From assembly GCA_022449545.1 (NCBI GenBank), contig JAKUPN010000007.1, positions 1 to 64,000 on the forward strand: a stretch of DNA of 64,000 nt, in the 5' to 3' direction. Of this stretch, positions 1-64,000 are shown piece by piece. The stretch comes from Alphaproteobacteria bacterium. GTDB lineage: Bacteria; Pseudomonadota; Alphaproteobacteria; UBA6615. A model generated the notes under the pieces. That model did no database searches. It was not told the origin of the DNA and saw nothing but the letters and a program-made list of their open reading frames with translations. The position numbers and the translations under genes are program-made. Positions within the stretch are counted from its first letter, which is position 1. Each line of letters starts with the position of its first letter.

Positions 1-204
1 GCCCATAACAGCTTGGGTCACACACTCCAGACATTGGGGAGATTAGACGAGGCTGAAGCAAGCTTGAGGCAGGCGATAACATTTAGATCTGAATATTCCG
101 AAGCCCATAACAACATGGGTATTACCTTAAACGAACTGGGAAGATTAGAGGAGGCTGAAGCAAGCTTGAGGAAGGCGATAGCATTGAAATCTGACTTTAT
201 TGAG
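1..204 (+). repeat. 102-bp tandem DNA repeat encoding TPR units
   Basis: Bases 1-102 and 103-204 are two copies of a 102-bp unit (34 codons). Both begin gcccataac and share long identical blocks such as gaggctgaagcaagcttgag. Conservation at the DNA level suggests recent duplication or gene conversion of the TPR units. The array may continue beyond the left edge. Confidence 0.8.
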
Positions 205-981
205 GCTTTCTGGAACCTGTCTGGTATGGAAAAAACTATTCAAGGTGCTGAACATTGGGTTGATAAATGTTTGATGGTAGATACAAACTATTTGCCAGCA
301 AAATTAACAAAGGCTGCTCTAAGGTTTTATCAAGGCGATGGAGATGACTTTGATAATTTGATGAAATCTGAATTCAAACAACATAGCTATATGCGATCAT
401 TTTCTTGGGCTTTCAGCCTACCTAATATTCCTGACTTATACTTTAATAGGTGGTATTTTTTTGACGCGATTGTTAAGAAAAGTATTCGTTCAAGGCCTTT
501 TTATGAGTTTGGTGTGTGGAAGGGTGAAGCATTTAAATACCTTATTAAGTCTTTTAAAAAAGGTTACGGTTTTGATACATTTTCAGGCTTGCCTGAAGAC
601 TGGCACTCTGGAAATCGTATTGAGCCGTCGGGTGCTTATACGAGTGATGGAAATGTACCCGACATTAAAGGGGCGGAATTTATTGTAGGTAAATTTGAAG
701 ACACTTTACCAATATTCTATTCTAAGTCTCGTCCTCTAGCGTCAGTAATAAATTTCGATGCAGATTTATACTCTTCCACTCTTTGTGCTTTAAATTATTC
801 AAAACCAGTAATGGATAAACACACTGTTCTTATCTTTGACGAATTCATAATCAACGAAAGTTGGGAACAAGATGAATTTAAAGCATTAACCGAATTTGCT
901 TCCATAAATAACTATACGTATGAAGTAATTGCGATCTCATTTTTTACAAAACAAGTGGCTGTAAAATTAATTGGAATTTAA
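1..981 (+). CDS. TPR protein with C-terminal TylF-like SAM methyltransferase domain (5' end outside window)
   Basis: The reading frame is open from base 1, so the true start lies upstream of the window. The first ~70 codons encode two 34-residue tetratricopeptide repeats of the AHNNxGxxLxxLGRLEEAEAS type. After a short linker, the C-terminal ~180 residues resemble TylF/MycF-type class I O-methyltransferases: a motif I stretch FYEFGVWKGEAFKYL for SAM binding, a GFDTFSGLPEDW segment, and an acidic INFDADLYSST motif like the metal-binding aspartates of that family. The TPRs probably recruit a protein or glycan partner, and the methyl acceptor is unknown. The TPR DNA is itself repetitive (see the repeat entry). 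Domain recognition is by eye. The methyltransferase assignment is good, the substrate is not known. Confidence 0.75.
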   Translation, partial: AHNSLGHTLQTLGRLDEAEASLRQAITFRSEYSEAHNNMGITLNELGRLEEAEASLRKAIALKSDFIEAFWNLSGMEKTIQGAEHWVDKCLMVDTNYLPAKLTKAALRFYQGDGDDFDNLMKSEFKQHSYMRSFSWAFSLPNIPDLYFNRWYFFDAIVKKSIRSRPFYEFGVWKGEAFKYLIKSFKKGYGFDTFSGLPEDWHSGNRIEPSGAYTSDGNVPDIKGAEFIVGKFEDTLPIFYSKSRPLASVINFDADLYSSTLCALNYSKPVMDKHTVLIFDEFIINESWEQDEFKALTEFASINNYTYEVIAISFFTKQVAVKLIGI

Positions 982-1145
982 TGTATTACAATCGAGATCA
1001 GGGGGAGACGACTATGGTAATTGTTTTTTCATATTTCTTCAACTTAGCCTGTTTACATGTCTGAAGTTACCCCACGGAAAATGAACCTTGCGGTGCTTCT
1101 CACTGCTTGTGGGAATTTTATTATTAGTCGTATAGTTAAATAACG

Positions 1146-1517
1146 GTGACCCTTTTTCTCGCAGACATTGTTTTAGTTTTTCATTTTTGCATTGTAGTGT
1201 TTGTTGCCTCTGGATTACTTCTTATACCAATTGGTTACACCTTCCATTGGGAGTGGACTTCAAACAAGAAATTAAGAATATCCCATTGTGCTTTGATGGC
1301 GTTTGTCACGCTTGAAACATTACTAGGAATAACCTGCCCACTTACCTCTATTGAAAATAAATTGCGGGGAATCACTCAATCTGAAACATTCATCGGACAT
1401 TGGATTCAAAAATTAATTTATTGGGATTTTCCAATAGAGTTTTTCATAGTTTTATACTGTATAATATTGGGGTGGACATTTCTTATGTGGAAGATTTTTC
1501 CACCAAAAAAAACTTAA
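1146..1517 (+). CDS. DUF2784 family inner-membrane protein
   Basis: This 123-residue protein has about four hydrophobic segments. It carries the features I associate with DUF2784: an N-terminal LADIVLVFHFCIVVFVASG helix, a central CPLT motif followed by ENKLR, and a conserved FIGHW before the last helices. The family is uncharacterised and membrane-embedded. The start is a GTG; no strong Shine-Dalgarno is visible, but the predicted first helix begins right there. It is followed 40 bp downstream by a secreted protein on the same strand, so the two may be cotranscribed. Confidence 0.7.
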   Translation: MTLFLADIVLVFHFCIVVFVASGLLLIPIGYTFHWEWTSNKKLRISHCALMAFVTLETLLGITCPLTSIENKLRGITQSETFIGHWIQKLIYWDFPIEFFIVLYCIILGWTFLMWKIFPPKKT

Positions 1518-1557
1518 TACAAGATAAAGTGTGTTCATTCAGCGACAGGAGATTATC

Positions 1558-1974
1558 GTGAAACTTTCAAACTTATTTCTTGTGCTTCTAATTCTAATAT
1601 TATTTTTCCCGACCAACTCTCTCGCTCATACTAGTGGTAAAATAAACTGGGAGGAGTATAGAAGTAATTCCATCCTCTATGGACAAGTCACTGGATGCCT
1701 TATGCGGTTCAAACTATATTCAGAATTATCTGCGAGTGAGAAAATTAAAAAATCGACAATTGACATAATAGTAAATCGCATTGTTGGTGACGTTGATGGG
1801 CATTTAGGAAAACTTTATCAACTAGGTAAAGAAAGTGGGCATTTTGGCGGAAGTCCAAAGCCTTGGATAAAAATGATGTCTCAACTTAGTAAAGAAGAAC
1901 TAAAGAATAATATGGCGTGGCTGCAAACATTGACTTGTTATAAGATATTAATTGACCATAATTTTACATTTTAG
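1558..1974 (+). CDS. Hypothetical secreted protein
   Basis: I do not recognise this 138-residue protein. I chose the GTG at 1558 over an in-frame GTG at 1531 because an AGGAG sits six bases upstream and the product then begins directly with a signal peptide (MKLSNLFLVLLILILFF, likely cleavage after NSLAH or nearby). The mature part is about 115 residues, largely helical in appearance, with two cysteines (CLMRF and LTCYK) that could form a disulfide in the periplasm. A basic patch (EKIKKS) and a GHFGGSPKPW segment are other visible features. It lies between a DUF2784 membrane protein and a TPR-oxygenase, which gives no clear functional clue. Confidence 0.6.
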   Translation: MKLSNLFLVLLILILFFPTNSLAHTSGKINWEEYRSNSILYGQVTGCLMRFKLYSELSASEKIKKSTIDIIVNRIVGDVDGHLGKLYQLGKESGHFGGSPKPWIKMMSQLSKEELKNNMAWLQTLTCYKILIDHNFTF

Positions 1975-1994
1975 ATACGGTTGATAAAATATTA

Positions 1995-3278
1995 ATGGAT
2001 AAAGAAAGACAGGAAGAAATCGATAGCCTTCAAGCTCTGTACTACGAGGGTGACATGGCCGTCGTCATTCCCAAAGCCCAAGAACTTGTTCGACAATATC
2101 AAAGTGCTACTGCAATTAATATTTTGGCTCTTGCACATAAAAGACAAGGTAATATTGATCAAGCGAGACAAATTTTCGAGCAAGTACTGCTTGATAATCC
2201 TACAAATGTTCTTTTTCTAGGAAATTTAGGAAATATTTATATAGACATGGGTAAGCTTGATAAAGCAGAAGAGTGCTATGTAAAGGCGCTAGAAGAGGAC
2301 CCATCATCAATAGGTCTCTCGGTTTCACTTGCAAACGTTTATTCACTTACAGCTAGACCCAGTCGTGCGTTAAAAATTCTTCATCAGATGCTCTCGCACA
2401 AAGACAGACTAACCGATAAAGACCTCGATGATATTAATTTTAAGATTGCAGAGATTTATAGAGATGCTGGCAGCGATTTTTATGATAAAGCAATTGAGCA
2501 TTACAGTAGAAGCAGGAAGCGGTTAAGCTCCACATTGTGGTTAGAATTAATTTATAGATCAAAAGATCAAGAGACTTTTCGTTACTCAGAAGAAAAAGTT
2601 CTTAAGACAGGAGAAGTAAACCCTCTTCTGGCAGCTGTTCAAACTCATGCATCAATTCGCTATAAAATCCCTGATAGGAATTTATTTTCTAGGGATCCAC
2701 TGTCATATATAAAGCTCTCAAAGCTTAGTCCTGATGAGGGCTTTAATGACGACTTAGTTGATAAGTTGCTAAAATCTTCAAAAGATTTTGATGCGAGGCC
2801 CCAAGAATTGTTGAAGCATGGCTCTCAGACCTCGGGAAATATTTTTCTATCTTCCGATCCGGCTTTTATGACCTTGAAAACAATTATTCTTCGAAAGATA
2901 GAGGAGTATAGATCTAATTTCTCTGGATCAACTGATGGGTTTATCAGTAACTGGCCTAATAATAGTGAACTTCATGGATGGATAGTTGATATGAAAGATG
3001 GAGGTTTTCTTAAGCCACACATGCATAAGCTTGGATGGTTGAGTGGCAGTTTATACTTATCATTGAAAAAAATACCGGGATCTAACTCGGGAAATATTAT
3101 TTTTGATCTGAAGGGTGCTAGTTATCCCTCAAATTCAAAAGATTTTCCTAGTATTGAATGTAATATTACTCAAGGTGATATAGTTATGTTCCCTTCATCT
3201 ATATTTCATTACACAATAGCTTCCGAAGCAAATGAAGGCAGAATAAGTTTGGCTTTTGATGTAAAACCTGTTGATTAG
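1995..3278 (+). CDS. TPR protein with C-terminal putative 2OG-Fe(II) oxygenase domain
   Basis: The 427-residue product begins with three to four tetratricopeptide repeats (roughly residues 5-170, for example NVLFLGNLGNIYIDMGKLDKAEECY) and ends with a domain resembling the putative 2OG-Fe(II) oxygenase family PF13759. In that domain I see PHMHKLGWLSGSLYLSL, with the first iron-ligand histidine, and about 65 residues later GDIVMFPSSIFHYT, with the distal histidine, followed by an arginine in RISLAF that could bind the 2-oxoglutarate carboxylate. Such TPR fusions are thought to hydroxylate proteins or small molecules, but the substrate is unknown. The ATG start has only a weak ribosome binding site. 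Confidence 0.75.
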   Translation: MDKERQEEIDSLQALYYEGDMAVVIPKAQELVRQYQSATAINILALAHKRQGNIDQARQIFEQVLLDNPTNVLFLGNLGNIYIDMGKLDKAEECYVKALEEDPSSIGLSVSLANVYSLTARPSRALKILHQMLSHKDRLTDKDLDDINFKIAEIYRDAGSDFYDKAIEHYSRSRKRLSSTLWLELIYRSKDQETFRYSEEKVLKTGEVNPLLAAVQTHASIRYKIPDRNLFSRDPLSYIKLSKLSPDEGFNDDLVDKLLKSSKDFDARPQELLKHGSQTSGNIFLSSDPAFMTLKTIILRKIEEYRSNFSGSTDGFISNWPNNSELHGWIVDMKDGGFLKPHMHKLGWLSGSLYLSLKKIPGSNSGNIIFDLKGASYPSNSKDFPSIECNITQGDIVMFPSSIFHYTIASEANEGRISLAFDVKPVD

Positions 3279-3730
3279 CCTACGGTAAAACAACTCCATA
3301 TTACTGAGATTGGGTCTCGACTAGTCACTTTCTAAATTATTGGCAAATAGAAATGTAAATTTTATTATGCTGCTTATATGTAATAAGTTTGTCTTTTAAC
3401 TTACTGAAATCATTGATATTTCTGTGCATAGATAAATTTAACATAAATTATTCTTCGTTGATTCTTTTTAGTCTTTTTCTTACATTTAAGCAATAGTTCT
3501 ATAAACGTGAGGCACTTAGTATTATAGTAATAAGTGGGTGTAAATTTAGAGTTTGAGGCACGACTTTTGGCTGAGGGCAAGTTGAATTATTTGATTAAGC
3601 TTGTGTAAACAAAAGAGGGCAGTATTAGTAATTTCTTGTTTGGTTGCTAAATGAAGACAAATATATTGCTCTTGTGAATTGAAGCTCTGGCGTAGGCGCT
3701 CATATTTGGTCTGAATGAGGCAGGGTTGTC
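3279..3730. other. Gene-free interval before the TctBAC operon
   Basis: This AT-rich stretch of about 450 bp has stops in all frames. I see no RNA gene and no convincing terminator. It must contain the promoter region of the downstream transporter genes. A 57-codon antisense open frame near 3550-3720 lacks a plausible start and is probably chance. Confidence 0.6.
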
Positions 3731-4243
3731 ATGTTTGTCAGGTTTAACTTTAACACAATAGCCGCATTTGTTTTTATTTTGCTCTCTATAGGGCTTTTTT
3801 TGGTTATCCCTTACCAGATTGATAAGCCGCTTATTAATATAGCCGGAGTGGGTGGGTCTAATCTATCAGCGGAGTTGTTTCCAAAAATAGTTGCCGCAAG
3901 CCTATTTTTACTGGGTATATGGTATTTGATGATAAGTTTTAACATCGTTCAAAAGAATGATTTGTTAGAGCTTGATCGTGAAGCAGTTACCAATGTTCTT
4001 ATTACTTTTGTCTTAATGGGATGTTACGTTTTTCTAATGGTTAATCTGGGGTTTGTGTTAGGGTCAGCGTTAATGGTTTTAACTATGTCTACTTACTTCG
4101 GCAATCGGAATTTAATAGTCGGGCTAGCTCTAAGCATTCTACTTCCAATGTTCATGTTTTTTGTTTTCCGGCGTTTATTGCTTGTTGAATTACCTCCTTT
4201 TCCAATTGATATTTGGCCTTTAACTCACTGGTCATTGATATAG
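3731..4243 (+). CDS. tctB: Tripartite tricarboxylate transporter small membrane subunit TctB
   Basis: This 170-residue protein with about four transmembrane segments matches the TctB family by size, topology and its place directly before tctA. The N-terminal helix, a GVGGSNLSAELFPKIVAA loop and a second helix LFLLGIWYLM are characteristic. TctB forms the small subunit of the secondary carboxylate importer driven by an ion gradient. The ATG follows GAGGCAGGG. The gap to tctA is 26 bp, so the two are cotranscribed. Confidence 0.85.
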   Translation: MFVRFNFNTIAAFVFILLSIGLFLVIPYQIDKPLINIAGVGGSNLSAELFPKIVAASLFLLGIWYLMISFNIVQKNDLLELDREAVTNVLITFVLMGCYVFLMVNLGFVLGSALMVLTMSTYFGNRNLIVGLALSILLPMFMFFVFRRLLLVELPPFPIDIWPLTHWSLI

Positions 4244-4269
4244 ATGGTCTGTAATAGGAATAAAACCTG

Positions 4270-5775
4270 ATGTTTGAATCATTTATTGATGGCGTTGGTT
4301 TGGCTCTCCGGTTGGACACGATGTTATATATATCTGGTGGGCTTTTTCTAGGGATGTTTGTGGGAGCATTGCCAGGGTTCACGACCTTGATGGCCATGGC
4401 AATATTATTACCTATTTCCTTCTTTCTGGATCCATTGCTTGGTATTCCATTCTTGATAGGTGTTTATAAAGGTGGAATTTTTGGTGGTTCAATTCCTGCC
4501 ATACTTGTCTCAATGCCTGGAACGGGCGCTTCAGTTGCAACCACGTTTGACGGTCCATCCTTGACTAAACAGGGAAAAGGTCGAAAGGCGTTAGAGATGG
4601 CGCTTTACGCTTCCGTAACCGGAGATATTACCAGTGATATCATAACAATAATTCTAATTGGACCAATTGCGGCTATTGCGCTTTTGATGGGGCCACCCGA
4701 GTTGGCAGCAATTATACTCTTGGCTCTTATAGTAATATCTGCGACCTCTAGCGGGGTGTTTGTAAAAGGGTTGATAATGCTAGTTATTGGTCTGTTTCTT
4801 GCTATGGTTGGTCAAGATCCGATAGGGGCGCTCTCCAGATTTTCATTCGGCATGACAGAGATACAATCGGGAATACCCTTGCTTCCAATGCTCATAGGTG
4901 TTTTTGCTCTACCAGAGATATTTGTGAATATAGAGAAAAAAGCGAGCAAATTCATTAAAGCTGAAGATTTGAAGATAACAGGAGAACGCCTAAAATGGGC
5001 AGAATTCAAGAGGTGCTTAAGGACAATCGGCAGGTCTACTGCGATTGGTACAGGGATCGGAATGATTCCAGGCGTTGGTCAGGTAGTTGCTGCTTTTATG
5101 GGTTATGCTGCGGCCAAGAACGCTTCAAAAACTCCAGAAAAATTTGGTAAGGGTGAATTAGAAGGAGTTGCAGCCGCTGAGGCTGCTAATAATGCAGTAA
5201 ATGGACCTACATTAGTTCCTCTTTTGACCTTGGGTATACCGGGAGACAATCTAACCGTAATCCTTGTCGGGGCTTTCATCGCGCAGGGCATGCGGCCTGG
5301 GCCACAGTTAATGGAGCAACAGGGGGATTTAGTTTATGCTATTTTAGTAGCCATGATATTAGCTAACCTTCTATTTATAGTTATTGGTTATTTAGCCATT
5401 CCTTTTTTTGCAAAAGTAGTAACTATCAGAAAGAGTTTTCTTCTTCCTTTGACTTTGGTTTTTGCCTTTGCTGGGACCTGGATTTTTAGGGCACAGCCAT
5501 TTGACTTAGGGGTTTTAGTGTTTTTTGGTCTTTTTGGATATTTAGCGAAAAAACTCCAATTTGATGTAACTCCTTTGGCAATGGGGTTTATACTTGGTCC
5601 TGTTCTGGAATACTCCTTTGGTCAGTCAATTCAGCTCTCAGATGGTAATTTAATTAACTATATGCTTTATGAACGCCCCATTTCGGCAGTGATACTTGCT
5701 ATAACACCAGTGATAACTTTTTTAATGTGGCGAAGAAGTATGAGGCTTAGAGCCCAGTTTAAAGACCCCGGTTAG
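4270..5775 (+). CDS. tctA: Tripartite tricarboxylate transporter large permease TctA
   Basis: At 501 residues with about twelve hydrophobic segments, this has the usual TctA length. Family hallmarks are visible: GMFVGALPGFTTLMAMAILLP near the N-terminus, the glycine/proline-rich loop GIGMIPGVGQVVAAFMGYA in the middle, and TLGIPGDNLTVILVGAF after an AAAEAANNAVNGPTLVP segment. It forms the translocation channel that works with the TctC receptor. AGGA lies upstream of the ATG. The ligand cannot be read from the sequence; characterised systems carry citrate, aromatic acids such as terephthalate, and other carboxylates. Confidence 0.93.
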   Translation: MFESFIDGVGLALRLDTMLYISGGLFLGMFVGALPGFTTLMAMAILLPISFFLDPLLGIPFLIGVYKGGIFGGSIPAILVSMPGTGASVATTFDGPSLTKQGKGRKALEMALYASVTGDITSDIITIILIGPIAAIALLMGPPELAAIILLALIVISATSSGVFVKGLIMLVIGLFLAMVGQDPIGALSRFSFGMTEIQSGIPLLPMLIGVFALPEIFVNIEKKASKFIKAEDLKITGERLKWAEFKRCLRTIGRSTAIGTGIGMIPGVGQVVAAFMGYAAAKNASKTPEKFGKGELEGVAAAEAANNAVNGPTLVPLLTLGIPGDNLTVILVGAFIAQGMRPGPQLMEQQGDLVYAILVAMILANLLFIVIGYLAIPFFAKVVTIRKSFLLPLTLVFAFAGTWIFRAQPFDLGVLVFFGLFGYLAKKLQFDVTPLAMGFILGPVLEYSFGQSIQLSDGNLINYMLYERPISAVILAITPVITFLMWRRSMRLRAQFKDPG

Positions 5776-5891
5776 CTGATTTTAATCAGGAAAACACATG
5801 ATTCGTCCGCTGGCAATATTTTCCCTATTGCTTTAGGGTTAGAGATAACAGCGCGTCATAGGAAATAATGAAATGATAAAGGAGGAGACAG

Positions 5892-6857
5892 ATGAAGATT
5901 ATGAGTATTTCTAGGTTTCTTGTCGCGGTTCTTTTAGTTGGTGGACTGATTAGCACTGATGCCGCTAGGGCAGAGTATCCTGAAAAACCAATCACTTTAA
6001 TCATTCCAGTTGGTGCAGGTGGTTCTCATGACAGGAATGCCAGAGTATTTACGAGTGTCATACCGGAATTTCTGGGAAATGCTGTGATAGTCAAGTTAAT
6101 GCCGGGTGCCTCGGGTCAGGTCGGGACTGCAGCTGCAGCTAAAGCTAAGCCTGATGGATATACCCTGCTTTTTACTCACAACTATTTCGATCAGCTTCAA
6201 AAGCACGTGAAAAAGTTGCCTTATGATACTGACAGAGATTTTATAACTGTTGGAAAGCTTAATTCTGGAAATTTTTCATTTATCGTCATGGCAGACAGCC
6301 CATTCAAGACATGGGGGCAGTTAGTTGATCATGCAAAGAAAAATCCTGGAAAGTTAAAATTTGCTCATTCTGGACTTTGGGGGGCAGGTCATGCTCCAGC
6401 ACTTCAGCTTTTTAATGAAGCCGGTATTGCGGATAAAATAAAGATGGTTTCCTATAAAGGTGGTGGGCCATCTTTACGCGGTTTTTTAGCTCGAGAAGTT
6501 GACTTTACAGCGCAATTTAAGTCAACAATTATAGCTCAGGGTGATAAAGTGAGGGTGCTTGTTAGTGCAGGCACTAAAACAGCCTTCAAAGGCGCCCCAA
6601 CCTTCAAGGAATTGGGTTACACTGCGGATATAGGGCTTATGCACAGAGTAATAATGGCTCCTAGAAAAACTCCCGCTGACCGAATTGCCATACTTCAAGA
6701 TTCTTTGAAGAAGTTACAAAAACATAAAACTTATAAGAAACTTATTAAAGCAATAGGTGAAACAACGGACTATGTAGATGGTCCAGAATATGAAAAACAG
6801 CGTCCCCTGCAAAGCAAGGCCTATAAAGCTATGATTCAAGGGCTAATAAAGAAATAA
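5892..6857 (+). CDS. tctC: Tripartite tricarboxylate transporter substrate-binding protein TctC (Bug family)
   Basis: The 321-residue product has a signal peptide (hydrophobic core about residues 7-24, cleavage near ARA-EYP) and the Bug/TctC fold signature: YPEKPITLIIPVGAGGSHD near the mature N-terminus, a GQVGTAAAAKAKPDGYTLL segment and a PTFKELGY motif. It is the periplasmic receptor for TctA/TctB. The start has a strong AAAGGAGGAGACAG ribosome binding site. A rho-independent terminator follows immediately. No two-component regulator (TctDE) is present nearby. Confidence 0.93.
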   Translation: MKIMSISRFLVAVLLVGGLISTDAARAEYPEKPITLIIPVGAGGSHDRNARVFTSVIPEFLGNAVIVKLMPGASGQVGTAAAAKAKPDGYTLLFTHNYFDQLQKHVKKLPYDTDRDFITVGKLNSGNFSFIVMADSPFKTWGQLVDHAKKNPGKLKFAHSGLWGAGHAPALQLFNEAGIADKIKMVSYKGGGPSLRGFLAREVDFTAQFKSTIIAQGDKVRVLVSAGTKTAFKGAPTFKELGYTADIGLMHRVIMAPRKTPADRIAILQDSLKKLQKHKTYKKLIKAIGETTDYVDGPEYEKQRPLQSKAYKAMIQGLIKK

Positions 6858-6877
6858 GATGTCAGGGTCAGTTACTT

Positions 6878-6913
6878 ATAGCGCCCCATTTTTTGGGGCG
6901 CTATTTTCTTTTT
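6878..6913 (+). terminator. Rho-independent terminator of tctBAC
   Basis: A ten-base-pair GC-rich stem (6878-6887 ATAGCGCCCC pairing with 6895-6904 GGGGCGCTAT) encloses a seven-base loop and is followed by TTTCTTTTTC. It lies 20 bp after the tctC stop codon. Confidence 0.93.
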
Positions 6914-7223
6914 CATTTTAGAATTTTAAAATTTATAGAACATATAAATCATCAAGGTGTATCCTTATAATGATGATACTATGGTTTCTCATTCATTAGT
7001 TGCTTTTCCAAATGAGATAGCCGACACAGTCATGTATTTTGTCTTGCTTAAAGATGGAAAGTAATCCCGGCCAGAAACTGGTTTAACCTCTGTAAAATGA
7101 AGGATTTTAATTTTGAAATGTAACCTATGGATTACTCATATAAGTGGAATAGCGAATTTTACTAAGTGATCGATCTCTTTACTCTTTGCCATCCAATTTA
7201 TTCTTAATAAGAATGGAGTCATT
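6914..7223. other. Gene-free interval after the tct terminator
   Basis: About 310 bp of AT-rich sequence with no recognised gene or RNA. A 27-codon plus-strand frame starting at 6981 and a stop-interrupted minus-strand frame are present but match nothing I know. Confidence 0.5.
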
Positions 7224-7421
7224 ATGGAAACCAAAAAAAGATCACTTTTAAAGACAATAACCTGGCGTTCTTTTGTTTTTTTATACTGGGCAGTTTTTGG
7301 TTATATTGCCACGGGTAGTTTTACAAACGCAGGTATTTTTGGTCTAGCTTCTATAATCCCAACTTTCTTTTATTATGTGCATGAGCGTGTTTGGAATAAA
7401 GTATCTTGGGGTAGATCCTAA
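7224..7421 (+). CDS. DUF2061 family small membrane protein
   Basis: This 65-residue protein has two hydrophobic helices and the DUF2061 pattern: an N-terminal KRSLLKTITWR, a first helix, then IPTFFYYVHERVWNKVSWG at the C-terminus. The family is short, membrane-bound and uncharacterised, and occurs widely in proteobacteria. GGAG lies upstream of the ATG. It appears monocistronic. Confidence 0.85.
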   Translation: METKKRSLLKTITWRSFVFLYWAVFGYIATGSFTNAGIFGLASIIPTFFYYVHERVWNKVSWGRS

Positions 7422-7512
7422 AAGATCAAACCCATAGTATTTATTTTGAAGGATATAATTAAGAGAAAGCTCTGGGTTTATTAGAATTTCCCAAAAAGAA
7501 AGATTTATCACC

Positions 7513-8394
7513 ATGATAAAAAAAATTGGAGTTCTCGGTCTTGGACGAATGGGGGGAACGGCTGCAAGGTTATTGTTGGCTGATGGTCATGAGGTTTTTG
7601 CGGTGGATAGGCCTAGCACACGATGGTTGCTTGACGCGGGGGGAAATCTTGTTGGAAACCCTCGAACACTTGGAGAAGTGGCCGACTTAATAATTCTACT
7701 TCTCGCTCGTGAAGAAGACGTGGAGACAGCTATTTTTGGTGCTGACGGTCTTGCTGAAGGAGGGCAAAAAGGGATGATAGTTGCCGATATGGGAACCTTT
7801 GGAGTGGCATTAAAGGAACGCATTTATGAGGCGCTTACACTTTCTGGTGCTTTTGTTCTAGATGCTCCGATCAGCGGCACGCCAGATGCGATGGAAACTA
7901 AAAGGGCAGTAATCATGTTGAGCGGTGATGAGAGCGCGTGTGAGTTGATCCGACCAGTATTAGAAGTTCTGGCCCCCAAATGTAACTATGTTGGCCCCTT
8001 TGGTCATGGTATAAAACTCAAATTTGTACTCAATGCTATGGTAACAAACCATGTTTTGGTTACCGCTGAAGCTCTCAATATTGGAATTGCATCGGGGTTG
8101 GAACCTCAGCAGATAATTGATGCTGTTACATCTAGTGTTGCTACTTCGACGCAGTTTGAATTGCGCGCTCCGGTCATGGCGGCGCGGAAGTGGCAACCGG
8201 CCCCTGCGCCAGCCAGTTTGGTTGAAAAGGATACACGGTATATTGTCGAGCATGCTGAGGCATTAGGTGTAGCAGCGCCAGTAGCAGTTCTTACCCGAGA
8301 TTACTATGCGAAAGTGGCTGAGATGGGATTATTAGAAGGAGAACTATCCATCATTTATGAAGCCTTGCAAACTGATAATCGCCGTGTAGATTAG
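7513..8394 (+). CDS. NAD(P)-dependent beta-hydroxyacid dehydrogenase (3-hydroxyisobutyrate dehydrogenase family)
   Basis: The 293-residue enzyme has the family layout. The N-terminal Rossmann motif is GVLGLGRMGGTAARLL. The substrate-binding motif is DAPISGTPDAMETKRAVIML, a variant of the usual DAPVSGG. The catalytic lysine lies in GHGIKLKFVLNAM, and a helical C-terminal domain follows. Relatives oxidise 3-hydroxyisobutyrate or reduce tartronate semialdehyde or succinic semialdehyde, and the exact substrate cannot be told here. In the substrate motif the usual second glycine is replaced (SGTP), so specificity may differ. It stands alone between DUF2061 and a degraded gene, so context does not help. 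Confidence 0.85.
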   Translation: MIKKIGVLGLGRMGGTAARLLLADGHEVFAVDRPSTRWLLDAGGNLVGNPRTLGEVADLIILLLAREEDVETAIFGADGLAEGGQKGMIVADMGTFGVALKERIYEALTLSGAFVLDAPISGTPDAMETKRAVIMLSGDESACELIRPVLEVLAPKCNYVGPFGHGIKLKFVLNAMVTNHVLVTAEALNIGIASGLEPQQIIDAVTSSVATSTQFELRAPVMAARKWQPAPAPASLVEKDTRYIVEHAEALGVAAPVAVLTRDYYAKVAEMGLLEGELSIIYEALQTDNRRVD

Positions 8395-8436
8395 CTGTGA
8401 ACAATTATATTAAACCTCAATGTGCTATTGCATAAA

Positions 8437-8883
8437 TTAGGGGACAGGCCTTCTAGTCCAGGCTGCAAATCTAAATTTTTCTGCACGATAAAAGTTCTGT
8501 AAACTATCACAGGGTCTTTATCTTTGTAATCATCAGGCATTGCTTGCGGGGGCTCTTTCCATCCAATATCAGGAATTGGTGGTGTGAAATGTAGAGATTT
8601 AATTACGTTTTCTGAAGTATGTTTTTTTTTCGTAACGCCATTTATATTCGGCACATAAAGCCAAACCAAAAAGTTTTAACCAATGATAATGTTGCATTCT
8701 ATCTCCAACCCACAATGTTGTTGGATGTTATGAATGAGTGGGTTTATAGGGTGCTGGTAGTTCATACCTGTATAGCGACGTGCATAATAATTGAGCTGTT
8801 TCTATACACATTTTTACAACATGTTTATCACAGTGATAATGGACTTTCTGGTTTATATCTCGATCTAAATAAAATAAATTCAT
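8437..8883 (-). pseudogene. Decayed phage-type hypothetical gene (one nonsense codon, two frameshifts)
   Basis: Reading the minus strand from an ATG at 8883 gives a coherent protein of about 147 codons once three lesions are bridged. Frame one runs MNLFYLDRDINQ, then CDKHVVKMCIETAQLL, PYKPTHS, a TAA at 8730-8728, HPTTLWVGDRMQHYHW and ALCAEYKWRYEKK. A run of nine A (plus-strand T at 8622-8630) then shifts the frame to HTSENVIKSL, PIPDIGWKEPPQAMPDDYK and VIVYR. A one-base deletion near 8496 shifts it again to NFYRAEKFRFAAWTRRPVP, ending at TAA 8439-8437. From memory, this ordered set of motifs belongs to an uncharacterised family common in marine phages and some bacteria. The two indels compensate each other. 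RBS-like AGGG precedes the ATG. Confidence 0.8.
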
Positions 8884-9040
8884 CACCCTACATTACGGGA
8901 AACTAATTCAAAAAGATCAGTTTGAGGGCAACTTAATTAGTTTAAAATAGATTATATTAAACCTAACATTAAATGAGTTATTATTAACTAAACCCATATT
9001 ACTTATTGATTGAATTTCAAATAACTTGACAGTGTAAAGC

Positions 9041-9607
9041 ATGAATATGAAAAAAAACTTCTCTCTTTCTTTCACCATTTCGTTATTAGTTTTGGTTATT
9101 ATGGCAAATAAAGCACCTGGTGAAGTTATCTTTAGTGATAACTTTCGTGATTCAAATCAATGGAAATTTATTTCAGATACCGTAATGGGCGGAGTATCAA
9201 CAGGAACGGTTGTTTTTGAGACAAAAGATGGATCGTCTTTTGCTCTACTGTCAGGGAATGTAACGACTGAAAATAATGGCGGATTTATCCAGATACGGAG
9301 AAATTTAAGGGATCAAAAATTAGCAAAAGCTAACTTTATTAAAATCGTAGCCAAAGGTAACAATCAAAAATATTTTATTCATTTGCGCACTACTGGAATG
9401 TTGTTTCCATGGCAGTACTATCAATCCGAATTCACTGTCACTGAAGAATTTAATGAATTTATATTACCAATTAAGGAATTTAAAAAATCAGGTTTTCTAT
9501 TAACAAATACTGTCCGTTCTTCAGGAATTACCTCATTAGGCGTAGTTGCCATAGGAAGAAATCATCAGGCCAAAATTTATATTAAAGAGATATTATTTTT
9601 TGAGTAA
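9041..9607 (+). CDS. CIA30 family protein with signal peptide
   Basis: The 188-residue product starts with a signal peptide (about residues 1-27) and continues as a CIA30 beta-sandwich domain. The opening FSDNFRDSNQWKFISDTVMGGVSTG is diagnostic of the family, with the SDxVMGGxS motif, and a late TSLGVVAIGRNHQAKIYIKEI strand closes the fold. CIA30 was named for a mitochondrial complex I assembly factor. Bacterial members are exported or cytosolic proteins of unknown role and the fold resembles carbohydrate-binding modules, so a complex I role should not be assumed. A second in-frame ATG lies two codons downstream. Confidence 0.85.
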   Translation: MNMKKNFSLSFTISLLVLVIMANKAPGEVIFSDNFRDSNQWKFISDTVMGGVSTGTVVFETKDGSSFALLSGNVTTENNGGFIQIRRNLRDQKLAKANFIKIVAKGNNQKYFIHLRTTGMLFPWQYYQSEFTVTEEFNEFILPIKEFKKSGFLLTNTVRSSGITSLGVVAIGRNHQAKIYIKEILFFE

Positions 9608-9686
9608 AGCCTCTCTAGTTTTACCCAAGAGCTATAAAAAATAAGATAGAGAGTTAAGAAAAAGAATATTTTTAAGGGGAAATTAA

Positions 9687-10799
9687 ATGAAAACACGTGC
9701 AGCGGTCGCTTTGGAATCTGGAAAGCAATTGGAGATAATGGAGGTTAATTTAGAATTACCACGCAAAGGAGAGGTGCTGGTAGAAATTAAAGCAACCGGC
9801 CTATGCCATACCGATGATTTTACTCGATCTGGTGATGATCCAGAGGGCATATTTCCTGCGATACTAGGTCACGAAGGCGCCGGGGTTGTTGTTGATGTTG
9901 GCGAGGGAGTGGCCAGCCTTGAAATCGGTGATCATGTGATACCGCTTTATACGCCTGAATGCAGGGAATGTGAGTATTGCCTGAACCCCAAAACCAATCT
10001 CTGTCAGTCTATTCGGACGACCCAGGGTCAGGGCCTTTTGCCTGATGGGTCGACACGTTTTACAATGTTGGATGGCACACCGATATATCACTATATGGGG
10101 TGTTCTACTTTTGCTAACCACACTGTGGTACCAGAGATTGCGCTTGCAAAAGTTCGAAAAGACGCCCCATTTGATAAGATCTGCTACATCGGATGTGGTG
10201 TTACGACGGGAATCGGAGCAGTTATTAACACCGCAAAAGTTGAGATCGGGAGCCGGGCAATTGTGTTTGGACTTGGGGGCATAGGGCTGAATGTGGTCCA
10301 GGGTCTTCGTCTTGCTGGAGCTGATCAAATCGTTGGAGTTGATCTTAATGCTAGTAAAGCTGAAATGGGTAGACATTTTGGTATGACAGATTTCGTTAAT
10401 CCGTCGGATATAGAAAGAGATATGGTTGCCTATCTAGTTGATCTGACCAGCGGTGGAGCCGATTATACGTTTGATGCCACAGGTAATGTTTCTGTGATGC
10501 GTACTGCATTAGAATCTGCACATAAGGGCTGGGGTGAAAGTATTATAATTGGTGTAGCTCCAGCAGGAGCTGAAATTAATACCAGGCCATTCCAGTTAGT
10601 TACAGGTCGTGTGTGGCGGGGCACTGCATTTGGTGGTGCGTCGGGCAGGACAGATGTACCCAATATAGTCGACTGGTATATGGACGGAAAAATAGAAATT
10701 GATCCGATGATTACACATAAACTTAGCTTAGATGAAATCAACCACGGGTTTAACCTCATGCATGAGGGAAAGTCGATCCGCGCCGTGGTGGAGTTTTAG
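9687..10799 (+). CDS. frmA: S-(hydroxymethyl)glutathione dehydrogenase / class III alcohol dehydrogenase
   Basis: The 370-residue enzyme oxidises S-(hydroxymethyl)glutathione, formed from formaldehyde and glutathione, to S-formylglutathione with NAD+. Catalytic zinc ligands are Cys40, His62 and Cys170. Structural zinc ligands are Cys92, Cys95, Cys98 and Cys106. The class III signature [15 protein letters not shown] and HYMGCSTF are present, as is the Rossmann motif [13 protein letters not shown] and a C-terminal [10 protein letters not shown]. Similarity to human ADH5 is evident along the whole length. The start has AAGGGGA upstream. It is followed at 36 bp by an SDR and then an MDR, an apparent operon. 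No S-formylglutathione hydrolase or Gfa is adjacent. Confidence 0.93.
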
Positions 10800-10835
10800 C
10801 AAAACAAACAGAAGGGATGGACTGGGAGAAGAGAA

Positions 10836-11633
10836 ATGAGATTGAAGGATAAAGTTGCTATTGTGGTTGGCGCTGGACAGCAACCCGGCGAGACAATTGG
10901 CAATGGTCGGGCTACAGCTTTTCGCTTTGCACAAGAAGGGGCAAAGGTGCTCTTAGTAGATAAGAATAGAGACTGGGTAGCTGATACATCCAGGATGATA
11001 GAAGAAAAAGGTGGTATTTGTAAAATACTCACCGCCGATATTACAGAAGAATCTAATTGTAAAAACATTGCACAGGACTGCCTCACGAATTTTGGTAAAA
11101 TTGATATCCTACATAACAATGTTGGACGTTCTGAAGGTGATAATGAAACCCAGGCAATGGATGCATCAATATGGGATCAGCTAATGGAAATGAATGTGAA
11201 GGGCATGTTTATGACCTGCAAGCATGTTCTTCCTATAATGAGGAATCAGAAAGAGGGAGTAATAATAAACATCTCTTCAATAGCTTCTATCTGTTCTCAC
11301 AATAGTATTACCTATAAAACAGGTAAGGGTGCTGTGAATACAATGACGCACCATCTCGCAATGGAAAATGCAGCTTATGGTGTTCGAGCAAATGTTATTT
11401 TGCCAGGTCTCATGGATACTCCAATGGCAATAGAACGAAGAGCTCGTGAGCAAAAGATAGATAGGGATGAGGTTAGAAGAGGACGGGATGCACGAGTACC
11501 ACTATTGCGTCGGATGGGAACTGCTTGGGATGTAGCAAATGCGGCAGTTTTTTTAGCTTCTGATGAGGCAAACTACATAACTGGCATAATAATGCCGGTT
11601 GATGGTGGTTTGTCGTCAAATATAGGACAATAA
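10836..11633 (+). CDS. Short-chain dehydrogenase/reductase
   Basis: The 265-residue SDR has an extended cofactor loop, VVGAGQQPGETIGNGRATA, in place of the plain TGxxxGxG. It also has NNVG (the NNAG position), a catalytic serine in NISSIAS, and Tyr-x-x-x-Lys in ITYKTGK. The C-terminus carries a typical GIIMPVDGGLSS. GGGAG lies ahead of the ATG. It sits between frmA and a quinone-oxidoreductase-like gene, with 36 and 17 bp gaps, and is probably cotranscribed with them. The substrate is unknown; a role in oxidising a small alcohol in the same pathway as FrmA is only a guess. Confidence 0.85.
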   Translation: MRLKDKVAIVVGAGQQPGETIGNGRATAFRFAQEGAKVLLVDKNRDWVADTSRMIEEKGGICKILTADITEESNCKNIAQDCLTNFGKIDILHNNVGRSEGDNETQAMDASIWDQLMEMNVKGMFMTCKHVLPIMRNQKEGVIINISSIASICSHNSITYKTGKGAVNTMTHHLAMENAAYGVRANVILPGLMDTPMAIERRAREQKIDRDEVRRGRDARVPLLRRMGTAWDVANAAVFLASDEANYITGIIMPVDGGLSSNIGQ

Positions 11634-11650
11634 GCCAGAGGAAAAACCCA

Positions 11651-12643
11651 ATGAAAGCTATACGTTTGCATCAAACAGGTGGCCCAGAAGTTCTCCAGCT
11701 CGACGAAATTAACCGCCCAATTCCAGAACCAGGCGAAGTTCTGGTTAAGGCTCATTCAATCGGAGTTGGGCTGGCTGATCAATTGGTTCGAAATGGGCGT
11801 TATCCATGGATGCCAGAACTACCGACTATTCCTGGAATTGAAATGAGCGGAAATATAGAGGTTATCGGGGAAGATGTAACGGGTCACAAAAATGGCGATT
11901 CGGTTATTGTCACAAACGTTCCTGCACGAAGTTGTTATGCAGAATACATTGCTGTAGATGCTAATTTTGTTTTTCCCTGTCGCAGTGATGTGGATCTTGC
12001 TGATGCAGCTTGTCTAACCAACTATCGAGTTGCTCACCGCATATTGCATACTGCTGTGCGAGCAAGAAAAGGAGAGACAATAGTTATTGTTGGTGCCGCT
12101 GGAGGCTTGGGAAGTGCATTGATGCAACTTGCTAATGATGCCGACTTAAAAACAATAGCAGTCGTGCGAAGTGATATTAAGGCCACCTTTGCCCGTGATC
12201 AGAACGCTGACCATGTAATCAACTCCCAGACCGAGGACTTGAATGAACGTATTATGGAGATTACCAATAACCGAGGTGTAGACCACTTCATTGATCCAGT
12301 AGGGGGAGATAAATTTGTGGGTTACCTAGATTTATTAGCACCTACGGGTACATTAGTACTTTACGGGTTGATCGATGGATTACCTGAAGATGATATATTC
12401 GCTGCCCAGTGTAAAAGATGGAACTATAGCCCAGCTGTACGTATGTTCTCTATCCACTCCTATGACGAAAACGCAGAGGATACCTCTAAAGATTTGGCTA
12501 TGCTCATAGATATGATTGCCGAGGAAAGAATTACACCTGTTATTTTTGCAAAGCTTCCTCTCGGTGAAGCCGCATCAGCTCACAGGCAGCTGGAAGAAGG
12601 TACAGTTCTTGGCAAAATCATTTTACAACCGAAACTAGATTAG
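11651..12643 (+). CDS. Zinc-independent MDR family quinone oxidoreductase-like protein
   Basis: The 330-residue product belongs to the medium-chain dehydrogenase/reductase superfamily, quinone oxidoreductase (zeta-crystallin) type. The start MKAIRLHQTGGPEVLQLDE, the GIEMSG segment and the NADPH loop VGAAGGLGSALMQLA are visible, and the zinc ligands of alcohol dehydrogenases are absent. A late DHFIDPVGGDKF is also typical. It likely reduces a quinone or an activated double bond with NADPH. AGAGGA precedes the ATG. Only 17 bp separate it from the SDR upstream, so it is the last gene of the frmA cluster. Confidence 0.85.
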   Translation: MKAIRLHQTGGPEVLQLDEINRPIPEPGEVLVKAHSIGVGLADQLVRNGRYPWMPELPTIPGIEMSGNIEVIGEDVTGHKNGDSVIVTNVPARSCYAEYIAVDANFVFPCRSDVDLADAACLTNYRVAHRILHTAVRARKGETIVIVGAAGGLGSALMQLANDADLKTIAVVRSDIKATFARDQNADHVINSQTEDLNERIMEITNNRGVDHFIDPVGGDKFVGYLDLLAPTGTLVLYGLIDGLPEDDIFAAQCKRWNYSPAVRMFSIHSYDENAEDTSKDLAMLIDMIAEERITPVIFAKLPLGEAASAHRQLEEGTVLGKIILQPKLD

Positions 12644-12720
12644 CCCTGGCGTTTGTCTGAAGGCTGCGTTCTTATAGGTTTTATGTAAATCTATTATCAG
12701 ATGATAAATAATCCACGGCA

Positions 12721-13113
12721 TCAAGCGATCAGAATTTGATATAGAATACAAAGTTGAGCCAACCAACTACCGGCAAAAGTTAGCGTTCGGGCAAATGGTA
12801 TTCCAGCCAAATAAGTCAAATAGTGAGCTAATCGTAGCCAGAAATAGGCCATTGCTGCTGAAACAGTTGCTTCATTTGTGACTTCAGCTAAATTTGCAAC
12901 AATTACTAAAGCTGCGAATGGTACAAGGTTTTCAATTGCATTATAATGAGCTCGTTTGGCTCGTAAGGCCCATCCAGTCAAAGAAGTCTCATCTGCTTGA
13001 TAGGTCAAAGACGGCATCAATCCATTATTAGAAATATGTGATAAAATGTAAGGAACCCACATCAAAATCGTTAAACCAGAAACCCAAGCTAGCATCTCAA
13101 GTTCAGTAGACAT
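12721..13113 (-). CDS. MAPEG family membrane protein
   Basis: This 130-residue protein has four hydrophobic helices and the MAPEG pattern: RAKRAHYNAIENLVPFAALVIVAN in the second helix region, then RLAHYLTYLAGIPFARTLTF. The family includes microsomal glutathione S-transferases and leukotriene C4 synthase. Bacterial members of this length are mostly uncharacterised. It is on the opposite strand to both neighbours, so it is transcribed alone. A glutathione role fits the presence of frmA and a GST nearby but is not demonstrated. Confidence 0.88.
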   Translation of the reverse strand: MSTELEMLAWVSGLTILMWVPYILSHISNNGLMPSLTYQADETSLTGWALRAKRAHYNAIENLVPFAALVIVANLAEVTNEATVSAAMAYFWLRLAHYLTYLAGIPFARTLTFAGSWLAQLCILYQILIA

Positions 13114-13282
13114 AAGCTTTTAACCCCTTGTTTCTTAATCATAGTTATGATGCAAATCATAGATGAGTGACGCTAACTGAACAAGTGCATTCACCGCAGA
13201 ACAGAAGAATGCAATAATAGCACTTTAGTATTACACTAGGAGAGTATACTAGGCTAAGATCAGAGCATTATCTGGAGGAACT

Positions 13283-14437
13283 ATGACAAATAATGGGATA
13301 CCAATCGAAGGTTTTTGCGATACAGAGTTTGCAGCGGTAAAAGAAACATTTTACGAAAATTTTTCAAGTCGAAATGAGATTGGTGCGGGAGTTTGTGTTT
13401 ATAAAGATGGAGAAAAAGTGGTTGACCTTTGGGGTGGGCACAAGGATGAAGATCGCCAAAATCCCTGGACTGAGGAGACCATAGTACTTATGAATTCAGT
13501 AGCTAAGTCAATGTGTGCCCTGGCAGTTCATGCTCTCTCAGATCAAGGTAAGCTGAATATTAATGCGCCGGTTGCAGAATATTGGCCTGAGTTCGCGCAA
13601 AAGGGTAAGTCACACATTCTTGTTCGTCATGTCCTTGGACATGAGTGTGGTGCTATTTTTTCTGATCAAGCTGTTCCCGGGGATTGGTTTAACTACCCAG
13701 CGCAGTGCGCTGCTATTGCAGCTCAGGAGCCTGCTTTTGAAGCAGGGACAAAGGGGGCATATAATACAATAAATATTGGATTTATTCTTGGCGAGGTTGT
13801 GCGTCATGTTTCTGGAAAATCGATAGGTCAATTTATTCGCGATGAGATTTCGGGCCCACTAGGCGCTGAATATAATATTGGACTATCCCCTGAGGAATCA
13901 GATCTCTGCGCTACAATGCACTTGAACCCCGAAAACGTTTTTTGGTCAGACGGAGCTCAACCTGGTTCTAATTTACATCGAGCATGGTCAGGGCGTCCTG
14001 AGAGAGATGATTTACTAAATTGCAGTGAAATAAGAGAAGGAGAATTACCAGCATTCGGTGGACATGGTAATGCGCGCGGTGTAGCTAAGATATACGCTAT
14101 GTTAGCTGGTGATGGTGAGGTTGAAGGCATAAGAATTCTTAAGCCAAAAACCGTAGAGCAAGCGTCTAAATTGGTTTGGCAAGGCACTTGCTATATGACT
14201 GGTTGGGATTTGAGAATGGGTTTAGGGTTTGAGCATAATAGCCCACCATATATAGCTATGGGTAATAATATGAGTGCTTTCGGTAAATTAGGTTCCGGTG
14301 GTGCGCTTGGTTTTTGTGATAGGGAAAGAAACTTAGCCTTTAGTTATTGCACTAATTTTCAATGCGAAGGAGCGGGCACGGGTATCCGTTGTCGTCTGCT
14401 TGGTGAAGCAGCTGCTGGTGTTGCTCAGAAAGTTTAA
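13283..14437 (+). CDS. Serine hydrolase of the class C beta-lactamase/esterase family
   Basis: At 384 residues, this matches the EstB/6-aminohexanoate hydrolase branch of the class C beta-lactamase superfamily. The nucleophile motif is Ser72-Val-Ala-Lys75, the second motif Tyr160-Asn161, and a glycine-rich FGKLGSGGALGF near the C-terminus replaces KTG. A GGHGNARGVAKIYAMLA segment is typical of the esterase members. No signal peptide is seen, so it is cytosolic and more likely an esterase, lactonase or amidase than an antibiotic-resistance enzyme. The ATG follows a strong GGAGG. Confidence 0.88.
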   Translation: MTNNGIPIEGFCDTEFAAVKETFYENFSSRNEIGAGVCVYKDGEKVVDLWGGHKDEDRQNPWTEETIVLMNSVAKSMCALAVHALSDQGKLNINAPVAEYWPEFAQKGKSHILVRHVLGHECGAIFSDQAVPGDWFNYPAQCAAIAAQEPAFEAGTKGAYNTINIGFILGEVVRHVSGKSIGQFIRDEISGPLGAEYNIGLSPEESDLCATMHLNPENVFWSDGAQPGSNLHRAWSGRPERDDLLNCSEIREGELPAFGGHGNARGVAKIYAMLAGDGEVEGIRILKPKTVEQASKLVWQGTCYMTGWDLRMGLGFEHNSPPYIAMGNNMSAFGKLGSGGALGFCDRERNLAFSYCTNFQCEGAGTGIRCRLLGEAAAGVAQKV

Positions 14438-14528
14438 ATAATTGTATTAGGTATTGATTTAAATTAACGCAATCTGGTCAATATTTTCCTATTGTGCCAT
14501 AGTATAGAGACTTATTCAGGAGTTTTTC

Positions 14529-15800
14529 ATGGATCAGCCGAATATGAAAGAGAACATCAGAACACTGGATGGAGGTGAATTGTCTTCATCTTACATACCT
14601 CCGCTTGAGCTTACAGAAGGCCAACCTCCCCCAATAGCAGCAAATGGGGGTTTGTCATATATGTCCTTCGAAAAAAATGGTGATGCGGGAACATCTGCGG
14701 CTATAGAGGCCGCCTTAGCTCAAATTGAGGATGGGAAGCAGGTAGTAAACATGATCGAGAATGCCCCTCCAGGCCCTATCAAAACAAAATGGGGTTTAGG
14801 TTTCCGCGATTATGATGAATGCCTTGATCATATTAATACGAATGGTATTGGTTCTTCTGAAGGGACTTTAGCACTGCCTTTAGCTTATACAATTTTTGAA
14901 CAACCTACATATTCCATAGTGCCGTCAAACTCTTTATGGAAAGATCCTTTACGCTCAACAGAGGCAGAATTGTTGCGTGATAATGAAGATGGAAATCGAC
15001 GTCGAAATCTTTATTTTCCACAAGTCATGCGTGATGCAAGGCGCATCGGAGAGTACTATCCAGGTCTTACACCCAATAGTTCTGAATGCCTGGATCGACT
15101 CGGTTTGTCACTGGCACATTTAGAATCTAAGTGTACAAATTTCTATGATTCTGCAGAGGTGCAGCGCGTATTTTATCCTGAAATAGAGAATTTGCTTTTA
15201 GAGTTTTTTCCGGATTCAACTGATGCTCTTGTTTTCAATCATGATATTTTTGATAAAGATTATGCTGGAGATAGAACAGAAGACCAAGACGCAAAAAACC
15301 CAGGCGTAAATTCAAGTTACGTTAACCTTGTGCATAATGATCTCAACGACAATAGTGGCCGCGTTCGTTGTCGAGAGTTATTGACTAAAAACCTTAGAAA
15401 CTTTGGAAGGGAACTAAACTACTCTGAGGCAGAAGCCGAAGCGAAAATGTCTCGGCGTTTTTTATCTATCAACTTAGCAAAACCAATGGAAACAGTTGAG
15501 CAATTTCCATTCGTTTTGTGTGCTTGGCCCTCCTTTTCTGATCAGCCCTACATTAATAATTATAGAATTTATGATGATCGAGTTGGTGAGACTACTCGTT
15601 TCACTTATCGTTCCGACCATGAGTGGTACTGGATCCCAAGGCAGACGCCAACTGAAGTGTCAATGCTGAAATGCTATGATTCTATTAACGATGGATCAGT
15701 GTCACGCTGGTCGTTTCATACGGCCTGTGTTGATCCAACGGTTCCACTAGATGCGTCATGTCGTAAGAACGTAGTGGTGCGCGCCTACGTTTTCTACTAG
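14529..15800 (+). CDS. CmcJ/NvfI-like protein with N-terminal extension
   Basis: The 423-residue protein ends with the pattern I associate with the CmcJ/NvfI (asaB, GA4-desaturase-like) family. In order it shows VHNDLND, RRFLSINLAKPM, FPFVLCAWPSF, a DHEWYWIPRQTPTEVSMLKCYDS block and a closing PLDASCRKNVVVRAYVFY. Fungal members are putative Fe/2-oxoglutarate oxidoreductases, and CmcJ takes part in cephamycin 7-alpha-methoxylation. His in VHND and the late HTA are candidate metal ligands. It has about 130 residues more at the N-terminus than the paralogue at 25604-26467, with an unrecognised segment. GGAG lies before the ATG. The reaction is unknown. Confidence 0.75.
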   Translation: MDQPNMKENIRTLDGGELSSSYIPPLELTEGQPPPIAANGGLSYMSFEKNGDAGTSAAIEAALAQIEDGKQVVNMIENAPPGPIKTKWGLGFRDYDECLDHINTNGIGSSEGTLALPLAYTIFEQPTYSIVPSNSLWKDPLRSTEAELLRDNEDGNRRRNLYFPQVMRDARRIGEYYPGLTPNSSECLDRLGLSLAHLESKCTNFYDSAEVQRVFYPEIENLLLEFFPDSTDALVFNHDIFDKDYAGDRTEDQDAKNPGVNSSYVNLVHNDLNDNSGRVRCRELLTKNLRNFGRELNYSEAEAEAKMSRRFLSINLAKPMETVEQFPFVLCAWPSFSDQPYINNYRIYDDRVGETTRFTYRSDHEWYWIPRQTPTEVSMLKCYDSINDGSVSRWSFHTACVDPTVPLDASCRKNVVVRAYVFY

Positions 15801-15881
15801 GGGCCATACAAGACCAATTTATCGAAGTTTTAATTAATGCCATTTTTGCTGTATTATCAGCTTCTAAAAGAGAGCAGGTAA

Positions 15882-16697
15882 CTATATAGAGCTTTCTTTT
15901 TCTATCCTCGATAGTTTTTCCATAAACGGGGAAATATCGGGAGAAAAATCAGGGTGATCGCAAAGGCGGTCGAAGTGTCCCATGGCACGTGGGTATTTTG
16001 CACCTAATTTTTTCTGATCATACACAACATCAATATTCAAATTTTTCAAATTTTTTAGATGGGCTCTTTCCCTAGATATTTGGCAAATCTCACACACGAA
16101 GCAAATATCAGCAATACTAAGCTGATTATTAACTAGTCCATTCAATTTGTTTTTAAGGGCGTTATCGATCCCACTTAGATAATATTCTAAGGCGTTAGCA
16201 GTTTGATTTCGTGTTTGTAAATCTGGGGCACCTTGAGAAAGGGCAAGTAGATATATCTGACTTTGCCGAGCGAATACAAGTGAAACATCTAGAAAGCTAT
16301 CAATCCTAGAAGCCTCATAAGGCCCAGATCCATATAGTTTTTCTTTGCCTTGACCAAGTCTAGCGACGGTTCGAAGTATGCTATTAGACTCAAAGATTCC
16401 TATATTACCATTTGGGCTGAATGCAGCTGGTACTGTTCCAAACGGGTGAGCCTCGAGAAATGCATTTGTTTTATGCAAGGTTTTATCAAATCCAGAACTA
16501 GGTTGTACCTGAACAACGTCTTTATGTTCAAAATCGTCTACTTCTAAAGGGCGTGCATCAAAGTCCCACAGCCAATTGATTAATTCCTTTGGCTTGTCTC
16601 CCCTGATTTCAATTTCAACTCCGCATAGTCTCGCAGCAATATTTGCTTTCATTATGCGTGGGTTTGGTAGATAAGAAAAAATTCTAATAACGGCCAT
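15882..16697 (-). CDS. Glutathione S-transferase family protein
   Basis: The 271-residue protein has a thioredoxin-like N-terminal half (IRIFSYLPNPRIMKANIAARLCG through ESNSILRTVARLG, where ESNSI matches the glutathione-binding ESxAI turn) and a helical C-terminal half with the N-capping motif LSIADICFVCE. An insertion in the N-terminal domain makes it longer than a canonical GST. It resembles eEF1B-gamma-like GSTs in the SNSILRYVARL stretch. AAGGAG lies before the ATG. It is the last gene of a minus-strand run with amidase, propeller, monooxygenase and nitrilase, although the gap to the amidase is too small to tell whether it has its own promoter. Confidence 0.8.
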   Translation of the reverse strand: MAVIRIFSYLPNPRIMKANIAARLCGVEIEIRGDKPKELINWLWDFDARPLEVDDFEHKDVVQVQPSSGFDKTLHKTNAFLEAHPFGTVPAAFSPNGNIGIFESNSILRTVARLGQGKEKLYGSGPYEASRIDSFLDVSLVFARQSQIYLLALSQGAPDLQTRNQTANALEYYLSGIDNALKNKLNGLVNNQLSIADICFVCEICQISRERAHLKNLKNLNIDVVYDQKKLGAKYPRAMGHFDRLCDHPDFSPDISPFMEKLSRIEKESSI

Positions 16698-16743
16698 TAT
16701 CTAACTCCTTATCCACAGGATAAAACACTAGTAACCCTATTGG

Positions 16744-18198
16744 TTAGACATACCCCTTGGGTGGAACAAATCCCCCTAGGTGAGTTTCTATTAGTTTTGC
16801 AAATTGAATCGTTGTTAAATCTTTCATATGGGGGCCTATAATTTGAATTCCACAGGGCAGTCCGGACTGCGTAAAACCGACTGGCGCTACACTTGCTGGC
16901 AAATAGACCAGGCTGGGAAGGCCGGCCCAGAACAACTGATCAACGGTAGATTCTTCTCCGTTGTTTATAGGAATTGTCCTATCAGCTCTATCTCCTTCTT
17001 GATCATGGGGAAAAGCTGTCGAAGCTGCAACTGGTGTTAAAAGTAAATCATATTCTTCAAAAAATGACTCCCATTCTCTGCGTATTAATTCTCTCTCATT
17101 ATTCCAAACTAACCATTCCCTATGAGACATCGTAACCGCACGATCTACTATAGTTTTATAGCTGTAGTCATCTGGTTCACTCTTTATAGCGCGCTCTCTA
17201 TGCTCATTAATAACTTCACTTGTTAGTCGGCTGCTAGTTGCTGCTCTTAACAACATCAAATACACAAGATGAGAACGCTTTGTGTCATTTACTGGTTTTA
17301 TTTTGTCATTAACATTCAGTCCGAGGTTACTGAGCTGATTAATAGCTGAATGAAGCTGATCAGTTAGCTCACTATCCTGAATACAATTTGGATCATTTAG
17401 CAGGACACCGACCTTAAAATCATTCAAATTCTTTTTTTCAGTTTTTGGCAGTTTGAGAGTTAAACCAGTAGTGTCTTTTCCTGTAACACCTGCCATTGCT
17501 AGTGTTGCTATCCGAAGGTCTTCAGCTCCTCTTGCTAAAGGCCCAATAACTGATATATCGATGGGTACGTTATTTCCTGGTAATGAATGACCGTTAGTTG
17601 GAAGAATACCCATAGTTGGCTTATGACCAAAAACTCCGCAATAATGTGCTGGATTACGGATAGATGCACCTATATCACTTCCGGTTTCAATACCTGTCAT
17701 TCCTGATGTTAGCGCTGCTGCTGAACCGCCTGAAGAACCTCCCGGGCTTAGTGATAAATCCCATGGATTATTTGTTGTTCCATAAAGTTCATTAAAGCTC
17801 TGCCAATCGGAAAGACTAAATGGAACATTAGTTTTACCAAAAAGAGTTACGCCTGCTTTTTTCATTCTTTTAACAGCTAGGCTATCATCTTTTGCCATGT
17901 TGTCTTTATACGCAGGGATGCCCCAGGTTGAAGGTTGTCCTTTAACATCAAAGCTTTCCTTTATAGTCATTGGAACGCCATGAAGAGGACCCCAAACTTC
18001 TCCACTCGATAATGCTTTGTCCGCATCTATTGCTCTGGATTTTGCTCCCGACTCATCCATAAGTATGATTGCATTTAGGGAGGGGTTATATTTTTTTATA
18101 CGTTCAAAATATAATTCAAGAATTTCAAGACAACTAATTTCTTTGTCCCTGATTTTTTGAGCAATCTGTGCTGCTGTTAGATAATGAAGGTCTGACAT
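16744..18198 (-). CDS. Amidase signature family hydrolase
   Basis: The 484-residue enzyme has the full Ser-cisSer-Lys triad of the amidase signature family: Lys80 in GVPMTIKESFD, cis-Ser155 in SPGGSSGGSAAAL, and nucleophile Ser179 in GSDIGASIRNPA. It hydrolyses a carboxamide to an acid and ammonia, or acts on a related amide. I place the start at the ATG at 18198, which has AGGA upstream, rather than an in-frame GTG at 18246 without one. With a nitrilase in the same run, an amide-to-acid step is plausible, but the substrate is not evident. A GatA role is unlikely because gatB and gatC are absent. Confidence 0.9.
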   Translation of the reverse strand: MSDLHYLTAAQIAQKIRDKEISCLEILELYFERIKKYNPSLNAIILMDESGAKSRAIDADKALSSGEVWGPLHGVPMTIKESFDVKGQPSTWGIPAYKDNMAKDDSLAVKRMKKAGVTLFGKTNVPFSLSDWQSFNELYGTTNNPWDLSLSPGGSSGGSAAALTSGMTGIETGSDIGASIRNPAHYCGVFGHKPTMGILPTNGHSLPGNNVPIDISVIGPLARGAEDLRIATLAMAGVTGKDTTGLTLKLPKTEKKNLNDFKVGVLLNDPNCIQDSELTDQLHSAINQLSNLGLNVNDKIKPVNDTKRSHLVYLMLLRAATSSRLTSEVINEHRERAIKSEPDDYSYKTIVDRAVTMSHREWLVWNNERELIRREWESFFEEYDLLLTPVAASTAFPHDQEGDRADRTIPINNGEESTVDQLFWAGLPSLVYLPASVAPVGFTQSGLPCGIQIIGPHMKDLTTIQFAKLIETHLGGFVPPKGYV

Positions 18199-18398
18199 TG
18201 AATGGATTCCTATTAGCTTAAGGATGAATTGCAAATTTATTGTCACACAATAATTTACAGCTAAGAGATAAAACTAAACTGAATGATTAACCCTATTTAA
18301 CTTTAGTCAAGTAATGTATTTCAGCTTCTTAACCCTTTTGGTTATTACTGTGCATATCAATTGGTGATAGGCATTGTAATATATATAACATGCACAAT

Positions 18399-19457
18399 TT
18401 AGGAACAGGCGAGTCCATAGACACCCTGGATTCCAGATGGCAAAGGCAATGTTCGCCACGTCGAACCATCATCATCTGTGCCAAATACTTGACCTCCGCG
18501 AGCCGCGCAATATATCCTTTTTGAATCGTTTACACTTTCAGCGACGATCATAAGAGTAGATTCAATCGGTAAATTGGAATCAAAGCGTTGCCAGCTCTCC
18601 CCAAAGTCGTTGCTTCGATAAAGCGAGCCTGCGTCACTTATTGCAGCTATTGAGAGGGCAGAATATAAGCAGTTAGGGTTATGAGGTGATGCAACAACGT
18701 CCCTAGCGTAGGTTAGTGGAGAAAAACGACCTATCCCCATCTCTTGCCAGTTATCACCTTTATTGATACTTCGAAAGAGCCCCATTCGATTGGCTAGAAT
18801 AATTACACCCGGATGGGTACGACTGACAGTTAAAGAATGGATATCCATCATGCCCTCGTTAGGATCATCAGTTACCTCGCCGCTTTGCAGGTGTTCTTGT
18901 TTAGCGAGTTCAAGTAGATCGCTGGAAATATCTGTCCATGTGTCACCGCCATCGAGACTTCTTACAACACCGTTTACTTCTAGTCCCGCGTATATTTCAT
19001 CAGGATTAGACTGATCAATAACCAGACGAATAACGCGCGTTGGAAATGGCATTTCCGGGACCCCTTTAGGTGTTGGCACGTTTAACTTTTCCCAGTTCAG
19101 ACCCCCATCTCTAGAGCGGAATATTGCGAAGCCTTCAACACCAACAAATAATGTGTCGCTATTACGCGGATCTAGACAGATAGACCAAACGATTTGTAAG
19201 GGGCCCGGAAGTTTAAGTGAACGCCAATTATCACCTCCATCATCACTGCGATATGGCCCTTTTTGAGTTCCAGCAAAAACAGTATCAGGACGTTCTGGAT
19301 GAACTACGATACAGCGCACTTCGACACTATTAGGTAGGCCATTATTTAATTGTTCCCAATCGTCAGATCCGGGTGCTAGTCGAAGAAAACCATTGGTGGT
19401 TGCTCCTTCAGGAGCGCCCAGATAATTTGCAACTCCCACGTAAACTGTGCCTACCAT
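18399..19457 (-). CDS. BNR/Asp-box beta-propeller protein
   Basis: The 352-residue protein consists almost wholly of repeats with Asp-box motifs (SxDxGxxW): YRSDDGGDNWRSL, FRSRDGGLNWEKL, VRSLDGGDTWTDI, FRSINKGDNWQEM, YRSNDFGESWQRF, and FGTDDDGSTWRTL. These give a six- to seven-bladed propeller of the sialidase/YCF48-like type. No signal peptide is visible and the N-terminus begins directly with propeller sequence (GTVYVGVANYLG). Such proteins are often annotated as exo-alpha-sialidase, but the catalytic residues of sialidases cannot be assigned here. A lactonase or scaffold role is equally possible. AAGGAG precedes the ATG. It lies between a monooxygenase and an amidase. Confidence 0.8.
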   Translation of the reverse strand: MVGTVYVGVANYLGAPEGATTNGFLRLAPGSDDWEQLNNGLPNSVEVRCIVVHPERPDTVFAGTQKGPYRSDDGGDNWRSLKLPGPLQIVWSICLDPRNSDTLFVGVEGFAIFRSRDGGLNWEKLNVPTPKGVPEMPFPTRVIRLVIDQSNPDEIYAGLEVNGVVRSLDGGDTWTDISSDLLELAKQEHLQSGEVTDDPNEGMMDIHSLTVSRTHPGVIILANRMGLFRSINKGDNWQEMGIGRFSPLTYARDVVASPHNPNCLYSALSIAAISDAGSLYRSNDFGESWQRFDSNLPIESTLMIVAESVNDSKRIYCAARGGQVFGTDDDGSTWRTLPLPSGIQGVYGLACS

Positions 19458-19484
19458 TATTAATTTCTCCTTCTTCGTTCTTAA

Positions 19485-20753
19485 CTAACGACCACCTGTT
19501 GGGTGCCAATTTGTAACGTCTTCAGTCCAGAACCAAAAGTGGTTTTCTACTACTTTATCCCACCAGTCGGTCATATTGCTTTGATTAAGTGTGTACCAAT
19601 CAGGAGTATCGGTAACTATGTGTTTGCCAAGAGAGCGGCCAAGTTCTAGCAAATCTTGGCCTAGCGGATTACGGCGTTCCTCCCAGGCTCTCAGTGCTGT
19701 GTTAATATCATTGTACTCAGAGAATGCATCAGAGAAATCCAGTGCATCCTCAAGAGCTTTGTTTGCTCCAGCTCCGACATGTGGGCGCGCGTAGATTGCA
19801 GCATCTCCCATCAAACAGATGCGACCACTAACGTATCCTGGTACGCCAATGTCACGAATTGGTTGTGTAAATGGTTGTTCAGTTAGGTCAACTATATCGG
19901 CAAAGTAAGATGGAAAAACCTCTCGAGCATATTTTCTGCAATAAGATATTTGTTCAGGTGTAGCCGCTCCTGGAGCAGTTCGTGCCTGAACATTGCCATT
20001 TTTATCTGGAGGCACACCAGGAATTTTTTTATCAGTAATTGCTTCCTGGAAAGCCCAATTTAGACGTCGTTTTTTGTTGCCATCTCCATACTCGAGGCTT
20101 GGTACAAAATATAAAAATCCGTGTCCACCTTCATAGCCAAAAAACACGATATCTTCTTCGAATATTTCTGGTCTCGGGACGTCTACCTCTTCTATCATGC
20201 CTCGCCAGGAAAAGTAGTTGGTTAATTGTCGGTCCGCATCTGGAAAGAGCTCTCTACGTCCGATCGAATCGTAGCCATCGGCACTAATTACCAAGTCATA
20301 ACTCTCGCGAAAGCCGTCAGCTGCTATAACTTCAACAGTTGAATCGTTTGATTGAACTAAATTAATTATCTCAACGCCTTGCTTATAAACCGCGTCTGGA
20401 ACCCGCTTTCTTAGGTTACGATAAAGGACTCCCCAGTGCGCAGCATGTATTGCTACTGGTTCTTTCCAATAGACGTCCCATGGCCAGTCATTTGAAGGTT
20501 TTTCGAGCCATGGACGTGCATAAGAACGGGACCAAACTGGAACATAAGGAAAATCATAATCTATGAGATCACGTTTTTTCAATTCTTCTAGGGTTGGTAT
20601 ACGCATTGTTAGTCCAACCCCACGCTCTTCTAGGCGTCCTTGTGAACGTTCGAAAACTGTAACATTATGGCCAGCACGGACGAGTTCTGCAGCAACAGTG
20701 CAGCCCGAGATAGCGCCTCCAATAATGGCTATTGAACATGAAGGAATTGTCAT
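19485..20753 (-). CDS. FAD-dependent aromatic-type monooxygenase
   Basis: The 422-residue enzyme has the class A flavoprotein monooxygenase layout. The N-terminal dinucleotide-binding motif is IAIIGGAISGCTVAAELVRAG, the second motif VISADGYDS corresponds to DG, and GRICLMGDAAIYARPHVGAG is the GD motif that binds the ribityl chain. Relatives hydroxylate aromatic or cyclic substrates with NAD(P)H and oxygen. The glycine motif is GGAISG, slightly divergent from GxGxxG, as in several 2,6-dihydroxypyridine and salicylate hydroxylase relatives. The substrate is not known. It lies upstream of the propeller gene with a 27-bp gap, so they are likely cotranscribed. Confidence 0.88.
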   Translation of the reverse strand: MTIPSCSIAIIGGAISGCTVAAELVRAGHNVTVFERSQGRLEERGVGLTMRIPTLEELKKRDLIDYDFPYVPVWSRSYARPWLEKPSNDWPWDVYWKEPVAIHAAHWGVLYRNLRKRVPDAVYKQGVEIINLVQSNDSTVEVIAADGFRESYDLVISADGYDSIGRRELFPDADRQLTNYFSWRGMIEEVDVPRPEIFEEDIVFFGYEGGHGFLYFVPSLEYGDGNKKRRLNWAFQEAITDKKIPGVPPDKNGNVQARTAPGAATPEQISYCRKYAREVFPSYFADIVDLTEQPFTQPIRDIGVPGYVSGRICLMGDAAIYARPHVGAGANKALEDALDFSDAFSEYNDINTALRAWEERRNPLGQDLLELGRSLGKHIVTDTPDWYTLNQSNMTDWWDKVVENHFWFWTEDVTNWHPTGGR

Positions 20754-20863
20754 AATTTTCTCAAATAGTATTTAATCATTGGATTATATGAATATTCTGC
20801 CCATTCTGGTCTTTGTTTGCAATCAAGGGAAGACAGTTTTATTCAAGTGAGGTAGAAACTATA

Positions 20864-20893
20864 AAAAAGCCGCGATAATTATCGCGGCTTTTT
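20864..20893 (-). terminator. Rho-independent terminator downstream of the nitrilase gene
   Basis: A perfect 13-bp inverted repeat (AAAAAGCCGCGAT, loop AATT, ATCGCGGCTTTTT) lies 22 bp past the nitrilase stop codon. Being symmetric with A and T tails it could act in either direction. It separates the nitrilase transcript from the monooxygenase gene. Confidence 0.93.
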
Positions 20894-20915
20894 AAAAGGA
20901 ATTAGTTAGCTGTAA

Positions 20916-22052
20916 CTAAGCAGCATTACGAACCACTTCAGCAACTTTTTCTGGTTCTAATTTGAACTCTTTAGCCACTGACTCTATGACACGGTCTCTA
21001 ACATCTGGCTGTATAGCCCCAGGTGCATTAGTTTCTGGTTCATAGGGTTGAGGTGGTGTAGTTAAGTTGACAAGGTCCCACCTAGCATAGTGTCCTAAAG
21101 AATCGAAAACAGACTTCACCACTTTTATATACTTCGCTTGTAGCTCAGCATAGATGATCGTATCAATATCGAATGTAGGAGGCACCATGTATTCAGAGGT
21201 TGGCGCAACAATATGGCTGCCACCGCAGGCCCAACCTACGAACTGTTCTTGACCAGGACCACCGTACGTCATTGAATCTTTGAATGGGAAATTTTCTGGA
21301 ATATCTTCCATTCGGAGAAGGTTGTTCGCAGATAAGACATAACATTGACCTGTGAACGCTCTCTCTCTGGTGGCAGGAATAAGATCACATTTATTTATGT
21401 CATGACCAGCGTATATAAAAGATTCACCTTCTACGCCTCCGCAATTCCACATGCCTGGCCATACAGAGACATGAATATCTACTCCTTGAGCAATGTACCA
21501 CGCTGTTATGTTAACAATATGATTTTCCCAGCAAATTTGTCCACCTAAACGACCTATTTCGGTGTCAAATACTTGTAGGTCACGGCTATCTCCCATACCC
21601 CACCAAATACGTTCGATGAATGAAGGAATGAGTTTTCGATGACGTCCTAATACGCCACCATATTTGTCAATATAGACTAGTGAGTTGAAAAGAGTTCGAC
21701 TTCCAATTCTATCATCTAGCTCGTTGCATCCCATGACAACATAAGCCCCTACTTCTCGCGCTGCCTTACCTAAAATATCTGTATCTTCGCTTCCTACAAC
21801 AAGTGAGTTATCCTGTAGGTCCGCCATGACATCGTGAAATCCATGCGCAATTGTATCCCATCCCATTGTCCAGTAGGGGTATGTTGGAATCCAGGTTTCA
21901 GGAAATACAATTAGTTCCGCTCCTTCTTTTCCAGCTTCAATGATTTTATCACACGCGATTTCAAGGCATCTTTTTTTATCCATAAATGCGGACGGTGTCT
22001 GCACAACTGCTACTTTTACCGATTCACGTCCGCCAAGTACTTGTGCTCCCAT
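20916..22052 (-). CDS. Nitrilase
   Basis: The 378-residue protein has the complete nitrilase catalytic triad: Glu52 (VFPETW), Lys140 (GRHRKLIP) and Cys174 (GGQICWENH). The length and the C-terminal extension fit true nitrilases (EC 3.5.5) rather than omega-amidases or carbamoylases, and the CWEN sequence after the cysteine is typical of nitrile-cleaving members. It converts a nitrile to the carboxylic acid and ammonia, so it can supply nitrogen. The ATG follows GGGAGGA. It is monocistronic by the terminator downstream and is divergent from a mandelate-racemase-like gene, suggesting a shared regulatory region. Confidence 0.92.
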   Translation of the reverse strand: MGAQVLGGRESVKVAVVQTPSAFMDKKRCLEIACDKIIEAGKEGAELIVFPETWIPTYPYWTMGWDTIAHGFHDVMADLQDNSLVVGSEDTDILGKAAREVGAYVVMGCNELDDRIGSRTLFNSLVYIDKYGGVLGRHRKLIPSFIERIWWGMGDSRDLQVFDTEIGRLGGQICWENHIVNITAWYIAQGVDIHVSVWPGMWNCGGVEGESFIYAGHDINKCDLIPATRERAFTGQCYVLSANNLLRMEDIPENFPFKDSMTYGGPGQEQFVGWACGGSHIVAPTSEYMVPPTFDIDTIIYAELQAKYIKVVKSVFDSLGHYARWDLVNLTTPPQPYEPETNAPGAIQPDVRDRVIESVAKEFKLEPEKVAEVVRNAA

Positions 22053-22361
22053 TTTATCCTCCCTAACGAGTTTCGCTAGTTTCTTCAGCGATATTTGATA
22101 ATCGAATACGCAATGATAAACACTTTATTAGTTTTAACTGTACGTGACTTATATGTTTATGAAAACAATTTAAGTTCTGTTTAATGTGGACGGAATATTA
22201 TTAAATATTATCTCAAGTTTTTTAAGAAATTAATAATAGATGTCCAGATCGTTAATGACAGTTAAAGCTGTTATAGTTTTTTGAAACAGGTAATGAATAA
22301 AATTTAATAATTGATAGTAATTGTGCAGATGAGACTTTTTTATGAAAGGGGCGCTTCATAA
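22053..22361. other. Divergent intergenic region between nitrilase and racemase-like genes
   Basis: About 310 bp of AT-rich sequence with no gene. It must hold both promoters. I could not identify a specific operator. Confidence 0.6.
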
Positions 22362-23462
22362 ATGAATTTTGAAAAATTAACATTTGATAAAATTAGTGCC
22401 AGACCAGTTGTTGTAAAGCTTAATAGACCTGTAGTTGCACGCATTGCTACTATGGATGAATGGCCGTTGATTCTTATTGATGTATATACAAAAGAAGGAA
22501 TAATAGGGCGCAGTTATTTGGAACCCTATGTTGTTAAATCAATGAAATATCTAATACCGGCACTAAAAGATTTTAGCGATATGCTTAGTGGTAGTATTCT
22601 CTCCCCTATAGATTTGTATGAGAAAACTAGAAAATCATTACATTTTGTTGGGTATGAAGGGCTTTCATTAATAGCTGTTTCAGGCCTAGATATGGCTTTG
22701 TGGGATGCTTTGGCTAAGGCAGCTAGCATGCCGCTATGTGTTTTTTTAGGCGGCTCAATTGAGCCTGTAAAAGCTTATAGTAGTAATGGATTGTGGTTAA
22801 AAGCTCCTAATGAATTAGAAAATGAAGCTATAGAATTGCTTAATGAAGGAGCCTTTAGCGGCATAAAACTTCGACTAGGCCGTGAAAAGATTAGTCAAGA
22901 TTTACAAGCGATAGAAGTCGTTAGGGATGTCGTAGGTAAAGACATCAGTATAATGGTCGATTTCAATCAAGCTCTTGATATGGGAGAGGCGTTGGAGTTA
23001 TGCCACCAAATTGATGAACTTGGCCTTTATTGGTTAGAAGAACCTATTTTGTATGATAACTTGGATGGCTATTCACAATTAACTGCTGAATTAAAGACTC
23101 CTATACAATTAGGAGAAAATTTCTATGGGCCTAGAGAGTTATACAAATCTATTCAGAAGAAAGCTTCTGATTTTGTTATGCCAGACTTTATGAGGATAGG
23201 CGGTGTAACCGGTTGGTTGAGATCTGCAGCAATTGCCGGAACAGCAGGAGTTCCAATGTCAACACATCTTTACCCAGAAGTGGGAGCGCATGTAATGCGG
23301 GTAACAGAAACTGCTCATTGGCTAGAATGGCAAGATTGGGCAAATCCTGTCCTAAAAAATCCTTATAGCTTAAAAGATGGTTGTCTGATTATACCAAATG
23401 AGCCTGGACTAGGGTTGGAATGGGACGAGAAAGTTGTTGCTGCTAATCTTTATGAAAAATAG
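22362..23462 (+). CDS. Enolase-superfamily enzyme of the mandelate racemase type, with altered Lys-x-Lys motif
   Basis: The 366-residue protein aligns over its length with Pseudomonas mandelate racemase, as recalled. It has metal ligands Asp200 (MVDFNQ), Glu226 (WLEEP) and Glu252 (QLGEN), the Asp275-His302 dyad (MPDFMRIGGVTG and MSTHLYPEVG), and Glu in TAHWLEW corresponding to the racemase Glu317. In the Lys-x-Lys base motif it reads Lys169-Leu-Arg171, so the second lysine (racemase Lys166) is replaced by arginine. It may therefore be a dehydratase or a one-base epimerase of a hydroxyacid or sugar acid rather than a true mandelate racemase. AAAGGGG lies ahead of the ATG. It is divergent from the nitrilase. 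Confidence 0.85.
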   Translation: MNFEKLTFDKISARPVVVKLNRPVVARIATMDEWPLILIDVYTKEGIIGRSYLEPYVVKSMKYLIPALKDFSDMLSGSILSPIDLYEKTRKSLHFVGYEGLSLIAVSGLDMALWDALAKAASMPLCVFLGGSIEPVKAYSSNGLWLKAPNELENEAIELLNEGAFSGIKLRLGREKISQDLQAIEVVRDVVGKDISIMVDFNQALDMGEALELCHQIDELGLYWLEEPILYDNLDGYSQLTAELKTPIQLGENFYGPRELYKSIQKKASDFVMPDFMRIGGVTGWLRSAAIAGTAGVPMSTHLYPEVGAHVMRVTETAHWLEWQDWANPVLKNPYSLKDGCLIIPNEPGLGLEWDEKVVAANLYEK

Positions 23463-23566
23463 TTATTAAAAGTAAATATTTTTAACTTTTATCTGTTATT
23501 TAATTTGAGAAAAAACATGGGATTTAAACCCAATAATATTTAATAGAAATACTTTATGGTGCAAGA

Positions 23567-24385
23567 ATGTCTCAAAAAATTGATACAAAAACTGACCAAT
23601 TGCTTTGTGAGGTAGAAGGTCAAGTCGCCACAATTACTCTAAACCGTCCTGAAAAACGGAACGCATTGGGTGATGTGATTACCCCAGCGTTGCGTTTTAC
23701 TTTAGCTAACCTTGAAACCAATGATGATGTGCGTGTTATAATTATAACCGGCGCAGGAAAAGCCTTTTGTTCGGGGGGGGATGTTTTTAGCATGAAAGGT
23801 AAAAGTGAAGCTTCAGAGAGAGATAGAAATGACTCAATCAAGGATCTCCAAGACAAACAAAGAACGCTGTCGCTTCGACTTTACCATCTATCTAAGCCTA
23901 CTATTGCTGTTATTCCTGGTGCAGCAGCAGGAGCAGGAATGTCTCTTGCGCTTTCCTGTGATATGAGAATATGTGGGACTAGCGGGTTCTTTGTTACTGG
24001 ATTTGGTGATATTGGTTTATCTGGCGACTATGGCGGAAGTTGGCAGCTTACTAGGATGGTTGGTCCTACAAAAGCTAAAGAACTATATTTTACCGGGCGG
24101 AGGATAAGAGCCGAAGAGGCTTTGTCCCTTGGCTTGATTAATGAGGTTATAGAGGATGATTTGTTATTTGAGCATGCAAAAGAGGTTGCCAGGTTAATTT
24201 CTTCAAGGTCCCCCAAAGCTATTTCTTTTATGAAACAAAATATCAATCAGGCGTTAGAAGATGATTTTGAAACTTGTTTGGACTGGGAAGCAGTCAGACA
24301 AATTTACTGTATGGAAACTAAAGATTTTGCAGAAGGCGTTTCGGCTTTTCGAGAAAAACGCAAGCCAAGGTTTCTGGGAATTTAG
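23567..24385 (+). CDS. Enoyl-CoA hydratase/isomerase family protein
   Basis: The 272-residue crotonase-fold protein shows ITLNRPEKRNALGD near the N-terminus, an oxyanion-hole segment GKAFCSGGDV, and a second one GAAAGAGMSLALSCDMRI. The GFGDIGLSGDYGG stretch carries Gly and Asp at positions that hold a catalytic acid in some members. It acts on a CoA thioester, probably hydration or isomerisation. Next to it is an AcuI-like acrylyl-CoA reductase, so acryloyl-CoA or another short enoyl-CoA is a reasonable guess. The ATG has a weak ribosome binding site (GGTGCAAGA). Confidence 0.9.
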   Translation: MSQKIDTKTDQLLCEVEGQVATITLNRPEKRNALGDVITPALRFTLANLETNDDVRVIIITGAGKAFCSGGDVFSMKGKSEASERDRNDSIKDLQDKQRTLSLRLYHLSKPTIAVIPGAAAGAGMSLALSCDMRICGTSGFFVTGFGDIGLSGDYGGSWQLTRMVGPTKAKELYFTGRRIRAEEALSLGLINEVIEDDLLFEHAKEVARLISSRSPKAISFMKQNINQALEDDFETCLDWEAVRQIYCMETKDFAEGVSAFREKRKPRFLGI

Positions 24386-24510
24386 AGTCTATTACTAGGT
24401 TAAAATATGAGCTGGGAAAATAGCTTTAAAAAAAGATATTTATTGGTTGCAAGAGCGGTCTTGCCGCTAAGTGTTGCTGAAAACTAAGTTACTAAAAAAG
24501 GAGGTATTTT

Positions 24511-25515
24511 ATGGCCAATAATTTTAAGGCTCTCGTGCTAAATGAGCATGATGATAAAATCATACATGAAATAAAACAATTATCAGTAGAGGATTTACCG
24601 GAAGGTGATGTTCTGGTTCGGGTTGAATTTTCTGATCTCAACTATAAGGATGGTATGGTCGTCAAAGGAATTGGAGGGTTGGTTCGTGACTATCCCCATA
24701 TCCCTGGCATTGATTTTTCTGGTATCGTTGAAGAGTCATCACATGAATTATATAAACCTGGAGATAAGGTTGCTTTAACTGGTTGGAGAGTTGGAGAAAT
24801 TCACTGGGGGGGATATTCTCAAATGGCTCGGGTTAAAGGTGATTGGTTGGTTCCATTACCTGAAAATATCTCAACCAAACAAGCTATGGCGATTGGAACA
24901 GCGGGGTTGACCTCTATGCTTTGCGTAATGGCTCTCGAAGACCATGGTTTGAAACCTGATTCAGGACCGATTCTTGTAACGGGAGCTGCCGGTGGAGTAG
25001 GATCGGTTGCAGTAACGATTTTGGCAAGTCTAGGATACAGCGTTTCTGCTTCGACTGGTCGTGAAGAGCTTCAAGATTACCTTATATCCCTGGGTGCAAA
25101 GGAGATCATATCAAGACAAGATTTGTCAGAACCCACGAACCGTCCATTGGATAGAGAAAAATGGGCCGGAGCCATCGATACAGTAGCTTCGACTACTCTG
25201 GCTCGAATCTTAACTCAAATCAAATATGGAGGCTCGATTGCCGCGTGTGGTTTAGCAGCTGGGCCTAAATTGGAAACAACTGTCATTCCATTTCTTTTAC
25301 GAGGGGTGAATTTGCTTGGTATTGATTCTGTTATGCAGCCTTATGAAAACCGAGTTAAAGTTTGGAACCGTATAGCAACTGAATTACCGAGTAATAAACT
25401 TGAGGAGATGGTCGAAATAATAGGCCTATCTAAAGTTGTTGAAAGAGCCTCTTCAATTCTTTCGGGGCAGATTAGAGGACGACTAGTTATTGATTTAAAT
25501 GATAAGAACCTTTAA
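24511..25515 (+). CDS. acuI: Acrylyl-CoA reductase-like MDR enzyme (AcuI/YhdH family)
   Basis: The 334-residue protein matches the AcuI/YhdH branch of the MDR superfamily. It has FSDLNYKDGMVVKGIGGLVRDYP, PHIPGIDFSG, the NADPH loop VTGAAGGVGSVAVTILA, WAGAIDTVAS and LLRGVNLLGIDSV, all diagnostic of the branch. AcuI reduces acryloyl-CoA to propionyl-CoA with NADPH and detoxifies acrylate produced from DMSP. YhdH homologues have the same activity. AAAAAGGAGG precedes the ATG. A crotonase gene lies 125 bp upstream. No DMSP lyase (ddd) or acuN/acuK is in the window, so the DMSP link is inference. Confidence 0.85.
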   Translation: MANNFKALVLNEHDDKIIHEIKQLSVEDLPEGDVLVRVEFSDLNYKDGMVVKGIGGLVRDYPHIPGIDFSGIVEESSHELYKPGDKVALTGWRVGEIHWGGYSQMARVKGDWLVPLPENISTKQAMAIGTAGLTSMLCVMALEDHGLKPDSGPILVTGAAGGVGSVAVTILASLGYSVSASTGREELQDYLISLGAKEIISRQDLSEPTNRPLDREKWAGAIDTVASTTLARILTQIKYGGSIAACGLAAGPKLETTVIPFLLRGVNLLGIDSVMQPYENRVKVWNRIATELPSNKLEEMVEIIGLSKVVERASSILSGQIRGRLVIDLNDKNL

Positions 25516-25603
25516 CAACTTCTGTGTTCAAAGGTATGTCAGGTTTATAAACTGTTATATATAACAATACTTTAATTAATTATTTTAATGTAAAATAGTT
25601 AAG

Positions 25604-26467
25604 TTAATCATAAAATATAAAGGCTCTGCTTTCAATACTTTGTCGTGCTGATGCATCTAAGGGACTAGATGGATCTTCAAAAGCCGAGTGAAGTGCGTAG
25701 CGAGCTGTACCGTCTAATTCTGTATCGTAGTTTTTGAAGAGAAGAACCTCTTTGTTTGTCATGTGAGCGAAATAATACCAACGGTGATTAGGGTCAAAAG
25801 AAGCATGTTGAGTTTCACTGGATCGGGCATATTCGAATGAAGGTTCTTCTCTATGTGGTGCTCGACGTTCAACCATATGCATAAATTTGTCATTTATAGT
25901 TCTTGCATCACATACGGCTAATGGCCACTGTTCGATAGTTCCTGCTATTGATCTCCACGCATTCACAATACTAAATCGTTTTTTGATTTTCTCTTCTGCC
26001 TCATCACCAAATACATCTCTCATTCGCTGACGAGCTGATGCGTCCGTGTAGTCGCTATGTGGTAGAGCTACAGGGTTACGTGCGTTATGTTTTTCCCGAT
26101 GAGCGATTACAGTTGATCGACGTGTATGATCATAAACTACTGCCTCAGAGGCTCCAGTTACTTTTACTAAGAGATCTTCCAGCTCAGGGGTGTACAGAGC
26201 AGAAAGTTCTGAATCATCATAGAAATCATTTACTGATGTAGTTTTTTCTGCAAGGGCAAACCCCTCTTCATGCAAAGAAAAGTTAGTTTCCAACACACGA
26301 GCGTTTTGTATTTTCATCAATTTTTCTTCACGTGCCCCCTCCATTATTTGCTCATCTGCGGGGGTATCTGTCTGATGAAACACAGGGGCTTTACCAGTAT
26401 CAATCAGGTACATCATAGGTACCTCTACTTCTGAAGGTAGCGTATTGTCTGATTTTCTCTGTCCCAT
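25604..26467 (-). CDS. CmcJ/NvfI family oxidoreductase-like protein
   Basis: The 287-residue protein is the size of canonical CmcJ/NvfI proteins. Visible blocks are VYDHTRRSTV, ALPHSDYTDASARQRM with the first candidate metal-ligand pair His-x-Asp, RFSIVNAWRSI, QWPLAVCDARTI, HRWYYFAHMTNKEVLLFKNYD, then ALHSAFEDPSSPLDASARQSI with a second histidine and a closing RAFIFYD. Family members are predicted Fe/2-oxoglutarate enzymes, and CmcJ assists cephamycin 7-methoxylation. I prefer the ATG at 26467 to the GTG at 26479. A longer paralogue sits at 14529. It is on the strand opposite to acuI and convergent with it. The substrate is unknown. Confidence 0.8.
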   Translation of the reverse strand: MGQRKSDNTLPSEVEVPMMYLIDTGKAPVFHQTDTPADEQIMEGAREEKLMKIQNARVLETNFSLHEEGFALAEKTTSVNDFYDDSELSALYTPELEDLLVKVTGASEAVVYDHTRRSTVIAHREKHNARNPVALPHSDYTDASARQRMRDVFGDEAEEKIKKRFSIVNAWRSIAGTIEQWPLAVCDARTINDKFMHMVERRAPHREEPSFEYARSSETQHASFDPNHRWYYFAHMTNKEVLLFKNYDTELDGTARYALHSAFEDPSSPLDASARQSIESRAFIFYD

Positions 26468-26604
26468 TAAATTCACCACAATAATTCTATATGAAAAGAA
26501 TATATCTTATTTTAACAAGTTGTTAATATGAGATCCCTTTTAAATCTAGTTAAAACATTAATCATTTAGGTTTTAGAGCGCTAGCCCTATTGCTTTGGAT
26601 AAGA

Positions 26605-26895
26605 TTAATCTCTGACTGATTTTAGGCTAAGCATCTCTTTCTGAAGGAGATCCTTCTTTTTGTTTATTCCTCCATTACCTGAATAGCCACCCAACCCTCC
26701 ATCCGATCTGATAACTCTATGGCAGGGGATGATCTCTGGATAAGGGTTCTTTCCACAAGCGTTAGCGACGGCTCTGGCAGCAGTCGGATTTCCCAACGCA
26801 ATAGCGATCTCTTTGTAGGTTCTTGTTTCACCCATAGGAATTTTTTTAAGCTCTTTCCAAACACTGATTTGGAATTTTGTTCCATTTAGCTTCAT
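26605..26895 (-). CDS. Methylated-DNA-protein cysteine methyltransferase domain protein (MGMT/Ogt-like)
   Basis: A 96-residue protein containing the catalytic domain of O6-alkylguanine-DNA alkyltransferases. It has NGTKFQISVWKELKKIPMGETRTYKEIA, the recognition helix segment ARAVANACGKNP, and the acceptor cysteine in IPCHRVI, followed by GGLGGYSGN. It repairs O6-methylguanine by transferring the alkyl group to that cysteine. The frame is open further upstream but there it lies inside the SDR gene, so I set the start at the first ATG past that gene's stop, 17 bp away. It lacks the N-terminal domain of Ogt, which is unusual, unless translation starts earlier at a non-standard codon. Confidence 0.8.
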   Translation of the reverse strand: MKLNGTKFQISVWKELKKIPMGETRTYKEIAIALGNPTAARAVANACGKNPYPEIIPCHRVIRSDGGLGGYSGNGGINKKKDLLQKEMLSLKSVRD

Positions 26896-26911
26896 TTTTA
26901 GCCGTAAACGA

Positions 26912-27658
26912 TCAGTAACTTGATCGCCCTCCCGTAATATCAAAAACTGCACCTGTTGAAAATGAGCACTCTTCTGATGATAGCCAGGCAACAAGTAAGG
27001 ATATTTCTTCCACTTCTACGAACCGACCCATAGGTATCTTGGATAGCATATAATTCACATGCTCTTCTGACATTTGATCAAAAATTCGTGTTTTGGCTGC
27101 TGCTGGTGTGACGCAATTTACCCTTACATTACTGTCGGCTAATTCTTTTCCAAGAGACTTAGTTAAGCCAATTACGCCCGCTTTGGCAGCACTGTAAGCT
27201 GGAGCATTTGGATTACCTTCTTTTCCTGCTACAGATGCTATATTAATTATTCTTCCATAGCCAGAAGATATCATTACTGGAACAATCGATCGGCAACAAT
27301 AAAAGACCCCATTTAAATCTATATCAATAACTTGTTTCCAATCTTCTATTGGATATTCCCAAGTAGTCAGATTAGGCCCTGAAACCCCCGCATTATTTAC
27401 TAGGATATCGATACCACCCATTTGTTTGAGTGTGTCTTGTGTGGCCTGAGAGACAGCTTCTGGGTTTGTTACGTCAACTTCGGAGTAAAAGGATTTTGGT
27501 CCCAACTCATCTGAGGATTTTGAAACAAGATTCAGATCTTGATCCCAAAGACAAACTTCCGCTCCCTGACGTAAAAGCTGAGAAGAAATGGCTAGGCCGA
27601 TGCCCTGAGCAGCACCTGTTACCACGGCCCGCTTCCCCCTTAAACGAGATTCATACAT
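26912..27658 (-). CDS. Short-chain dehydrogenase/reductase (FabG-like)
   Basis: The 248-residue SDR shows VVTGAAQGIGLAIS, NNAG, a catalytic serine in INIASVAG, and Tyr-x-x-x-Lys in YSAAKAG. The C-terminus reads FDITGGRSSY. The start at 27658 is chosen because GGAGAG lies six bases upstream, although the frame reaches 27688. It is followed directly by the MGMT gene on the same strand. The substrate is unknown, and sugar or hydroxyacid substrates are common for this subfamily. Confidence 0.85.
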   Translation of the reverse strand: MYESRLRGKRAVVTGAAQGIGLAISSQLLRQGAEVCLWDQDLNLVSKSSDELGPKSFYSEVDVTNPEAVSQATQDTLKQMGGIDILVNNAGVSGPNLTTWEYPIEDWKQVIDIDLNGVFYCCRSIVPVMISSGYGRIINIASVAGKEGNPNAPAYSAAKAGVIGLTKSLGKELADSNVRVNCVTPAAAKTRIFDQMSEEHVNYMLSKIPMGRFVEVEEISLLVAWLSSEECSFSTGAVFDITGGRSSY

Positions 27659-27741
27659 AGATATCTCTCCAGTCATGAACAATTCCAATCTAGTAAATAC
27701 GATGTTAACTCAAGTAGTCATAAATGCAATTTACATGCTGG

Positions 27742-27773
27742 CAAAAAAAGAACCCTTTGGTCAAAGGGTCCTT
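27742..27773 (-). terminator. Rho-independent terminator downstream of the 27819-28223 gene
   Basis: On the minus strand AAGGACCCTTTG pairs with CAAAGGGTTCTT (one G-U pair) around a small loop, followed by a run of T. It sits about 45 bp past the stop codon of the upstream small gene and before the SDR start. Confidence 0.85.
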
Positions 27774-27818
27774 AATTTTTTCTGGATTAGTTTCTATAAG
27801 TATTAAAAATATTTTCAC

Positions 27819-28223
27819 TTATTTCCATTCCCAAATTTCCCAGGTGGCATTACCTTCAGCATCGACATCCCACTCATAAACTGTGGCAATTCCATTTAGT
27901 CTAGAAAGGGACGGTGCAGACGTTTCGAAGTAAACAGCGCCCCTAAAAGCTGCGCCGCCATCTGATGTAAAATTACCAACTCCTGTTGCCCTAAAAGTTC
28001 CGACACCATCTTGGGCCATTATAACTCCTTGGTTAGGGCATTCACCTATAAGACTGCCATCTGTCCTCATCTTAGCCCAATAGGTGGCCATAGTCTGTAC
28101 TTCAACTCCAGCAAGAGTGCCGTCTCCTTCTGCAGTAGTTTCAAAACTTGGTAATGAACCCTCTGCTGGCAGAGGTTTATTAGTACAAGTAGCTTTTAAA
28201 GAACCAATTTTTTCTCCCAACAT
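27819..28223 (-). CDS. Conserved hypothetical protein
   Basis: The 134-residue protein is not one I can name. It has no signal peptide and no membrane segments and is rich in glycine and aromatic residues. It has a conserved-looking core: GECPNQGVIMAQDGVG, a FRGAVYFETSAPSLSRLNG segment and a closing WEIWEWK. The pattern of short strands suggests a small beta-barrel. From memory, proteins with the GECPNQG and YxTxSxxLxRLNG patterns occur in proteobacteria without known function. I place the start at the ATG at 28223, where GGAG lies just upstream. A terminator follows the gene. Confidence 0.65.
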   Translation of the reverse strand: MLGEKIGSLKATCTNKPLPAEGSLPSFETTAEGDGTLAGVEVQTMATYWAKMRTDGSLIGECPNQGVIMAQDGVGTFRATGVGNFTSDGGAAFRGAVYFETSAPSLSRLNGIATVYEWDVDAEGNATWEIWEWK

Positions 28224-28521
28224 ATTACTCTCCAATCAATCTATATTCCGTTGCTTCAAATTAAAGAATGACATATTTGCGTTATTTCTTTTTTACAGAA
28301 TTTTCGAGAAATTATGATTATGTCTCATCCTTTACGTCAAGAGGTTCACTAATAATATGTTATTAAATATTTTTATAAATATTTCGTGTATTAAACATAT
28401 GAAAACACATATAATTAATGACTGTCTTCCAGTCTAAATTCAGGATACTTTGTAATAACAAATAAATTTTTTCTAATTATAATCAAAAAATACTAACAAA
28501 CTTAGTAGGGGAGAGTCGACA
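28224..28521. other. Gene-free AT-rich divergent intergenic region
   Basis: About 300 bp between two divergent small genes with stops in all frames. It presumably holds both promoters; no specific element was recognised. Confidence 0.5.
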
Positions 28522-28893
28522 ATGACACCAAAGGAATTAGTGCTCAGTGGTTATCAAATGTTTGCCGAGGGGGATTTAGATGGACTAGGTAAGATTTATC
28601 ATCCTGACGCTGTTATTAGGGTTAATGGAGATCATGAATTATCTGGTGAGTATTTAGGCTATGAAAATTGGAGAAATAATCACCTTCATAGATTACCAAT
28701 CTTATTCCCTAATTTTAGCTTATCTATACTGAGTATAACTGCAGAAGAAAACAGAGTTCAACTTCATGTCCAGTATTCTGCGGATAATTTAGATGCCCAA
28801 GCAGTTCACATGTTTGTAGTAGAGGATGGATTAGAGACTGAATTTACAATATTTGATGATTCCCAAAAAATTGCTAAAGCCATTAGTGGTTAA
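28522..28893 (+). CDS. SnoaL-like (NTF2 fold) protein
   Basis: A 123-residue protein with the SnoaL/NTF2-like pattern: VLSGYQMFAEGDLDGLGKIYHPDAVIRVNG is the N-terminal helix-strand region, followed by strands and a VHMFVVEDGLETEFTIFDDS segment. Such proteins are ketosteroid-isomerase-like or hydrolase-like enzymes of unknown substrate. AGGGGAG lies ahead of the ATG. It is followed at 66 bp by thrH, on the same strand. Confidence 0.75.
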   Translation: MTPKELVLSGYQMFAEGDLDGLGKIYHPDAVIRVNGDHELSGEYLGYENWRNNHLHRLPILFPNFSLSILSITAEENRVQLHVQYSADNLDAQAVHMFVVEDGLETEFTIFDDSQKIAKAISG

Positions 28894-28959
28894 ATAAAAT
28901 ATTTTTTATAGAGATGTTAATGACTGAATTTTTCCAGCATAGAACATGGGAGCTGCAAG

Positions 28960-29577
28960 TTGGAATTAGCCTGTTTGGATCTTGAAGGGGTATTAGTCCC
29001 AGAAATATGGATTGCTTTCTCAGAGCGCACAGGCATCGAAGAGTTGCGAGCGACCACTCGGGATATTCCTGATTATAATGAGTTAATGAATCAGCGTTTA
29101 GAGCTGTTAAACAGACATGGTTTAACACTTCCAGATATTCAGCAGGTCATAGCAACTCTAGAGCCACTGAAGGGTGCCCCAGATTTTCTTGACTGGCTTA
29201 GGGAAAGGTTTCAGGTAATCATTTTATCCGACACTTTTTATGAGTTTTCGTTACCATTGATGAAAAAACTTAAATGGCCAACCCTTTTTTGTCACCGACT
29301 TATAACTGATTCTGAAGGTAAGATTGTTGACTATAAATTGAGACAGAAAGATCCTAAAAGGGCTTCAGTAAAAGCCTTTCATGCACTCAACTACAGAATC
29401 ATTGCAGCCGGAGATTCTTATAATGATACAACTATGTTGGACGAAGCAGATGTAGGAATTTTATTTCATGCCCCTGATAATGTAATAAAGGAGTTTCCGC
29501 AGTTCAGGTCAGTTCAAACTTTTGAAAAGCTTAAGGAAGTTTTTGTTTCCTCGAGTGAAAGGGATATTGTTTTATGA
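28960..29577 (+). CDS. thrH: Phosphoserine phosphatase/homoserine phosphotransferase ThrH
   Basis: The 205-residue HAD-family protein has Asp7-x-Glu9 in LDLEGVLVPE (the usual second Asp of the DxD motif is Glu, as in ThrH), LSDTFYEF (motif II), the RQKDPKR lysine region, and GDSYNDTTMLDEAD (motif III). These match Pseudomonas ThrH, which has phosphoserine phosphatase activity and can transfer phosphate to homoserine. The start is a TTG with GGGAG seven bases upstream, since the nearby ATG is out of frame. It may complement the standard serine or threonine pathway. Confidence 0.9.
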   Translation: MELACLDLEGVLVPEIWIAFSERTGIEELRATTRDIPDYNELMNQRLELLNRHGLTLPDIQQVIATLEPLKGAPDFLDWLRERFQVIILSDTFYEFSLPLMKKLKWPTLFCHRLITDSEGKIVDYKLRQKDPKRASVKAFHALNYRIIAAGDSYNDTTMLDEADVGILFHAPDNVIKEFPQFRSVQTFEKLKEVFVSSSERDIVL

Positions 29578-29643
29578 AAATTGATCCCAGCTCTAGATTT
29601 ATAATTAAGATTAATCAAATTTGTTATAATAAAACCTTTTATA

Positions 29644-30465
29644 ATGACAGTTATAATTAAGCTTATTGTACTAGTTATTTTTATCTTCCAGCCTGCCATG
29701 TCCCTAGCTTCTGAGCTGCTAAAATTTAATGCCGATGAAAGCAAGGATCCCTATAAAATAATAAATAAACATCTTGTTGAATCAGACGGTAATGCCATTG
29801 AATCGCCTGATTGTGGACATAAAGAGTTTGGTCCACACATAACTCAGGAATTTGACTATTTATTAAAGAAAACTGTGTTTCGCTTTTACTTGCATCTTGA
29901 GCTTGATGATGATCGTTGCAAAAATCAAGATCGTCAAAGAAATGAGATTAAAGTTTATGATAAATCTCCAGAGTGGCTTAAGGCAAGAAAAGGAGATGAG
30001 TTTACGTACTCTTGGAAATTTAAAATCGATCAAACTTTTCAAGCCTCAAATAGTTTTACCCATTTACATCAATTGAAAGCTGTGGGTGGTAGAGATAAAA
30101 ACCCATTACTAACATTCACTGCAAGAATTGGCTCTGAAGGTGAAGCTAGTTACTTTGAAGTAAGGCATAACAGAGATTCTAAAGCAAAAAAATTAATAGA
30201 ATTTAATCTTGATGGATTTGTTGGTGAATGGGTATTCGTAAAAGAGAAAATTAAATTTGGGCCATACGGATCATATTATTTGGAAATAAAGAGTATAAAG
30301 ACGGGTAAACCCATAATTAATTATGAAAATAACTCAATTTATATGTGGAGTGAAGACGCAATCTTTATACGCCCCAAATGGGGAATTTATCGAAGTTTAA
30401 ACGAAAAAAATATGATAAAAGATGAAGTCATATCATATGCAGACTTTTACATCTATCGTCATTAA
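29644..30465 (+). CDS. Secreted polysaccharide lyase-like protein (heparin lyase I fold)
   Basis: The 273-residue protein has a signal peptide (residues 1 to ~23) and a beta-jelly-roll resembling polysaccharide lyase PF14099. Features are RQRNEIKVYD, GDEFTYSWKFKI, SFTHLHQLKAVGG, EVRHNRD, GEWVFVKEKIKFG, YYLEIKSIKTGK and FIRPKWGIYRS. The histidine pair in THLHQ and the RPKWGIYRS motif are typical. It probably cleaves a uronic-acid polysaccharide outside the cytoplasm. No SusCD-like or TonB-dependent partner is nearby. Its 3' end is convergent with an ABC-F gene. Confidence 0.8.
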   Translation: MTVIIKLIVLVIFIFQPAMSLASELLKFNADESKDPYKIINKHLVESDGNAIESPDCGHKEFGPHITQEFDYLLKKTVFRFYLHLELDDDRCKNQDRQRNEIKVYDKSPEWLKARKGDEFTYSWKFKIDQTFQASNSFTHLHQLKAVGGRDKNPLLTFTARIGSEGEASYFEVRHNRDSKAKKLIEFNLDGFVGEWVFVKEKIKFGPYGSYYLEIKSIKTGKPIINYENNSIYMWSEDAIFIRPKWGIYRSLNEKNMIKDEVISYADFYIYRH

Positions 30466-30497
30466 TTTTTTTAAATTAAACAGATAATAAGAGCCAA

Positions 30498-32396
30498 TTA
30501 ATTATCATTTTCTTTCTCCAATTCTATCTGTGCGTTGATCCACTCTTCTTCAACCATTACTAATTGCTTTTGTAATTTGCCCATTTCTTTTTGAAGTTGA
30601 AGAGCTTTATCAGGATTATTCTTGTATGAATCTGGATCTTTAAGAAACTCAATTATATTTTCTTTTTTTTCAATTAATAGGCTTAGTTCTGATTCAGCCT
30701 TCTTTGCAGCCCCACGTAATGCCGTTAGTGATGCTCTTTTTTCAGCTGCTTTTCGTCTTATTTCTTTTTTATTTAATGGATTCCTAACATTGGAACTTTG
30801 TTCCATGTCAGAGTAATCATCGGAGATATTGTTGGTTTTTTGATTTAACATAAAAGTTCTGTAATCAGCCATGTCACCTTCATAAATTTGTAACTTCTGA
30901 TTGGCTATTAGCCAGAAGCTATCAACTGTTGATTCGAGAAAGTTAGGATCATGACTTACAATTATGACGGCTCCATCAAATTCATTTATTGCCTGAACGA
31001 GTGCGTGTCGGGATGAGATATCAAGATGATTTGTTGGTTCATCTAACAATAATATGTGGGGATTTTGAATTGATATTTGTGCGAACAAAAGTCGAGCTCT
31101 TTCACCACCAGATAGATGATCTATTTTTTTAAGTGCCATTTCCTTAGAAAAACCGAATGCACCTAAATGATTTCTAATTTTTTCGGGTTTTGCGTTGGTA
31201 GAAAATCGTTCTATCTGGGAGTAAGGAGTAGTCCTTAAGTCAAGGCTTTCTGAAAGATCTTGTGAAAAGTGGCCAATTTTGAGCTTTGATGACATTTGGA
31301 TGGAACCTGATATTGGTTTAAGAATACCAGCTAATAATTTTATAAAAGTTGATTTTCCATTACCGTTTGCTCCAAGCAGAGCTATACGATCGTCGCTATC
31401 GAGCCTTCCAGACACATTTTTTAGTATAGCTTGATTATCATAGCCAACATCTACCTTCTCGAGATTAAAGAGAGGCGGGGGCAGTTTTTCTATTTTCGGA
31501 AAACTAAAATTTACAGTTGCTTCTTCACTTATATTTGTTATTGGTTTCATCCGAGATAACATTTTTATTCTTGATTGTGCCTGCTTTGCTTTTGTTGCCT
31601 TAGAACGAAATCGTGTGATGAATTGTTCTATACGTTTCCTTTCAGATATTTCTTTTGCCTGCTGTTTCTCTGATAACCTAATCTTCAATCTACGTGACTC
31701 CATAAAACTATCATAGTTTCCACGATAAGAAACAAGCTTTGTGTTATCTAAGTGAATGATTTTGTCGACTGAAGAGTTAAGTAGATTCCTATCATGGCTG
31801 ATTAAGACTACTGTCCCTGGATAAGAAGAAATATAATCTTCAAACCAGATAACTGCCTCTAAGTCTAAATAATTGGTGGGTTCGTCTAGTAAAAGCAGAT
31901 CAGGCCTTAAAAATAATAGTGAAGCCAATGCAATTCGCATTCTCCAACCACCAGAAAATGAATCGCAAGATTGATTCTGATCTTCATCACTAAAACCCAA
32001 ACCTGCTAGGATTTTAGCTGCATTTGATGGAGCTCTATAAGCTTCTTTTTTAGCAAGAATTTCATGTATTTCGGCTATACGTTCGGGATTTTTAGCGGTT
32101 TCCGACTCTCTAAGAAGATCTAGGAGTTTTCTATCAGCACTCATTACTTTATTGATGAGGTTTTCTTTTCCACTTGGGGCTTCCTGACTGGTCATCGAAA
32201 CTTTCCAGCTGGAAGGATAATCAATACTACCCTCGTCTGAAACTAAGTCACCCATAATGAGTTTGAACAAAGTTGTTTTACCCGCTCCGTTGCGTCCTAA
32301 TATAGCTGTTTTGCTACCAGCATTTACTGTGGCATTAGCTTCATTAAGGAGTACTCTTTCTCCGATCCTATATGTTAAATTATTGATCCTTAACAT
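30498..32396 (-). CDS. ABC-F family ATPase (YheS/Uup-like)
   Basis: The 632-residue protein has two ABC domains without membrane segments: Walker A sequences GRNGAGKTTL and GANGNGKSTF, signatures SFSGGWRMRIALA and HLSGGERARLLFA, and Walker B LLLLDEPTNYLD and ILLLDEPTNHLD. The interdomain linker is basic (SERKRIEQFITRFRSKATKAKQ), and a C-terminal coiled coil of about 80 residues follows. ABC-F proteins act on the ribosome to release stalls or resist antibiotics. The start at 32396 fits the family N-terminus MLRINNLTYRIG better than a TTG seven codons upstream. It is single and divergent from panB. Confidence 0.92.
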   Translation of the reverse strand: MLRINNLTYRIGERVLLNEANATVNAGSKTAILGRNGAGKTTLFKLIMGDLVSDEGSIDYPSSWKVSMTSQEAPSGKENLINKVMSADRKLLDLLRESETAKNPERIAEIHEILAKKEAYRAPSNAAKILAGLGFSDEDQNQSCDSFSGGWRMRIALASLLFLRPDLLLLDEPTNYLDLEAVIWFEDYISSYPGTVVLISHDRNLLNSSVDKIIHLDNTKLVSYRGNYDSFMESRRLKIRLSEKQQAKEISERKRIEQFITRFRSKATKAKQAQSRIKMLSRMKPITNISEEATVNFSFPKIEKLPPPLFNLEKVDVGYDNQAILKNVSGRLDSDDRIALLGANGNGKSTFIKLLAGILKPISGSIQMSSKLKIGHFSQDLSESLDLRTTPYSQIERFSTNAKPEKIRNHLGAFGFSKEMALKKIDHLSGGERARLLFAQISIQNPHILLLDEPTNHLDISSRHALVQAINEFDGAVIIVSHDPNFLESTVDSFWLIANQKLQIYEGDMADYRTFMLNQKTNNISDDYSDMEQSSNVRNPLNKKEIRRKAAEKRASLTALRGAAKKAESELSLLIEKKENIIEFLKDPDSYKNNPDKALQLQKEMGKLQKQLVMVEEEWINAQIELEKENDN

Positions 32397-32651
32397 TACG
32401 ATTTTATCGCCTGACAACTATGATTTTGAATTCTGGAAAGTAAGATTCATGAATGTTCTATTTAAAAGTTATAATAATTAATAACTTAATTTTATAAATT
32501 TTAGAATTGAAGATATATATATTTAATGACTATATGTTGCTGAAAAGAGTTTTTTTTCATACACATAGCCCTATGTTTTACTAGCTGTTCAGTTTGATTA
32601 GCTAGAAAAGGAATCTAAATAAGATTTTCTTAATTCTTTGTGGAGATAAAC

Positions 32652-33494
32652 ATGAGTGCAAATTCTTCGTCAACTGCCTTTTCGGTTATTGATTTTACAA
32701 GGCGGAAGGGTGGGGACCCTCTAGCCGGGGTTGCAGCTTACACAACTCCGATAGCTAAATTGGCTGATAATCATTGTGAGTTTATTCTCGTTGGGGATAG
32801 TGTTGGAATGGTAATGCACGGCTTTTCGTCTACTTTAGAAGTTACTATGGACATGATGATTATGCATGGCAGAGCTGTTCGTAAGGGAGTTAAGAAAGCT
32901 CTGATGATAGTCGATATGCCTTTTGGAAGTTACGAGGAAAACAAAGAACAGGCTTTTCATAATGCTAGAATCATTATGCAGAAAACTCGTTGCGAGGCAG
33001 TTAAACTGGAAGGAGGGGTTCATATGGCAGAAACCATATCTTTCTTAGCCTCTAGAGGTATTCCTGTTATGGCTCATATCGGCTTGACGCCCCAATCGGT
33101 TAACATGTTAGGCGGATATTCAGTTCAGGGACGAGGAAAAGATAGAGAAAGAATATTAGAAGATGCAATAGCCGTAGCTGATGCCGGGGCTTTTTCAGTT
33201 GTTCTAGAAATGTTAACCGAATCCATCGCCAGCGAAGTAACTAAGAGAATAAATATACCAACAATTGGCATAGGGGCTTCGGTTATGTGTGATGGCCAAG
33301 TGCTAGTTGTCGATGATTTATTGGGTATATTCAATGACTTTAAACCTAAATTTGTAAAACATTATGAAAAATTGGGAACGGCGGCTGATAAAGCGATAAG
33401 TGAATACGCTTTAGAAGTACGAGCCCGAAAGTTTCCCTCATCTGAGCATGTGTTTGAAGAATCGAACTCCATTAACAAAGAAGGTAAGAAGTGA
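32652..33494 (+). CDS. panB: 3-methyl-2-oxobutanoate hydroxymethyltransferase
   Basis: The 280-residue enzyme transfers a hydroxymethyl group from methylene-tetrahydrofolate to alpha-ketoisovalerate, the first step to pantothenate. Motifs are [20 protein letters not shown] (Mg ligand Asp), [23 protein letters not shown] and VLEM. The ATG at 32652 has GGAG six bases upstream and is preferred to a GTG four codons earlier. It overlaps panC by four bases and the two form an operon. Confidence 0.95.
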
Positions 33495-34342
33495 ATATAA
33501 CGATTGTTCGATCAATTAATGATTTACGTTCATACGTAAGAAAATGGAAAAAATCAGATGAAAGCATATCTATTGTTCCTACAATGGGTGCACTTCATGC
33601 GGGGCATCTAAGTTTAGTTCGCGAGGCAACAAGCCTTTCTGATCGAGTAATCGTTACATTGTTTGTAAATCCTTCTCAGTTCGAGAGCACAGAGGATCTG
33701 GATAAATATCCTAGAAATGAGGATGATGATATTGAAAAACTGACCCCATTTAATGTTGACTTACTGTATGCACCTCAAACAGATGAAATTTATCCTTCAG
33801 GGCATTCAACAAAAATTGTTGTTTCGGGTGTAAGCCAGGGTTTGTGTGGAGATTTTAGGCCTGGGCACTTTGATAGTGTAGCTACTGTGGTAGGTAAATT
33901 ACTTGCACAGAGTCTCGCTGATAAAGCATTTTTCGGAGAGAAAGATTTTCAACAATTACATGTCATAAAGCGAATGGTGCTAGATCTTGATCTGCCTGTT
34001 GAAATTGTTCCGTGTAAAACAATTCGTGAGCCTGATCAGTTGGCTCTCTCATCCAGGAATAGTCAGCTCTCTTCAAATGACCGAAAAATTGCACCAATTC
34101 TTGCTCAAACTCTTTTTGATGCAGCTGATCAAATTAAAGAGGGAGTTGACGTAGCAACTGTTCTTTATAACTCGAAGGAAAAGCTGATTAGGTCGGGTTT
34201 TAGAAAAATTGATTATATAGAGTTCCGAGCTGATCGTGATCTAAGAGTTCTATCAAAATTTGATGAATGTGGTCGAATCATGGCGGCTGTATATCTTGGA
34301 AAGATTCGTTTAATAGATAATGTAGAGATCAGCAAATATTAA
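33491..34342 (+). CDS. panC: Pantothenate synthetase
   Basis: The 283-residue enzyme joins pantoate and beta-alanine using ATP to make pantothenate. Motifs are [15 protein letters not shown] (HxGH nucleotidyl-transferase signature), [33 protein letters not shown] and [11 protein letters not shown]. The start is GTG, overlapping the panB stop (GTGA), with AAGGTAAGAA upstream, indicating translational coupling. PanD, needed for beta-alanine, is not in the window. Confidence 0.95.
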
Positions 34343-34406
34343 TAAGATTTAATCAGAAACGCGCAATGAGAGTAATAACTAATTCGACATAATAGAAATA
34401 TGAATT

Positions 34407-35423
34407 ATGGAAAATAATAATATACCTATAAGCCCTATAGCAGTAGCTCCAATGATGAATTGGACTGATCGCCATGAAAGATATTTTTTACGGCAAATAA
34501 GTCGAAATGTGAAACTATACTCTGAGATGATTACTTGTGGGGCTATCTTGCGCGGTGATAAAGACCGTTTGCTTTCTTTTAGTCCTGGTGAGAATCCGCT
34601 CGCTCTACAAATTGGAGGTATAGATAAATCAGAATTATCAGAATGTGCTCGAATTGGCGAAGACTATGGATACGATGAAATTAATCTAAACGTTGGTTGT
34701 CCCTCTGATAGAGTGCAGTCAGGTAATTTTGGTGCTTGTCTTATGGCAACGCCAGATTTGGTTGCGAACGCCGTTAATGCGATGGCTTCAGCGGTTAATA
34801 TCCCGGTTACGGTAAAGCATCGTATTGCCATTAATGATCAAGAAGAGTGGGATTCTTTATTTAGGTTTGTGGAAGTTGTTTCTACAGCAGGTTGTAGACA
34901 TTTTATTGTGCATGCTAGAAAAGCTTTGTTAGATGGTTTGAGTGCCAAAGAGAATAGGGAGGTGCCCCCACTTCGGTACGAATTGGTCTATCGGCTTAAA
35001 GAGGAATTCCCTAATTTGTCAGTAACAATAAATGGCGGAATTACAAACCTTGATTCTGCTGAAGAACATTTATGTTATGTTGATGGAGTTATGCTTGGTC
35101 GAGCAGTATATAGTGAACCTTATCTGCTTTCTGAAGTAGACAACCGATTCTTTGGTGAGGATAGAAAAAATATTTCTCGACATGAAATCTTAGAGAGTTT
35201 TCTCCCATATGTTGAAAAGTCTGTTGGAGAAGGAGTGCCGTTAAAATCAATTGGTCGGCATCTTTTCGGGTTGTTTAATGGCCAACCTGGAGCGCGTTCT
35301 TGGAGGCGACTACTTTCCGAACAATTACCAAAATTTAATGAAAATCCAACTGAGGCTTTAAAACTTTTAAGGTCAGCTGCTAATATGGTTCATTGTTCCA
35401 ACAAATTCGACGTTGCTGCTTAG
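34407..35423 (+). CDS. dusA: tRNA-dihydrouridine(20/20a) synthase
   Basis: The 338-residue flavoenzyme reduces uridine to dihydrouridine in tRNA. Motifs are AVAPMMNWTDRH, LQIGG, NLNVGCPSDRVQSGNFGACLM with the catalytic cysteine, VKHRIAIND, FIVHARKALLDGLS and NGGITNLD. The DusA-type SPKENR-like segment reads LSAKENREVPPL here. Its length is normal. The start has little ribosome binding site. No neighbour suggests an operon. Confidence 0.94.
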   Translation: MENNNIPISPIAVAPMMNWTDRHERYFLRQISRNVKLYSEMITCGAILRGDKDRLLSFSPGENPLALQIGGIDKSELSECARIGEDYGYDEINLNVGCPSDRVQSGNFGACLMATPDLVANAVNAMASAVNIPVTVKHRIAINDQEEWDSLFRFVEVVSTAGCRHFIVHARKALLDGLSAKENREVPPLRYELVYRLKEEFPNLSVTINGGITNLDSAEEHLCYVDGVMLGRAVYSEPYLLSEVDNRFFGEDRKNISRHEILESFLPYVEKSVGEGVPLKSIGRHLFGLFNGQPGARSWRRLLSEQLPKFNENPTEALKLLRSAANMVHCSNKFDVAA

Positions 35424-35461
35424 TAGAGCTTCTTAGGCATAGAGTTCGATAATCAATATAA

Positions 35462-36358
35462 CTATGATATAGAAAATTGTTTTTTTATTGCCTCACGCAG
35501 ATTTCCTTTGCACGAGTTTAATAAATATCTAGCCTTGTCTGCTGAGAGCCCCTTAGCTATAAGCACGGCAAGTTTAGGATTTTTTTTAGCTTCAATGAGT
35601 GATTGTCGGGCTTTATTCTGATCTACTAAGCTAATCTCTGAGATCATTCTGATGGCTCTTTCCTCTAGTTTTTTGTTGGTTGGGTTAACATCCACCATGT
35701 AAGCACCATAGGTGCGATTTAAACGTATCATGGTCAGTGTCGATAAAGAGTTTAATACTATTTTTTGTATAGTACCTGCGCTCAATCGAGTTGAACCAGC
35801 TATAGGCTCGGGGCCAGTTTCTATGGCAATAGGGTATTCGGCAGCATCAAAAAGGGGAGAAGGTTTGTTGTTTACTATTGAGATTGTTAAAGCCCCTAAA
35901 CTTCTTGCTGTATCGCAAGCTGCCAATGTAAAGGGGGTGATTCCACTAGCGGATATGGCTATTAGCGCATCTCTTTCATTAATTTCTAGTTTTTTAACTT
36001 GTTGAACAGCCTCCTCTCCTCTATCTTCAGCACCTTCTATGGACGTTGTTAAGGCTTCAATTCCTCCAGCTAAAATAAAAGTACTTCTTTCTTTTTCCCA
36101 TCCAAACGTGGGGAATAGCTCAGCACTATCTAACACTCCCAGCCGACCTGAGGTTCCAGCTCCAACATATACTAGCCGCCCAGTTGATGTTGTTTTTAAG
36201 CGATTGGCTAACGCAGCTGCAGCTGACGAAATATTATGCTTGAAATCAAGTAGTAAATTGAACTTATCTATTTGATCATTAATTAATATTTTAATGATTT
36301 CATCATTGGATAATGTATCTAAATTTTCATAACGTTTATCAATTTGTTCTGTATTCAT
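35462..36358 (-). CDS. murQ: N-acetylmuramic acid 6-phosphate etherase
   Basis: The 298-residue SIS-domain enzyme cleaves the lactyl ether of MurNAc-6-phosphate to GlcNAc-6-phosphate and D-lactate. It has YENLDTLSNDEI at the N-terminus, VYVGAGTSGRLGVLDSAELFPTFG (sugar-phosphate site and catalytic glutamate), GGIEALTTSIEGAEDRGE, SASGITPF and ETGPEPIAGSTRLSAGT. The adjacent divergent kinase, NagA and NamZ genes give a complete salvage route. Start and spacing suggest a divergent promoter with the kinase. Confidence 0.95.
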   Translation of the reverse strand: MNTEQIDKRYENLDTLSNDEIIKILINDQIDKFNLLLDFKHNISSAAAALANRLKTTSTGRLVYVGAGTSGRLGVLDSAELFPTFGWEKERSTFILAGGIEALTTSIEGAEDRGEEAVQQVKKLEINERDALIAISASGITPFTLAACDTARSLGALTISIVNNKPSPLFDAAEYPIAIETGPEPIAGSTRLSAGTIQKIVLNSLSTLTMIRLNRTYGAYMVDVNPTNKKLEERAIRMISEISLVDQNKARQSLIEAKKNPKLAVLIAKGLSADKARYLLNSCKGNLREAIKKQFSIS

Positions 36359-36478
36359 AAGCTTCTTTGTCCAGAGATTTTCTTTACTTTAATTAAGGTA
36401 TTTTCATAACATATTAGCGAATCGAAAAGATTATTGATTTTAAAGCTTATGGAATATTATTTAGTCGGATGGAGATTA

Positions 36479-37381
36479 ATGGCCAATCTTTTTTATTGCT
36501 GCATTGATGGAGGTGGAAGTAAAACACAAATAGCCTTATTTGATGGTCATGGTAGACGACTAGGAACAACTATAACTGGGCCCACCAGTCTCAGTATTAA
36601 TCACATAAAACCATGGGATATAATTTATAAATCACTAAAAGATCTCTATGCGACTTTAGGCATAGAATTAAATCAATTTTCATCTACTGATTTAGTTATT
36701 GGAGTTGCAGGAGCAAATAACGAAAGATTACGTAATCAATTTTATCGAGAATCACCGTTTGACATTAGATCCATAAAAATTGTTACGGATGCATATATAG
36801 CAGCTCTAGGGGCACATGGTGGTTCAGCTGGATCAATAATTATCGTTGGCACAGGCACAATTGGATACACAATTGATAAAACTGGTCAAAAAAGTATGTA
36901 TGGAGGCTGGGGATTTCCAGTCGGGGATCAAGGTGGGGGAGCTTGGATTGGAATGAGAGCATTATCTTTTTCACTTAAGGCACATGAAGGACATTTAGGG
37001 AATTTGGATTCTGAATTATACCGACAGCTGATTAAAAAGTGTGGGTACAGCAGAAATGGTATTTTGGAATGGTTAAATGACGCTGGCCCAACAGAATTTG
37101 CTTCATTAGCACCTATCGTAATAGATTGCGCAAATAAAGGTGATGATTTTGCTATAAACCTATTAATAGAAGCAGGTTTCGAAATTGAAGCTCTTGCCTC
37201 AGTTATGCAGGAAGCTAACAAAATGCCACTTTCTTTGGTAGGAGGGCTGGCAGAGCCTTTGACACCTTACCTACCACAGTCTCTAAGAACTAGAATCAAG
37301 AAACCTGTTGGAGATCCTATTGATGGTGCACTTTTTATAGCGCAAGGTAAGGCTCCTCATGAAACATCAGATTGGAACTAG
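36479..37381 (+). CDS. BadF/BadG/BcrA/BcrD-type amino-sugar kinase (MurK/NagK-like)
   Basis: The 300-residue kinase has the ASKHA-fold phosphate-1 motif IDGGGSKTQIALFD, VTDAYIAALGAHGG, a TGTIGY motif, GWGFPVGDQGGGAWIGMRAL and LVGGLAEPL near the C-terminus. This is the layout of N-acetylglucosamine/N-acetylmuramic acid kinases such as MurK. Its place between murQ and nagA indicates it phosphorylates GlcNAc or MurNAc. The ATG at 36479 has GGAG immediately upstream and is favoured over earlier in-frame starts. It overlaps nagA by about ten bases. Confidence 0.85.
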   Translation: MANLFYCCIDGGGSKTQIALFDGHGRRLGTTITGPTSLSINHIKPWDIIYKSLKDLYATLGIELNQFSSTDLVIGVAGANNERLRNQFYRESPFDIRSIKIVTDAYIAALGAHGGSAGSIIIVGTGTIGYTIDKTGQKSMYGGWGFPVGDQGGGAWIGMRALSFSLKAHEGHLGNLDSELYRQLIKKCGYSRNGILEWLNDAGPTEFASLAPIVIDCANKGDDFAINLLIEAGFEIEALASVMQEANKMPLSLVGGLAEPLTPYLPQSLRTRIKKPVGDPIDGALFIAQGKAPHETSDWN

Positions 37382-38499
37382 ATTTGACTTTACTAAACTT
37401 TAAAGGACAGATACTGACTCCTGATGGTTGGGTGGATGGTACTATCCAGTTTGATAGAAAGATAAGCTCTATTTCGGATTCAGGGCAGGTAAACTCAGGG
37501 TTAATTATATTACCGGGTTTCGTTGATTTACATGTTCCTGGAGGAGGAGGTGGTGACGTAATGCGGGGAGAGGATGATATCCGATTATGTGCATCTTTAC
37601 ATGCAAGCCATGGAACAACATCCTTTCTAGCTACTACTATAACCGCGCCGTCAAAAGAAATAATTTTAGCTGCAAAAGCTATAGATATTGTCGCGTCAGA
37701 TCGGCGTAAAAATGAAGCTCGTATACTTGGTGTTCATATGGAAGGTCCATACTTGAATTCGGATATGTTGGGAGCACAACCTCCATTCTCTCAGGCGCCA
37801 GACCTAAAGTTAATAGAAGATGTGCTGAGATGTGCCGATGTTAAATTAGTAACTCTTGCCCCTGAATGTGATCCAGGACATATATTAATAAAGGAACTTG
37901 TCTCTAAGGGTATTCTCGTTCAAGTGGGTCACAGTAATGCGAATTATGAAGAAATAAAATCGGCCATTGAGGATGGAGTTGGTGGTTTTACCCATTTATA
38001 TAATGCAATGAGAGGTCTACATCATCGAGAACCGGGAGTAGTGGGTGCAGCCTTCGCCCATGGAACCTCAGCAGCACTAATTCCTGACTTAATTCATGTA
38101 AGTGAGGGTGCAATTCATGCTGCATTAAGGTCGTTACCAGATCTCTATTTTGTTACTGATGCAACTTCAGCTGCAGGAATGCCTGATGGAGATTATACGC
38201 TTGGGAGAAATAAAGTTACAAAGAGAGGTGATGGAGTTTTTTTGGAAAACCAAACCCTCGCTGGGAGTGCGTTAACGATGGATCAGGCTTTTAGAAATCT
38301 TTTGTCTATTGGATTGGATATTAGAGAGGCATCGCGACGTTTATCTACAATTCCAGCTGATCTAATAGGTGCCAATGATAGAGGCAGATTGAAAAGGGGA
38401 GCTTCAGCCGATTTTGTTATTTTAAATAAGAATCTGGATGTTGTTGAAGTGATAATTGAAGGTTCTAGAGTTTTTAACGGCCAAACTTCCAACTATTAA
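37372..38499 (+). CDS. nagA: N-acetylglucosamine-6-phosphate deacetylase
   Basis: The 375-residue amidohydrolase removes the acetyl group from GlcNAc-6-phosphate. Metal-ligand regions are visible: LPGFVDLHVPGGGG, HMEGPYLN (Glu), QVGHSNANY (His), GFTHLYNAMRGLHHREPG (His) and the catalytic Asp in YFVTDATSAAGMPDG. The start is a TTG overlapping the kinase stop; another TTG lies four codons downstream and cannot be excluded. Its 3' end overlaps the convergent namZ-like gene by 26 bp. NagB, the next step, is not in the window. Confidence 0.93.
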   Translation: MELDLTLLNFKGQILTPDGWVDGTIQFDRKISSISDSGQVNSGLIILPGFVDLHVPGGGGGDVMRGEDDIRLCASLHASHGTTSFLATTITAPSKEIILAAKAIDIVASDRRKNEARILGVHMEGPYLNSDMLGAQPPFSQAPDLKLIEDVLRCADVKLVTLAPECDPGHILIKELVSKGILVQVGHSNANYEEIKSAIEDGVGGFTHLYNAMRGLHHREPGVVGAAFAHGTSAALIPDLIHVSEGAIHAALRSLPDLYFVTDATSAAGMPDGDYTLGRNKVTKRGDGVFLENQTLAGSALTMDQAFRNLLSIGLDIREASRRLSTIPADLIGANDRGRLKRGASADFVILNKNLDVVEVIIEGSRVFNGQTSNY

Positions 38500-39631
38500 G
38501 AATATCTTCGGGAGAAATACCTTTGTCTAACATTTCTCTCAGGCTTCTATTACCAATCAAACAATCTATTTTATAATTGGTCATAGATTTCCCAATATAG
38601 TTATCTGATCTAAGGTGACTGGTCTTATCTTTATTATGCAACCACTTAAATTCTCTATGAGAGTTTTTTAACCATGATAAAAGCTTTATGCCTAATACAA
38701 AGCTGTCGCAATTATTCCTTATTTTTTTAAGTTGAACTGCTGGTAACGTCTTGTCTTTATATTGCCCCATTTTTGGACATATAGTTAATGCACTAGCAAT
38801 TATGCCAGTAGACCACCCATTAATAACTGATTCTGTTTCGTGGGCTCTAAGCCAAGGTGCTCCAACAGCTGAAAAAGATAGGGGTGTTCCTCTTCCTTCA
38901 CTAAGATTGGTCCCCTCAAAAAGCACTAAGCCTGGATATAATTGTACCGATGCCGCTGATATGAACGAGGGTGAAGGAGCTATCCAAGGTAGTATGGTTT
39001 GATTTATATTTTGGTCGGCGGGTATAATTTTTAATTTTTTAAAATTTGGATGTTTTTCTAATGAAGTTTTTACCAAGGCTCCTAGTGTTTTTCCATGTAC
39101 GAAAGGTACATCAAAGTAACTTATAAATGAGCGCAATAAGGGATCTAAAGGAGGCCCATTTGTCTTCGTGCCTAGAGGATTTTCTCTGTCGCAAATCACT
39201 ACGTCTTTCCCTTCCTCCAAAGCGGCTTCAGCAGATATAGCGGCCGTGACTGCATATGTGTAACATCGAACACCGACGTCTTTAAGATCTATAACCAATA
39301 CGTCTAATTCTGAAAGTTGATCTGGGGTAGGTTTTTTTGAGTTTCCGTAAAGACTGTATATCGGAATATCCCCAAAGTGATCATCTACTTTTTCTCCAGG
39401 TTCTAGATTAGCATGAAATCCATGTTCAGGAGCAAACAACAGATTAAGTCCCTTTTTTGATGGGCTTTTTAAGGCTTTAGGAAGTGCCTTAAAAACAGGC
39501 TCGCCCTTATTAGTCAAGGAAGCTGTATTTGTTAACAATCCAATACGCAGAGTTCTAAGGTAGCGAATTAGGCCTTTATTAGCTAATAGCCTGTCAATGC
39601 CAGAAGAGTACGATTTTGGGAAATTATTCAA
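38474..39631 (-). CDS. namZ: DUF1343 (NamZ-like) exo-beta-N-acetylmuramidase
   Basis: The 385-residue protein is a DUF1343 member, the family of NamZ (GH171), which releases MurNAc from the non-reducing end of peptidoglycan fragments. Motifs are GIDRLLA, RIGLLTNTASLTNKGE, LLFAPEHGFHANLEPG, VLVIDLKDVGVRCYTY, VICDRENPLG and LFEGTNLSEGRGTPLSFSAVGAPWL. I see no signal peptide, so it may act on imported fragments, unlike the secreted Bacillus enzyme. With MurQ, kinase and NagA, it makes a muropeptide salvage module. Confidence 0.88.
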   Translation of the reverse strand: MNNFPKSYSSGIDRLLANKGLIRYLRTLRIGLLTNTASLTNKGEPVFKALPKALKSPSKKGLNLLFAPEHGFHANLEPGEKVDDHFGDIPIYSLYGNSKKPTPDQLSELDVLVIDLKDVGVRCYTYAVTAAISAEAALEEGKDVVICDRENPLGTKTNGPPLDPLLRSFISYFDVPFVHGKTLGALVKTSLEKHPNFKKLKIIPADQNINQTILPWIAPSPSFISAASVQLYPGLVLFEGTNLSEGRGTPLSFSAVGAPWLRAHETESVINGWSTGIIASALTICPKMGQYKDKTLPAVQLKKIRNNCDSFVLGIKLLSWLKNSHREFKWLHNKDKTSHLRSDNYIGKSMTNYKIDCLIGNRSLREMLDKGISPEDILNSWKFGR

Positions 39632-39648
39632 TTGATGTATTTTTAAGT

Positions 39649-39990
39649 TTAGCCAATTCTAATTAATTGAGGCCGACGCTCAATAGTGCTTACCAAATTT
39701 GTAAGACTAGTGTCTTGATGTAAATGTATCGGCCCTCTCTTTAAATCATACCTATTTCTTTTCCCAATTTTTACAGGCAATTTTTCTATTGAGTATAAGG
39801 GGTGTTCTGCCGTATGACGAAAAACAGAAAATACCGCTCTATCTCTTCCATGCTCAATCGCATAATCTCTCCATTCGCCAGCTGCCACTCTTCTGCTATA
39901 TTCGTTCAGTAAAACTCTTAGTTCTCCACGATCAAACGATACACGCCTAGCAGATTTACCTCGATTTTTAATTCCGTAATTCGAACCCAT
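39649..39990 (-). CDS. DUF2794 family protein
   Basis: A 113-residue protein of a family restricted, as I recall, to Alphaproteobacteria. The diagnostic block is RRVSFDRGELRVLLNEYSRRVAAGEWRDYAIEHGRDRAVFSVFRHTAEHPLYSIEKLP; only its ends need be compared, and the whole is visible at residues 16-75. Function is unknown. The start is ambiguous between ATG 39990 and GTG 39996, and I prefer the ATG. It is next to the namZ-like gene, 17 bp away, on the same strand. Confidence 0.9.
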   Translation of the reverse strand: MGSNYGIKNRGKSARRVSFDRGELRVLLNEYSRRVAAGEWRDYAIEHGRDRAVFSVFRHTAEHPLYSIEKLPVKIGKRNRYDLKRGPIHLHQDTSLTNLVSTIERRPQLIRIG

Positions 39991-40247
39991 TAGCACCGCA
40001 CCTAGAGAAAAACTATTATAATATGCATGTAACGTTAAATTTTTCCCTATTTTTTCCTATGTGTCTAGAGCGTAAGACTGTTAATTTGATGATCAACTGA
40101 TATTTTTGTGGTCATAAGTGCGACTAGATCAATTTGGACTAATGATTTAAGAATTTAATATAATAAAGATTTTTAAATTAAACTGTTAGATAATATAAAC
40201 ACGAAGTTATATTTTAGATTAATTTTGATAATAAAAGAGGACACCAC

Positions 40248-40895
40248 GTGTCAGATGATCTGTTTCGAGAAGTAGACGAAGAAGTCCGTCAGGATAATTA
40301 CCGTCATCTTTGGAAAAAATATGGCGTTTATTTTGTTTCTGTATTTGTCATAGTTATGTTGATTACAGTTGGAATTGTCTTGTGGCGTGACATGCAAAGA
40401 AGTGCTCTTGAGTCTAATGGAGAAGAATTACTAGCAGCAATAGCTATAGGAGAAGTGAACGAAAAAGAAGCTATAGAAAAATTTACATTATTAGGTAATG
40501 AATCTAAAGAAGGTTATCGTTTGCTTGCGAAACTTAGAGAAGGTTCTTTGCTCTCTAAAATTGGTGAAAAAGCTAAGTCAATTGAAGTTTTTGATAGTAT
40601 CACCCGAGATATGGAACAAGATGAGATCTATAGAGATCTTGCTGCAATACTAGCGGTAAGCCATGGCATCACTTCTATGGATCAAAAAGAATTAAAAGAT
40701 CGGCTTACGCCGCTCCTAGCTATTGATAACCCGTGGCATTATACGGCTAAGGAATTAATGGCAATTTCCTTAATGATATCAGGAGATACAGCTAGATCAA
40801 TAAAGTCTTTTAAATCTCTATCCGATGATACAGACGCACCAGAGGGAATACGAGCTCGTTCCGCAGAAATGATAAATATACTTATCAACAAATGA
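40248..40895 (+). CDS. Single-pass membrane TPR protein (YfgM-like)
   Basis: The 215-residue protein has a short cytosolic N-terminus (DDLFREVDEEVRQDNYRHLWKKYG), one transmembrane helix (about residues 27-48) and a periplasmic helical domain. This is the layout of YfgM, the ancillary SecYEG subunit, and its place before the bamB-der pair matches the yfgM-bamB-der order of many proteobacteria. It probably links periplasmic chaperones to the translocon. The start is GTG with AGAGGAC upstream. The gap to the next gene is 22 bp, so they are cotranscribed. Confidence 0.85.
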   Translation: MSDDLFREVDEEVRQDNYRHLWKKYGVYFVSVFVIVMLITVGIVLWRDMQRSALESNGEELLAAIAIGEVNEKEAIEKFTLLGNESKEGYRLLAKLREGSLLSKIGEKAKSIEVFDSITRDMEQDEIYRDLAAILAVSHGITSMDQKELKDRLTPLLAIDNPWHYTAKELMAISLMISGDTARSIKSFKSLSDDTDAPEGIRARSAEMINILINK

Positions 40896-40917
40896 TCTTA
40901 ACAATGTTGGAAAAACC

Positions 40918-42252
40918 ATGAGCCGGAGAATTTTTAGTGTCTGGATATTTTTTATTCTAGCCTTAGTTTCTAGTGGTTGTAGCCAAGTCAATGATATTTT
41001 GGGCAGGAAAGGAGAAACCGCGCTTAAAGGAGTTCGTATTCCAATCCTGCTAGGTAACGAAGTCGCAGAAGTAGATAAAGAAATTTCAGATGTTAATATT
41101 GTTCTTTCTCAGCCTATAGTAAATCAATCTTGGCCTCAGCAAGGTGGCCTAGCACACCATAGTATGGGGCATTTAGCCGTGGGGGATAATTTGAATTTGT
41201 TATGGTCTGTTAATGCAGGGAACAGTCATAAGGCAGATAAACCCATTTTATCTGGCCCTGTGGTATCTGAAGGAAAAGTTTATACGCTAGATGCCAACTC
41301 TCTTGTTTCAGCTTACAACTCGAAAACCGGAAGCTTAATATGGAAAACGTTTATTTCTCCTAAAGAAGAGATTGATGGAAGTTGGGGAGGGGGGTTGGCT
41401 ATAGATAATAACCTGATTATAGCAGCTGGAGGATTTGCTGAAGTAGTTGCGTTAAATTCTACAAATGGAAAGGAAATATGGAGAACAAAAGTTTCCGGAC
41501 CAGTAAGGGCAGCCCCATCGGTTTTGAATGGAAGGGTGTTTGTTGTTACTAAAGATAATCAATTATATGCAATTCCTTCAAAAAATCGGGAAACTTTATG
41601 GACTCATTCTGGTTTTGAGGAATTTGTTGGATTGATGGGAAGTGCCACTCCTGCCGCTAAACATGACATTGTTGTAGTCCCATATTCATCGGGGGAACTT
41701 TATGCATTGCGTGTTGAAAACGGACAAAAGGTATGGGGTGAGAACTTAGCTGCTATTCGACGTGTGGATGCGGTCTCTGCGCTTGCTGATATTCGAGGAA
41801 GGCCAGTGATAAATCGTGGGAAAGTATATGCCATAAGTCATTCGGGACGTATGATGTCTATCGATTTGTATACGGGTAGGCGTATATGGGAGGTACCTCT
41901 AGGTGGTGTTAACCAACCTTGGATCAGTGGAGAATTCTTGTTTGTGCTCACTAATCAAGCAAAAGTTGCAGCTGTCAAGGTTAACGATGGGAGGATAAGA
42001 TGGCTTACTCCCTTAGATCTTTATTCTGATCCAAAGGATCGGGAAGGTAGGATCAGTTGGTCTGGCCCTATTTTGGCTGGTGGTAAATTAATCCTTTCAG
42101 GAAGCCATGGGTTAGTTTTATCTTTATCTCCTTACACAGGTAAGATCTTAAAAAAAGAGAAAATGAAAAGTCCTGCTTCTTTATCACCGGCTATTGCCAA
42201 TAGAACTCTGTTCTATTTAACCGATAAATCACAGCTGATAGCTTACCGTTAA
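40918..42252 (+). CDS. bamB: Outer-membrane protein assembly factor BamB-like lipoprotein
   Basis: The 444-residue protein begins with a lipoprotein signal peptide (residues 1-20, lipobox VSSG-Cys21) and folds as a PQQ-type beta-propeller with repeats such as VYTLDANSLVSAYNSKTGSLIWKT, VALNSTNGKEIWRTKVSGPVR and SIDLYTGRRIWEVPL. BamB supports BamA in inserting outer-membrane proteins. At 444 residues it is longer than the E. coli protein (~390). Der follows within 20 bp and the TPR protein precedes, an arrangement conserved in proteobacteria. Confidence 0.9.
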   Translation: MSRRIFSVWIFFILALVSSGCSQVNDILGRKGETALKGVRIPILLGNEVAEVDKEISDVNIVLSQPIVNQSWPQQGGLAHHSMGHLAVGDNLNLLWSVNAGNSHKADKPILSGPVVSEGKVYTLDANSLVSAYNSKTGSLIWKTFISPKEEIDGSWGGGLAIDNNLIIAAGGFAEVVALNSTNGKEIWRTKVSGPVRAAPSVLNGRVFVVTKDNQLYAIPSKNRETLWTHSGFEEFVGLMGSATPAAKHDIVVVPYSSGELYALRVENGQKVWGENLAAIRRVDAVSALADIRGRPVINRGKVYAISHSGRMMSIDLYTGRRIWEVPLGGVNQPWISGEFLFVLTNQAKVAAVKVNDGRIRWLTPLDLYSDPKDREGRISWSGPILAGGKLILSGSHGLVLSLSPYTGKILKKEKMKSPASLSPAIANRTLFYLTDKSQLIAYR

Positions 42253-42271
42253 TTTACTAAATGTGAGTCTT

Positions 42272-43621
42272 ATGTGGCCTACAATTGTCATAACAGGTCG
42301 TCCAAATGTTGGAAAATCAACTCTCTTTAATCGGCTAGTTGGTAGTCGCGATGCATTAGTTAACGATCAACCAGGTGTCACACGTGATCGAAGAGAAGGT
42401 GTGTTTAGCATAGGGGATCTTCGTTTTCGTTTAGTTGATACAGCGGGACTCGAGGATGTTTTTGATAATACCCTATCAGGCAGAATGCGTAATCAAACAG
42501 AAATTGCAATAAATGATGCGGATTTGGTTGTTTTAGTAATTGACGCGCGCACAGGAAATACACCTTTAGACAAGCATTTTGCTGGCTGGTTACATTCTAA
42601 ATCGGTTCCGGTTATTTTAGTTGCAAACAAATGTGAGGGCTCATTTATTAGATCAGGCGAACATTATGAAGGTTATAGTTTAGGTTTTGGTAACCCACTT
42701 CCAGTTTCAGCTGAGCACGGTCATGGTATACAAGATTTCTATGATACGGTAGTGAAGAGGTTTTCTTCAGAGAGTATATTAAAGTACAATGAGCTTGAAG
42801 AGCCTGTAAACTCTGAACATTTAAAGTTGGCAATAGTGGGTAGACCAAATGCTGGAAAATCAACACTTATTAATGCGCTGATTAAAGATGATCGATTATT
42901 AACCGGACCCGAAGCTGGGGTAACTCGAGATGCGATAACAATAGAATGGAATTATCAGGGTTATAATATAGCTCTGGTAGATACTGCAGGGTTACGACGT
43001 AAGTCAAGAATCAATGAGGTGCTAGAAAAACTTTCAGTGAAAGATGCATTAAAAGCTATACAATATGCTGAGGTGGTGGCCTTGGTTGTCGATGGCAACA
43101 ATCTAATGGAAAAACAAGATTTATCTATTGCTAGACACATAATTGAAGAAGGTAGAGCAATCGTTATAGTTATCAATAAGTGGGATTTGGTCAATAATAA
43201 GTCTGAGGCAGTCAATTTTCTCAATGATCGTTTGGGAACATCTCTCTCACAGGCTGCAGGAACAAATATAGTAAAATTATCAGCATTAACTGGCAGGGAT
43301 ATTGAAAAATTTATGCCTGCAGTATTGAAATCCTTTGAGGTATGGAATCAGAGAATTTCAACGGCACAACTCAATTTATGGCTTTCAGAAGCCATAGAGC
43401 GGAATCCTCCACCATTAGCGAATAATAAACGAAATATTCGTCTCCGTTATGTTACCCAGCCGAAGGCTCGTCCACCTACTTTTGTCATATTTGGAAATCG
43501 ACCAGAGGATTTGCCTAATAGTTATTTGCGTTATCTAGAAAATTCATTACGCCAAAAGTTTGAATTATTTGGTACGCCTATAAGATTAAATTTACGGAAA
43601 GGTCGAAATCCCTATAATTGA
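42272..43621 (+). CDS. der: Ribosome biogenesis GTPase Der (EngA)
   Basis: The 449-residue protein has two tandem GTPase domains: G1 motifs GRPNVGKSTL and GRPNAGKSTL, G3 motifs DTAGLED and DTAGLRR, G4 NKCEG and NKWD, and a C-terminal KH-like domain with RYVTQPKARPPTFVIFGNRP. Der acts in 50S subunit assembly. The first NKCEG replaces the usual NKxD with Glu, which is seen in some homologues. The start is uncertain between GTG 42263 and ATG 42272, and I use the ATG. Confidence 0.95.
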   Translation: MWPTIVITGRPNVGKSTLFNRLVGSRDALVNDQPGVTRDRREGVFSIGDLRFRLVDTAGLEDVFDNTLSGRMRNQTEIAINDADLVVLVIDARTGNTPLDKHFAGWLHSKSVPVILVANKCEGSFIRSGEHYEGYSLGFGNPLPVSAEHGHGIQDFYDTVVKRFSSESILKYNELEEPVNSEHLKLAIVGRPNAGKSTLINALIKDDRLLTGPEAGVTRDAITIEWNYQGYNIALVDTAGLRRKSRINEVLEKLSVKDALKAIQYAEVVALVVDGNNLMEKQDLSIARHIIEEGRAIVIVINKWDLVNNKSEAVNFLNDRLGTSLSQAAGTNIVKLSALTGRDIEKFMPAVLKSFEVWNQRISTAQLNLWLSEAIERNPPPLANNKRNIRLRYVTQPKARPPTFVIFGNRPEDLPNSYLRYLENSLRQKFELFGTPIRLNLRKGRNPYN

Positions 43622-43626
43622 TTACT

Positions 43627-44346
43627 TTATTGAAACTCAATAAGTTCACCATGCGCTTCGCAGTTATGTGAAGCTAATTCCAAAAAGATATCACCTAAAG
43701 TATCAGGGGTTTTCAATATACTAGGGCTTTCTCCAGGAAAAGCTGTTTGTCTCATTTTTGTTAATGTTGGCCCTGGGCTTAACAAGTTAACTCGAACAGA
43801 TGTATTTTTTAACTCTGAGGCCCACACTTTAGCCATAGTTTCAAGAGCAGATTTAGTAATCGCATACGCTCCCCAATAAGCTTTGGGGTTTTTAGTCGCA
43901 GAGGTTGTAACAAAAATAGCCCTCCCAGCATCAGATAGTTTAAGTAGCGGTTCGGCTACTCTCATTAGGCGCCAATTAGCATGTACATTAACGTCAAAAA
44001 CTTCATTCCAGGATTTTGTTTTATAATGGGTAAGAGGTGTCATGGTTCCTAAAATAGCTGCATTACCTATCAGTATATCTAATTTTCCAAAGCGTTCCAG
44101 TAAGGAAGGCCCCATATTATCTATACGATCAAGGTCGTTTAAATCACAAGGAATCAGGGTAGCAGAACCTCCTAACGATTTAATTTCGTCATCAATTTGC
44201 TCCAATCCTCCAATTGTTCTAGCAATAAGTATCACGTGCGCTCCTTCGGCCGCAAAGTGCTTAGCAACGGCCGCTCCAATACCACGTGACGCTCCAGTTA
44301 TAAGGGCTATTCGATTTTCTAATCTTTTAGTGGTTGAGGCCAGCAT
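43627..44346 (-). CDS. Short-chain dehydrogenase/reductase (YciK-like)
   Basis: The 239-residue SDR has RIALITGASRGIGAAVAKHFA, the NAA variant of the NNAG motif (GNAAILG), a serine in VTTSATK, and Tyr-x-x-x-Lys in YAITKSAL. It ends without the usual VDGG motif. Relatives of this type are annotated as YciK-like oxidoreductases. It lies eight bp after purF on the same strand, so it is in the purF transcript, an arrangement common in Alphaproteobacteria. The substrate is unknown. Confidence 0.85.
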   Translation of the reverse strand: MLASTTKRLENRIALITGASRGIGAAVAKHFAAEGAHVILIARTIGGLEQIDDEIKSLGGSATLIPCDLNDLDRIDNMGPSLLERFGKLDILIGNAAILGTMTPLTHYKTKSWNEVFDVNVHANWRLMRVAEPLLKLSDAGRAIFVTTSATKNPKAYWGAYAITKSALETMAKVWASELKNTSVRVNLLSPGPTLTKMRQTAFPGESPSILKTPDTLGDIFLELASHNCEAHGELIEFQ

Positions 44347-44354
44347 AGAGAGCC

Positions 44355-45800
44355 CTATTTTAGACCCGCAAGAAATGACATTTGGGTGTTACTTTGTCCT
44401 TTTTCTTGATCACTTAGAGGAATAGGATATTCCCCTGTAAAGCAAGCATCACAAAATTGAGGTAAGTCATTATCTCTATTTGTTTCTCCCATAGCCCTAT
44501 AAAGACCATCTATAGATATAAAAGATAAAGTATCAGCTTGAATTTGTTTACGTATGCCTTCAACATCAAATTGTGCGGCTAAAAGTTGATCTCGGTCTGG
44601 CGTATCTATACCATAAAAGCAGGGGTTTATAGTTGGTGGACTTGATATTCTCATGTGAACTTCTCTAGCCCCAGCTTGACGAACCATCTCCACTATCTTT
44701 CGAGAAGTAGTGCCTCGAACGATACTATCATCCACAAGAATTATCTTTTGGCCCTCAAGACGCTGTTTATTTGCATTGTGTTTGAGTTTAACACCCAAGT
44801 GACGTATTTCATCAGTAGGCTCAATAAATGTTCTGCCCACATAGTGGTTTCGAATTAAACCGAGCTCAAATGGAAGTTTAGATCTCTGAGCAAACCCTAT
44901 AGCTGCTGGAACTCCACTATCTGGTATGGGTATAACCATGTCTGCATTAATCAGGCTCTCGTCAGCTAATTCGGCTCCTATGGCCTTACGCACTTCATAT
45001 ACATTTCTGCCATCTACAAAAGAATCAGGGCGAGCAAAGTAAATATATTCGAATATACACGATCTTTTGTGTACGGCTAAAAACGGTTTATATGAATGTA
45101 AGCCGTCTTCATCCACTATTATAATTTCTCCTGGTTCAACATCCCTAACAAAATCAGCACCTATAATATCTAATGCACATGTCTCAGATGTTATAATCCA
45201 AGTTTCACCCAATGAACCTAATGCTAGTGGTCTTACACCGAAGGGATCCCTTGCTCCAATGAGTTTTCGACGAGAAAGAGCAACCAAAGAATAGGCTCCT
45301 TCCACTGCTTTAAATGTGTCTATAAACCTATCAAGTAGCCTATCTTCTGAGCTGGTAGCAATTAGATGCTGGAACACTTCGGTGTCCGAAGTTGATTGGA
45401 ATAATGATCCTTTGTTGACTAATTCTTTATGTAACTGATTTGCGTTAGTTAAGTTACCATTATGTGCTAAAGCCAATCCTCCAAAACTATAGTCGGCATA
45501 TAATGGTTGAACGTTACGTAATGCAGTTCCGCCGCTGGTAGAATAACGAACATGTCCAATAGCAGAATTACCTGGAAGAGTGTCAATAATTTGTTTTTCG
45601 TCGAATATTTCCCCTACAAGTCCAAGTTCACGATGTGAATAAAATTTCTCCCCGTCGTAAGAAACTATACCGGCGGCTTCTTGTCCTCTATGTTGGAGTG
45701 CGTGAAGACCTAAAGCAGTCAAAGCTGCAGCATCATTTGAGCCGTAAACTCCAAATACTCCACATTCATCCTGAAATTTATCGTTACTTTCCACAATCAA
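44355..45800 (-). CDS. purF: Amidophosphoribosyltransferase
   Basis: The 481-residue enzyme makes phosphoribosylamine from PRPP and glutamine, the first committed purine step. It has a 12-residue propeptide ahead of catalytic Cys13 (DECGVFGVYG), GHVRYSTSGG, AHNGNLTN, and the PRPP site IILVDDSIVRGTTSRKIV. The cysteines in SCIFEY, NPCFYG and FCDACFTG match the iron-sulfur-bearing Bacillus-type PurF, so a 4Fe-4S cluster is likely. The gap to cvpA upstream is 20 bp, and the two are co-transcribed as in many proteobacteria. Confidence 0.95.
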   Translation of the reverse strand: MIVESNDKFQDECGVFGVYGSNDAAALTALGLHALQHRGQEAAGIVSYDGEKFYSHRELGLVGEIFDEKQIIDTLPGNSAIGHVRYSTSGGTALRNVQPLYADYSFGGLALAHNGNLTNANQLHKELVNKGSLFQSTSDTEVFQHLIATSSEDRLLDRFIDTFKAVEGAYSLVALSRRKLIGARDPFGVRPLALGSLGETWIITSETCALDIIGADFVRDVEPGEIIIVDEDGLHSYKPFLAVHKRSCIFEYIYFARPDSFVDGRNVYEVRKAIGAELADESLINADMVIPIPDSGVPAAIGFAQRSKLPFELGLIRNHYVGRTFIEPTDEIRHLGVKLKHNANKQRLEGQKIILVDDSIVRGTTSRKIVEMVRQAGAREVHMRISSPPTINPCFYGIDTPDRDQLLAAQFDVEGIRKQIQADTLSFISIDGLYRAMGETNRDNDLPQFCDACFTGEYPIPLSDQEKGQSNTQMSFLAGLK

Positions 45801-45820
45801 TTCTCTGCTTCTTCTTCGCT

Positions 45821-46489
45821 TTAATTATTCTTTTGTATCAGGTTATCCAACTCCTGCCTCATAGGTTCACTATAGCCCTGTTTTTTGGGAGTAGATAATA
45901 ACTTTGGTGGTTTTGAAAGCCTATCTATAGCAGTTTTAGTTTCTTCTATTGATTTTGTTCTAGAGCGTATTTCTTTTAGTCCTTCATTTGTGCTTCCCAA
46001 TATGGAACTAGGAAGTAAGTCTCTTATCAAAAGTGAAGCTGAGTCGATAACTGGTCTGCTACGAGAGTCTTTTGCCCAATCTGGAGGGCTTGTTTTCCAA
46101 CTTTCATTAAAAACAAACAGATTTATAACTGCTAAAGCTAAAGCAGTAATGACTATACCAGCTAGAAGACCAAATGACCGATCTATTACATTCAAGCTGC
46201 CTGACCTAATCCAGTTACTTAGCATTTGACTTATAAGATGAAGAATCACTAGTGATAATAGAAAAATTATTGCTCCGCCAGCTATATCGGCAAATAGCTC
46301 GTTTTCTATATATTTACGAGAATAAATGGCGATGCTGGAGAAACTATAAATAGTAATAATAATAGCTCCTGCCCATGATAAAAGAAAAAGACCTCCACGA
46401 ACAAAACCTGTGACTAGACCGGTCAATGCCCCGAAAATTAGAACTCCCAGAACTATAAGGTCTAAAGGCGATATACCTATGTTTTCCAT
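45821..46489 (-). CDS. cvpA: CvpA family membrane protein
   Basis: The 222-residue protein has about four membrane segments (DLIVLGVLIFGALTGLVTGFVRGG is the conserved N-terminus, and SFGLLAGIVITALALAVINLF the fourth helix), then a soluble charged tail. This is the CvpA family, linked to colicin V production and membrane integrity. It lies between radA and purF. The gap to radA is 25 bp. Confidence 0.9.
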   Translation of the reverse strand: MENIGISPLDLIVLGVLIFGALTGLVTGFVRGGLFLLSWAGAIIITIYSFSSIAIYSRKYIENELFADIAGGAIIFLLSLVILHLISQMLSNWIRSGSLNVIDRSFGLLAGIVITALALAVINLFVFNESWKTSPPDWAKDSRSRPVIDSASLLIRDLLPSSILGSTNEGLKEIRSRTKSIEETKTAIDRLSKPPKLLSTPKKQGYSEPMRQELDNLIQKNN

Positions 46490-46514
46490 TCTATATCATC
46501 GCTATATTGTGTTA

Positions 46515-47891
46515 TTATTTTAGATCAAAAATACTGGATAAATCCTGCAGCAGTGAAACATTTATAAGATTAAGCCCTATCTCCGACTTTATATTTTTTT
46601 CTATTCCTACAGGGAAATCTGGAAGAATAGCATTTTTAAAACCTAGTTTTTCAGCTTCCTTTAATCTTGCCAACGATTGTCCAACTGCACGAATTTCTCC
46701 TCCTAGACCTAGTTCACCAAAAACAACCGTTCTTTTTGGTAATACCCGCCCTAAATGGGCAGAAATAATAGCTGCTGCAACCGCTAAGTCAGCAGCAGGT
46801 TCAGTAATTCGTAGGCCCCCCGCAACATTCAAATAAACATCAGATGAGCCTAGATTCATTCCAAATCTACTTTGTAAAACTGCTAGTATCATTGACAAAC
46901 GAGCGCTATCCCATCCAACAACTGCTCGCCTAGCTGTTCCGAAAGCTGTGGGTGAAACTAAGGCTTGTATTTCGACTAAAACAGGACGAGTTCCTTCTAT
47001 GCCAGCAAAAACTGTAGTACCATGAACCTGGTCACTATGTCCTGTTAAGAAAAGCTCTGAAGGGTTTGTTACTTCAACCAGACCAGAACCGGTCATTTCA
47101 AAAACTCCAATTTCATCTGTTGGTCCGTAACGATTTTTTACAGTTCTTAAAAGTCGAAAATGTTGCGTCCGTTCTCCTTCAAAATAAAGCACTGTATCAA
47201 CCATATGTTCGAGAACACGAGGTCCAGCTATGGCTCCCTCTTTAGTAACATGACCAACTAAAAGTAGAGTTAATAGGCGTCGTTTAGCTAAACTAATTAA
47301 TTCCTGTGCAGAGCTTCTAACCTGAGCAACAGTTCCAGGGGCCGAATCAACACCTTCTACATACATGGTTTGTATTGAGTCTATAACTGCAACCTTAGGG
47401 CCTTCTTCAACATCTAAAGTTCCTAATATATCAACTATATTTGTTGCCGAGGCTAGACCTACAGAAGAATTAAATAAACCAAGGCGGTTTGCTCTAAGAC
47501 GGATCTGTTCTATGCCCTCTTCACCTGAAATATACGCTATTGGTATGCCGGAGTTAGCTAAAGACGAAACTGTTTGGAGTAGTAGAGTAGATTTTCCAAT
47601 TCCAGGATCCCCTCCCACCAGAAGTGCGGAACCAGAAACAAGTCCTCCTCCACAAACTCTATCAAATTCATTTATGCCAGTTCTCAGTCTAGGTTCACTT
47701 ATTTCTTTTCCTACAAGAGATAAAAATTCGATTTTATTTATTTCTTTTTTTGAAATTCCTCTTAATTTATTAATTAAAGCTGGTTGTTCTATTATGGAGT
47801 TCCAAACTCCGCAATTATCACATTTACCTGTCCATTTTCCATGGCTAGCTCCACATTGTTGACATACGAAAGAGTTGTTTTGACGAGCCAT
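46515..47891 (-). CDS. radA: DNA repair protein RadA
   Basis: The 458-residue protein has an N-terminal zinc finger (Cys-x-x-Cys with CQQC, CDNC), a RecA-like ATPase core with Walker A GGDPGIGKSTLLLQ, the KNRYG motif VKNRYGPTDEIGVFEM and a C-terminal Lon-like domain. RadA promotes branch migration of recombination intermediates. It is a normal-length member. The mlaF stop precedes its start by two bp, so it belongs to the alr-mla-radA run. Confidence 0.95.
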   Translation of the reverse strand: MARQNNSFVCQQCGASHGKWTGKCDNCGVWNSIIEQPALINKLRGISKKEINKIEFLSLVGKEISEPRLRTGINEFDRVCGGGLVSGSALLVGGDPGIGKSTLLLQTVSSLANSGIPIAYISGEEGIEQIRLRANRLGLFNSSVGLASATNIVDILGTLDVEEGPKVAVIDSIQTMYVEGVDSAPGTVAQVRSSAQELISLAKRRLLTLLLVGHVTKEGAIAGPRVLEHMVDTVLYFEGERTQHFRLLRTVKNRYGPTDEIGVFEMTGSGLVEVTNPSELFLTGHSDQVHGTTVFAGIEGTRPVLVEIQALVSPTAFGTARRAVVGWDSARLSMILAVLQSRFGMNLGSSDVYLNVAGGLRITEPAADLAVAAAIISAHLGRVLPKRTVVFGELGLGGEIRAVGQSLARLKEAEKLGFKNAILPDFPVGIEKNIKSEIGLNLINVSLLQDLSSIFDLK

Positions 47892-47893
47892 GG

Positions 47894-48676
47894 TTATGGT
47901 CTGCTTGAGGGAAGAGATTGATTATTTGAGACTCCATTTATAAAATTTGTAACGTAATCATTTTGTGATTTTTCAATTTTGTCAGCAGAGCCTTGCCAAA
48001 CAAAACGTCCTTCATGGAGCATTGCGACACTATCGGCAATTTTTTTTACGCTGGAAATATCATGACTCACTGATATAGCAGTTGCGCCTAAAACACGCAC
48101 ACTTTTAATGATTAGATCATTTATAACATTACTCGTTATAGGATCTAATCCCGTTGTAGGTTCATCAAAAACTAAAATTTCAGGTTCGGTAGCTATGGCT
48201 CGTGCTAGTGCAACACGTTTTTGCATTCCTCCTGATAGCTCACTTGGGTAGCTGTTTGACACACTGGCATCCAGTTCCACTTCTGACATTATCTGGATTG
48301 CTTTTTCTTTTGCATTCTTTTTATTAAGTTTTTTTTCTTGTAACAATCCAAATGAAATATTCTCCCATATCGTTAGGCTATCAAAAAGGGCTCCACCCTG
48401 AAAAAGTACTCCAAACCTGCTATTGAGCATCGTTCTTTCCTTATGGGTCATCATAGAAATTTCTTTTCCATCAATACTTAAAGAACCTGAATCGGGTTGC
48501 ACTAACCCGATAATGCATTTGAGTAATACTGATTTTCCCGTTCCTGACTCACCAATGATTGCAATCGATTCACCTTTTTGTATTGTAAGATTTATATTAT
48601 TTAAAATAATTTTATTACCAAATGATTTATTTAGGTTACGTAAAGAAATTTTCGATTCTGGTATAATAGTATTCAT
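47894..48676 (-). CDS. mlaF: ABC transporter ATP-binding protein (MlaF-like)
   Basis: The 260-residue ATPase has Walker A GESGTGKSVLLKCI, LSGGMQKRVALARA and Walker B ILVFDEPTTGLDP. With the adjacent MlaE-like permease, this is the cytoplasmic half of a phospholipid-trafficking ABC transporter for outer-membrane lipid asymmetry. Its start overlaps the permease stop by a single base. MlaD, MlaC and MlaB are not adjacent, which is unusual for the operon. Confidence 0.9.
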   Translation of the reverse strand: MNTIIPESKISLRNLNKSFGNKIILNNINLTIQKGESIAIIGESGTGKSVLLKCIIGLVQPDSGSLSIDGKEISMMTHKERTMLNSRFGVLFQGGALFDSLTIWENISFGLLQEKKLNKKNAKEKAIQIMSEVELDASVSNSYPSELSGGMQKRVALARAIATEPEILVFDEPTTGLDPITSNVINDLIIKSVRVLGATAISVSHDISSVKKIADSVAMLHEGRFVWQGSADKIEKSQNDYVTNFINGVSNNQSLPSSRP

Positions 48677-49446
48677 TATGCGAAAAATATTGCTGTTAAA
48701 ATAAAATTAAATAATAACAATAAGATGGAAGCCGATACCACAGCGTTAGTTGTAGCTAGGCCCACTCCTTGAGAGCCTCCTTTAGCATAATAACCATGAT
48801 AAGTTCCCATTAGGGCTATGATGAAGCCAAAAACGGCTGCTTTTACTATTCCTGATATGAAACCAATAAACTCAAAGCTCGCCCATGTATTACGAATATA
48901 TGAATCAGGGCTAAAGCCCAGATCAAAGGTTGCAATTATAAATCCACCCATAATACCTATTATATCTGCAACAATAACAAGTAAAGGTAACATTATTACT
49001 CCCGCGATTAGTCGAGGGCCAATCAGAAATTTAAAGGGATTGGTTGATAGGGTCTCTAGGGCATCTATTTGTTCGCTTACTCTCATTGTACCAATCTCTG
49101 CTGCAATTGAAGCTCCGATTCTTCCCGTAACCATTAGCCCAGCCAATACGGGACCAAGTTCACGAGTAATTCCCCAAACGACCACGTTAGCTATAGCCTT
49201 CTCACCCCCTAAACTAAATCCGCTTGAGCTTTGAAGCGCTATAACCATGCCCGAAAATATTGCAGTTAGCGCTACTACTGGGAGTGAGTAAAACCCTATT
49301 TCAATCATCTGTTTTAGAATTAGATTCGGGTAAAATGGAGGAGTGAAAGAATGAAAAACAGCTCTGAGGGTAAAAAATCCAATTTTTCCTATTGCGGTCA
49401 GGAAATTAAGTACAGAATGGCCTAGTGATCTCATTAGTAAGATCAT
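48676..49446 (-). CDS. mlaE: ABC transporter permease (MlaE family)
   Basis: The 256-residue protein has five or six membrane helices with the MlaE signature: IGFYSLPVVALTAIFSGMVIALQSS, GITRELGPVLAGLMVTGRIGASIAAEIGTMRVSEQIDALE and GGSQGVGLATTNAVV. It is the permease of the Mla phospholipid transporter. Its ATG overlaps the alr stop (ATGA). The product works with the MlaF-like ATPase downstream. Confidence 0.92.
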   Translation of the reverse strand: MILLMRSLGHSVLNFLTAIGKIGFFTLRAVFHSFTPPFYPNLILKQMIEIGFYSLPVVALTAIFSGMVIALQSSSGFSLGGEKAIANVVVWGITRELGPVLAGLMVTGRIGASIAAEIGTMRVSEQIDALETLSTNPFKFLIGPRLIAGVIMLPLLVIVADIIGIMGGFIIATFDLGFSPDSYIRNTWASFEFIGFISGIVKAAVFGFIIALMGTYHGYYAKGGSQGVGLATTNAVVSASILLLLFNFILTAIFFA

Positions 49447-50600
49447 ATGCCCTCTCCACCCAAATACACACGATAGTGTCTCTGTCCTAATCGTGTGAGT
49501 ATTTCATAGCCAATAGTGCCAGAGGCATTCGCCAAGTCATCTATAGTATAATTATCACCTATTAGTTCAGCGAAGCCGCCTGGCTGAACTAGGTGATCGG
49601 GAAGCTGACTCACATCAATGGTTAATAAGTCCATAGAAACCCTTCCAATGATTGGTGCAGACATATTATCAAAATATACTTTGGCTGTATTTTTTTCTTC
49701 CTTAGTACTAATTTGTCCTGAAGATCTAATATATCCATCCGCATAGCCTGTCGCCACGGTTGCTATCCTTGTTGGGCGGGTTATTTCATGAGTTGCTCCA
49801 TAACCAACGGTACTTGGCTTATCAACTTCTTGAACTTGTATTATCTTCGCAAACACGCGGACTACTGGTTTAGATGAATCTTCTCCACTATCCTTCTTAT
49901 TCAAACCATAAATAAAAGCACCTGTTCGAACTAAATCAAGATGAAAATCTGTACCTAAAAAGATACCCGCAGAATTTGCTAAACTAGTTCTTACTGGTCC
50001 TGTGAGAGGTAACAATTTTTCTTTAATAGCTATTAACTTTTCTAGCTGTTGTAAGTTTTTTTGTGAATTACCTTCTTCTGCGCATGCAAGATGACTCATG
50101 AGTACGTCAATATTAAGGCCTTTAAGTAGATCATCCTTCGAAAATAATTTATTTATCTCTTTATTGCTAAGCCCAAGACGACTCATTCCAGTGTCTACGT
50201 GTAAATAAGATAGATTATTTGGGTTTTCTATCGTCTCTTTATGCCAAATATCTATTTGATTTAAACTATTTAATACTGGGGTTAGAGAATTCTCAATAAA
50301 CATTTTACTGCTATCTCTATCTGGCCCATTGAGAACAACAATTCTGGAATTAGGGATTATGTCTTTTAGATCCATACCTTCAGCTATAGTAGACACAAAA
50401 AAAGTTTTACATCCGATGGATGATAATAATTTAGCGACTGTCTTTGCACCTAGCCCATAGGCATTAGATTTAATAGACACGCCTACTTCAACTTTAGGTG
50501 CTTTTTTTTTCAGAAATTTAAAATTTGATTTAATAGCTTCAAGATCTATTATTAGAACTGAACTTGCAGATCCAGGAATTTTAAGGTCTCGGAGGATCAA
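49443..50600 (-). CDS. alr: Alanine racemase
   Basis: The 385-residue PLP enzyme interconverts L- and D-alanine for peptidoglycan. Lys44 in VSIKSNAYGLGA (the PLP lysine), the second-base tyrosine in VGYGATHEI, and MSRLGL are seen. The start is a TTG two bp past the dnaB stop, with AGG nine bases upstream, which is weak. An in-frame ATG is absent nearby. It follows dnaB in the conserved alphaproteobacterial order. Confidence 0.93.
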   Translation of the reverse strand: MILRDLKIPGSASSVLIIDLEAIKSNFKFLKKKAPKVEVGVSIKSNAYGLGAKTVAKLLSSIGCKTFFVSTIAEGMDLKDIIPNSRIVVLNGPDRDSSKMFIENSLTPVLNSLNQIDIWHKETIENPNNLSYLHVDTGMSRLGLSNKEINKLFSKDDLLKGLNIDVLMSHLACAEEGNSQKNLQQLEKLIAIKEKLLPLTGPVRTSLANSAGIFLGTDFHLDLVRTGAFIYGLNKKDSGEDSSKPVVRVFAKIIQVQEVDKPSTVGYGATHEITRPTRIATVATGYADGYIRSSGQISTKEEKNTAKVYFDNMSAPIIGRVSMDLLTIDVSQLPDHLVQPGGFAELIGDNYTIDDLANASGTIGYEILTRLGQRHYRVYLGGEGI

Positions 50601-50603
50601 TCG

Positions 50604-52139
50604 TCAGTGCCTGTCTTCAGGGATTCGGTCATCTAAAGCAAGATCAGAAAATTGCGTAAAGTCTCCATTAAAACGCAGATGTGCAGTTCCTATAGGGCCG
50701 TGTCTCTGCTTGCCAACTATGACCTCAGCTTTATTTCTTGATTTTTCTAGCCTTTCTAGTCTTCTGGAAAATTTTTCGTCCGTCTCATGTTCCCTTTGGT
50801 CTCTTGATTCCCTATCAAGATAATACTCTTCTCTATACAAAAACATCACAACATCAGAATCTTGCTCAATTGAACCAGATTCACGAAGATCTGATAATTG
50901 TGGACGTTTTTCTTCGCGTTGTTCAACAGCCCGCGATAACTGGCTTAAGGCAATTACAGGTACATTTAATTCCTTGGCAAGTGCCTTCAAAGATCTAGTG
51001 ATAACTGATACTTCTTGAACACGGTTTTCATTTCTGGAATTACTTGGAGGTGCTACTAATTGTAGGTAGTCGACTATGATCATGCTTAGCCCATTTTGTC
51101 TTTTTAGGCGTCTAGCACGAGTTCTAATTTGTGAAACGGTTAACGCTGGAGTGTCATCAATAAAGAGTTTAAGTTTGTGCAAAGCTTGCGAAACGACAAA
51201 AACTCTATTGTACTCCTCTTCACTTACATCGCCCCTTCGTATAGCATCTGAGCGTACGTGTGCTTGTTCAGAAATTATACGGGTCGCTAACTGTTCCGCT
51301 GACATTTCCAGAGAAAAAAAAGCCACTACTTCTCTTTCCTCAATTTCATTTCCTTCTGTGTCAAGACTTCTGTTAACTGAAGAGGCTGCGTTATAAGCTA
51401 TATTTGTGGCCAAGGCAGTTTTCCCCATAGACGGCCTACCAGCGATTATGATGAGGTCCGAACGATGAAAGCCACCAAGTAGCCTGTCAATATCTGTAAA
51501 GCCAGAGGGAGTGCCTACTAGATCTGTATCTTTTCTATATGCGGCAGCAGCCAGGTCAATGGCAGAAGTTATTGCAGTTTTAAACTCCTGAAAACCGCTT
51601 TCACTGGCCCCCTTTTCGGCAAGTTCGAATAGGTGGCTTTCAGCAACTTCAATCTGCTGAGTAGCAGGGATGTCCAAATCATGGTCAAAGGCATTATTAG
51701 TTAGTATTTCTCCAATTTCTATCAGCTCTCTTCTTAAAAAGCAGTCATAAATTTCTCGGCCTAAGTCTTGAGAATTCTGGATAGTAATAACACTGTTGGC
51801 TAACTCAGCTATATAACTTTGTCCGCCAACTTGTTCTAATGCTTCTTCATTAGTAAAATAGTTTTTTAGTGTAACAGGATCCGCTAATTGTCCTCGATCT
51901 ATAAGCCTAGCACATGATTCATAAACTTTAGCATGTGCTGGATCCGCGAAATGTTCAGGCAGAAGAAACTCCTGAACGCGTTCGTAAGCTCTGTTATTCG
52001 TTAAAATGGCTCCGATTAGTGCCATTTCAGCTTCATAGTTATGGGGCATAACTTTAAAACTGATATCATCCTTATCTTCTCGTAAGGGGGTTATATTATT
52101 AGGTGAATTTTCCAAATCACTTGTATCGCTTGTCATCAT
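50604..52139 (-). CDS. dnaB: Replicative DNA helicase DnaB
   Basis: The 511-residue hexameric helicase has the N-terminal domain (MPHNYEAEMALIGAILTNNRA), a linker helix region and the RecA-like core: Walker A IIAGRPSMGKTALA, SLEMSAEQLATR, MIIVDYLQL and the final KQRHGPIGTAHL with the arginine finger. It unwinds DNA at the replication fork. The first 30 residues are not conserved; ATG 52139 or 52136 are plausible starts, and upstream in-frame TTG and ATG are less likely. It is followed by alr within three bp. Confidence 0.95.
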   Translation of the reverse strand: MMTSDTSDLENSPNNITPLREDKDDISFKVMPHNYEAEMALIGAILTNNRAYERVQEFLLPEHFADPAHAKVYESCARLIDRGQLADPVTLKNYFTNEEALEQVGGQSYIAELANSVITIQNSQDLGREIYDCFLRRELIEIGEILTNNAFDHDLDIPATQQIEVAESHLFELAEKGASESGFQEFKTAITSAIDLAAAAYRKDTDLVGTPSGFTDIDRLLGGFHRSDLIIIAGRPSMGKTALATNIAYNAASSVNRSLDTEGNEIEEREVVAFFSLEMSAEQLATRIISEQAHVRSDAIRRGDVSEEEYNRVFVVSQALHKLKLFIDDTPALTVSQIRTRARRLKRQNGLSMIIVDYLQLVAPPSNSRNENRVQEVSVITRSLKALAKELNVPVIALSQLSRAVEQREEKRPQLSDLRESGSIEQDSDVVMFLYREEYYLDRESRDQREHETDEKFSRRLERLEKSRNKAEVIVGKQRHGPIGTAHLRFNGDFTQFSDLALDDRIPEDRH

Positions 52140-52351
52140 AGTAAAACACATTAACAATACTTTAAGACAAACTGTTCCATAGCTTTACGTGAGTTTGCTG
52201 AAACCTGAGGATAATCTTATTAATTTCATGCTTGATATTCTAAAATTGTTAAAATGCATGTTAATTAATCTAATTTCATACTAGACCGAGCTTTGTTTCT
52301 TTATAAAATTATGCTGTGTTTTTGTTTTAAATTCATAAGTGGAGAATAGGT

Positions 52352-53335
52352 ATGCTTGCTGCTTGGCATTCAAAATTTGGACCCGCCGTAGAAGTAATTC
52401 AATTGGGTGATTTGTCTAGGCCGGTTCCAAAAAAGGGAGAAGTTTTGGTTAGGGTGTTTGCCTCTGGCATAAACCCTCTAGATGTAAAGAAAAGAGCGGG
52501 AAATAGAGGCAATCTTGAGGTTGATATAGCCATTCCCCACTATGATGGAGCTGGTATGATTGAAGAAGTTGGGCCAGGTGTGGATAAAGAAAGAATAGGG
52601 CAGAGGGTATGGGTTTTTGAGGGACAATTTGGTAGGTGGCTAGGAACTGCAGCAGAATACATAACAATTTTATCTAGTCGAGCTGTAAGTATGCCAGATT
52701 CCGTCACTTATGAGGAAGGTGCATGTATCGGAATTCCTGCTTTAACCGCACATAAGGCCGTTTTTTCTGATGGCTCAGTATCTGGAAAAACGGTTCTAGT
52801 AACTGGAGCAGCTGGCTCAGTAGGTAGCTACGCATCTCAGTTCGCATCGCTAGATGGAGCAACGGTGATTGGAACAGTGAGCTCTGAACTAAAGGGTGAA
52901 CAAGCTTTAGCAGATGGTGCACATCACACAATAAACTATAAACAGGAAGATGTCATATCTCGGATAAGGGAATTAACTGATGGCCAAGGTGTGGATAGAA
53001 TTGTGGAAGTTGAGCTCGGAGGCAACTTTCAAATTTCTTCAAGGATTTTAAAAACAAATGGTGTTATCTCTGCTTATGCCTCTATGGCCGTTCCAGAAGT
53101 CCAAATTCCTTTTTATTCTCTACTTCGTTCAGGGCCATCAATCCATATAGTGGCATGTTTTAATGTTCCTGAAGGTGAAAAGATTAAAGGCACTCTTGAT
53201 ATAACTAAATGGATGGTATCAGGAAAACTTAACCATAGGGTTGGAGAGGTTTTTCCTTTGGAAAAAATAGTGGAGGCACATGAAGCAGTTGAGAAAAATT
53301 CTTTAGTTGGTAGTGCCGTTCTAAGTTTAAATTAG
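52352..53335 (+). CDS. NADPH:quinone reductase-like MDR protein
   Basis: The 327-residue protein is a zinc-free MDR: GEVLVRVFASGINPLDVKKRAG, HYDGAGMIEEVG, AAEYITILSS and NADPH loop VTGAAGSVGSYASQFA. It resembles zeta-crystallin-type quinone reductases that act with NADPH on quinones or enones. GGAG lies before the ATG. It stands in opposite orientation to dnaB and cfa, so it interrupts the usual rplI-dnaB neighbourhood as a single inserted gene. Confidence 0.85.
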   Translation: MLAAWHSKFGPAVEVIQLGDLSRPVPKKGEVLVRVFASGINPLDVKKRAGNRGNLEVDIAIPHYDGAGMIEEVGPGVDKERIGQRVWVFEGQFGRWLGTAAEYITILSSRAVSMPDSVTYEEGACIGIPALTAHKAVFSDGSVSGKTVLVTGAAGSVGSYASQFASLDGATVIGTVSSELKGEQALADGAHHTINYKQEDVISRIRELTDGQGVDRIVEVELGGNFQISSRILKTNGVISAYASMAVPEVQIPFYSLLRSGPSIHIVACFNVPEGEKIKGTLDITKWMVSGKLNHRVGEVFPLEKIVEAHEAVEKNSLVGSAVLSLN

Positions 53336-53363
53336 CGTTATTTTATATAAATCTGTGAAGCAG

Positions 53364-54596
53364 TTACTCAGCTGCTCTATCTTCTCTAGCTACGATTTCT
53401 CTTTCCCAATCATCTATGTAGTTGCGGGTTAGCGGAACAGCATCCTGTTTTTTGGCAAGTTGGAGTTGAAAAACCATTAGGCCGTTTTGACGAAAACCTA
53501 TTTCACAACTGGTTAGGTAGAACTCCCACATTCGACAGAATTTTTCATCATAAAGCTTCTTCGCTTCTTCACGATTAGATTGAAAACGATCTCTCCAGTG
53601 TCTTAAGGTTTCTGCATAGTGTAACCGCAGAATTTCTATATCTGTGACCCACAAACCCGCTTTTTCAACTGCAGCTAAAACCTCTGACAGCGCTGGTGTG
53701 TACCCCCCCGGAAATATATATTTTCTTAGCCAGGCGTTTGTTGTTCCTGGTGGATCCATCCTACCTATTGAGTGGACTAAGCCTACCCCATCGTCATCTA
53801 GTAGCTCAAAAATTTTATTGAAATATTCTAGATAATGGCCAGAGCCAACATGTTCCAGCATTCCTATAGAAACAATACGATCAAAAATTCCTGTTTGTTG
53901 TCTATAGTCTAGTAATTGAAAGTTTGTAAAGTCTGTCATGCCTGCTAGTGAAGCACGTTCTTTGCTTACCTTGTGTTGTTCGGAGGAGAGTGTAACCCCT
54001 GTTACTTTTGCTCCAGTTTCTTTTGCTAAATACAAACCAAGCCCGCCCCATCCAGAGCCAATATCGAGCAATTTTAGATCTCTTTGATTTAGTAATAATT
54101 TGGCGGCTATATGACGTTTCTTGTCGATTTGCGCTTGTTCTAAATTAATTGAGTTATTCTCAAAGTAAGCACATGAGTACTGCCGATCTTTGTCTAGAAA
54201 AAGATTATATAGATCATCCGATAAATCGTAATGATGAGCTACATTACTTCTGGCTTTTCCGATTGGGTTATTTTGCTGTAAACGTCTAAATAACTTGCTA
54301 ACTGTTCCCGAAAATTTATGGAACGGATGGCTCTTAAAATATTCAATATTAAGGGTTGCCAGAGACAAAAAGTCATAGAGCGTTCCTTGTTCAATAGATA
54401 AGGAACCTTCCATATAGGATTCTCCAACAGCTAATTCAGGATGAAGAAGCATTTTAAGTTCAGTTTTTTTATTTTTTATGCGTATTGTTACTTTTGGGTC
54501 GGATTGGTCGCCAAAAAGCCATTCTTTACCTTTGTCATCAATAACACGCAGGTCGCCCTTTCTAATAATTCTACTTAGTAACCGTTTGAGCATCAT
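53364..54596 (-). CDS. cfa: Cyclopropane-fatty-acyl-phospholipid synthase
   Basis: The 410-residue SAM-dependent enzyme adds a methylene bridge to unsaturated acyl chains of phospholipids. The SAM motif LLDIGSGWGGLGLYLA, the preceding YDLSDDLYNLFLD, YSCAYFE, VTGVTLSSEQ and GMLEHVG are typical. An N-terminal domain of about 110 residues precedes the methyltransferase. GAGGTGG lies ahead of the ATG pair. It is convergent with the MDR gene and 209 bp downstream of rplI on the same strand, likely a separate transcript. Confidence 0.92.
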   Translation of the reverse strand: MMLKRLLSRIIRKGDLRVIDDKGKEWLFGDQSDPKVTIRIKNKKTELKMLLHPELAVGESYMEGSLSIEQGTLYDFLSLATLNIEYFKSHPFHKFSGTVSKLFRRLQQNNPIGKARSNVAHHYDLSDDLYNLFLDKDRQYSCAYFENNSINLEQAQIDKKRHIAAKLLLNQRDLKLLDIGSGWGGLGLYLAKETGAKVTGVTLSSEQHKVSKERASLAGMTDFTNFQLLDYRQQTGIFDRIVSIGMLEHVGSGHYLEYFNKIFELLDDDGVGLVHSIGRMDPPGTTNAWLRKYIFPGGYTPALSEVLAAVEKAGLWVTDIEILRLHYAETLRHWRDRFQSNREEAKKLYDEKFCRMWEFYLTSCEIGFRQNGLMVFQLQLAKKQDAVPLTRNYIDDWEREIVAREDRAAE

Positions 54597-54805
54597 TACA
54601 GCAAGCCACCTCTTTAATCTAAGCTAATAAGTTTAGTTTTGACTAATTAGCCCTAAATTAGCAGAAAACAGATATGGATTGTAAAGGGGTAGCTGGCGAT
54701 AAAAGATTAAAAATTTTATATTTTCAGCTATGTGGTTATATTCAAAGGACGTTTTAGTAGTAAGTTTCATCAGACTTTAACTTAATATTTTGATGATCTT
54801 TTTAG

Positions 54806-55510
54806 TTATTCTTGTTTTGATTCCTCAGGCTCATCATTGGGTGAAGCCCCATCATCAGGATGTTGATCAGCTGTAGCTTCATCAACAAGGCGCTCTACAA
54901 CTTCTTCTTCTACTAGGCCTTCAGCTGCTTCAGCTGTTGCCTCTGCATCGTCGGCCATTGCCAATGCGGTCTCAGTTGCATCTGCTGCAGAAGATGCTTC
55001 TACGGCTCCTATATCATTTGCACTAACGAATGCAGCCCCTGTTTCTAATTGGAGTTTAGCCTCATCTTCTGTTCTTGCTATATTAACGGTAATATTTATT
55101 GAAACCTCTGGGTGCAGAGCAATTTTGGTTTCATACACCCCTAATGCTTTTATCGGACGATTTAGAATTACTTGATCCCGATTAATCTTAGTGCCCACTT
55201 CAGCAATTGAGTTAGCAATATCGCGCGCTGAGACTGATCCATAAAGTTGACCGCTATCCCCGGCCTGTCGAATAATAGTTATATCTATGCCCTCAACTTT
55301 TAGCCCTACTGACTCAGCTTCTTGTCGACGCTGTAAATTGTCTGCTTCGAGTTCTGTACGCTGCTGTTCAAAAATTGCCTGGTTGCTACTATTTGCTCTC
55401 AAAGCTTTCTTTTGAGGTAGCAAATAGTTTCTAGCATAGCCTGCTTTAACGTGAACAACATCGCCCATTTGGCCAAGCTTTTCAATTCTTTCAAGAAGTA
55501 TTACTTCCAT
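54806..55510 (-). CDS. rplI: 50S ribosomal protein L9 with long acidic C-terminal extension
   Basis: The first ~150 residues are canonical L9: MEVILLERIEKLGQMGDVVHVKAGYARNYLLP is the conserved N-domain, and the C-domain has DITIIRQAGDSGQLYGSV and RTEDEAKLQ. The remaining ~80 residues are rich in Glu, Asp and Ala (for example MADDAEATAEAAEGLVEEE) and are longer than usual. The extension is predicted to be disordered. GGAGC lies upstream of the ATG. It follows rpsR by 20 bp, within the rpsF-rpsR-rplI operon. Confidence 0.95.
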   Translation of the reverse strand: MEVILLERIEKLGQMGDVVHVKAGYARNYLLPQKKALRANSSNQAIFEQQRTELEADNLQRRQEAESVGLKVEGIDITIIRQAGDSGQLYGSVSARDIANSIAEVGTKINRDQVILNRPIKALGVYETKIALHPEVSINITVNIARTEDEAKLQLETGAAFVSANDIGAVEASSAADATETALAMADDAEATAEAAEGLVEEEVVERLVDEATADQHPDDGASPNDEPEESKQE

Positions 55511-55530
55511 AACTAGCTCCTGAAGGGTCT

Positions 55531-55788
55531 TTAATCTACAACATATGGTAATAATGCCAGATAACGCGCTCGTTTTATTGCCCTTGCCAATTCTCGCTGT
55601 TTTTTTAAGGAGACGGCGGTTATACGACTTGGCACTATTTTCCCTCGTTCCGATATGTAACGTTGCAATGTTTTAGTATCTTTATAGTCTATCTTTGGAG
55701 CATTTGGACCAGAAAATGGGCAAGTTTTTCTTCTACGGAAAAATGGTCTTCTTCCTCCCCCAGCTCCAAAAGGCCTTTCGTCACTCAT
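55531..55788 (-). CDS. rpsR: 30S ribosomal protein S18
   Basis: The 85-residue protein has the S18 core [65 protein letters not shown] in its C-terminal two thirds. It partners with S6 in the 30S platform. The ATG at 55788, with GGAG six bases upstream, gives a normal length and lies inside the last codons of rpsF (eight-base overlap), so translation is coupled. Confidence 0.95.
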
Positions 55789-56242
55789 CTTTATCTCCAT
55801 CATCAGCATTTATAGATTCATTAGACGGTTTTTCAATACTTTCTTGCACTTCATTATCTGTTTCGTCGTTATCGGTTTGTACGCTATAGGATTCATCACG
55901 ATCCCTTATGGGACGATCCTTTTTACCTCTATCCATTATAGAGGGGCCTTCTTCATGTGCTTCAACTCGGAGGGTTAAGTACCTAAGCACATCCTCGCTT
56001 ATTCTTTCGTTTCTTTCTAGTTCATTAATTGATGATGCCGGAGAGTCTATATTAAGCATCACATAGTGCCCTTTCCGGTTCTTCTTAATACGATAAGCTA
56101 AGTTCTTGAGACCCCAATACTCTGTATTAACTATTTTACCGCCATCTTTTTCTAAAAGTTCGGTAAATGAGCTTACTAGTCCTTCGACCTGAGCGCTTGA
56201 TATATCTTGTCGTGCAATAAATACGTGTTCATAAAGTGGCAT
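55781..56242 (-). CDS. rpsF: 30S ribosomal protein S6 with acidic C-terminal tail
   Basis: The ATG at 56242, with GAGGAG seven bases upstream, yields a 153-residue protein starting [15 protein letters not shown], the proper S6 N-terminus. The core ends near residue 105 with [15 protein letters not shown] charged tail of about 45 residues follows, rich in Asp and Glu. S6 in E. coli also has a C-terminal glutamate tail, but this one is longer. The S6-S18 overlap indicates translational coupling. Confidence 0.95.
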
Positions 56243-56340
56243 AAAATGCTCCTCACGGGTGTTTATAGTCCACCGCCGTTCGCTCCATTGCTGGTCCGCG
56301 GCTGCATGAACATAGCTGACACTCAATATCCTATATGTCA
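56243..56340 (-). promoter_or_regulatory. Candidate structured leader of rpsF (S6:S18 type), tentative
   Basis: In the leader, CCGC (within GCAGCCGCGGACC) can pair with GCGG (GAACGGCGG), and a second small hairpin GGTG/CACC sits just before the Shine-Dalgarno sequence. Bacterial rpsF leaders often carry a CCG-containing structure bound by S6:S18 for autoregulation. I could not fold it, so this is only suggestive. Confidence 0.3.
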
Positions 56341-56575
56341 GCAAGGAGTTAATATAACCAAAATTGTTTATTTCTGGTTTGATAGCCGGCTATAGAACAT
56401 AACCAAAAGATCTAAGCAAGACGTTTTCATCTTTTTTATTATAGCTTAACAATATAATTTCAAATTTGTAGACAGATTCTTTCTAAACTTGCTAGCGTTG
56501 TTAACGGTCTATATGACTACTTTGCACAACAAGTAGAACTAATTATACAAGAAATGTTCTAAAGGAGAGTAATAT
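56341..56575. other. Divergent intergenic region between rpsF and fabD
   Basis: About 235 bp of AT-rich sequence between divergent operons, presumably carrying both promoters. No gene or terminator was seen. Confidence 0.5.
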
Positions 56576-57517
56576 ATGTCTCGAGCCTTTGTTTTCCCTG
56601 GACAAGGTAGCCAAGAAGTTGGCATGGGAAAAGATTTAGCGGCTGCTTTTCCTGCGGCGAAACAGGTATTTGAAGAAGTCGACGATTCACTCAATCAAAA
56701 TTTAAGCAGTATTATTTTTAATGGACCTGATGAAGAATTAATATTAACGACTAATGCTCAACCTGCTTTGATGGCTGTTTCTATGGCAGTAATAAGAGTT
56801 CTTGAAGAAGAAGCTGGTATAAAGGTTTCCGAAAAGATTAATTTTGTAGCTGGACATAGCCTGGGGGAGTACTCAGCATTAACAGCCGCAGGATCTATAA
56901 ATTTGGCAGATTCTTCACTACTTTTAAAAGCTCGTGGGGAGTATATGCAGAAAGCAGTACCCGTTGGTAAAGGGGCTATGGCAGCTATATTGGGTCTTGA
57001 CATCGAATCTGTTGAGGAAGTTGCAAGTATAGCAACTGAAGGTATGGTATGTCAGGTGGCTAATGATAATTCAGAGGGACAAATAGTTGTTAGCGGAGAT
57101 TATTTAGCGGTTGAGAGAGCAATAAAATTAGCCAAAAGTGAAGGTGCTAGGCGCGGTATTATACTGCCTGTCAGCGCCCCATTTCATTGTTCTCTTATGA
57201 GGCCTGCAGCTGAGCAGATGAAAAAAGAACTTTCATCGATTGTGATTAAAGGGCCCACCCCTCCGATAATAGCAAATGTTACTGCTAAACCTAGCGATGA
57301 CCCAGAAGAAATAAGAGGCCAACTAATTGAACAAGTTACCCATCGAGTTAGATGGCGGGAGACCATATTAACCATGAGTGATTTAGGTGTAACTGATATT
57401 TACGAAGTGGGCGCAGGAAAAGTTTTGACGGGGCTAATTCGCCGTATAAATAAAAACCTTTTAACTGACACGATCTCTACACCAACTGAGGTAGAGAGTT
57501 TTATTTCTACTATATAG
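56576..57517 (+). CDS. fabD: Malonyl-CoA:ACP transacylase
   Basis: The 313-residue enzyme loads malonyl groups onto ACP. It has FVFPGQGSQEVGMG, the nucleophile motif GHSLGEYSAL (Ser at about 93), PVSAPFHCSLM with the catalytic His, and EVGAGKVLTGL. AAAGGAGAG lies ahead of the ATG. It heads the fabD-fabG-acpP-fabF run. Confidence 0.95.
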   Translation: MSRAFVFPGQGSQEVGMGKDLAAAFPAAKQVFEEVDDSLNQNLSSIIFNGPDEELILTTNAQPALMAVSMAVIRVLEEEAGIKVSEKINFVAGHSLGEYSALTAAGSINLADSSLLLKARGEYMQKAVPVGKGAMAAILGLDIESVEEVASIATEGMVCQVANDNSEGQIVVSGDYLAVERAIKLAKSEGARRGIILPVSAPFHCSLMRPAAEQMKKELSSIVIKGPTPPIIANVTAKPSDDPEEIRGQLIEQVTHRVRWRETILTMSDLGVTDIYEVGAGKVLTGLIRRINKNLLTDTISTPTEVESFISTI

Positions 57518-57553
57518 GAAAGAATCTGGTAAATATGCTGGGGACGGTAAATA

Positions 57554-58291
57554 ATGTTTGATTTGAATGATAAAAACGTATTGATAACTGGCGCTAGTGG
57601 AGGTATCGGAGCTGCTATTGCTCGTATGTTACATAATAGAGGTGCCAACGTTATTTTAAGTGGAACCCAAATAGATCGTTTGAAAAACTTGTCAGATGAG
57701 TTAGGGGACAGAGCTACATTTATTGCGGCGAATTTATCTGATGAAAAAGCTGCAAGCGAATTGGCGAAAACTGCTCAAGATGAGGTTGGTGTTATCGATG
57801 TTTTAATTAATAATGCTGGTTTAACGCGTGATAATTTGGCAATGCGAATGAGTGATGAGGATTGGCAGTTGGTCTTAGATGTAAATCTTTCCGCTGCATT
57901 TCGTTTAAGTAAATCTGTACTAAGGCCCATGATGAAGAATAGATGGGGAAGAATAATAAATATTACTTCAGTTGTTGGTTCAATAGGAAATCCGGGTCAG
58001 ATCAATTATGCATCTTCTAAATCTGGCTTAACTGGAATGACAAAAGCATTGGCTCAAGAAGTAGCCAGTAGGGGAATAACAGTAAATTGTGTTTCTCCAG
58101 GTTTTATAGATACGGCCATGACAGATGCTCTTAATGACAATCAGAAAACTGAAATATTATCCCGTATTCCAGCAGCTCGTTTAGGTGCTGCAGAGGATGT
58201 AAGTGCCTGTGTTTTGTTTCTTGCAAGTGAAGAATCAGGTTATGTCACTGGTCAGACGATACACGTTAATGGAGGAATGGCTATGATTTAA
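57554..58291 (+). CDS. fabG: 3-oxoacyl-ACP reductase
   Basis: The 245-residue SDR reduces beta-ketoacyl-ACP in fatty-acid elongation. Motifs are LITGASGGIGAAIA, NNAGLTRDNLAMRM (a FabG hallmark), NITSVVGSIGNPGQINYASSKSGL with Ser, Tyr and Lys, and VNGGMAMI at the end. It lies 36 bp after fabD and before acpP. Confidence 0.95.
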   Translation: MFDLNDKNVLITGASGGIGAAIARMLHNRGANVILSGTQIDRLKNLSDELGDRATFIAANLSDEKAASELAKTAQDEVGVIDVLINNAGLTRDNLAMRMSDEDWQLVLDVNLSAAFRLSKSVLRPMMKNRWGRIINITSVVGSIGNPGQINYASSKSGLTGMTKALAQEVASRGITVNCVSPGFIDTAMTDALNDNQKTEILSRIPAARLGAAEDVSACVLFLASEESGYVTGQTIHVNGGMAMI

Positions 58292-58451
58292 GTATCTAAA
58301 AATATAGAAATAGGGCTTAATCGGCTTGACGAGACATGAGAACACGGTTAAGTCGCATTTTTGAAAAATGATTGAACCAACTAAATTAAGGTTCAAGAAT
58401 CAGGTTTAATTTACTATTTGTTAATAAATAAAAAACAAGGGCAAGCGAAAC

Positions 58452-58685
58452 ATGAGCGATATCGCCGAGCGTGTGCAGAAGATAGTTGTTGAACATTTAG
58501 GTGTAGATGATTCCAAGATTATGGAGAACTCAAGCTTCATTGACGATCTAGGGGCGGATAGCCTGGACACGGTCGAGTTAGTAATGGCTTTCGAGGAAGA
58601 ATTTGGCTGTGAGATACCGGACGATGCAGCTGAAAAAATACTGACTGTTGGTGACGCAGTCAAATTTTTGGAAGAAGCTAACTGA
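58452..58685 (+). CDS. acpP: Acyl carrier protein
   Basis: The 77-residue acidic protein has the phosphopantetheine site Ser37 in [19 protein letters not shown]. The remainder has normal ACP helices. AAGGGCAAGCGAAAC lies upstream of the ATG. A stem-loop follows its stop and may reduce read-through into fabF. Confidence 0.97.
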
Positions 58686-58687
58686 CT

Positions 58688-58714
58688 CTTGCCGCGTTTT
58701 AAAGCGGCAGGTTT
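58688..58714 (+). terminator. Possible weak terminator or processing hairpin between acpP and fabF
   Basis: CTTGCCGC pairs with GCGGCAGG (eight pairs, one G-U) around GTTTTAAA, followed by only TTT. A partial terminator here would raise acpP output relative to fabF. It is weak by eye. Confidence 0.5.
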
Positions 58715-58750
58715 CATACTAAGTTTTAATATGAACGCATTGGATTCCCA

Positions 58751-60010
58751 ATGAGGCGTGTAGTAATAACTGGTTTGGGTCTCGTAACGCCTTTGGGTGT
58801 AGGGACTAAAGTAAACTGGGATAGGATAACTGCGGGTAATTCTGGAATTGGGCTAATCGAATCCTTTGATGTGTCTGATCTGCCTTCTAAAATTGCTGGA
58901 CAAGTGCCAAAAAGTGAAAATGCGGAAGGCAGATTTAATGCTGATGACTATATGTCCCCGAGAGAACAACGAAGAGTGGACGAATTTATCATTTACTCGA
59001 TGGGGGCGTCGATCCAGGCAGTGGAAGATTCTGGGTGGAAGCCTGAAAGGGACGTAGAACAAGAACGCACAGGGGTGATGATTGGGTCTGGTATAGGTGG
59101 ATTACAAACTATTTATGAAGGCTCCACTCTGATTAATGAAAGGGGACCGAGAAAGGTTGGACCTTTTTTTATTCCTTCAGCCTTAATTAATCTTGCCTCA
59201 GGGTATCTATCTATTCGATATGGCTTCAAAGGACCTAACCACTCGGTAGTAACTGCTTGCTCCACTGGAGCTCATGCCATCGGTGATGCGTCTAGAATGA
59301 TAATGCTTGACGATGCCGATGTAATGATTGCAGGCGGAGCAGAAGCAGCGATATGCAGAATTGGACTTGCTGGTTTTTCTGCTGCGAGGGCACTATCTAC
59401 CAGTTATAATGAAACACCTGAAAAGGCTTCTAGGCCCTATGATAAAGGACGTGATGGGTTTGTGATGGGTGAGGGAGCCGGCATTATAGTTCTCGAAGAG
59501 TATGAGCATGCAAAAAAAAGAGATGCCAATATCTACGCAGAAATAGTTGGTTACGGGATGTCCGGAGATGCTTATCATATAACTGCGCCAGCTGAGGATG
59601 GAAATGGTGGATATCGCTCAATGCAAGCAGCATTGAAGAGAGCTATGTTAAACCCAGAAGATATTGATTACATCAACGCTCATGGGACTTCCACTCCTCT
59701 TGGCGATGAGATTGAATTGGGGGCTGTAAAGCGCCTCTTTGATGATCATGCTTATAAATTGGCTATGTCGTCAACAAAATCAGCTATAGGCCATTTACTT
59801 GGGGCTGCAGGCAGCGTAGAAGCAATTTACTCAATTTTATCAATTAAAAATAACGTTATTCCTCCTACCTTAAATTTAGATAACCCATCGGAAAGCTGTG
59901 ATATAAATTTAGTGCCTCACACAGCTCAGGAGCGCAAGGTTCGACGAGTATTGAGTAACTCGTTCGGTTTTGGAGGAACAAATGCAACTTTGATATTCTC
60001 GGAGATTTAG
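58751..60010 (+). CDS. fabF: 3-oxoacyl-ACP synthase II
   Basis: The 419-residue condensing enzyme has Cys in VTACSTGAHAIG, His in YINAHGTSTPLGD, and a second His in IGHLLGAAGSVEA, the Cys-His-His triad of KAS II. RRVVITGLGLVTPLG is the typical N-terminus. It follows acpP and precedes mltG. Normal length. Confidence 0.96.
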   Translation: MRRVVITGLGLVTPLGVGTKVNWDRITAGNSGIGLIESFDVSDLPSKIAGQVPKSENAEGRFNADDYMSPREQRRVDEFIIYSMGASIQAVEDSGWKPERDVEQERTGVMIGSGIGGLQTIYEGSTLINERGPRKVGPFFIPSALINLASGYLSIRYGFKGPNHSVVTACSTGAHAIGDASRMIMLDDADVMIAGGAEAAICRIGLAGFSAARALSTSYNETPEKASRPYDKGRDGFVMGEGAGIIVLEEYEHAKKRDANIYAEIVGYGMSGDAYHITAPAEDGNGGYRSMQAALKRAMLNPEDIDYINAHGTSTPLGDEIELGAVKRLFDDHAYKLAMSSTKSAIGHLLGAAGSVEAIYSILSIKNNVIPPTLNLDNPSESCDINLVPHTAQERKVRRVLSNSFGFGGTNATLIFSEI

Positions 60011-60043
60011 CGCTAATCGCATAGCGTTTATCATTGTTCTGCT

Positions 60044-61087
60044 ATGAACAATCGCTCTGAAATATCAAAAATAATCAAACTTATTTTTTGGCAATCCAAG
60101 ATTTTCAGAGTCACATTAATGGCTTTTTTGCTATTAGTTTTAATGGTTTTTACAATGGGTTTTGGGGGTTACTATTTTCTTAAGGACGAGTTCTCAGCAC
60201 CTGGCCGATTATCAGAATCAAAAATTATAATTGTACCACAAGGATATTCCGTAAAATCAATAGCCTCGTTACTAAGTGATCATGGCATTATCGATAATTC
60301 GTTAGTATTTTCGTGGGGAGTTCGCTTGTTTGGTCAGTCAAAACCTTTGTTGTCCGGAGAATATGAAATATTTCCTGCAATGGCTGACAGAGACGTAATG
60401 TTACTTCTTCAATCAGGTAAAGTTGTAGTAAGAAAAATTACGGTACCTGAAGGTTTAACTGTTAAGCAAATATATAACCTCTTAAAAAAGACAAAAACCT
60501 TAAAAGGAGATTTACCAACTTTAAAAAAATTTCCAGAAGGGTCACTGCTACCAGAAACATATATGTATACTAGTCGGGAAACTAAGGGCCAGATTTTAAT
60601 AAGAATGCAAAAAGCAATGACAGAATTTTTGCAGGGTTTGTTGAATGGTCATCTAAATAGTAAAAGCCAAGTTTTGCTTCCTAATGAGATAGTGATTTTA
60701 GCTTCTATGGTAGAAAGAGAGACTAGTAGAAAAGATGAAAGAGCAAGAATTGCAGGGGTTTTTTTGAATCGCTTAAAACTTGGTATGAAATTGCAGTCGG
60801 ATCCTACGGTTATTTATGGCGTTTCGGGAGGTGAGGGGGTAATCAATCGTCCACTCACAAAAACTGATCTTAAAACTAAAAATCCGTATAATACTTACAC
60901 CAATTTTGGTTTGCCACGGGGTCCAATATCTAATCCGGGGCGCGCAAGTCTAATAGCAGTACTAAATCCTTCCAAAACTGATGAATTATATTTTGTTGCT
61001 GATGGCGAAGGTGGTCACTTATTTGCTCGCAACCTTGATGACCATAATATGAATGTTAAACGGTGGAGAAGGATAAATAGAAGGTAA
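60044..61087 (+). CDS. mltG: Endolytic transglycosylase MltG
   Basis: The 347-residue protein has an N-terminal transmembrane helix (about residues 20-45) and the YceG-like domain: PEGLTVKQIYNLL, LPETYMY, ASMVERETSRKDERARIAGVFLNRL with the catalytic Glu, MKLQSDPTVIYG and NTYTNFGLPRGPISNPGRASL. MltG cleaves glycan strands and sets their length. It follows fabF by 33 bp. Confidence 0.95.
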   Translation: MNNRSEISKIIKLIFWQSKIFRVTLMAFLLLVLMVFTMGFGGYYFLKDEFSAPGRLSESKIIIVPQGYSVKSIASLLSDHGIIDNSLVFSWGVRLFGQSKPLLSGEYEIFPAMADRDVMLLLQSGKVVVRKITVPEGLTVKQIYNLLKKTKTLKGDLPTLKKFPEGSLLPETYMYTSRETKGQILIRMQKAMTEFLQGLLNGHLNSKSQVLLPNEIVILASMVERETSRKDERARIAGVFLNRLKLGMKLQSDPTVIYGVSGGEGVINRPLTKTDLKTKNPYNTYTNFGLPRGPISNPGRASLIAVLNPSKTDELYFVADGEGGHLFARNLDDHNMNVKRWRRINRR

Positions 61088-61190
61088 GATTATTATAAAA
61101 TATTAGGTTTCTTCTAGGGCATTTGCGCTAACAGACAGAAAATGTAGAATAATTATCATGAAAATTAATGCTGATCAGGAATGGACAGAA

Positions 61191-61814
61191 ATGACTAGGC
61201 GCGGACTGATGTTGATACTTTCCTCACCTTCTGGAGCTGGGAAAACTTCTATCTCACGTGAGTTGCTTGAGAAGGATAAGGATATATCACTATCGATTTC
61301 TGCTACCACTAGACCTAGGAGGCCCGGAGAAGTTGATGGAGAAGATTATATATTTGTTGATAAAACGTCTTTTGATTTAATGGTAAATCGCCAGGAATTA
61401 TTGGAACATGCAAAAGTATTTGATCATTATTATGGGAGTCCTCGTAAGCCGGTTGAGGAAACTTTAGCTCGCGGACATGATGTTTTATTCGATATTGATT
61501 GGCAGGGAACCCAACAACTTGCGGAGAAAGCACGAGGAGATCTAGTTAGTATTTTTATACTCCCTCCATCAACAGCTGAGCTTGACAGGCGATTACATAG
61601 CCGAGCACAAGATAGTGAAGTAGTAATTGCCGAGAGAATGGCTCGGGCTGAAAATGAAATGACGCACTGGAGTGAATACGATTATGTTATTATCAACATC
61701 TCATTTGAAGAAAGTGTGCGTAAGGTACAAAATATACTTAATGCTGAAAGGCTGAAACGCCCCAGGCTTTTAGGTATATCAGATTTTGTTACTCGGCTGA
61801 GACAAGGACACTAA
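61191..61814 (+). CDS. gmk: Guanylate kinase
   Basis: The 207-residue kinase phosphorylates GMP. Walker A is SSPSGAGKTSIS, then the GMP-binding segment TTRPRRPGEVDGEDYIFV and FDIDWQGTQQL. I prefer the ATG at 61191 (AGGA nine bases upstream, normal family N-terminus) to the in-frame ATG at 61158. It is downstream of mltG, 103 bp away, on the same strand, and convergent with rsmA. Confidence 0.95.
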   Translation: MTRRGLMLILSSPSGAGKTSISRELLEKDKDISLSISATTRPRRPGEVDGEDYIFVDKTSFDLMVNRQELLEHAKVFDHYYGSPRKPVEETLARGHDVLFDIDWQGTQQLAEKARGDLVSIFILPPSTAELDRRLHSRAQDSEVVIAERMARAENEMTHWSEYDYVIINISFEESVRKVQNILNAERLKRPRLLGISDFVTRLRQGH

Positions 61815-61826
61815 TATTAAGGTAGC

Positions 61827-62657
61827 TTAATCATAATCAGATTCAACAAGGTTTGCTAACTTACAGTATTCTAAAATGTTAAGATCCTCTGCTCTAGAGG
61901 TTTCTTTAATACCTGCTTTAGCTAATAATTCTCTTCCACCAATTGATTCTAGTGATCTGCGTAGCATTTTTCGACGCTGTCCGAACGCTAGCCTAGTAAT
62001 CATTTCCAGATATTGTTGGTTTGCTGGATAGATTGGTTCTTTCCTTACTTCCATATTTACTACGGAGGACATAACTTTAGGCTTAGGAACAAAAGCAGTT
62101 GATGGAATATGAAAATCTAACTTAGATTTGGTAAGCCATTGAGAAATTACAGATAACCTCCCATACGATTTACTACCTGGATTTGCTGTTATTCGTTCAG
62201 CTACTTCCCTTTGGAACATCAGAGTAAAACCAATATATTGATCGGCCTGTTTTAACCACTTTATTAATAATTCTGTTCCAATATTATAAGGCAAATTAGA
62301 TACTATTCTGCTAGGTTTTGGCTGTATCTTCGCTAGATCGGTAGTTAACGCGTCCGCTTGGATGACTTTAAGACGGCCTGACGATGCTTCAGATAATTCC
62401 TGTAAAGCCATGACACACCTTTTGTCGCGTTCTATCGCCATTATACTTTCTGCGTTACTTTCCATGAGTGCGCGAGTTAATCCACCAGGGCCAGCACCAA
62501 CTTCAATAACATGTTCGTTTGTTAAGTCTCCTGCGGCGGAAGCGATACGTCTTGTTAAGTTTAGATCTAATAGAAAATGCTGACCCAAAGATTTATGCGC
62601 TCGGATACCATATTGATCTATAACCTCTCTTAGGGGGGGTAGGTTGGGAGTTTCCAT
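61827..62657 (-). CDS. rsmA: 16S rRNA (adenine1518/1519-N6)-dimethyltransferase
   Basis: The 276-residue enzyme dimethylates two adenines in 16S rRNA. Motifs are SLGQHFLLD, VIEVGAGPGGLTRAL (SAM), IVSNLPYNIGTELL (catalytic motif) and PKPKVMSSVV. Normal length. It follows pdxA by 21 bp on the same strand, an arrangement conserved with surA. It is convergent with gmk. Confidence 0.95.
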   Translation of the reverse strand: METPNLPPLREVIDQYGIRAHKSLGQHFLLDLNLTRRIASAAGDLTNEHVIEVGAGPGGLTRALMESNAESIMAIERDKRCVMALQELSEASSGRLKVIQADALTTDLAKIQPKPSRIVSNLPYNIGTELLIKWLKQADQYIGFTLMFQREVAERITANPGSKSYGRLSVISQWLTKSKLDFHIPSTAFVPKPKVMSSVVNMEVRKEPIYPANQQYLEMITRLAFGQRRKMLRRSLESIGGRELLAKAGIKETSRAEDLNILEYCKLANLVESDYD

Positions 62658-62678
62658 TTGATATAGATCTGAGTTTAA

Positions 62679-63719
62679 TTAAAATTGGTTAAATATATTA
62701 ACACTTAGTGCCATAGCTGAAGCAACATGCACTGCTTCAATAAAACTTCTTGGATCAGCTATTCCTTTTCCTGCTATATCCAAAGCCGTACCATGATCAG
62801 GTGATGTACGTATTATTGAGAGTCCTAATGTAATGTTAACTGATTTATAAAAGTCTAGCATCTTCAATGGAATTAGTGCTTGGTCATGATACATACATAT
62901 TGCAGCGTCATACTTTTCACGTGCTTCAGCGTGAAATATTGTATCAGCTGGACAGGGACCAAAAACCTTAATTCCTTTTTCTCTTATATTGTTTATTGCA
63001 GGTGTAATTATATTTAATTCCTGATCTCCGAAGACACCATTTTCTCCGGCGTGAGGGTTCAATCCTGCTACTATTAATCTTGGATCCGGAATATTAAAAT
63101 ATTGTTTTAGAGCTAATGCTGTCACAACCGAGCAGTGAATAATGTCGTCAGTATTCAAGCTTCGTGCTGCTTCTAACAAAGGCATATGAATAGTTACAGG
63201 AACTACACGTAACTCAGGCCCTGATAGCATCATAACTGGTTTATTTTTGGCGTTCGTAGCTTTTGCTAGATATTCTGTATGCCCTGGCTCTTTGAATCCG
63301 GCTAAATGAAGGGCGCTTTTTTGTATCGGGTTAGTCACTAACGCTGCTGCTTCCCCATTTTCTACTAACTTAATGGCAATATCTAAAGAAGACATAACGC
63401 AAGAGGCGTTGGAGGCATTGACTTTTCCTGGTGTGACAGAGGTGTTAAGTGAAATAGGTAAGATTGGAATTGTGTCAGGCCAAATTTCAAGAGCTTGTTC
63501 TGCTTTGTTTATTGTTTTCACTTTTATTTTATGGTTGATAATTTTGGATAAATTAACAATCCTATCAGGGTCATCTATTAAGAAAATAGGGGGTATATTT
63601 TCCGCTTGTTGTGCCCATGCAAGGCAGGCAATTTCCCCCCCGATTCCTGCAGGTTCACCCATAGTCACAGCGATAGGTAATGCTGAGCGGGTAGTTGAGG
63701 GTGAGGGGTTATATCTCAT
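62679..63719 (-). CDS. pdxA: 4-hydroxythreonine-4-phosphate dehydrogenase
   Basis: The 346-residue enzyme oxidises 4-phosphohydroxy-L-threonine in pyridoxal-phosphate synthesis. Motifs are VTMGEPAGIGGEI, TNPIQKSALH, GHTEYLA, a metal-ligand His in AMYHDQALIPLK (MYHDQ here) and SIIRTSPDHGTALDIAGKG. Its ATG overlaps the surA stop by four bases (ATGA), so translation is coupled. Confidence 0.95.
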   Translation of the reverse strand: MRYNPSPSTTRSALPIAVTMGEPAGIGGEIACLAWAQQAENIPPIFLIDDPDRIVNLSKIINHKIKVKTINKAEQALEIWPDTIPILPISLNTSVTPGKVNASNASCVMSSLDIAIKLVENGEAAALVTNPIQKSALHLAGFKEPGHTEYLAKATNAKNKPVMMLSGPELRVVPVTIHMPLLEAARSLNTDDIIHCSVVTALALKQYFNIPDPRLIVAGLNPHAGENGVFGDQELNIITPAINNIREKGIKVFGPCPADTIFHAEAREKYDAAICMYHDQALIPLKMLDFYKSVNITLGLSIIRTSPDHGTALDIAGKGIADPRSFIEAVHVASAMALSVNIFNQF

Positions 63720-64000
63720 ATTCTAAGATCGATAAATGCCGAACGTCGTAAGTCTCTTAAGTATCTACGCGACAACATATCTACTCTCTGACGTAAGAGC
63801 GTTTCACGAATTTGATTGCGAGTTAACTGTTTTGACGTTTGGCGTTCGCAGACCATTATTATTTGTATTTTTTCAGTATTAATTAATGGCTTACTTGGTT
63901 TGCCCAACATAATTTTACTAGCCACTTTTCGTAAATCTTCATTAAGTTCATTCAAGCGAAAAGTAAGCGGAAGTTCTGTTTGAGGTGTTCCTAATTTTTC
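63716..64000 (-). CDS. surA: Periplasmic chaperone SurA, C-terminal part (5' end outside window)
   Basis: The frame is open to the right edge of the window, so only about 94 C-terminal residues are visible. They include TELPLTFRLNELNEDLRK, a KIQIIMVCER segment typical of the end of a parvulin PPIase domain, and the terminal TRNQIRETLLRQRVDMLSRRYLRDLRRSAFIDLR helix. Together with the surA-pdxA-rsmA order, this identifies SurA, which escorts outer-membrane proteins. The N-terminus lies beyond base 64000. Confidence 0.85.
   Translation of the reverse strand, partial: EKLGTPQTELPLTFRLNELNEDLRKVASKIMLGKPSKPLINTEKIQIIMVCERQTSKQLTRNQIRETLLRQRVDMLSRRYLRDLRRSAFIDLRI

Follow-up and report, generated by a model that had tools for sequence, protein, structure and literature searches.

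A broken pyrimidine-dimer-glycosylase-type gene in a seemingly empty gap of an alphaproteobacterial genome

An intergenic gap in the analysed window, a 64,000-nucleotide stretch of an alphaproteobacterial genome (G000), contains a gene of the phrog_624 / Pyr_excise-like type that is broken at four points, by two nonsense codons and by two single-base indels that compensate each other. This relic is very probably of chromosomal descent; its ancestor was probably a horizontally acquired gene of the T4 endonuclease V type, and its inactivation looks recent. A first-pass annotation, made from the letters alone, had proposed here a hidden pseudogene of a phage-type family. The pseudogene is supported by four lesions, by intact homologues found elsewhere and by unbroken neighbours, and the phage attribution has to be revised. 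The features of the locus are listed in Table 1.

Table 1. Features of the relic and its surroundings (positions in the window)
Feature	Positions	Strand	Basis or remark
Relic, pyrimidine-dimer-glycosylase-type gene (phrog_624 / PF03013-like)	8425..8883	-	Profile matches and alignment
Nonsense codon TAA, codon 52	8728..8730	-	Arg or Lys in the two nearest relatives
A9 run with +1 frameshift, codons 85-87	8622..8630	-	Alignment to relatives
Single-base deletion (-1 frameshift), codon 130, at about 8495	8494..8496	-	Alignment to relatives
Second nonsense codon TAA, codon 149, four codons before the ancestral stop	8437..8439	-	Lys or Glu in relatives
Intact NAD-binding dehydrogenase (3-hydroxyisobutyrate dehydrogenase type, PF03446/PF14833)	7513..8394	+	Neighbour; Pfam domains
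Intact CIA30-domain protein (PF08547)	9041..9607	+	Neighbour, divergent from the relic; Pfam domain
14-bp perfect direct repeat ATTATATTAAACCT, left copy	8404..8417	+	Repeat search
14-bp direct repeat ATTATATTAAACCT, right copy	8951..8964	+	Repeat search

The relic runs from an ATG (8883-8881) to an ancestral TAG (8427-8425), which corresponds to an ancestral length of about 152 codons. The seven peptide blocks originally quoted are all present on the minus strand, in the order given and in two reading frames. Their location (8437-8883) is real, the relic being slightly longer, down to 8425, once aligned with its relatives. The corrected translation does have homologues: spliced, with an X at the stop, it matches the phrog_624 profile of the PHROGs collection over residues 1-143 (profile positions 1-149, E=1.5e-41), and intact relatives were also found. 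Two unspliced 5' pieces are sufficient to match the same profile on their own (8.1e-16 and 1.8e-9). Run blind against all six frames of the whole genome, this profile retrieved the relic locus at 3.1e-33, with no second copy besides it. Since no splicing is involved in this search, the pattern of peptide blocks is neither a chance effect nor an artefact of frame choice. The Pfam family PF03013 (pyrimidine dimer DNA glycosylase) is also matched, at a score just short of its curated cut-off, over profile positions 1-78 (E=1.2e-4).

The lesions were located by a frame-aware alignment at the codon level to the two closest intact homologues, both from uncultured Alphaproteobacteria, L053 (single-cell genome AG-404-I19, 68% identity to the relic) and L047 (64% identity). 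The three lesions initially described, namely the first TAA, a +1 shift within the A9 run and a compensating -1 shift at 8495-8494, are all borne out by this alignment. A second in-frame TAA had been missed, however. After this codon the relic reads Phe-Met-Gln-TAG, the relatives ending with Phe-Met-Leu or Phe-Met-Ser-Asp; the relic loses only four residues through it, perhaps without harm. Disabling effects are attributed to the remaining three lesions. The first TAA ends the protein after 51 of some 152 residues, short of the invariant E79 and R83, and no complete enzyme is thus predicted from the relic sequence. A working gene could in principle be maintained through recoding (frameshifting at the A9 run and stop readthrough) or through switching by slippage in this run. 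Protein-level constraint appears intact in all pieces of the relic, and the A9 run, a classic slippage motif, is a possible site for it. Such a mechanism would nevertheless have to combine a +1 shift with a -1 shift at a site that is not slippery, and to read through an internal TAA as well, all within 152 codons, and each of the 171 relatives kept for alignment has one open frame, which makes recoding or switching extremely improbable.

The relic and L053 differ at 37 first, 21 second and 90 third codon positions, a distribution indicative of past purifying selection on the relic gene. Private replacements amount to 9 in the relic, 9 in L053 and 15 in L047, and departures at positions at least 90% conserved among the 171 relatives are three in the relic and three in L053. 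Since private replacements are no more numerous than in its intact sister L053, the relic gene looks, at the sequence level, to have lost its function recently. Real decay, as first suggested, is probable, with the added precision that it is recent. It is slightly odd that the relic carries four lesions yet shows no detectable surplus of replaced amino acids, and one or two of the sites may conceivably reflect an error in the reads or the assembly. A more radical version, with a gene intact in the organism and all indels and stops due to sequencing or assembly errors, is unlikely. It would agree with the position of one indel in a run of nine A, with the mutual compensation of the two indels and with the absence of replacement excess on the relic branch, but three of the four lesions lie elsewhere than in this run, and two lesions are base substitutions that create a TAA. 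The neighbour genes are also near-identical in length to those of the related genome G002 (window/G002: 427/427, 123/123, 370/370, 265/264, 330/334, 130/130, 384/384 and 293/293 aa), which speaks against an assembly rich in errors overall. Recent inactivation of a genuine gene thus remains the preferred reading.

The relic had also been described as the only phage-like trace in the window. This attribution reflects a family resemblance and not an origin, since the relic's closest relatives sit on the chromosomes of cells, and viral sequences match it at no more than 48-49% identity. In a tree of 172 proteins (the relic and its 171 relatives), the relic groups with L053 (support 100/91), then with L047 (98/60) and then with L048 from Magnetococcales (100/93), all of them cellular; as far as sampled, this tree places the relic's own lineage among cells. 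The relatives were recovered from contigs with an alignment as query, a contig search with the relic sequence alone giving no match. Viral and cellular members are interspersed in the wider family: well-supported branches force at least 11 changes between the two, hence frequent gene movement between phages and cells. The frequency of the family in marine phages was correctly anticipated: 534 phage records, many of them from Synechococcus cyanophages, and at least 593 viral contig stretches carry it, and in the class Alphaproteobacteria it was detected in 5 of 385 genomes. In a Wolbachia phage WO record (MN180251; L040 3001-3540), the phrog_624 homologue carries the label 'protein chain release factor A', which looks like a misannotation.

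The abundance of the family in phages would suit a phage or prophage fossil, in which the gene arrived with a phage genome that has mostly been lost since, and the 14-bp direct repeat could then represent att-like ends. This scenario is very improbable given the chromosomal and cellular nearest relatives, the lack of any tRNA in positions 1-20000 and the short 533-bp interval between the repeats, entirely filled by one gene. Phage origin was discarded as the leading reading on the basis of the tree and of the identities, and chromosomal descent is retained. An Rfam search returned nothing.

The two copies of ATTATATTAAACCT are 547 bp apart and flank the relic gene, which alone occupies the sequence in between. 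Among 5000 simulated gaps, 19 contained a repeat this long, as did 2 of roughly 630 real windows of the same size. The gap between the dehydrogenase and CIA30 genes measures 646 bp here versus 98 bp in G002; subtraction of one repeat unit (646-547) leaves 99 bp, close to the G002 value, an agreement in length with no sequence proof of an empty site, the intergenic DNA of G002 having diverged beyond alignment with the relic gap. These features hint at a single-gene insertion between the 14-bp repeats, a deletion in G002 being a possible alternative. On another part of the window (3731-6857), a tripartite tricarboxylate transporter set is encoded (small and large membrane subunits, TctC receptor), where G002 has a single reading frame of 735 aa (L018 7975-10182).

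The search for an intact orthologue at the same locus in related genomes yielded none. G002 has no phrog_624-family gene. The third genome of the genus examined, G001, possesses an intact member of 161 aa (C9:219080-219550), 41% identical to the relic. Like the relic, it belongs to this family and directly adjoins a CIA30 gene; unlike the relic, it lies in opposite orientation to CIA30. Orthology with the relic was ruled out by the tree, which puts the G001 copy in a SAR86-type clade (100/99), so this copy is best described, on phylogenetic grounds, as a separate acquisition. In G001, a PAS-domain gene, the intact phrog_624 gene and the CIA30 gene stand in a row (L017 5508-7276); the PAS gene is missing from G000 and G002, and the CIA30 locus of G001 differs from that of the two other genomes. 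The surroundings of the G001 copy showed no notable direct repeats. A joint transfer of CIA30 and glycosylase genes from SAR86-type donors was considered and rejected, there being no CIA30 gene in the examined flanks of their loci. Ancestral synteny with L053 was likewise rejected: L053 adjoins a uracil phosphoribosyltransferase gene, missing from G000-G002. L047 for its part adjoins a class I lysyl-tRNA synthetase gene (both are housekeeping neighbours, named from their translations). No glycosylase gene was found beside the CIA30 genes of other Alphaproteobacteria, the double CIA30 neighbourhood not being found outside the genus, and its sharing by G000 and G001 is suggestive only. A bolder proposal sees the relic as a discrete single-gene insertion, with the 14-bp repeats as target duplications and 533 bp between them, and the CIA30 flank as a spot hit at least twice in the genus by UV-repair glycosylase genes of different ancestry, whatever the mechanism, or through a functional coupling with CIA30; this is speculative and improbable. 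Among the three genus genomes, a photolyase (PF03441) was found in G001 only. Its presence together with the intact copy, neither being found in the two others, fits a differing exposure to sunlight, on a basis of three genomes only.

The dead gene of this gap is thus real but fairly ordinary. It represents a fresh instance of a known gene type, a genuine and recently inactivated chromosomal gene of the UV-repair type. The gene would probably have been acquired by horizontal transfer between marine bacteria, its function then being lost recently in the relic's lineage. Although mostly seen in phages, the family also occurs, if rarely, on the chromosomes of marine Alphaproteobacteria as a DNA-repair gene, with gains and losses over a short time scale.

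The family had been called uncharacterised, which holds in part only: it overlaps PF03013, and a T4 endonuclease V fold is predicted. PF03013 is also matched by T4 endonuclease V (DenV) itself, and scores of members relative to the 23-bit cut-off vary from 21.0 (L053) and 24.0 (L004) to 31.6 (L023) and 36.7 (L024). The AlphaFold2 model of L053 (mean pLDDT 97.5) has T4 endonuclease V (PDB 2end) as its best structural match, with Z 9.1, rmsd 3.6 and 117 aligned residues, the next unrelated row being at 3.9; values of Z under about 13 can be non-specific in helical proteins. Residues 1..149 of the model are aligned to 2..138 of the 2end chain, and Foldseek gives E 1.1 and prob 0.60 for this pair. 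True relatedness is likely, since the next row lies far behind, the alignment covers nearly the whole length and the Pfam family is shared. No solved structure was retrieved by sequence search, and NCBIfam gave no match. From the model, the ancestor was probably a small helical UV-repair enzyme like T4 endonuclease V, acting as a DNA glycosylase / AP lyase. By analogy, it would break the bond between base and sugar at pyrimidine dimers caused by UV light and nick the strand, opening the way for excision repair. Some relatives lie in a DNA-repair context, L024 adjoining a DinB-type polymerase (named from its translation) and a photolyase-annotated gene being present near a family member in one phage. 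One published roseophage was described as carrying a gene of the same annotation (PMC11288001).

Compared with known families, the relic matches the N-terminal 150 residues or so that are common to phrog_624 (classified in PHROGs as 'DNA binding protein', DNA/RNA/nucleotide metabolism), a profile that the intact L053, L047 and G001 genes match at 1e-45 to 1e-54. This profile was built from phage proteins, whereas the relic is broken and its nearest relatives are bacterial. For PF03013 Pyr_excise, the relic scores 22.7 bits, marginally below the curated cut-off of 23, though 72 of 80 relatives match at E<=0.01. T4 endonuclease V (phrog_1183) shares the same overall all-helical fold with the predicted L053 model, but has about 14% identity to the relic's family and belongs to a separate PHROG family. 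In T4 endonuclease V, Glu23 is a catalytic residue and Thr2 the nucleophile, through its N-terminal amine. In a non-significant hhalign register, H16/E23 of DenV fall on H21/E28 and E77/R81 on E79/R83; these four positions are invariant or nearly so in the phrog_624-type family, and E28 is kept in the relic. Arg22 and Arg26 of DenV are not kept (Leu/Ile27 and Gln31). Residue 2 is Asn in nearly all family members, and since this Asn2 replaces the T4 nucleophile, the chemistry of the family may, from its sequences, differ in detail from that of T4 endonuclease V. With Asn instead of Thr at this position, the relic's family is filed as DenV-like, not DenV.
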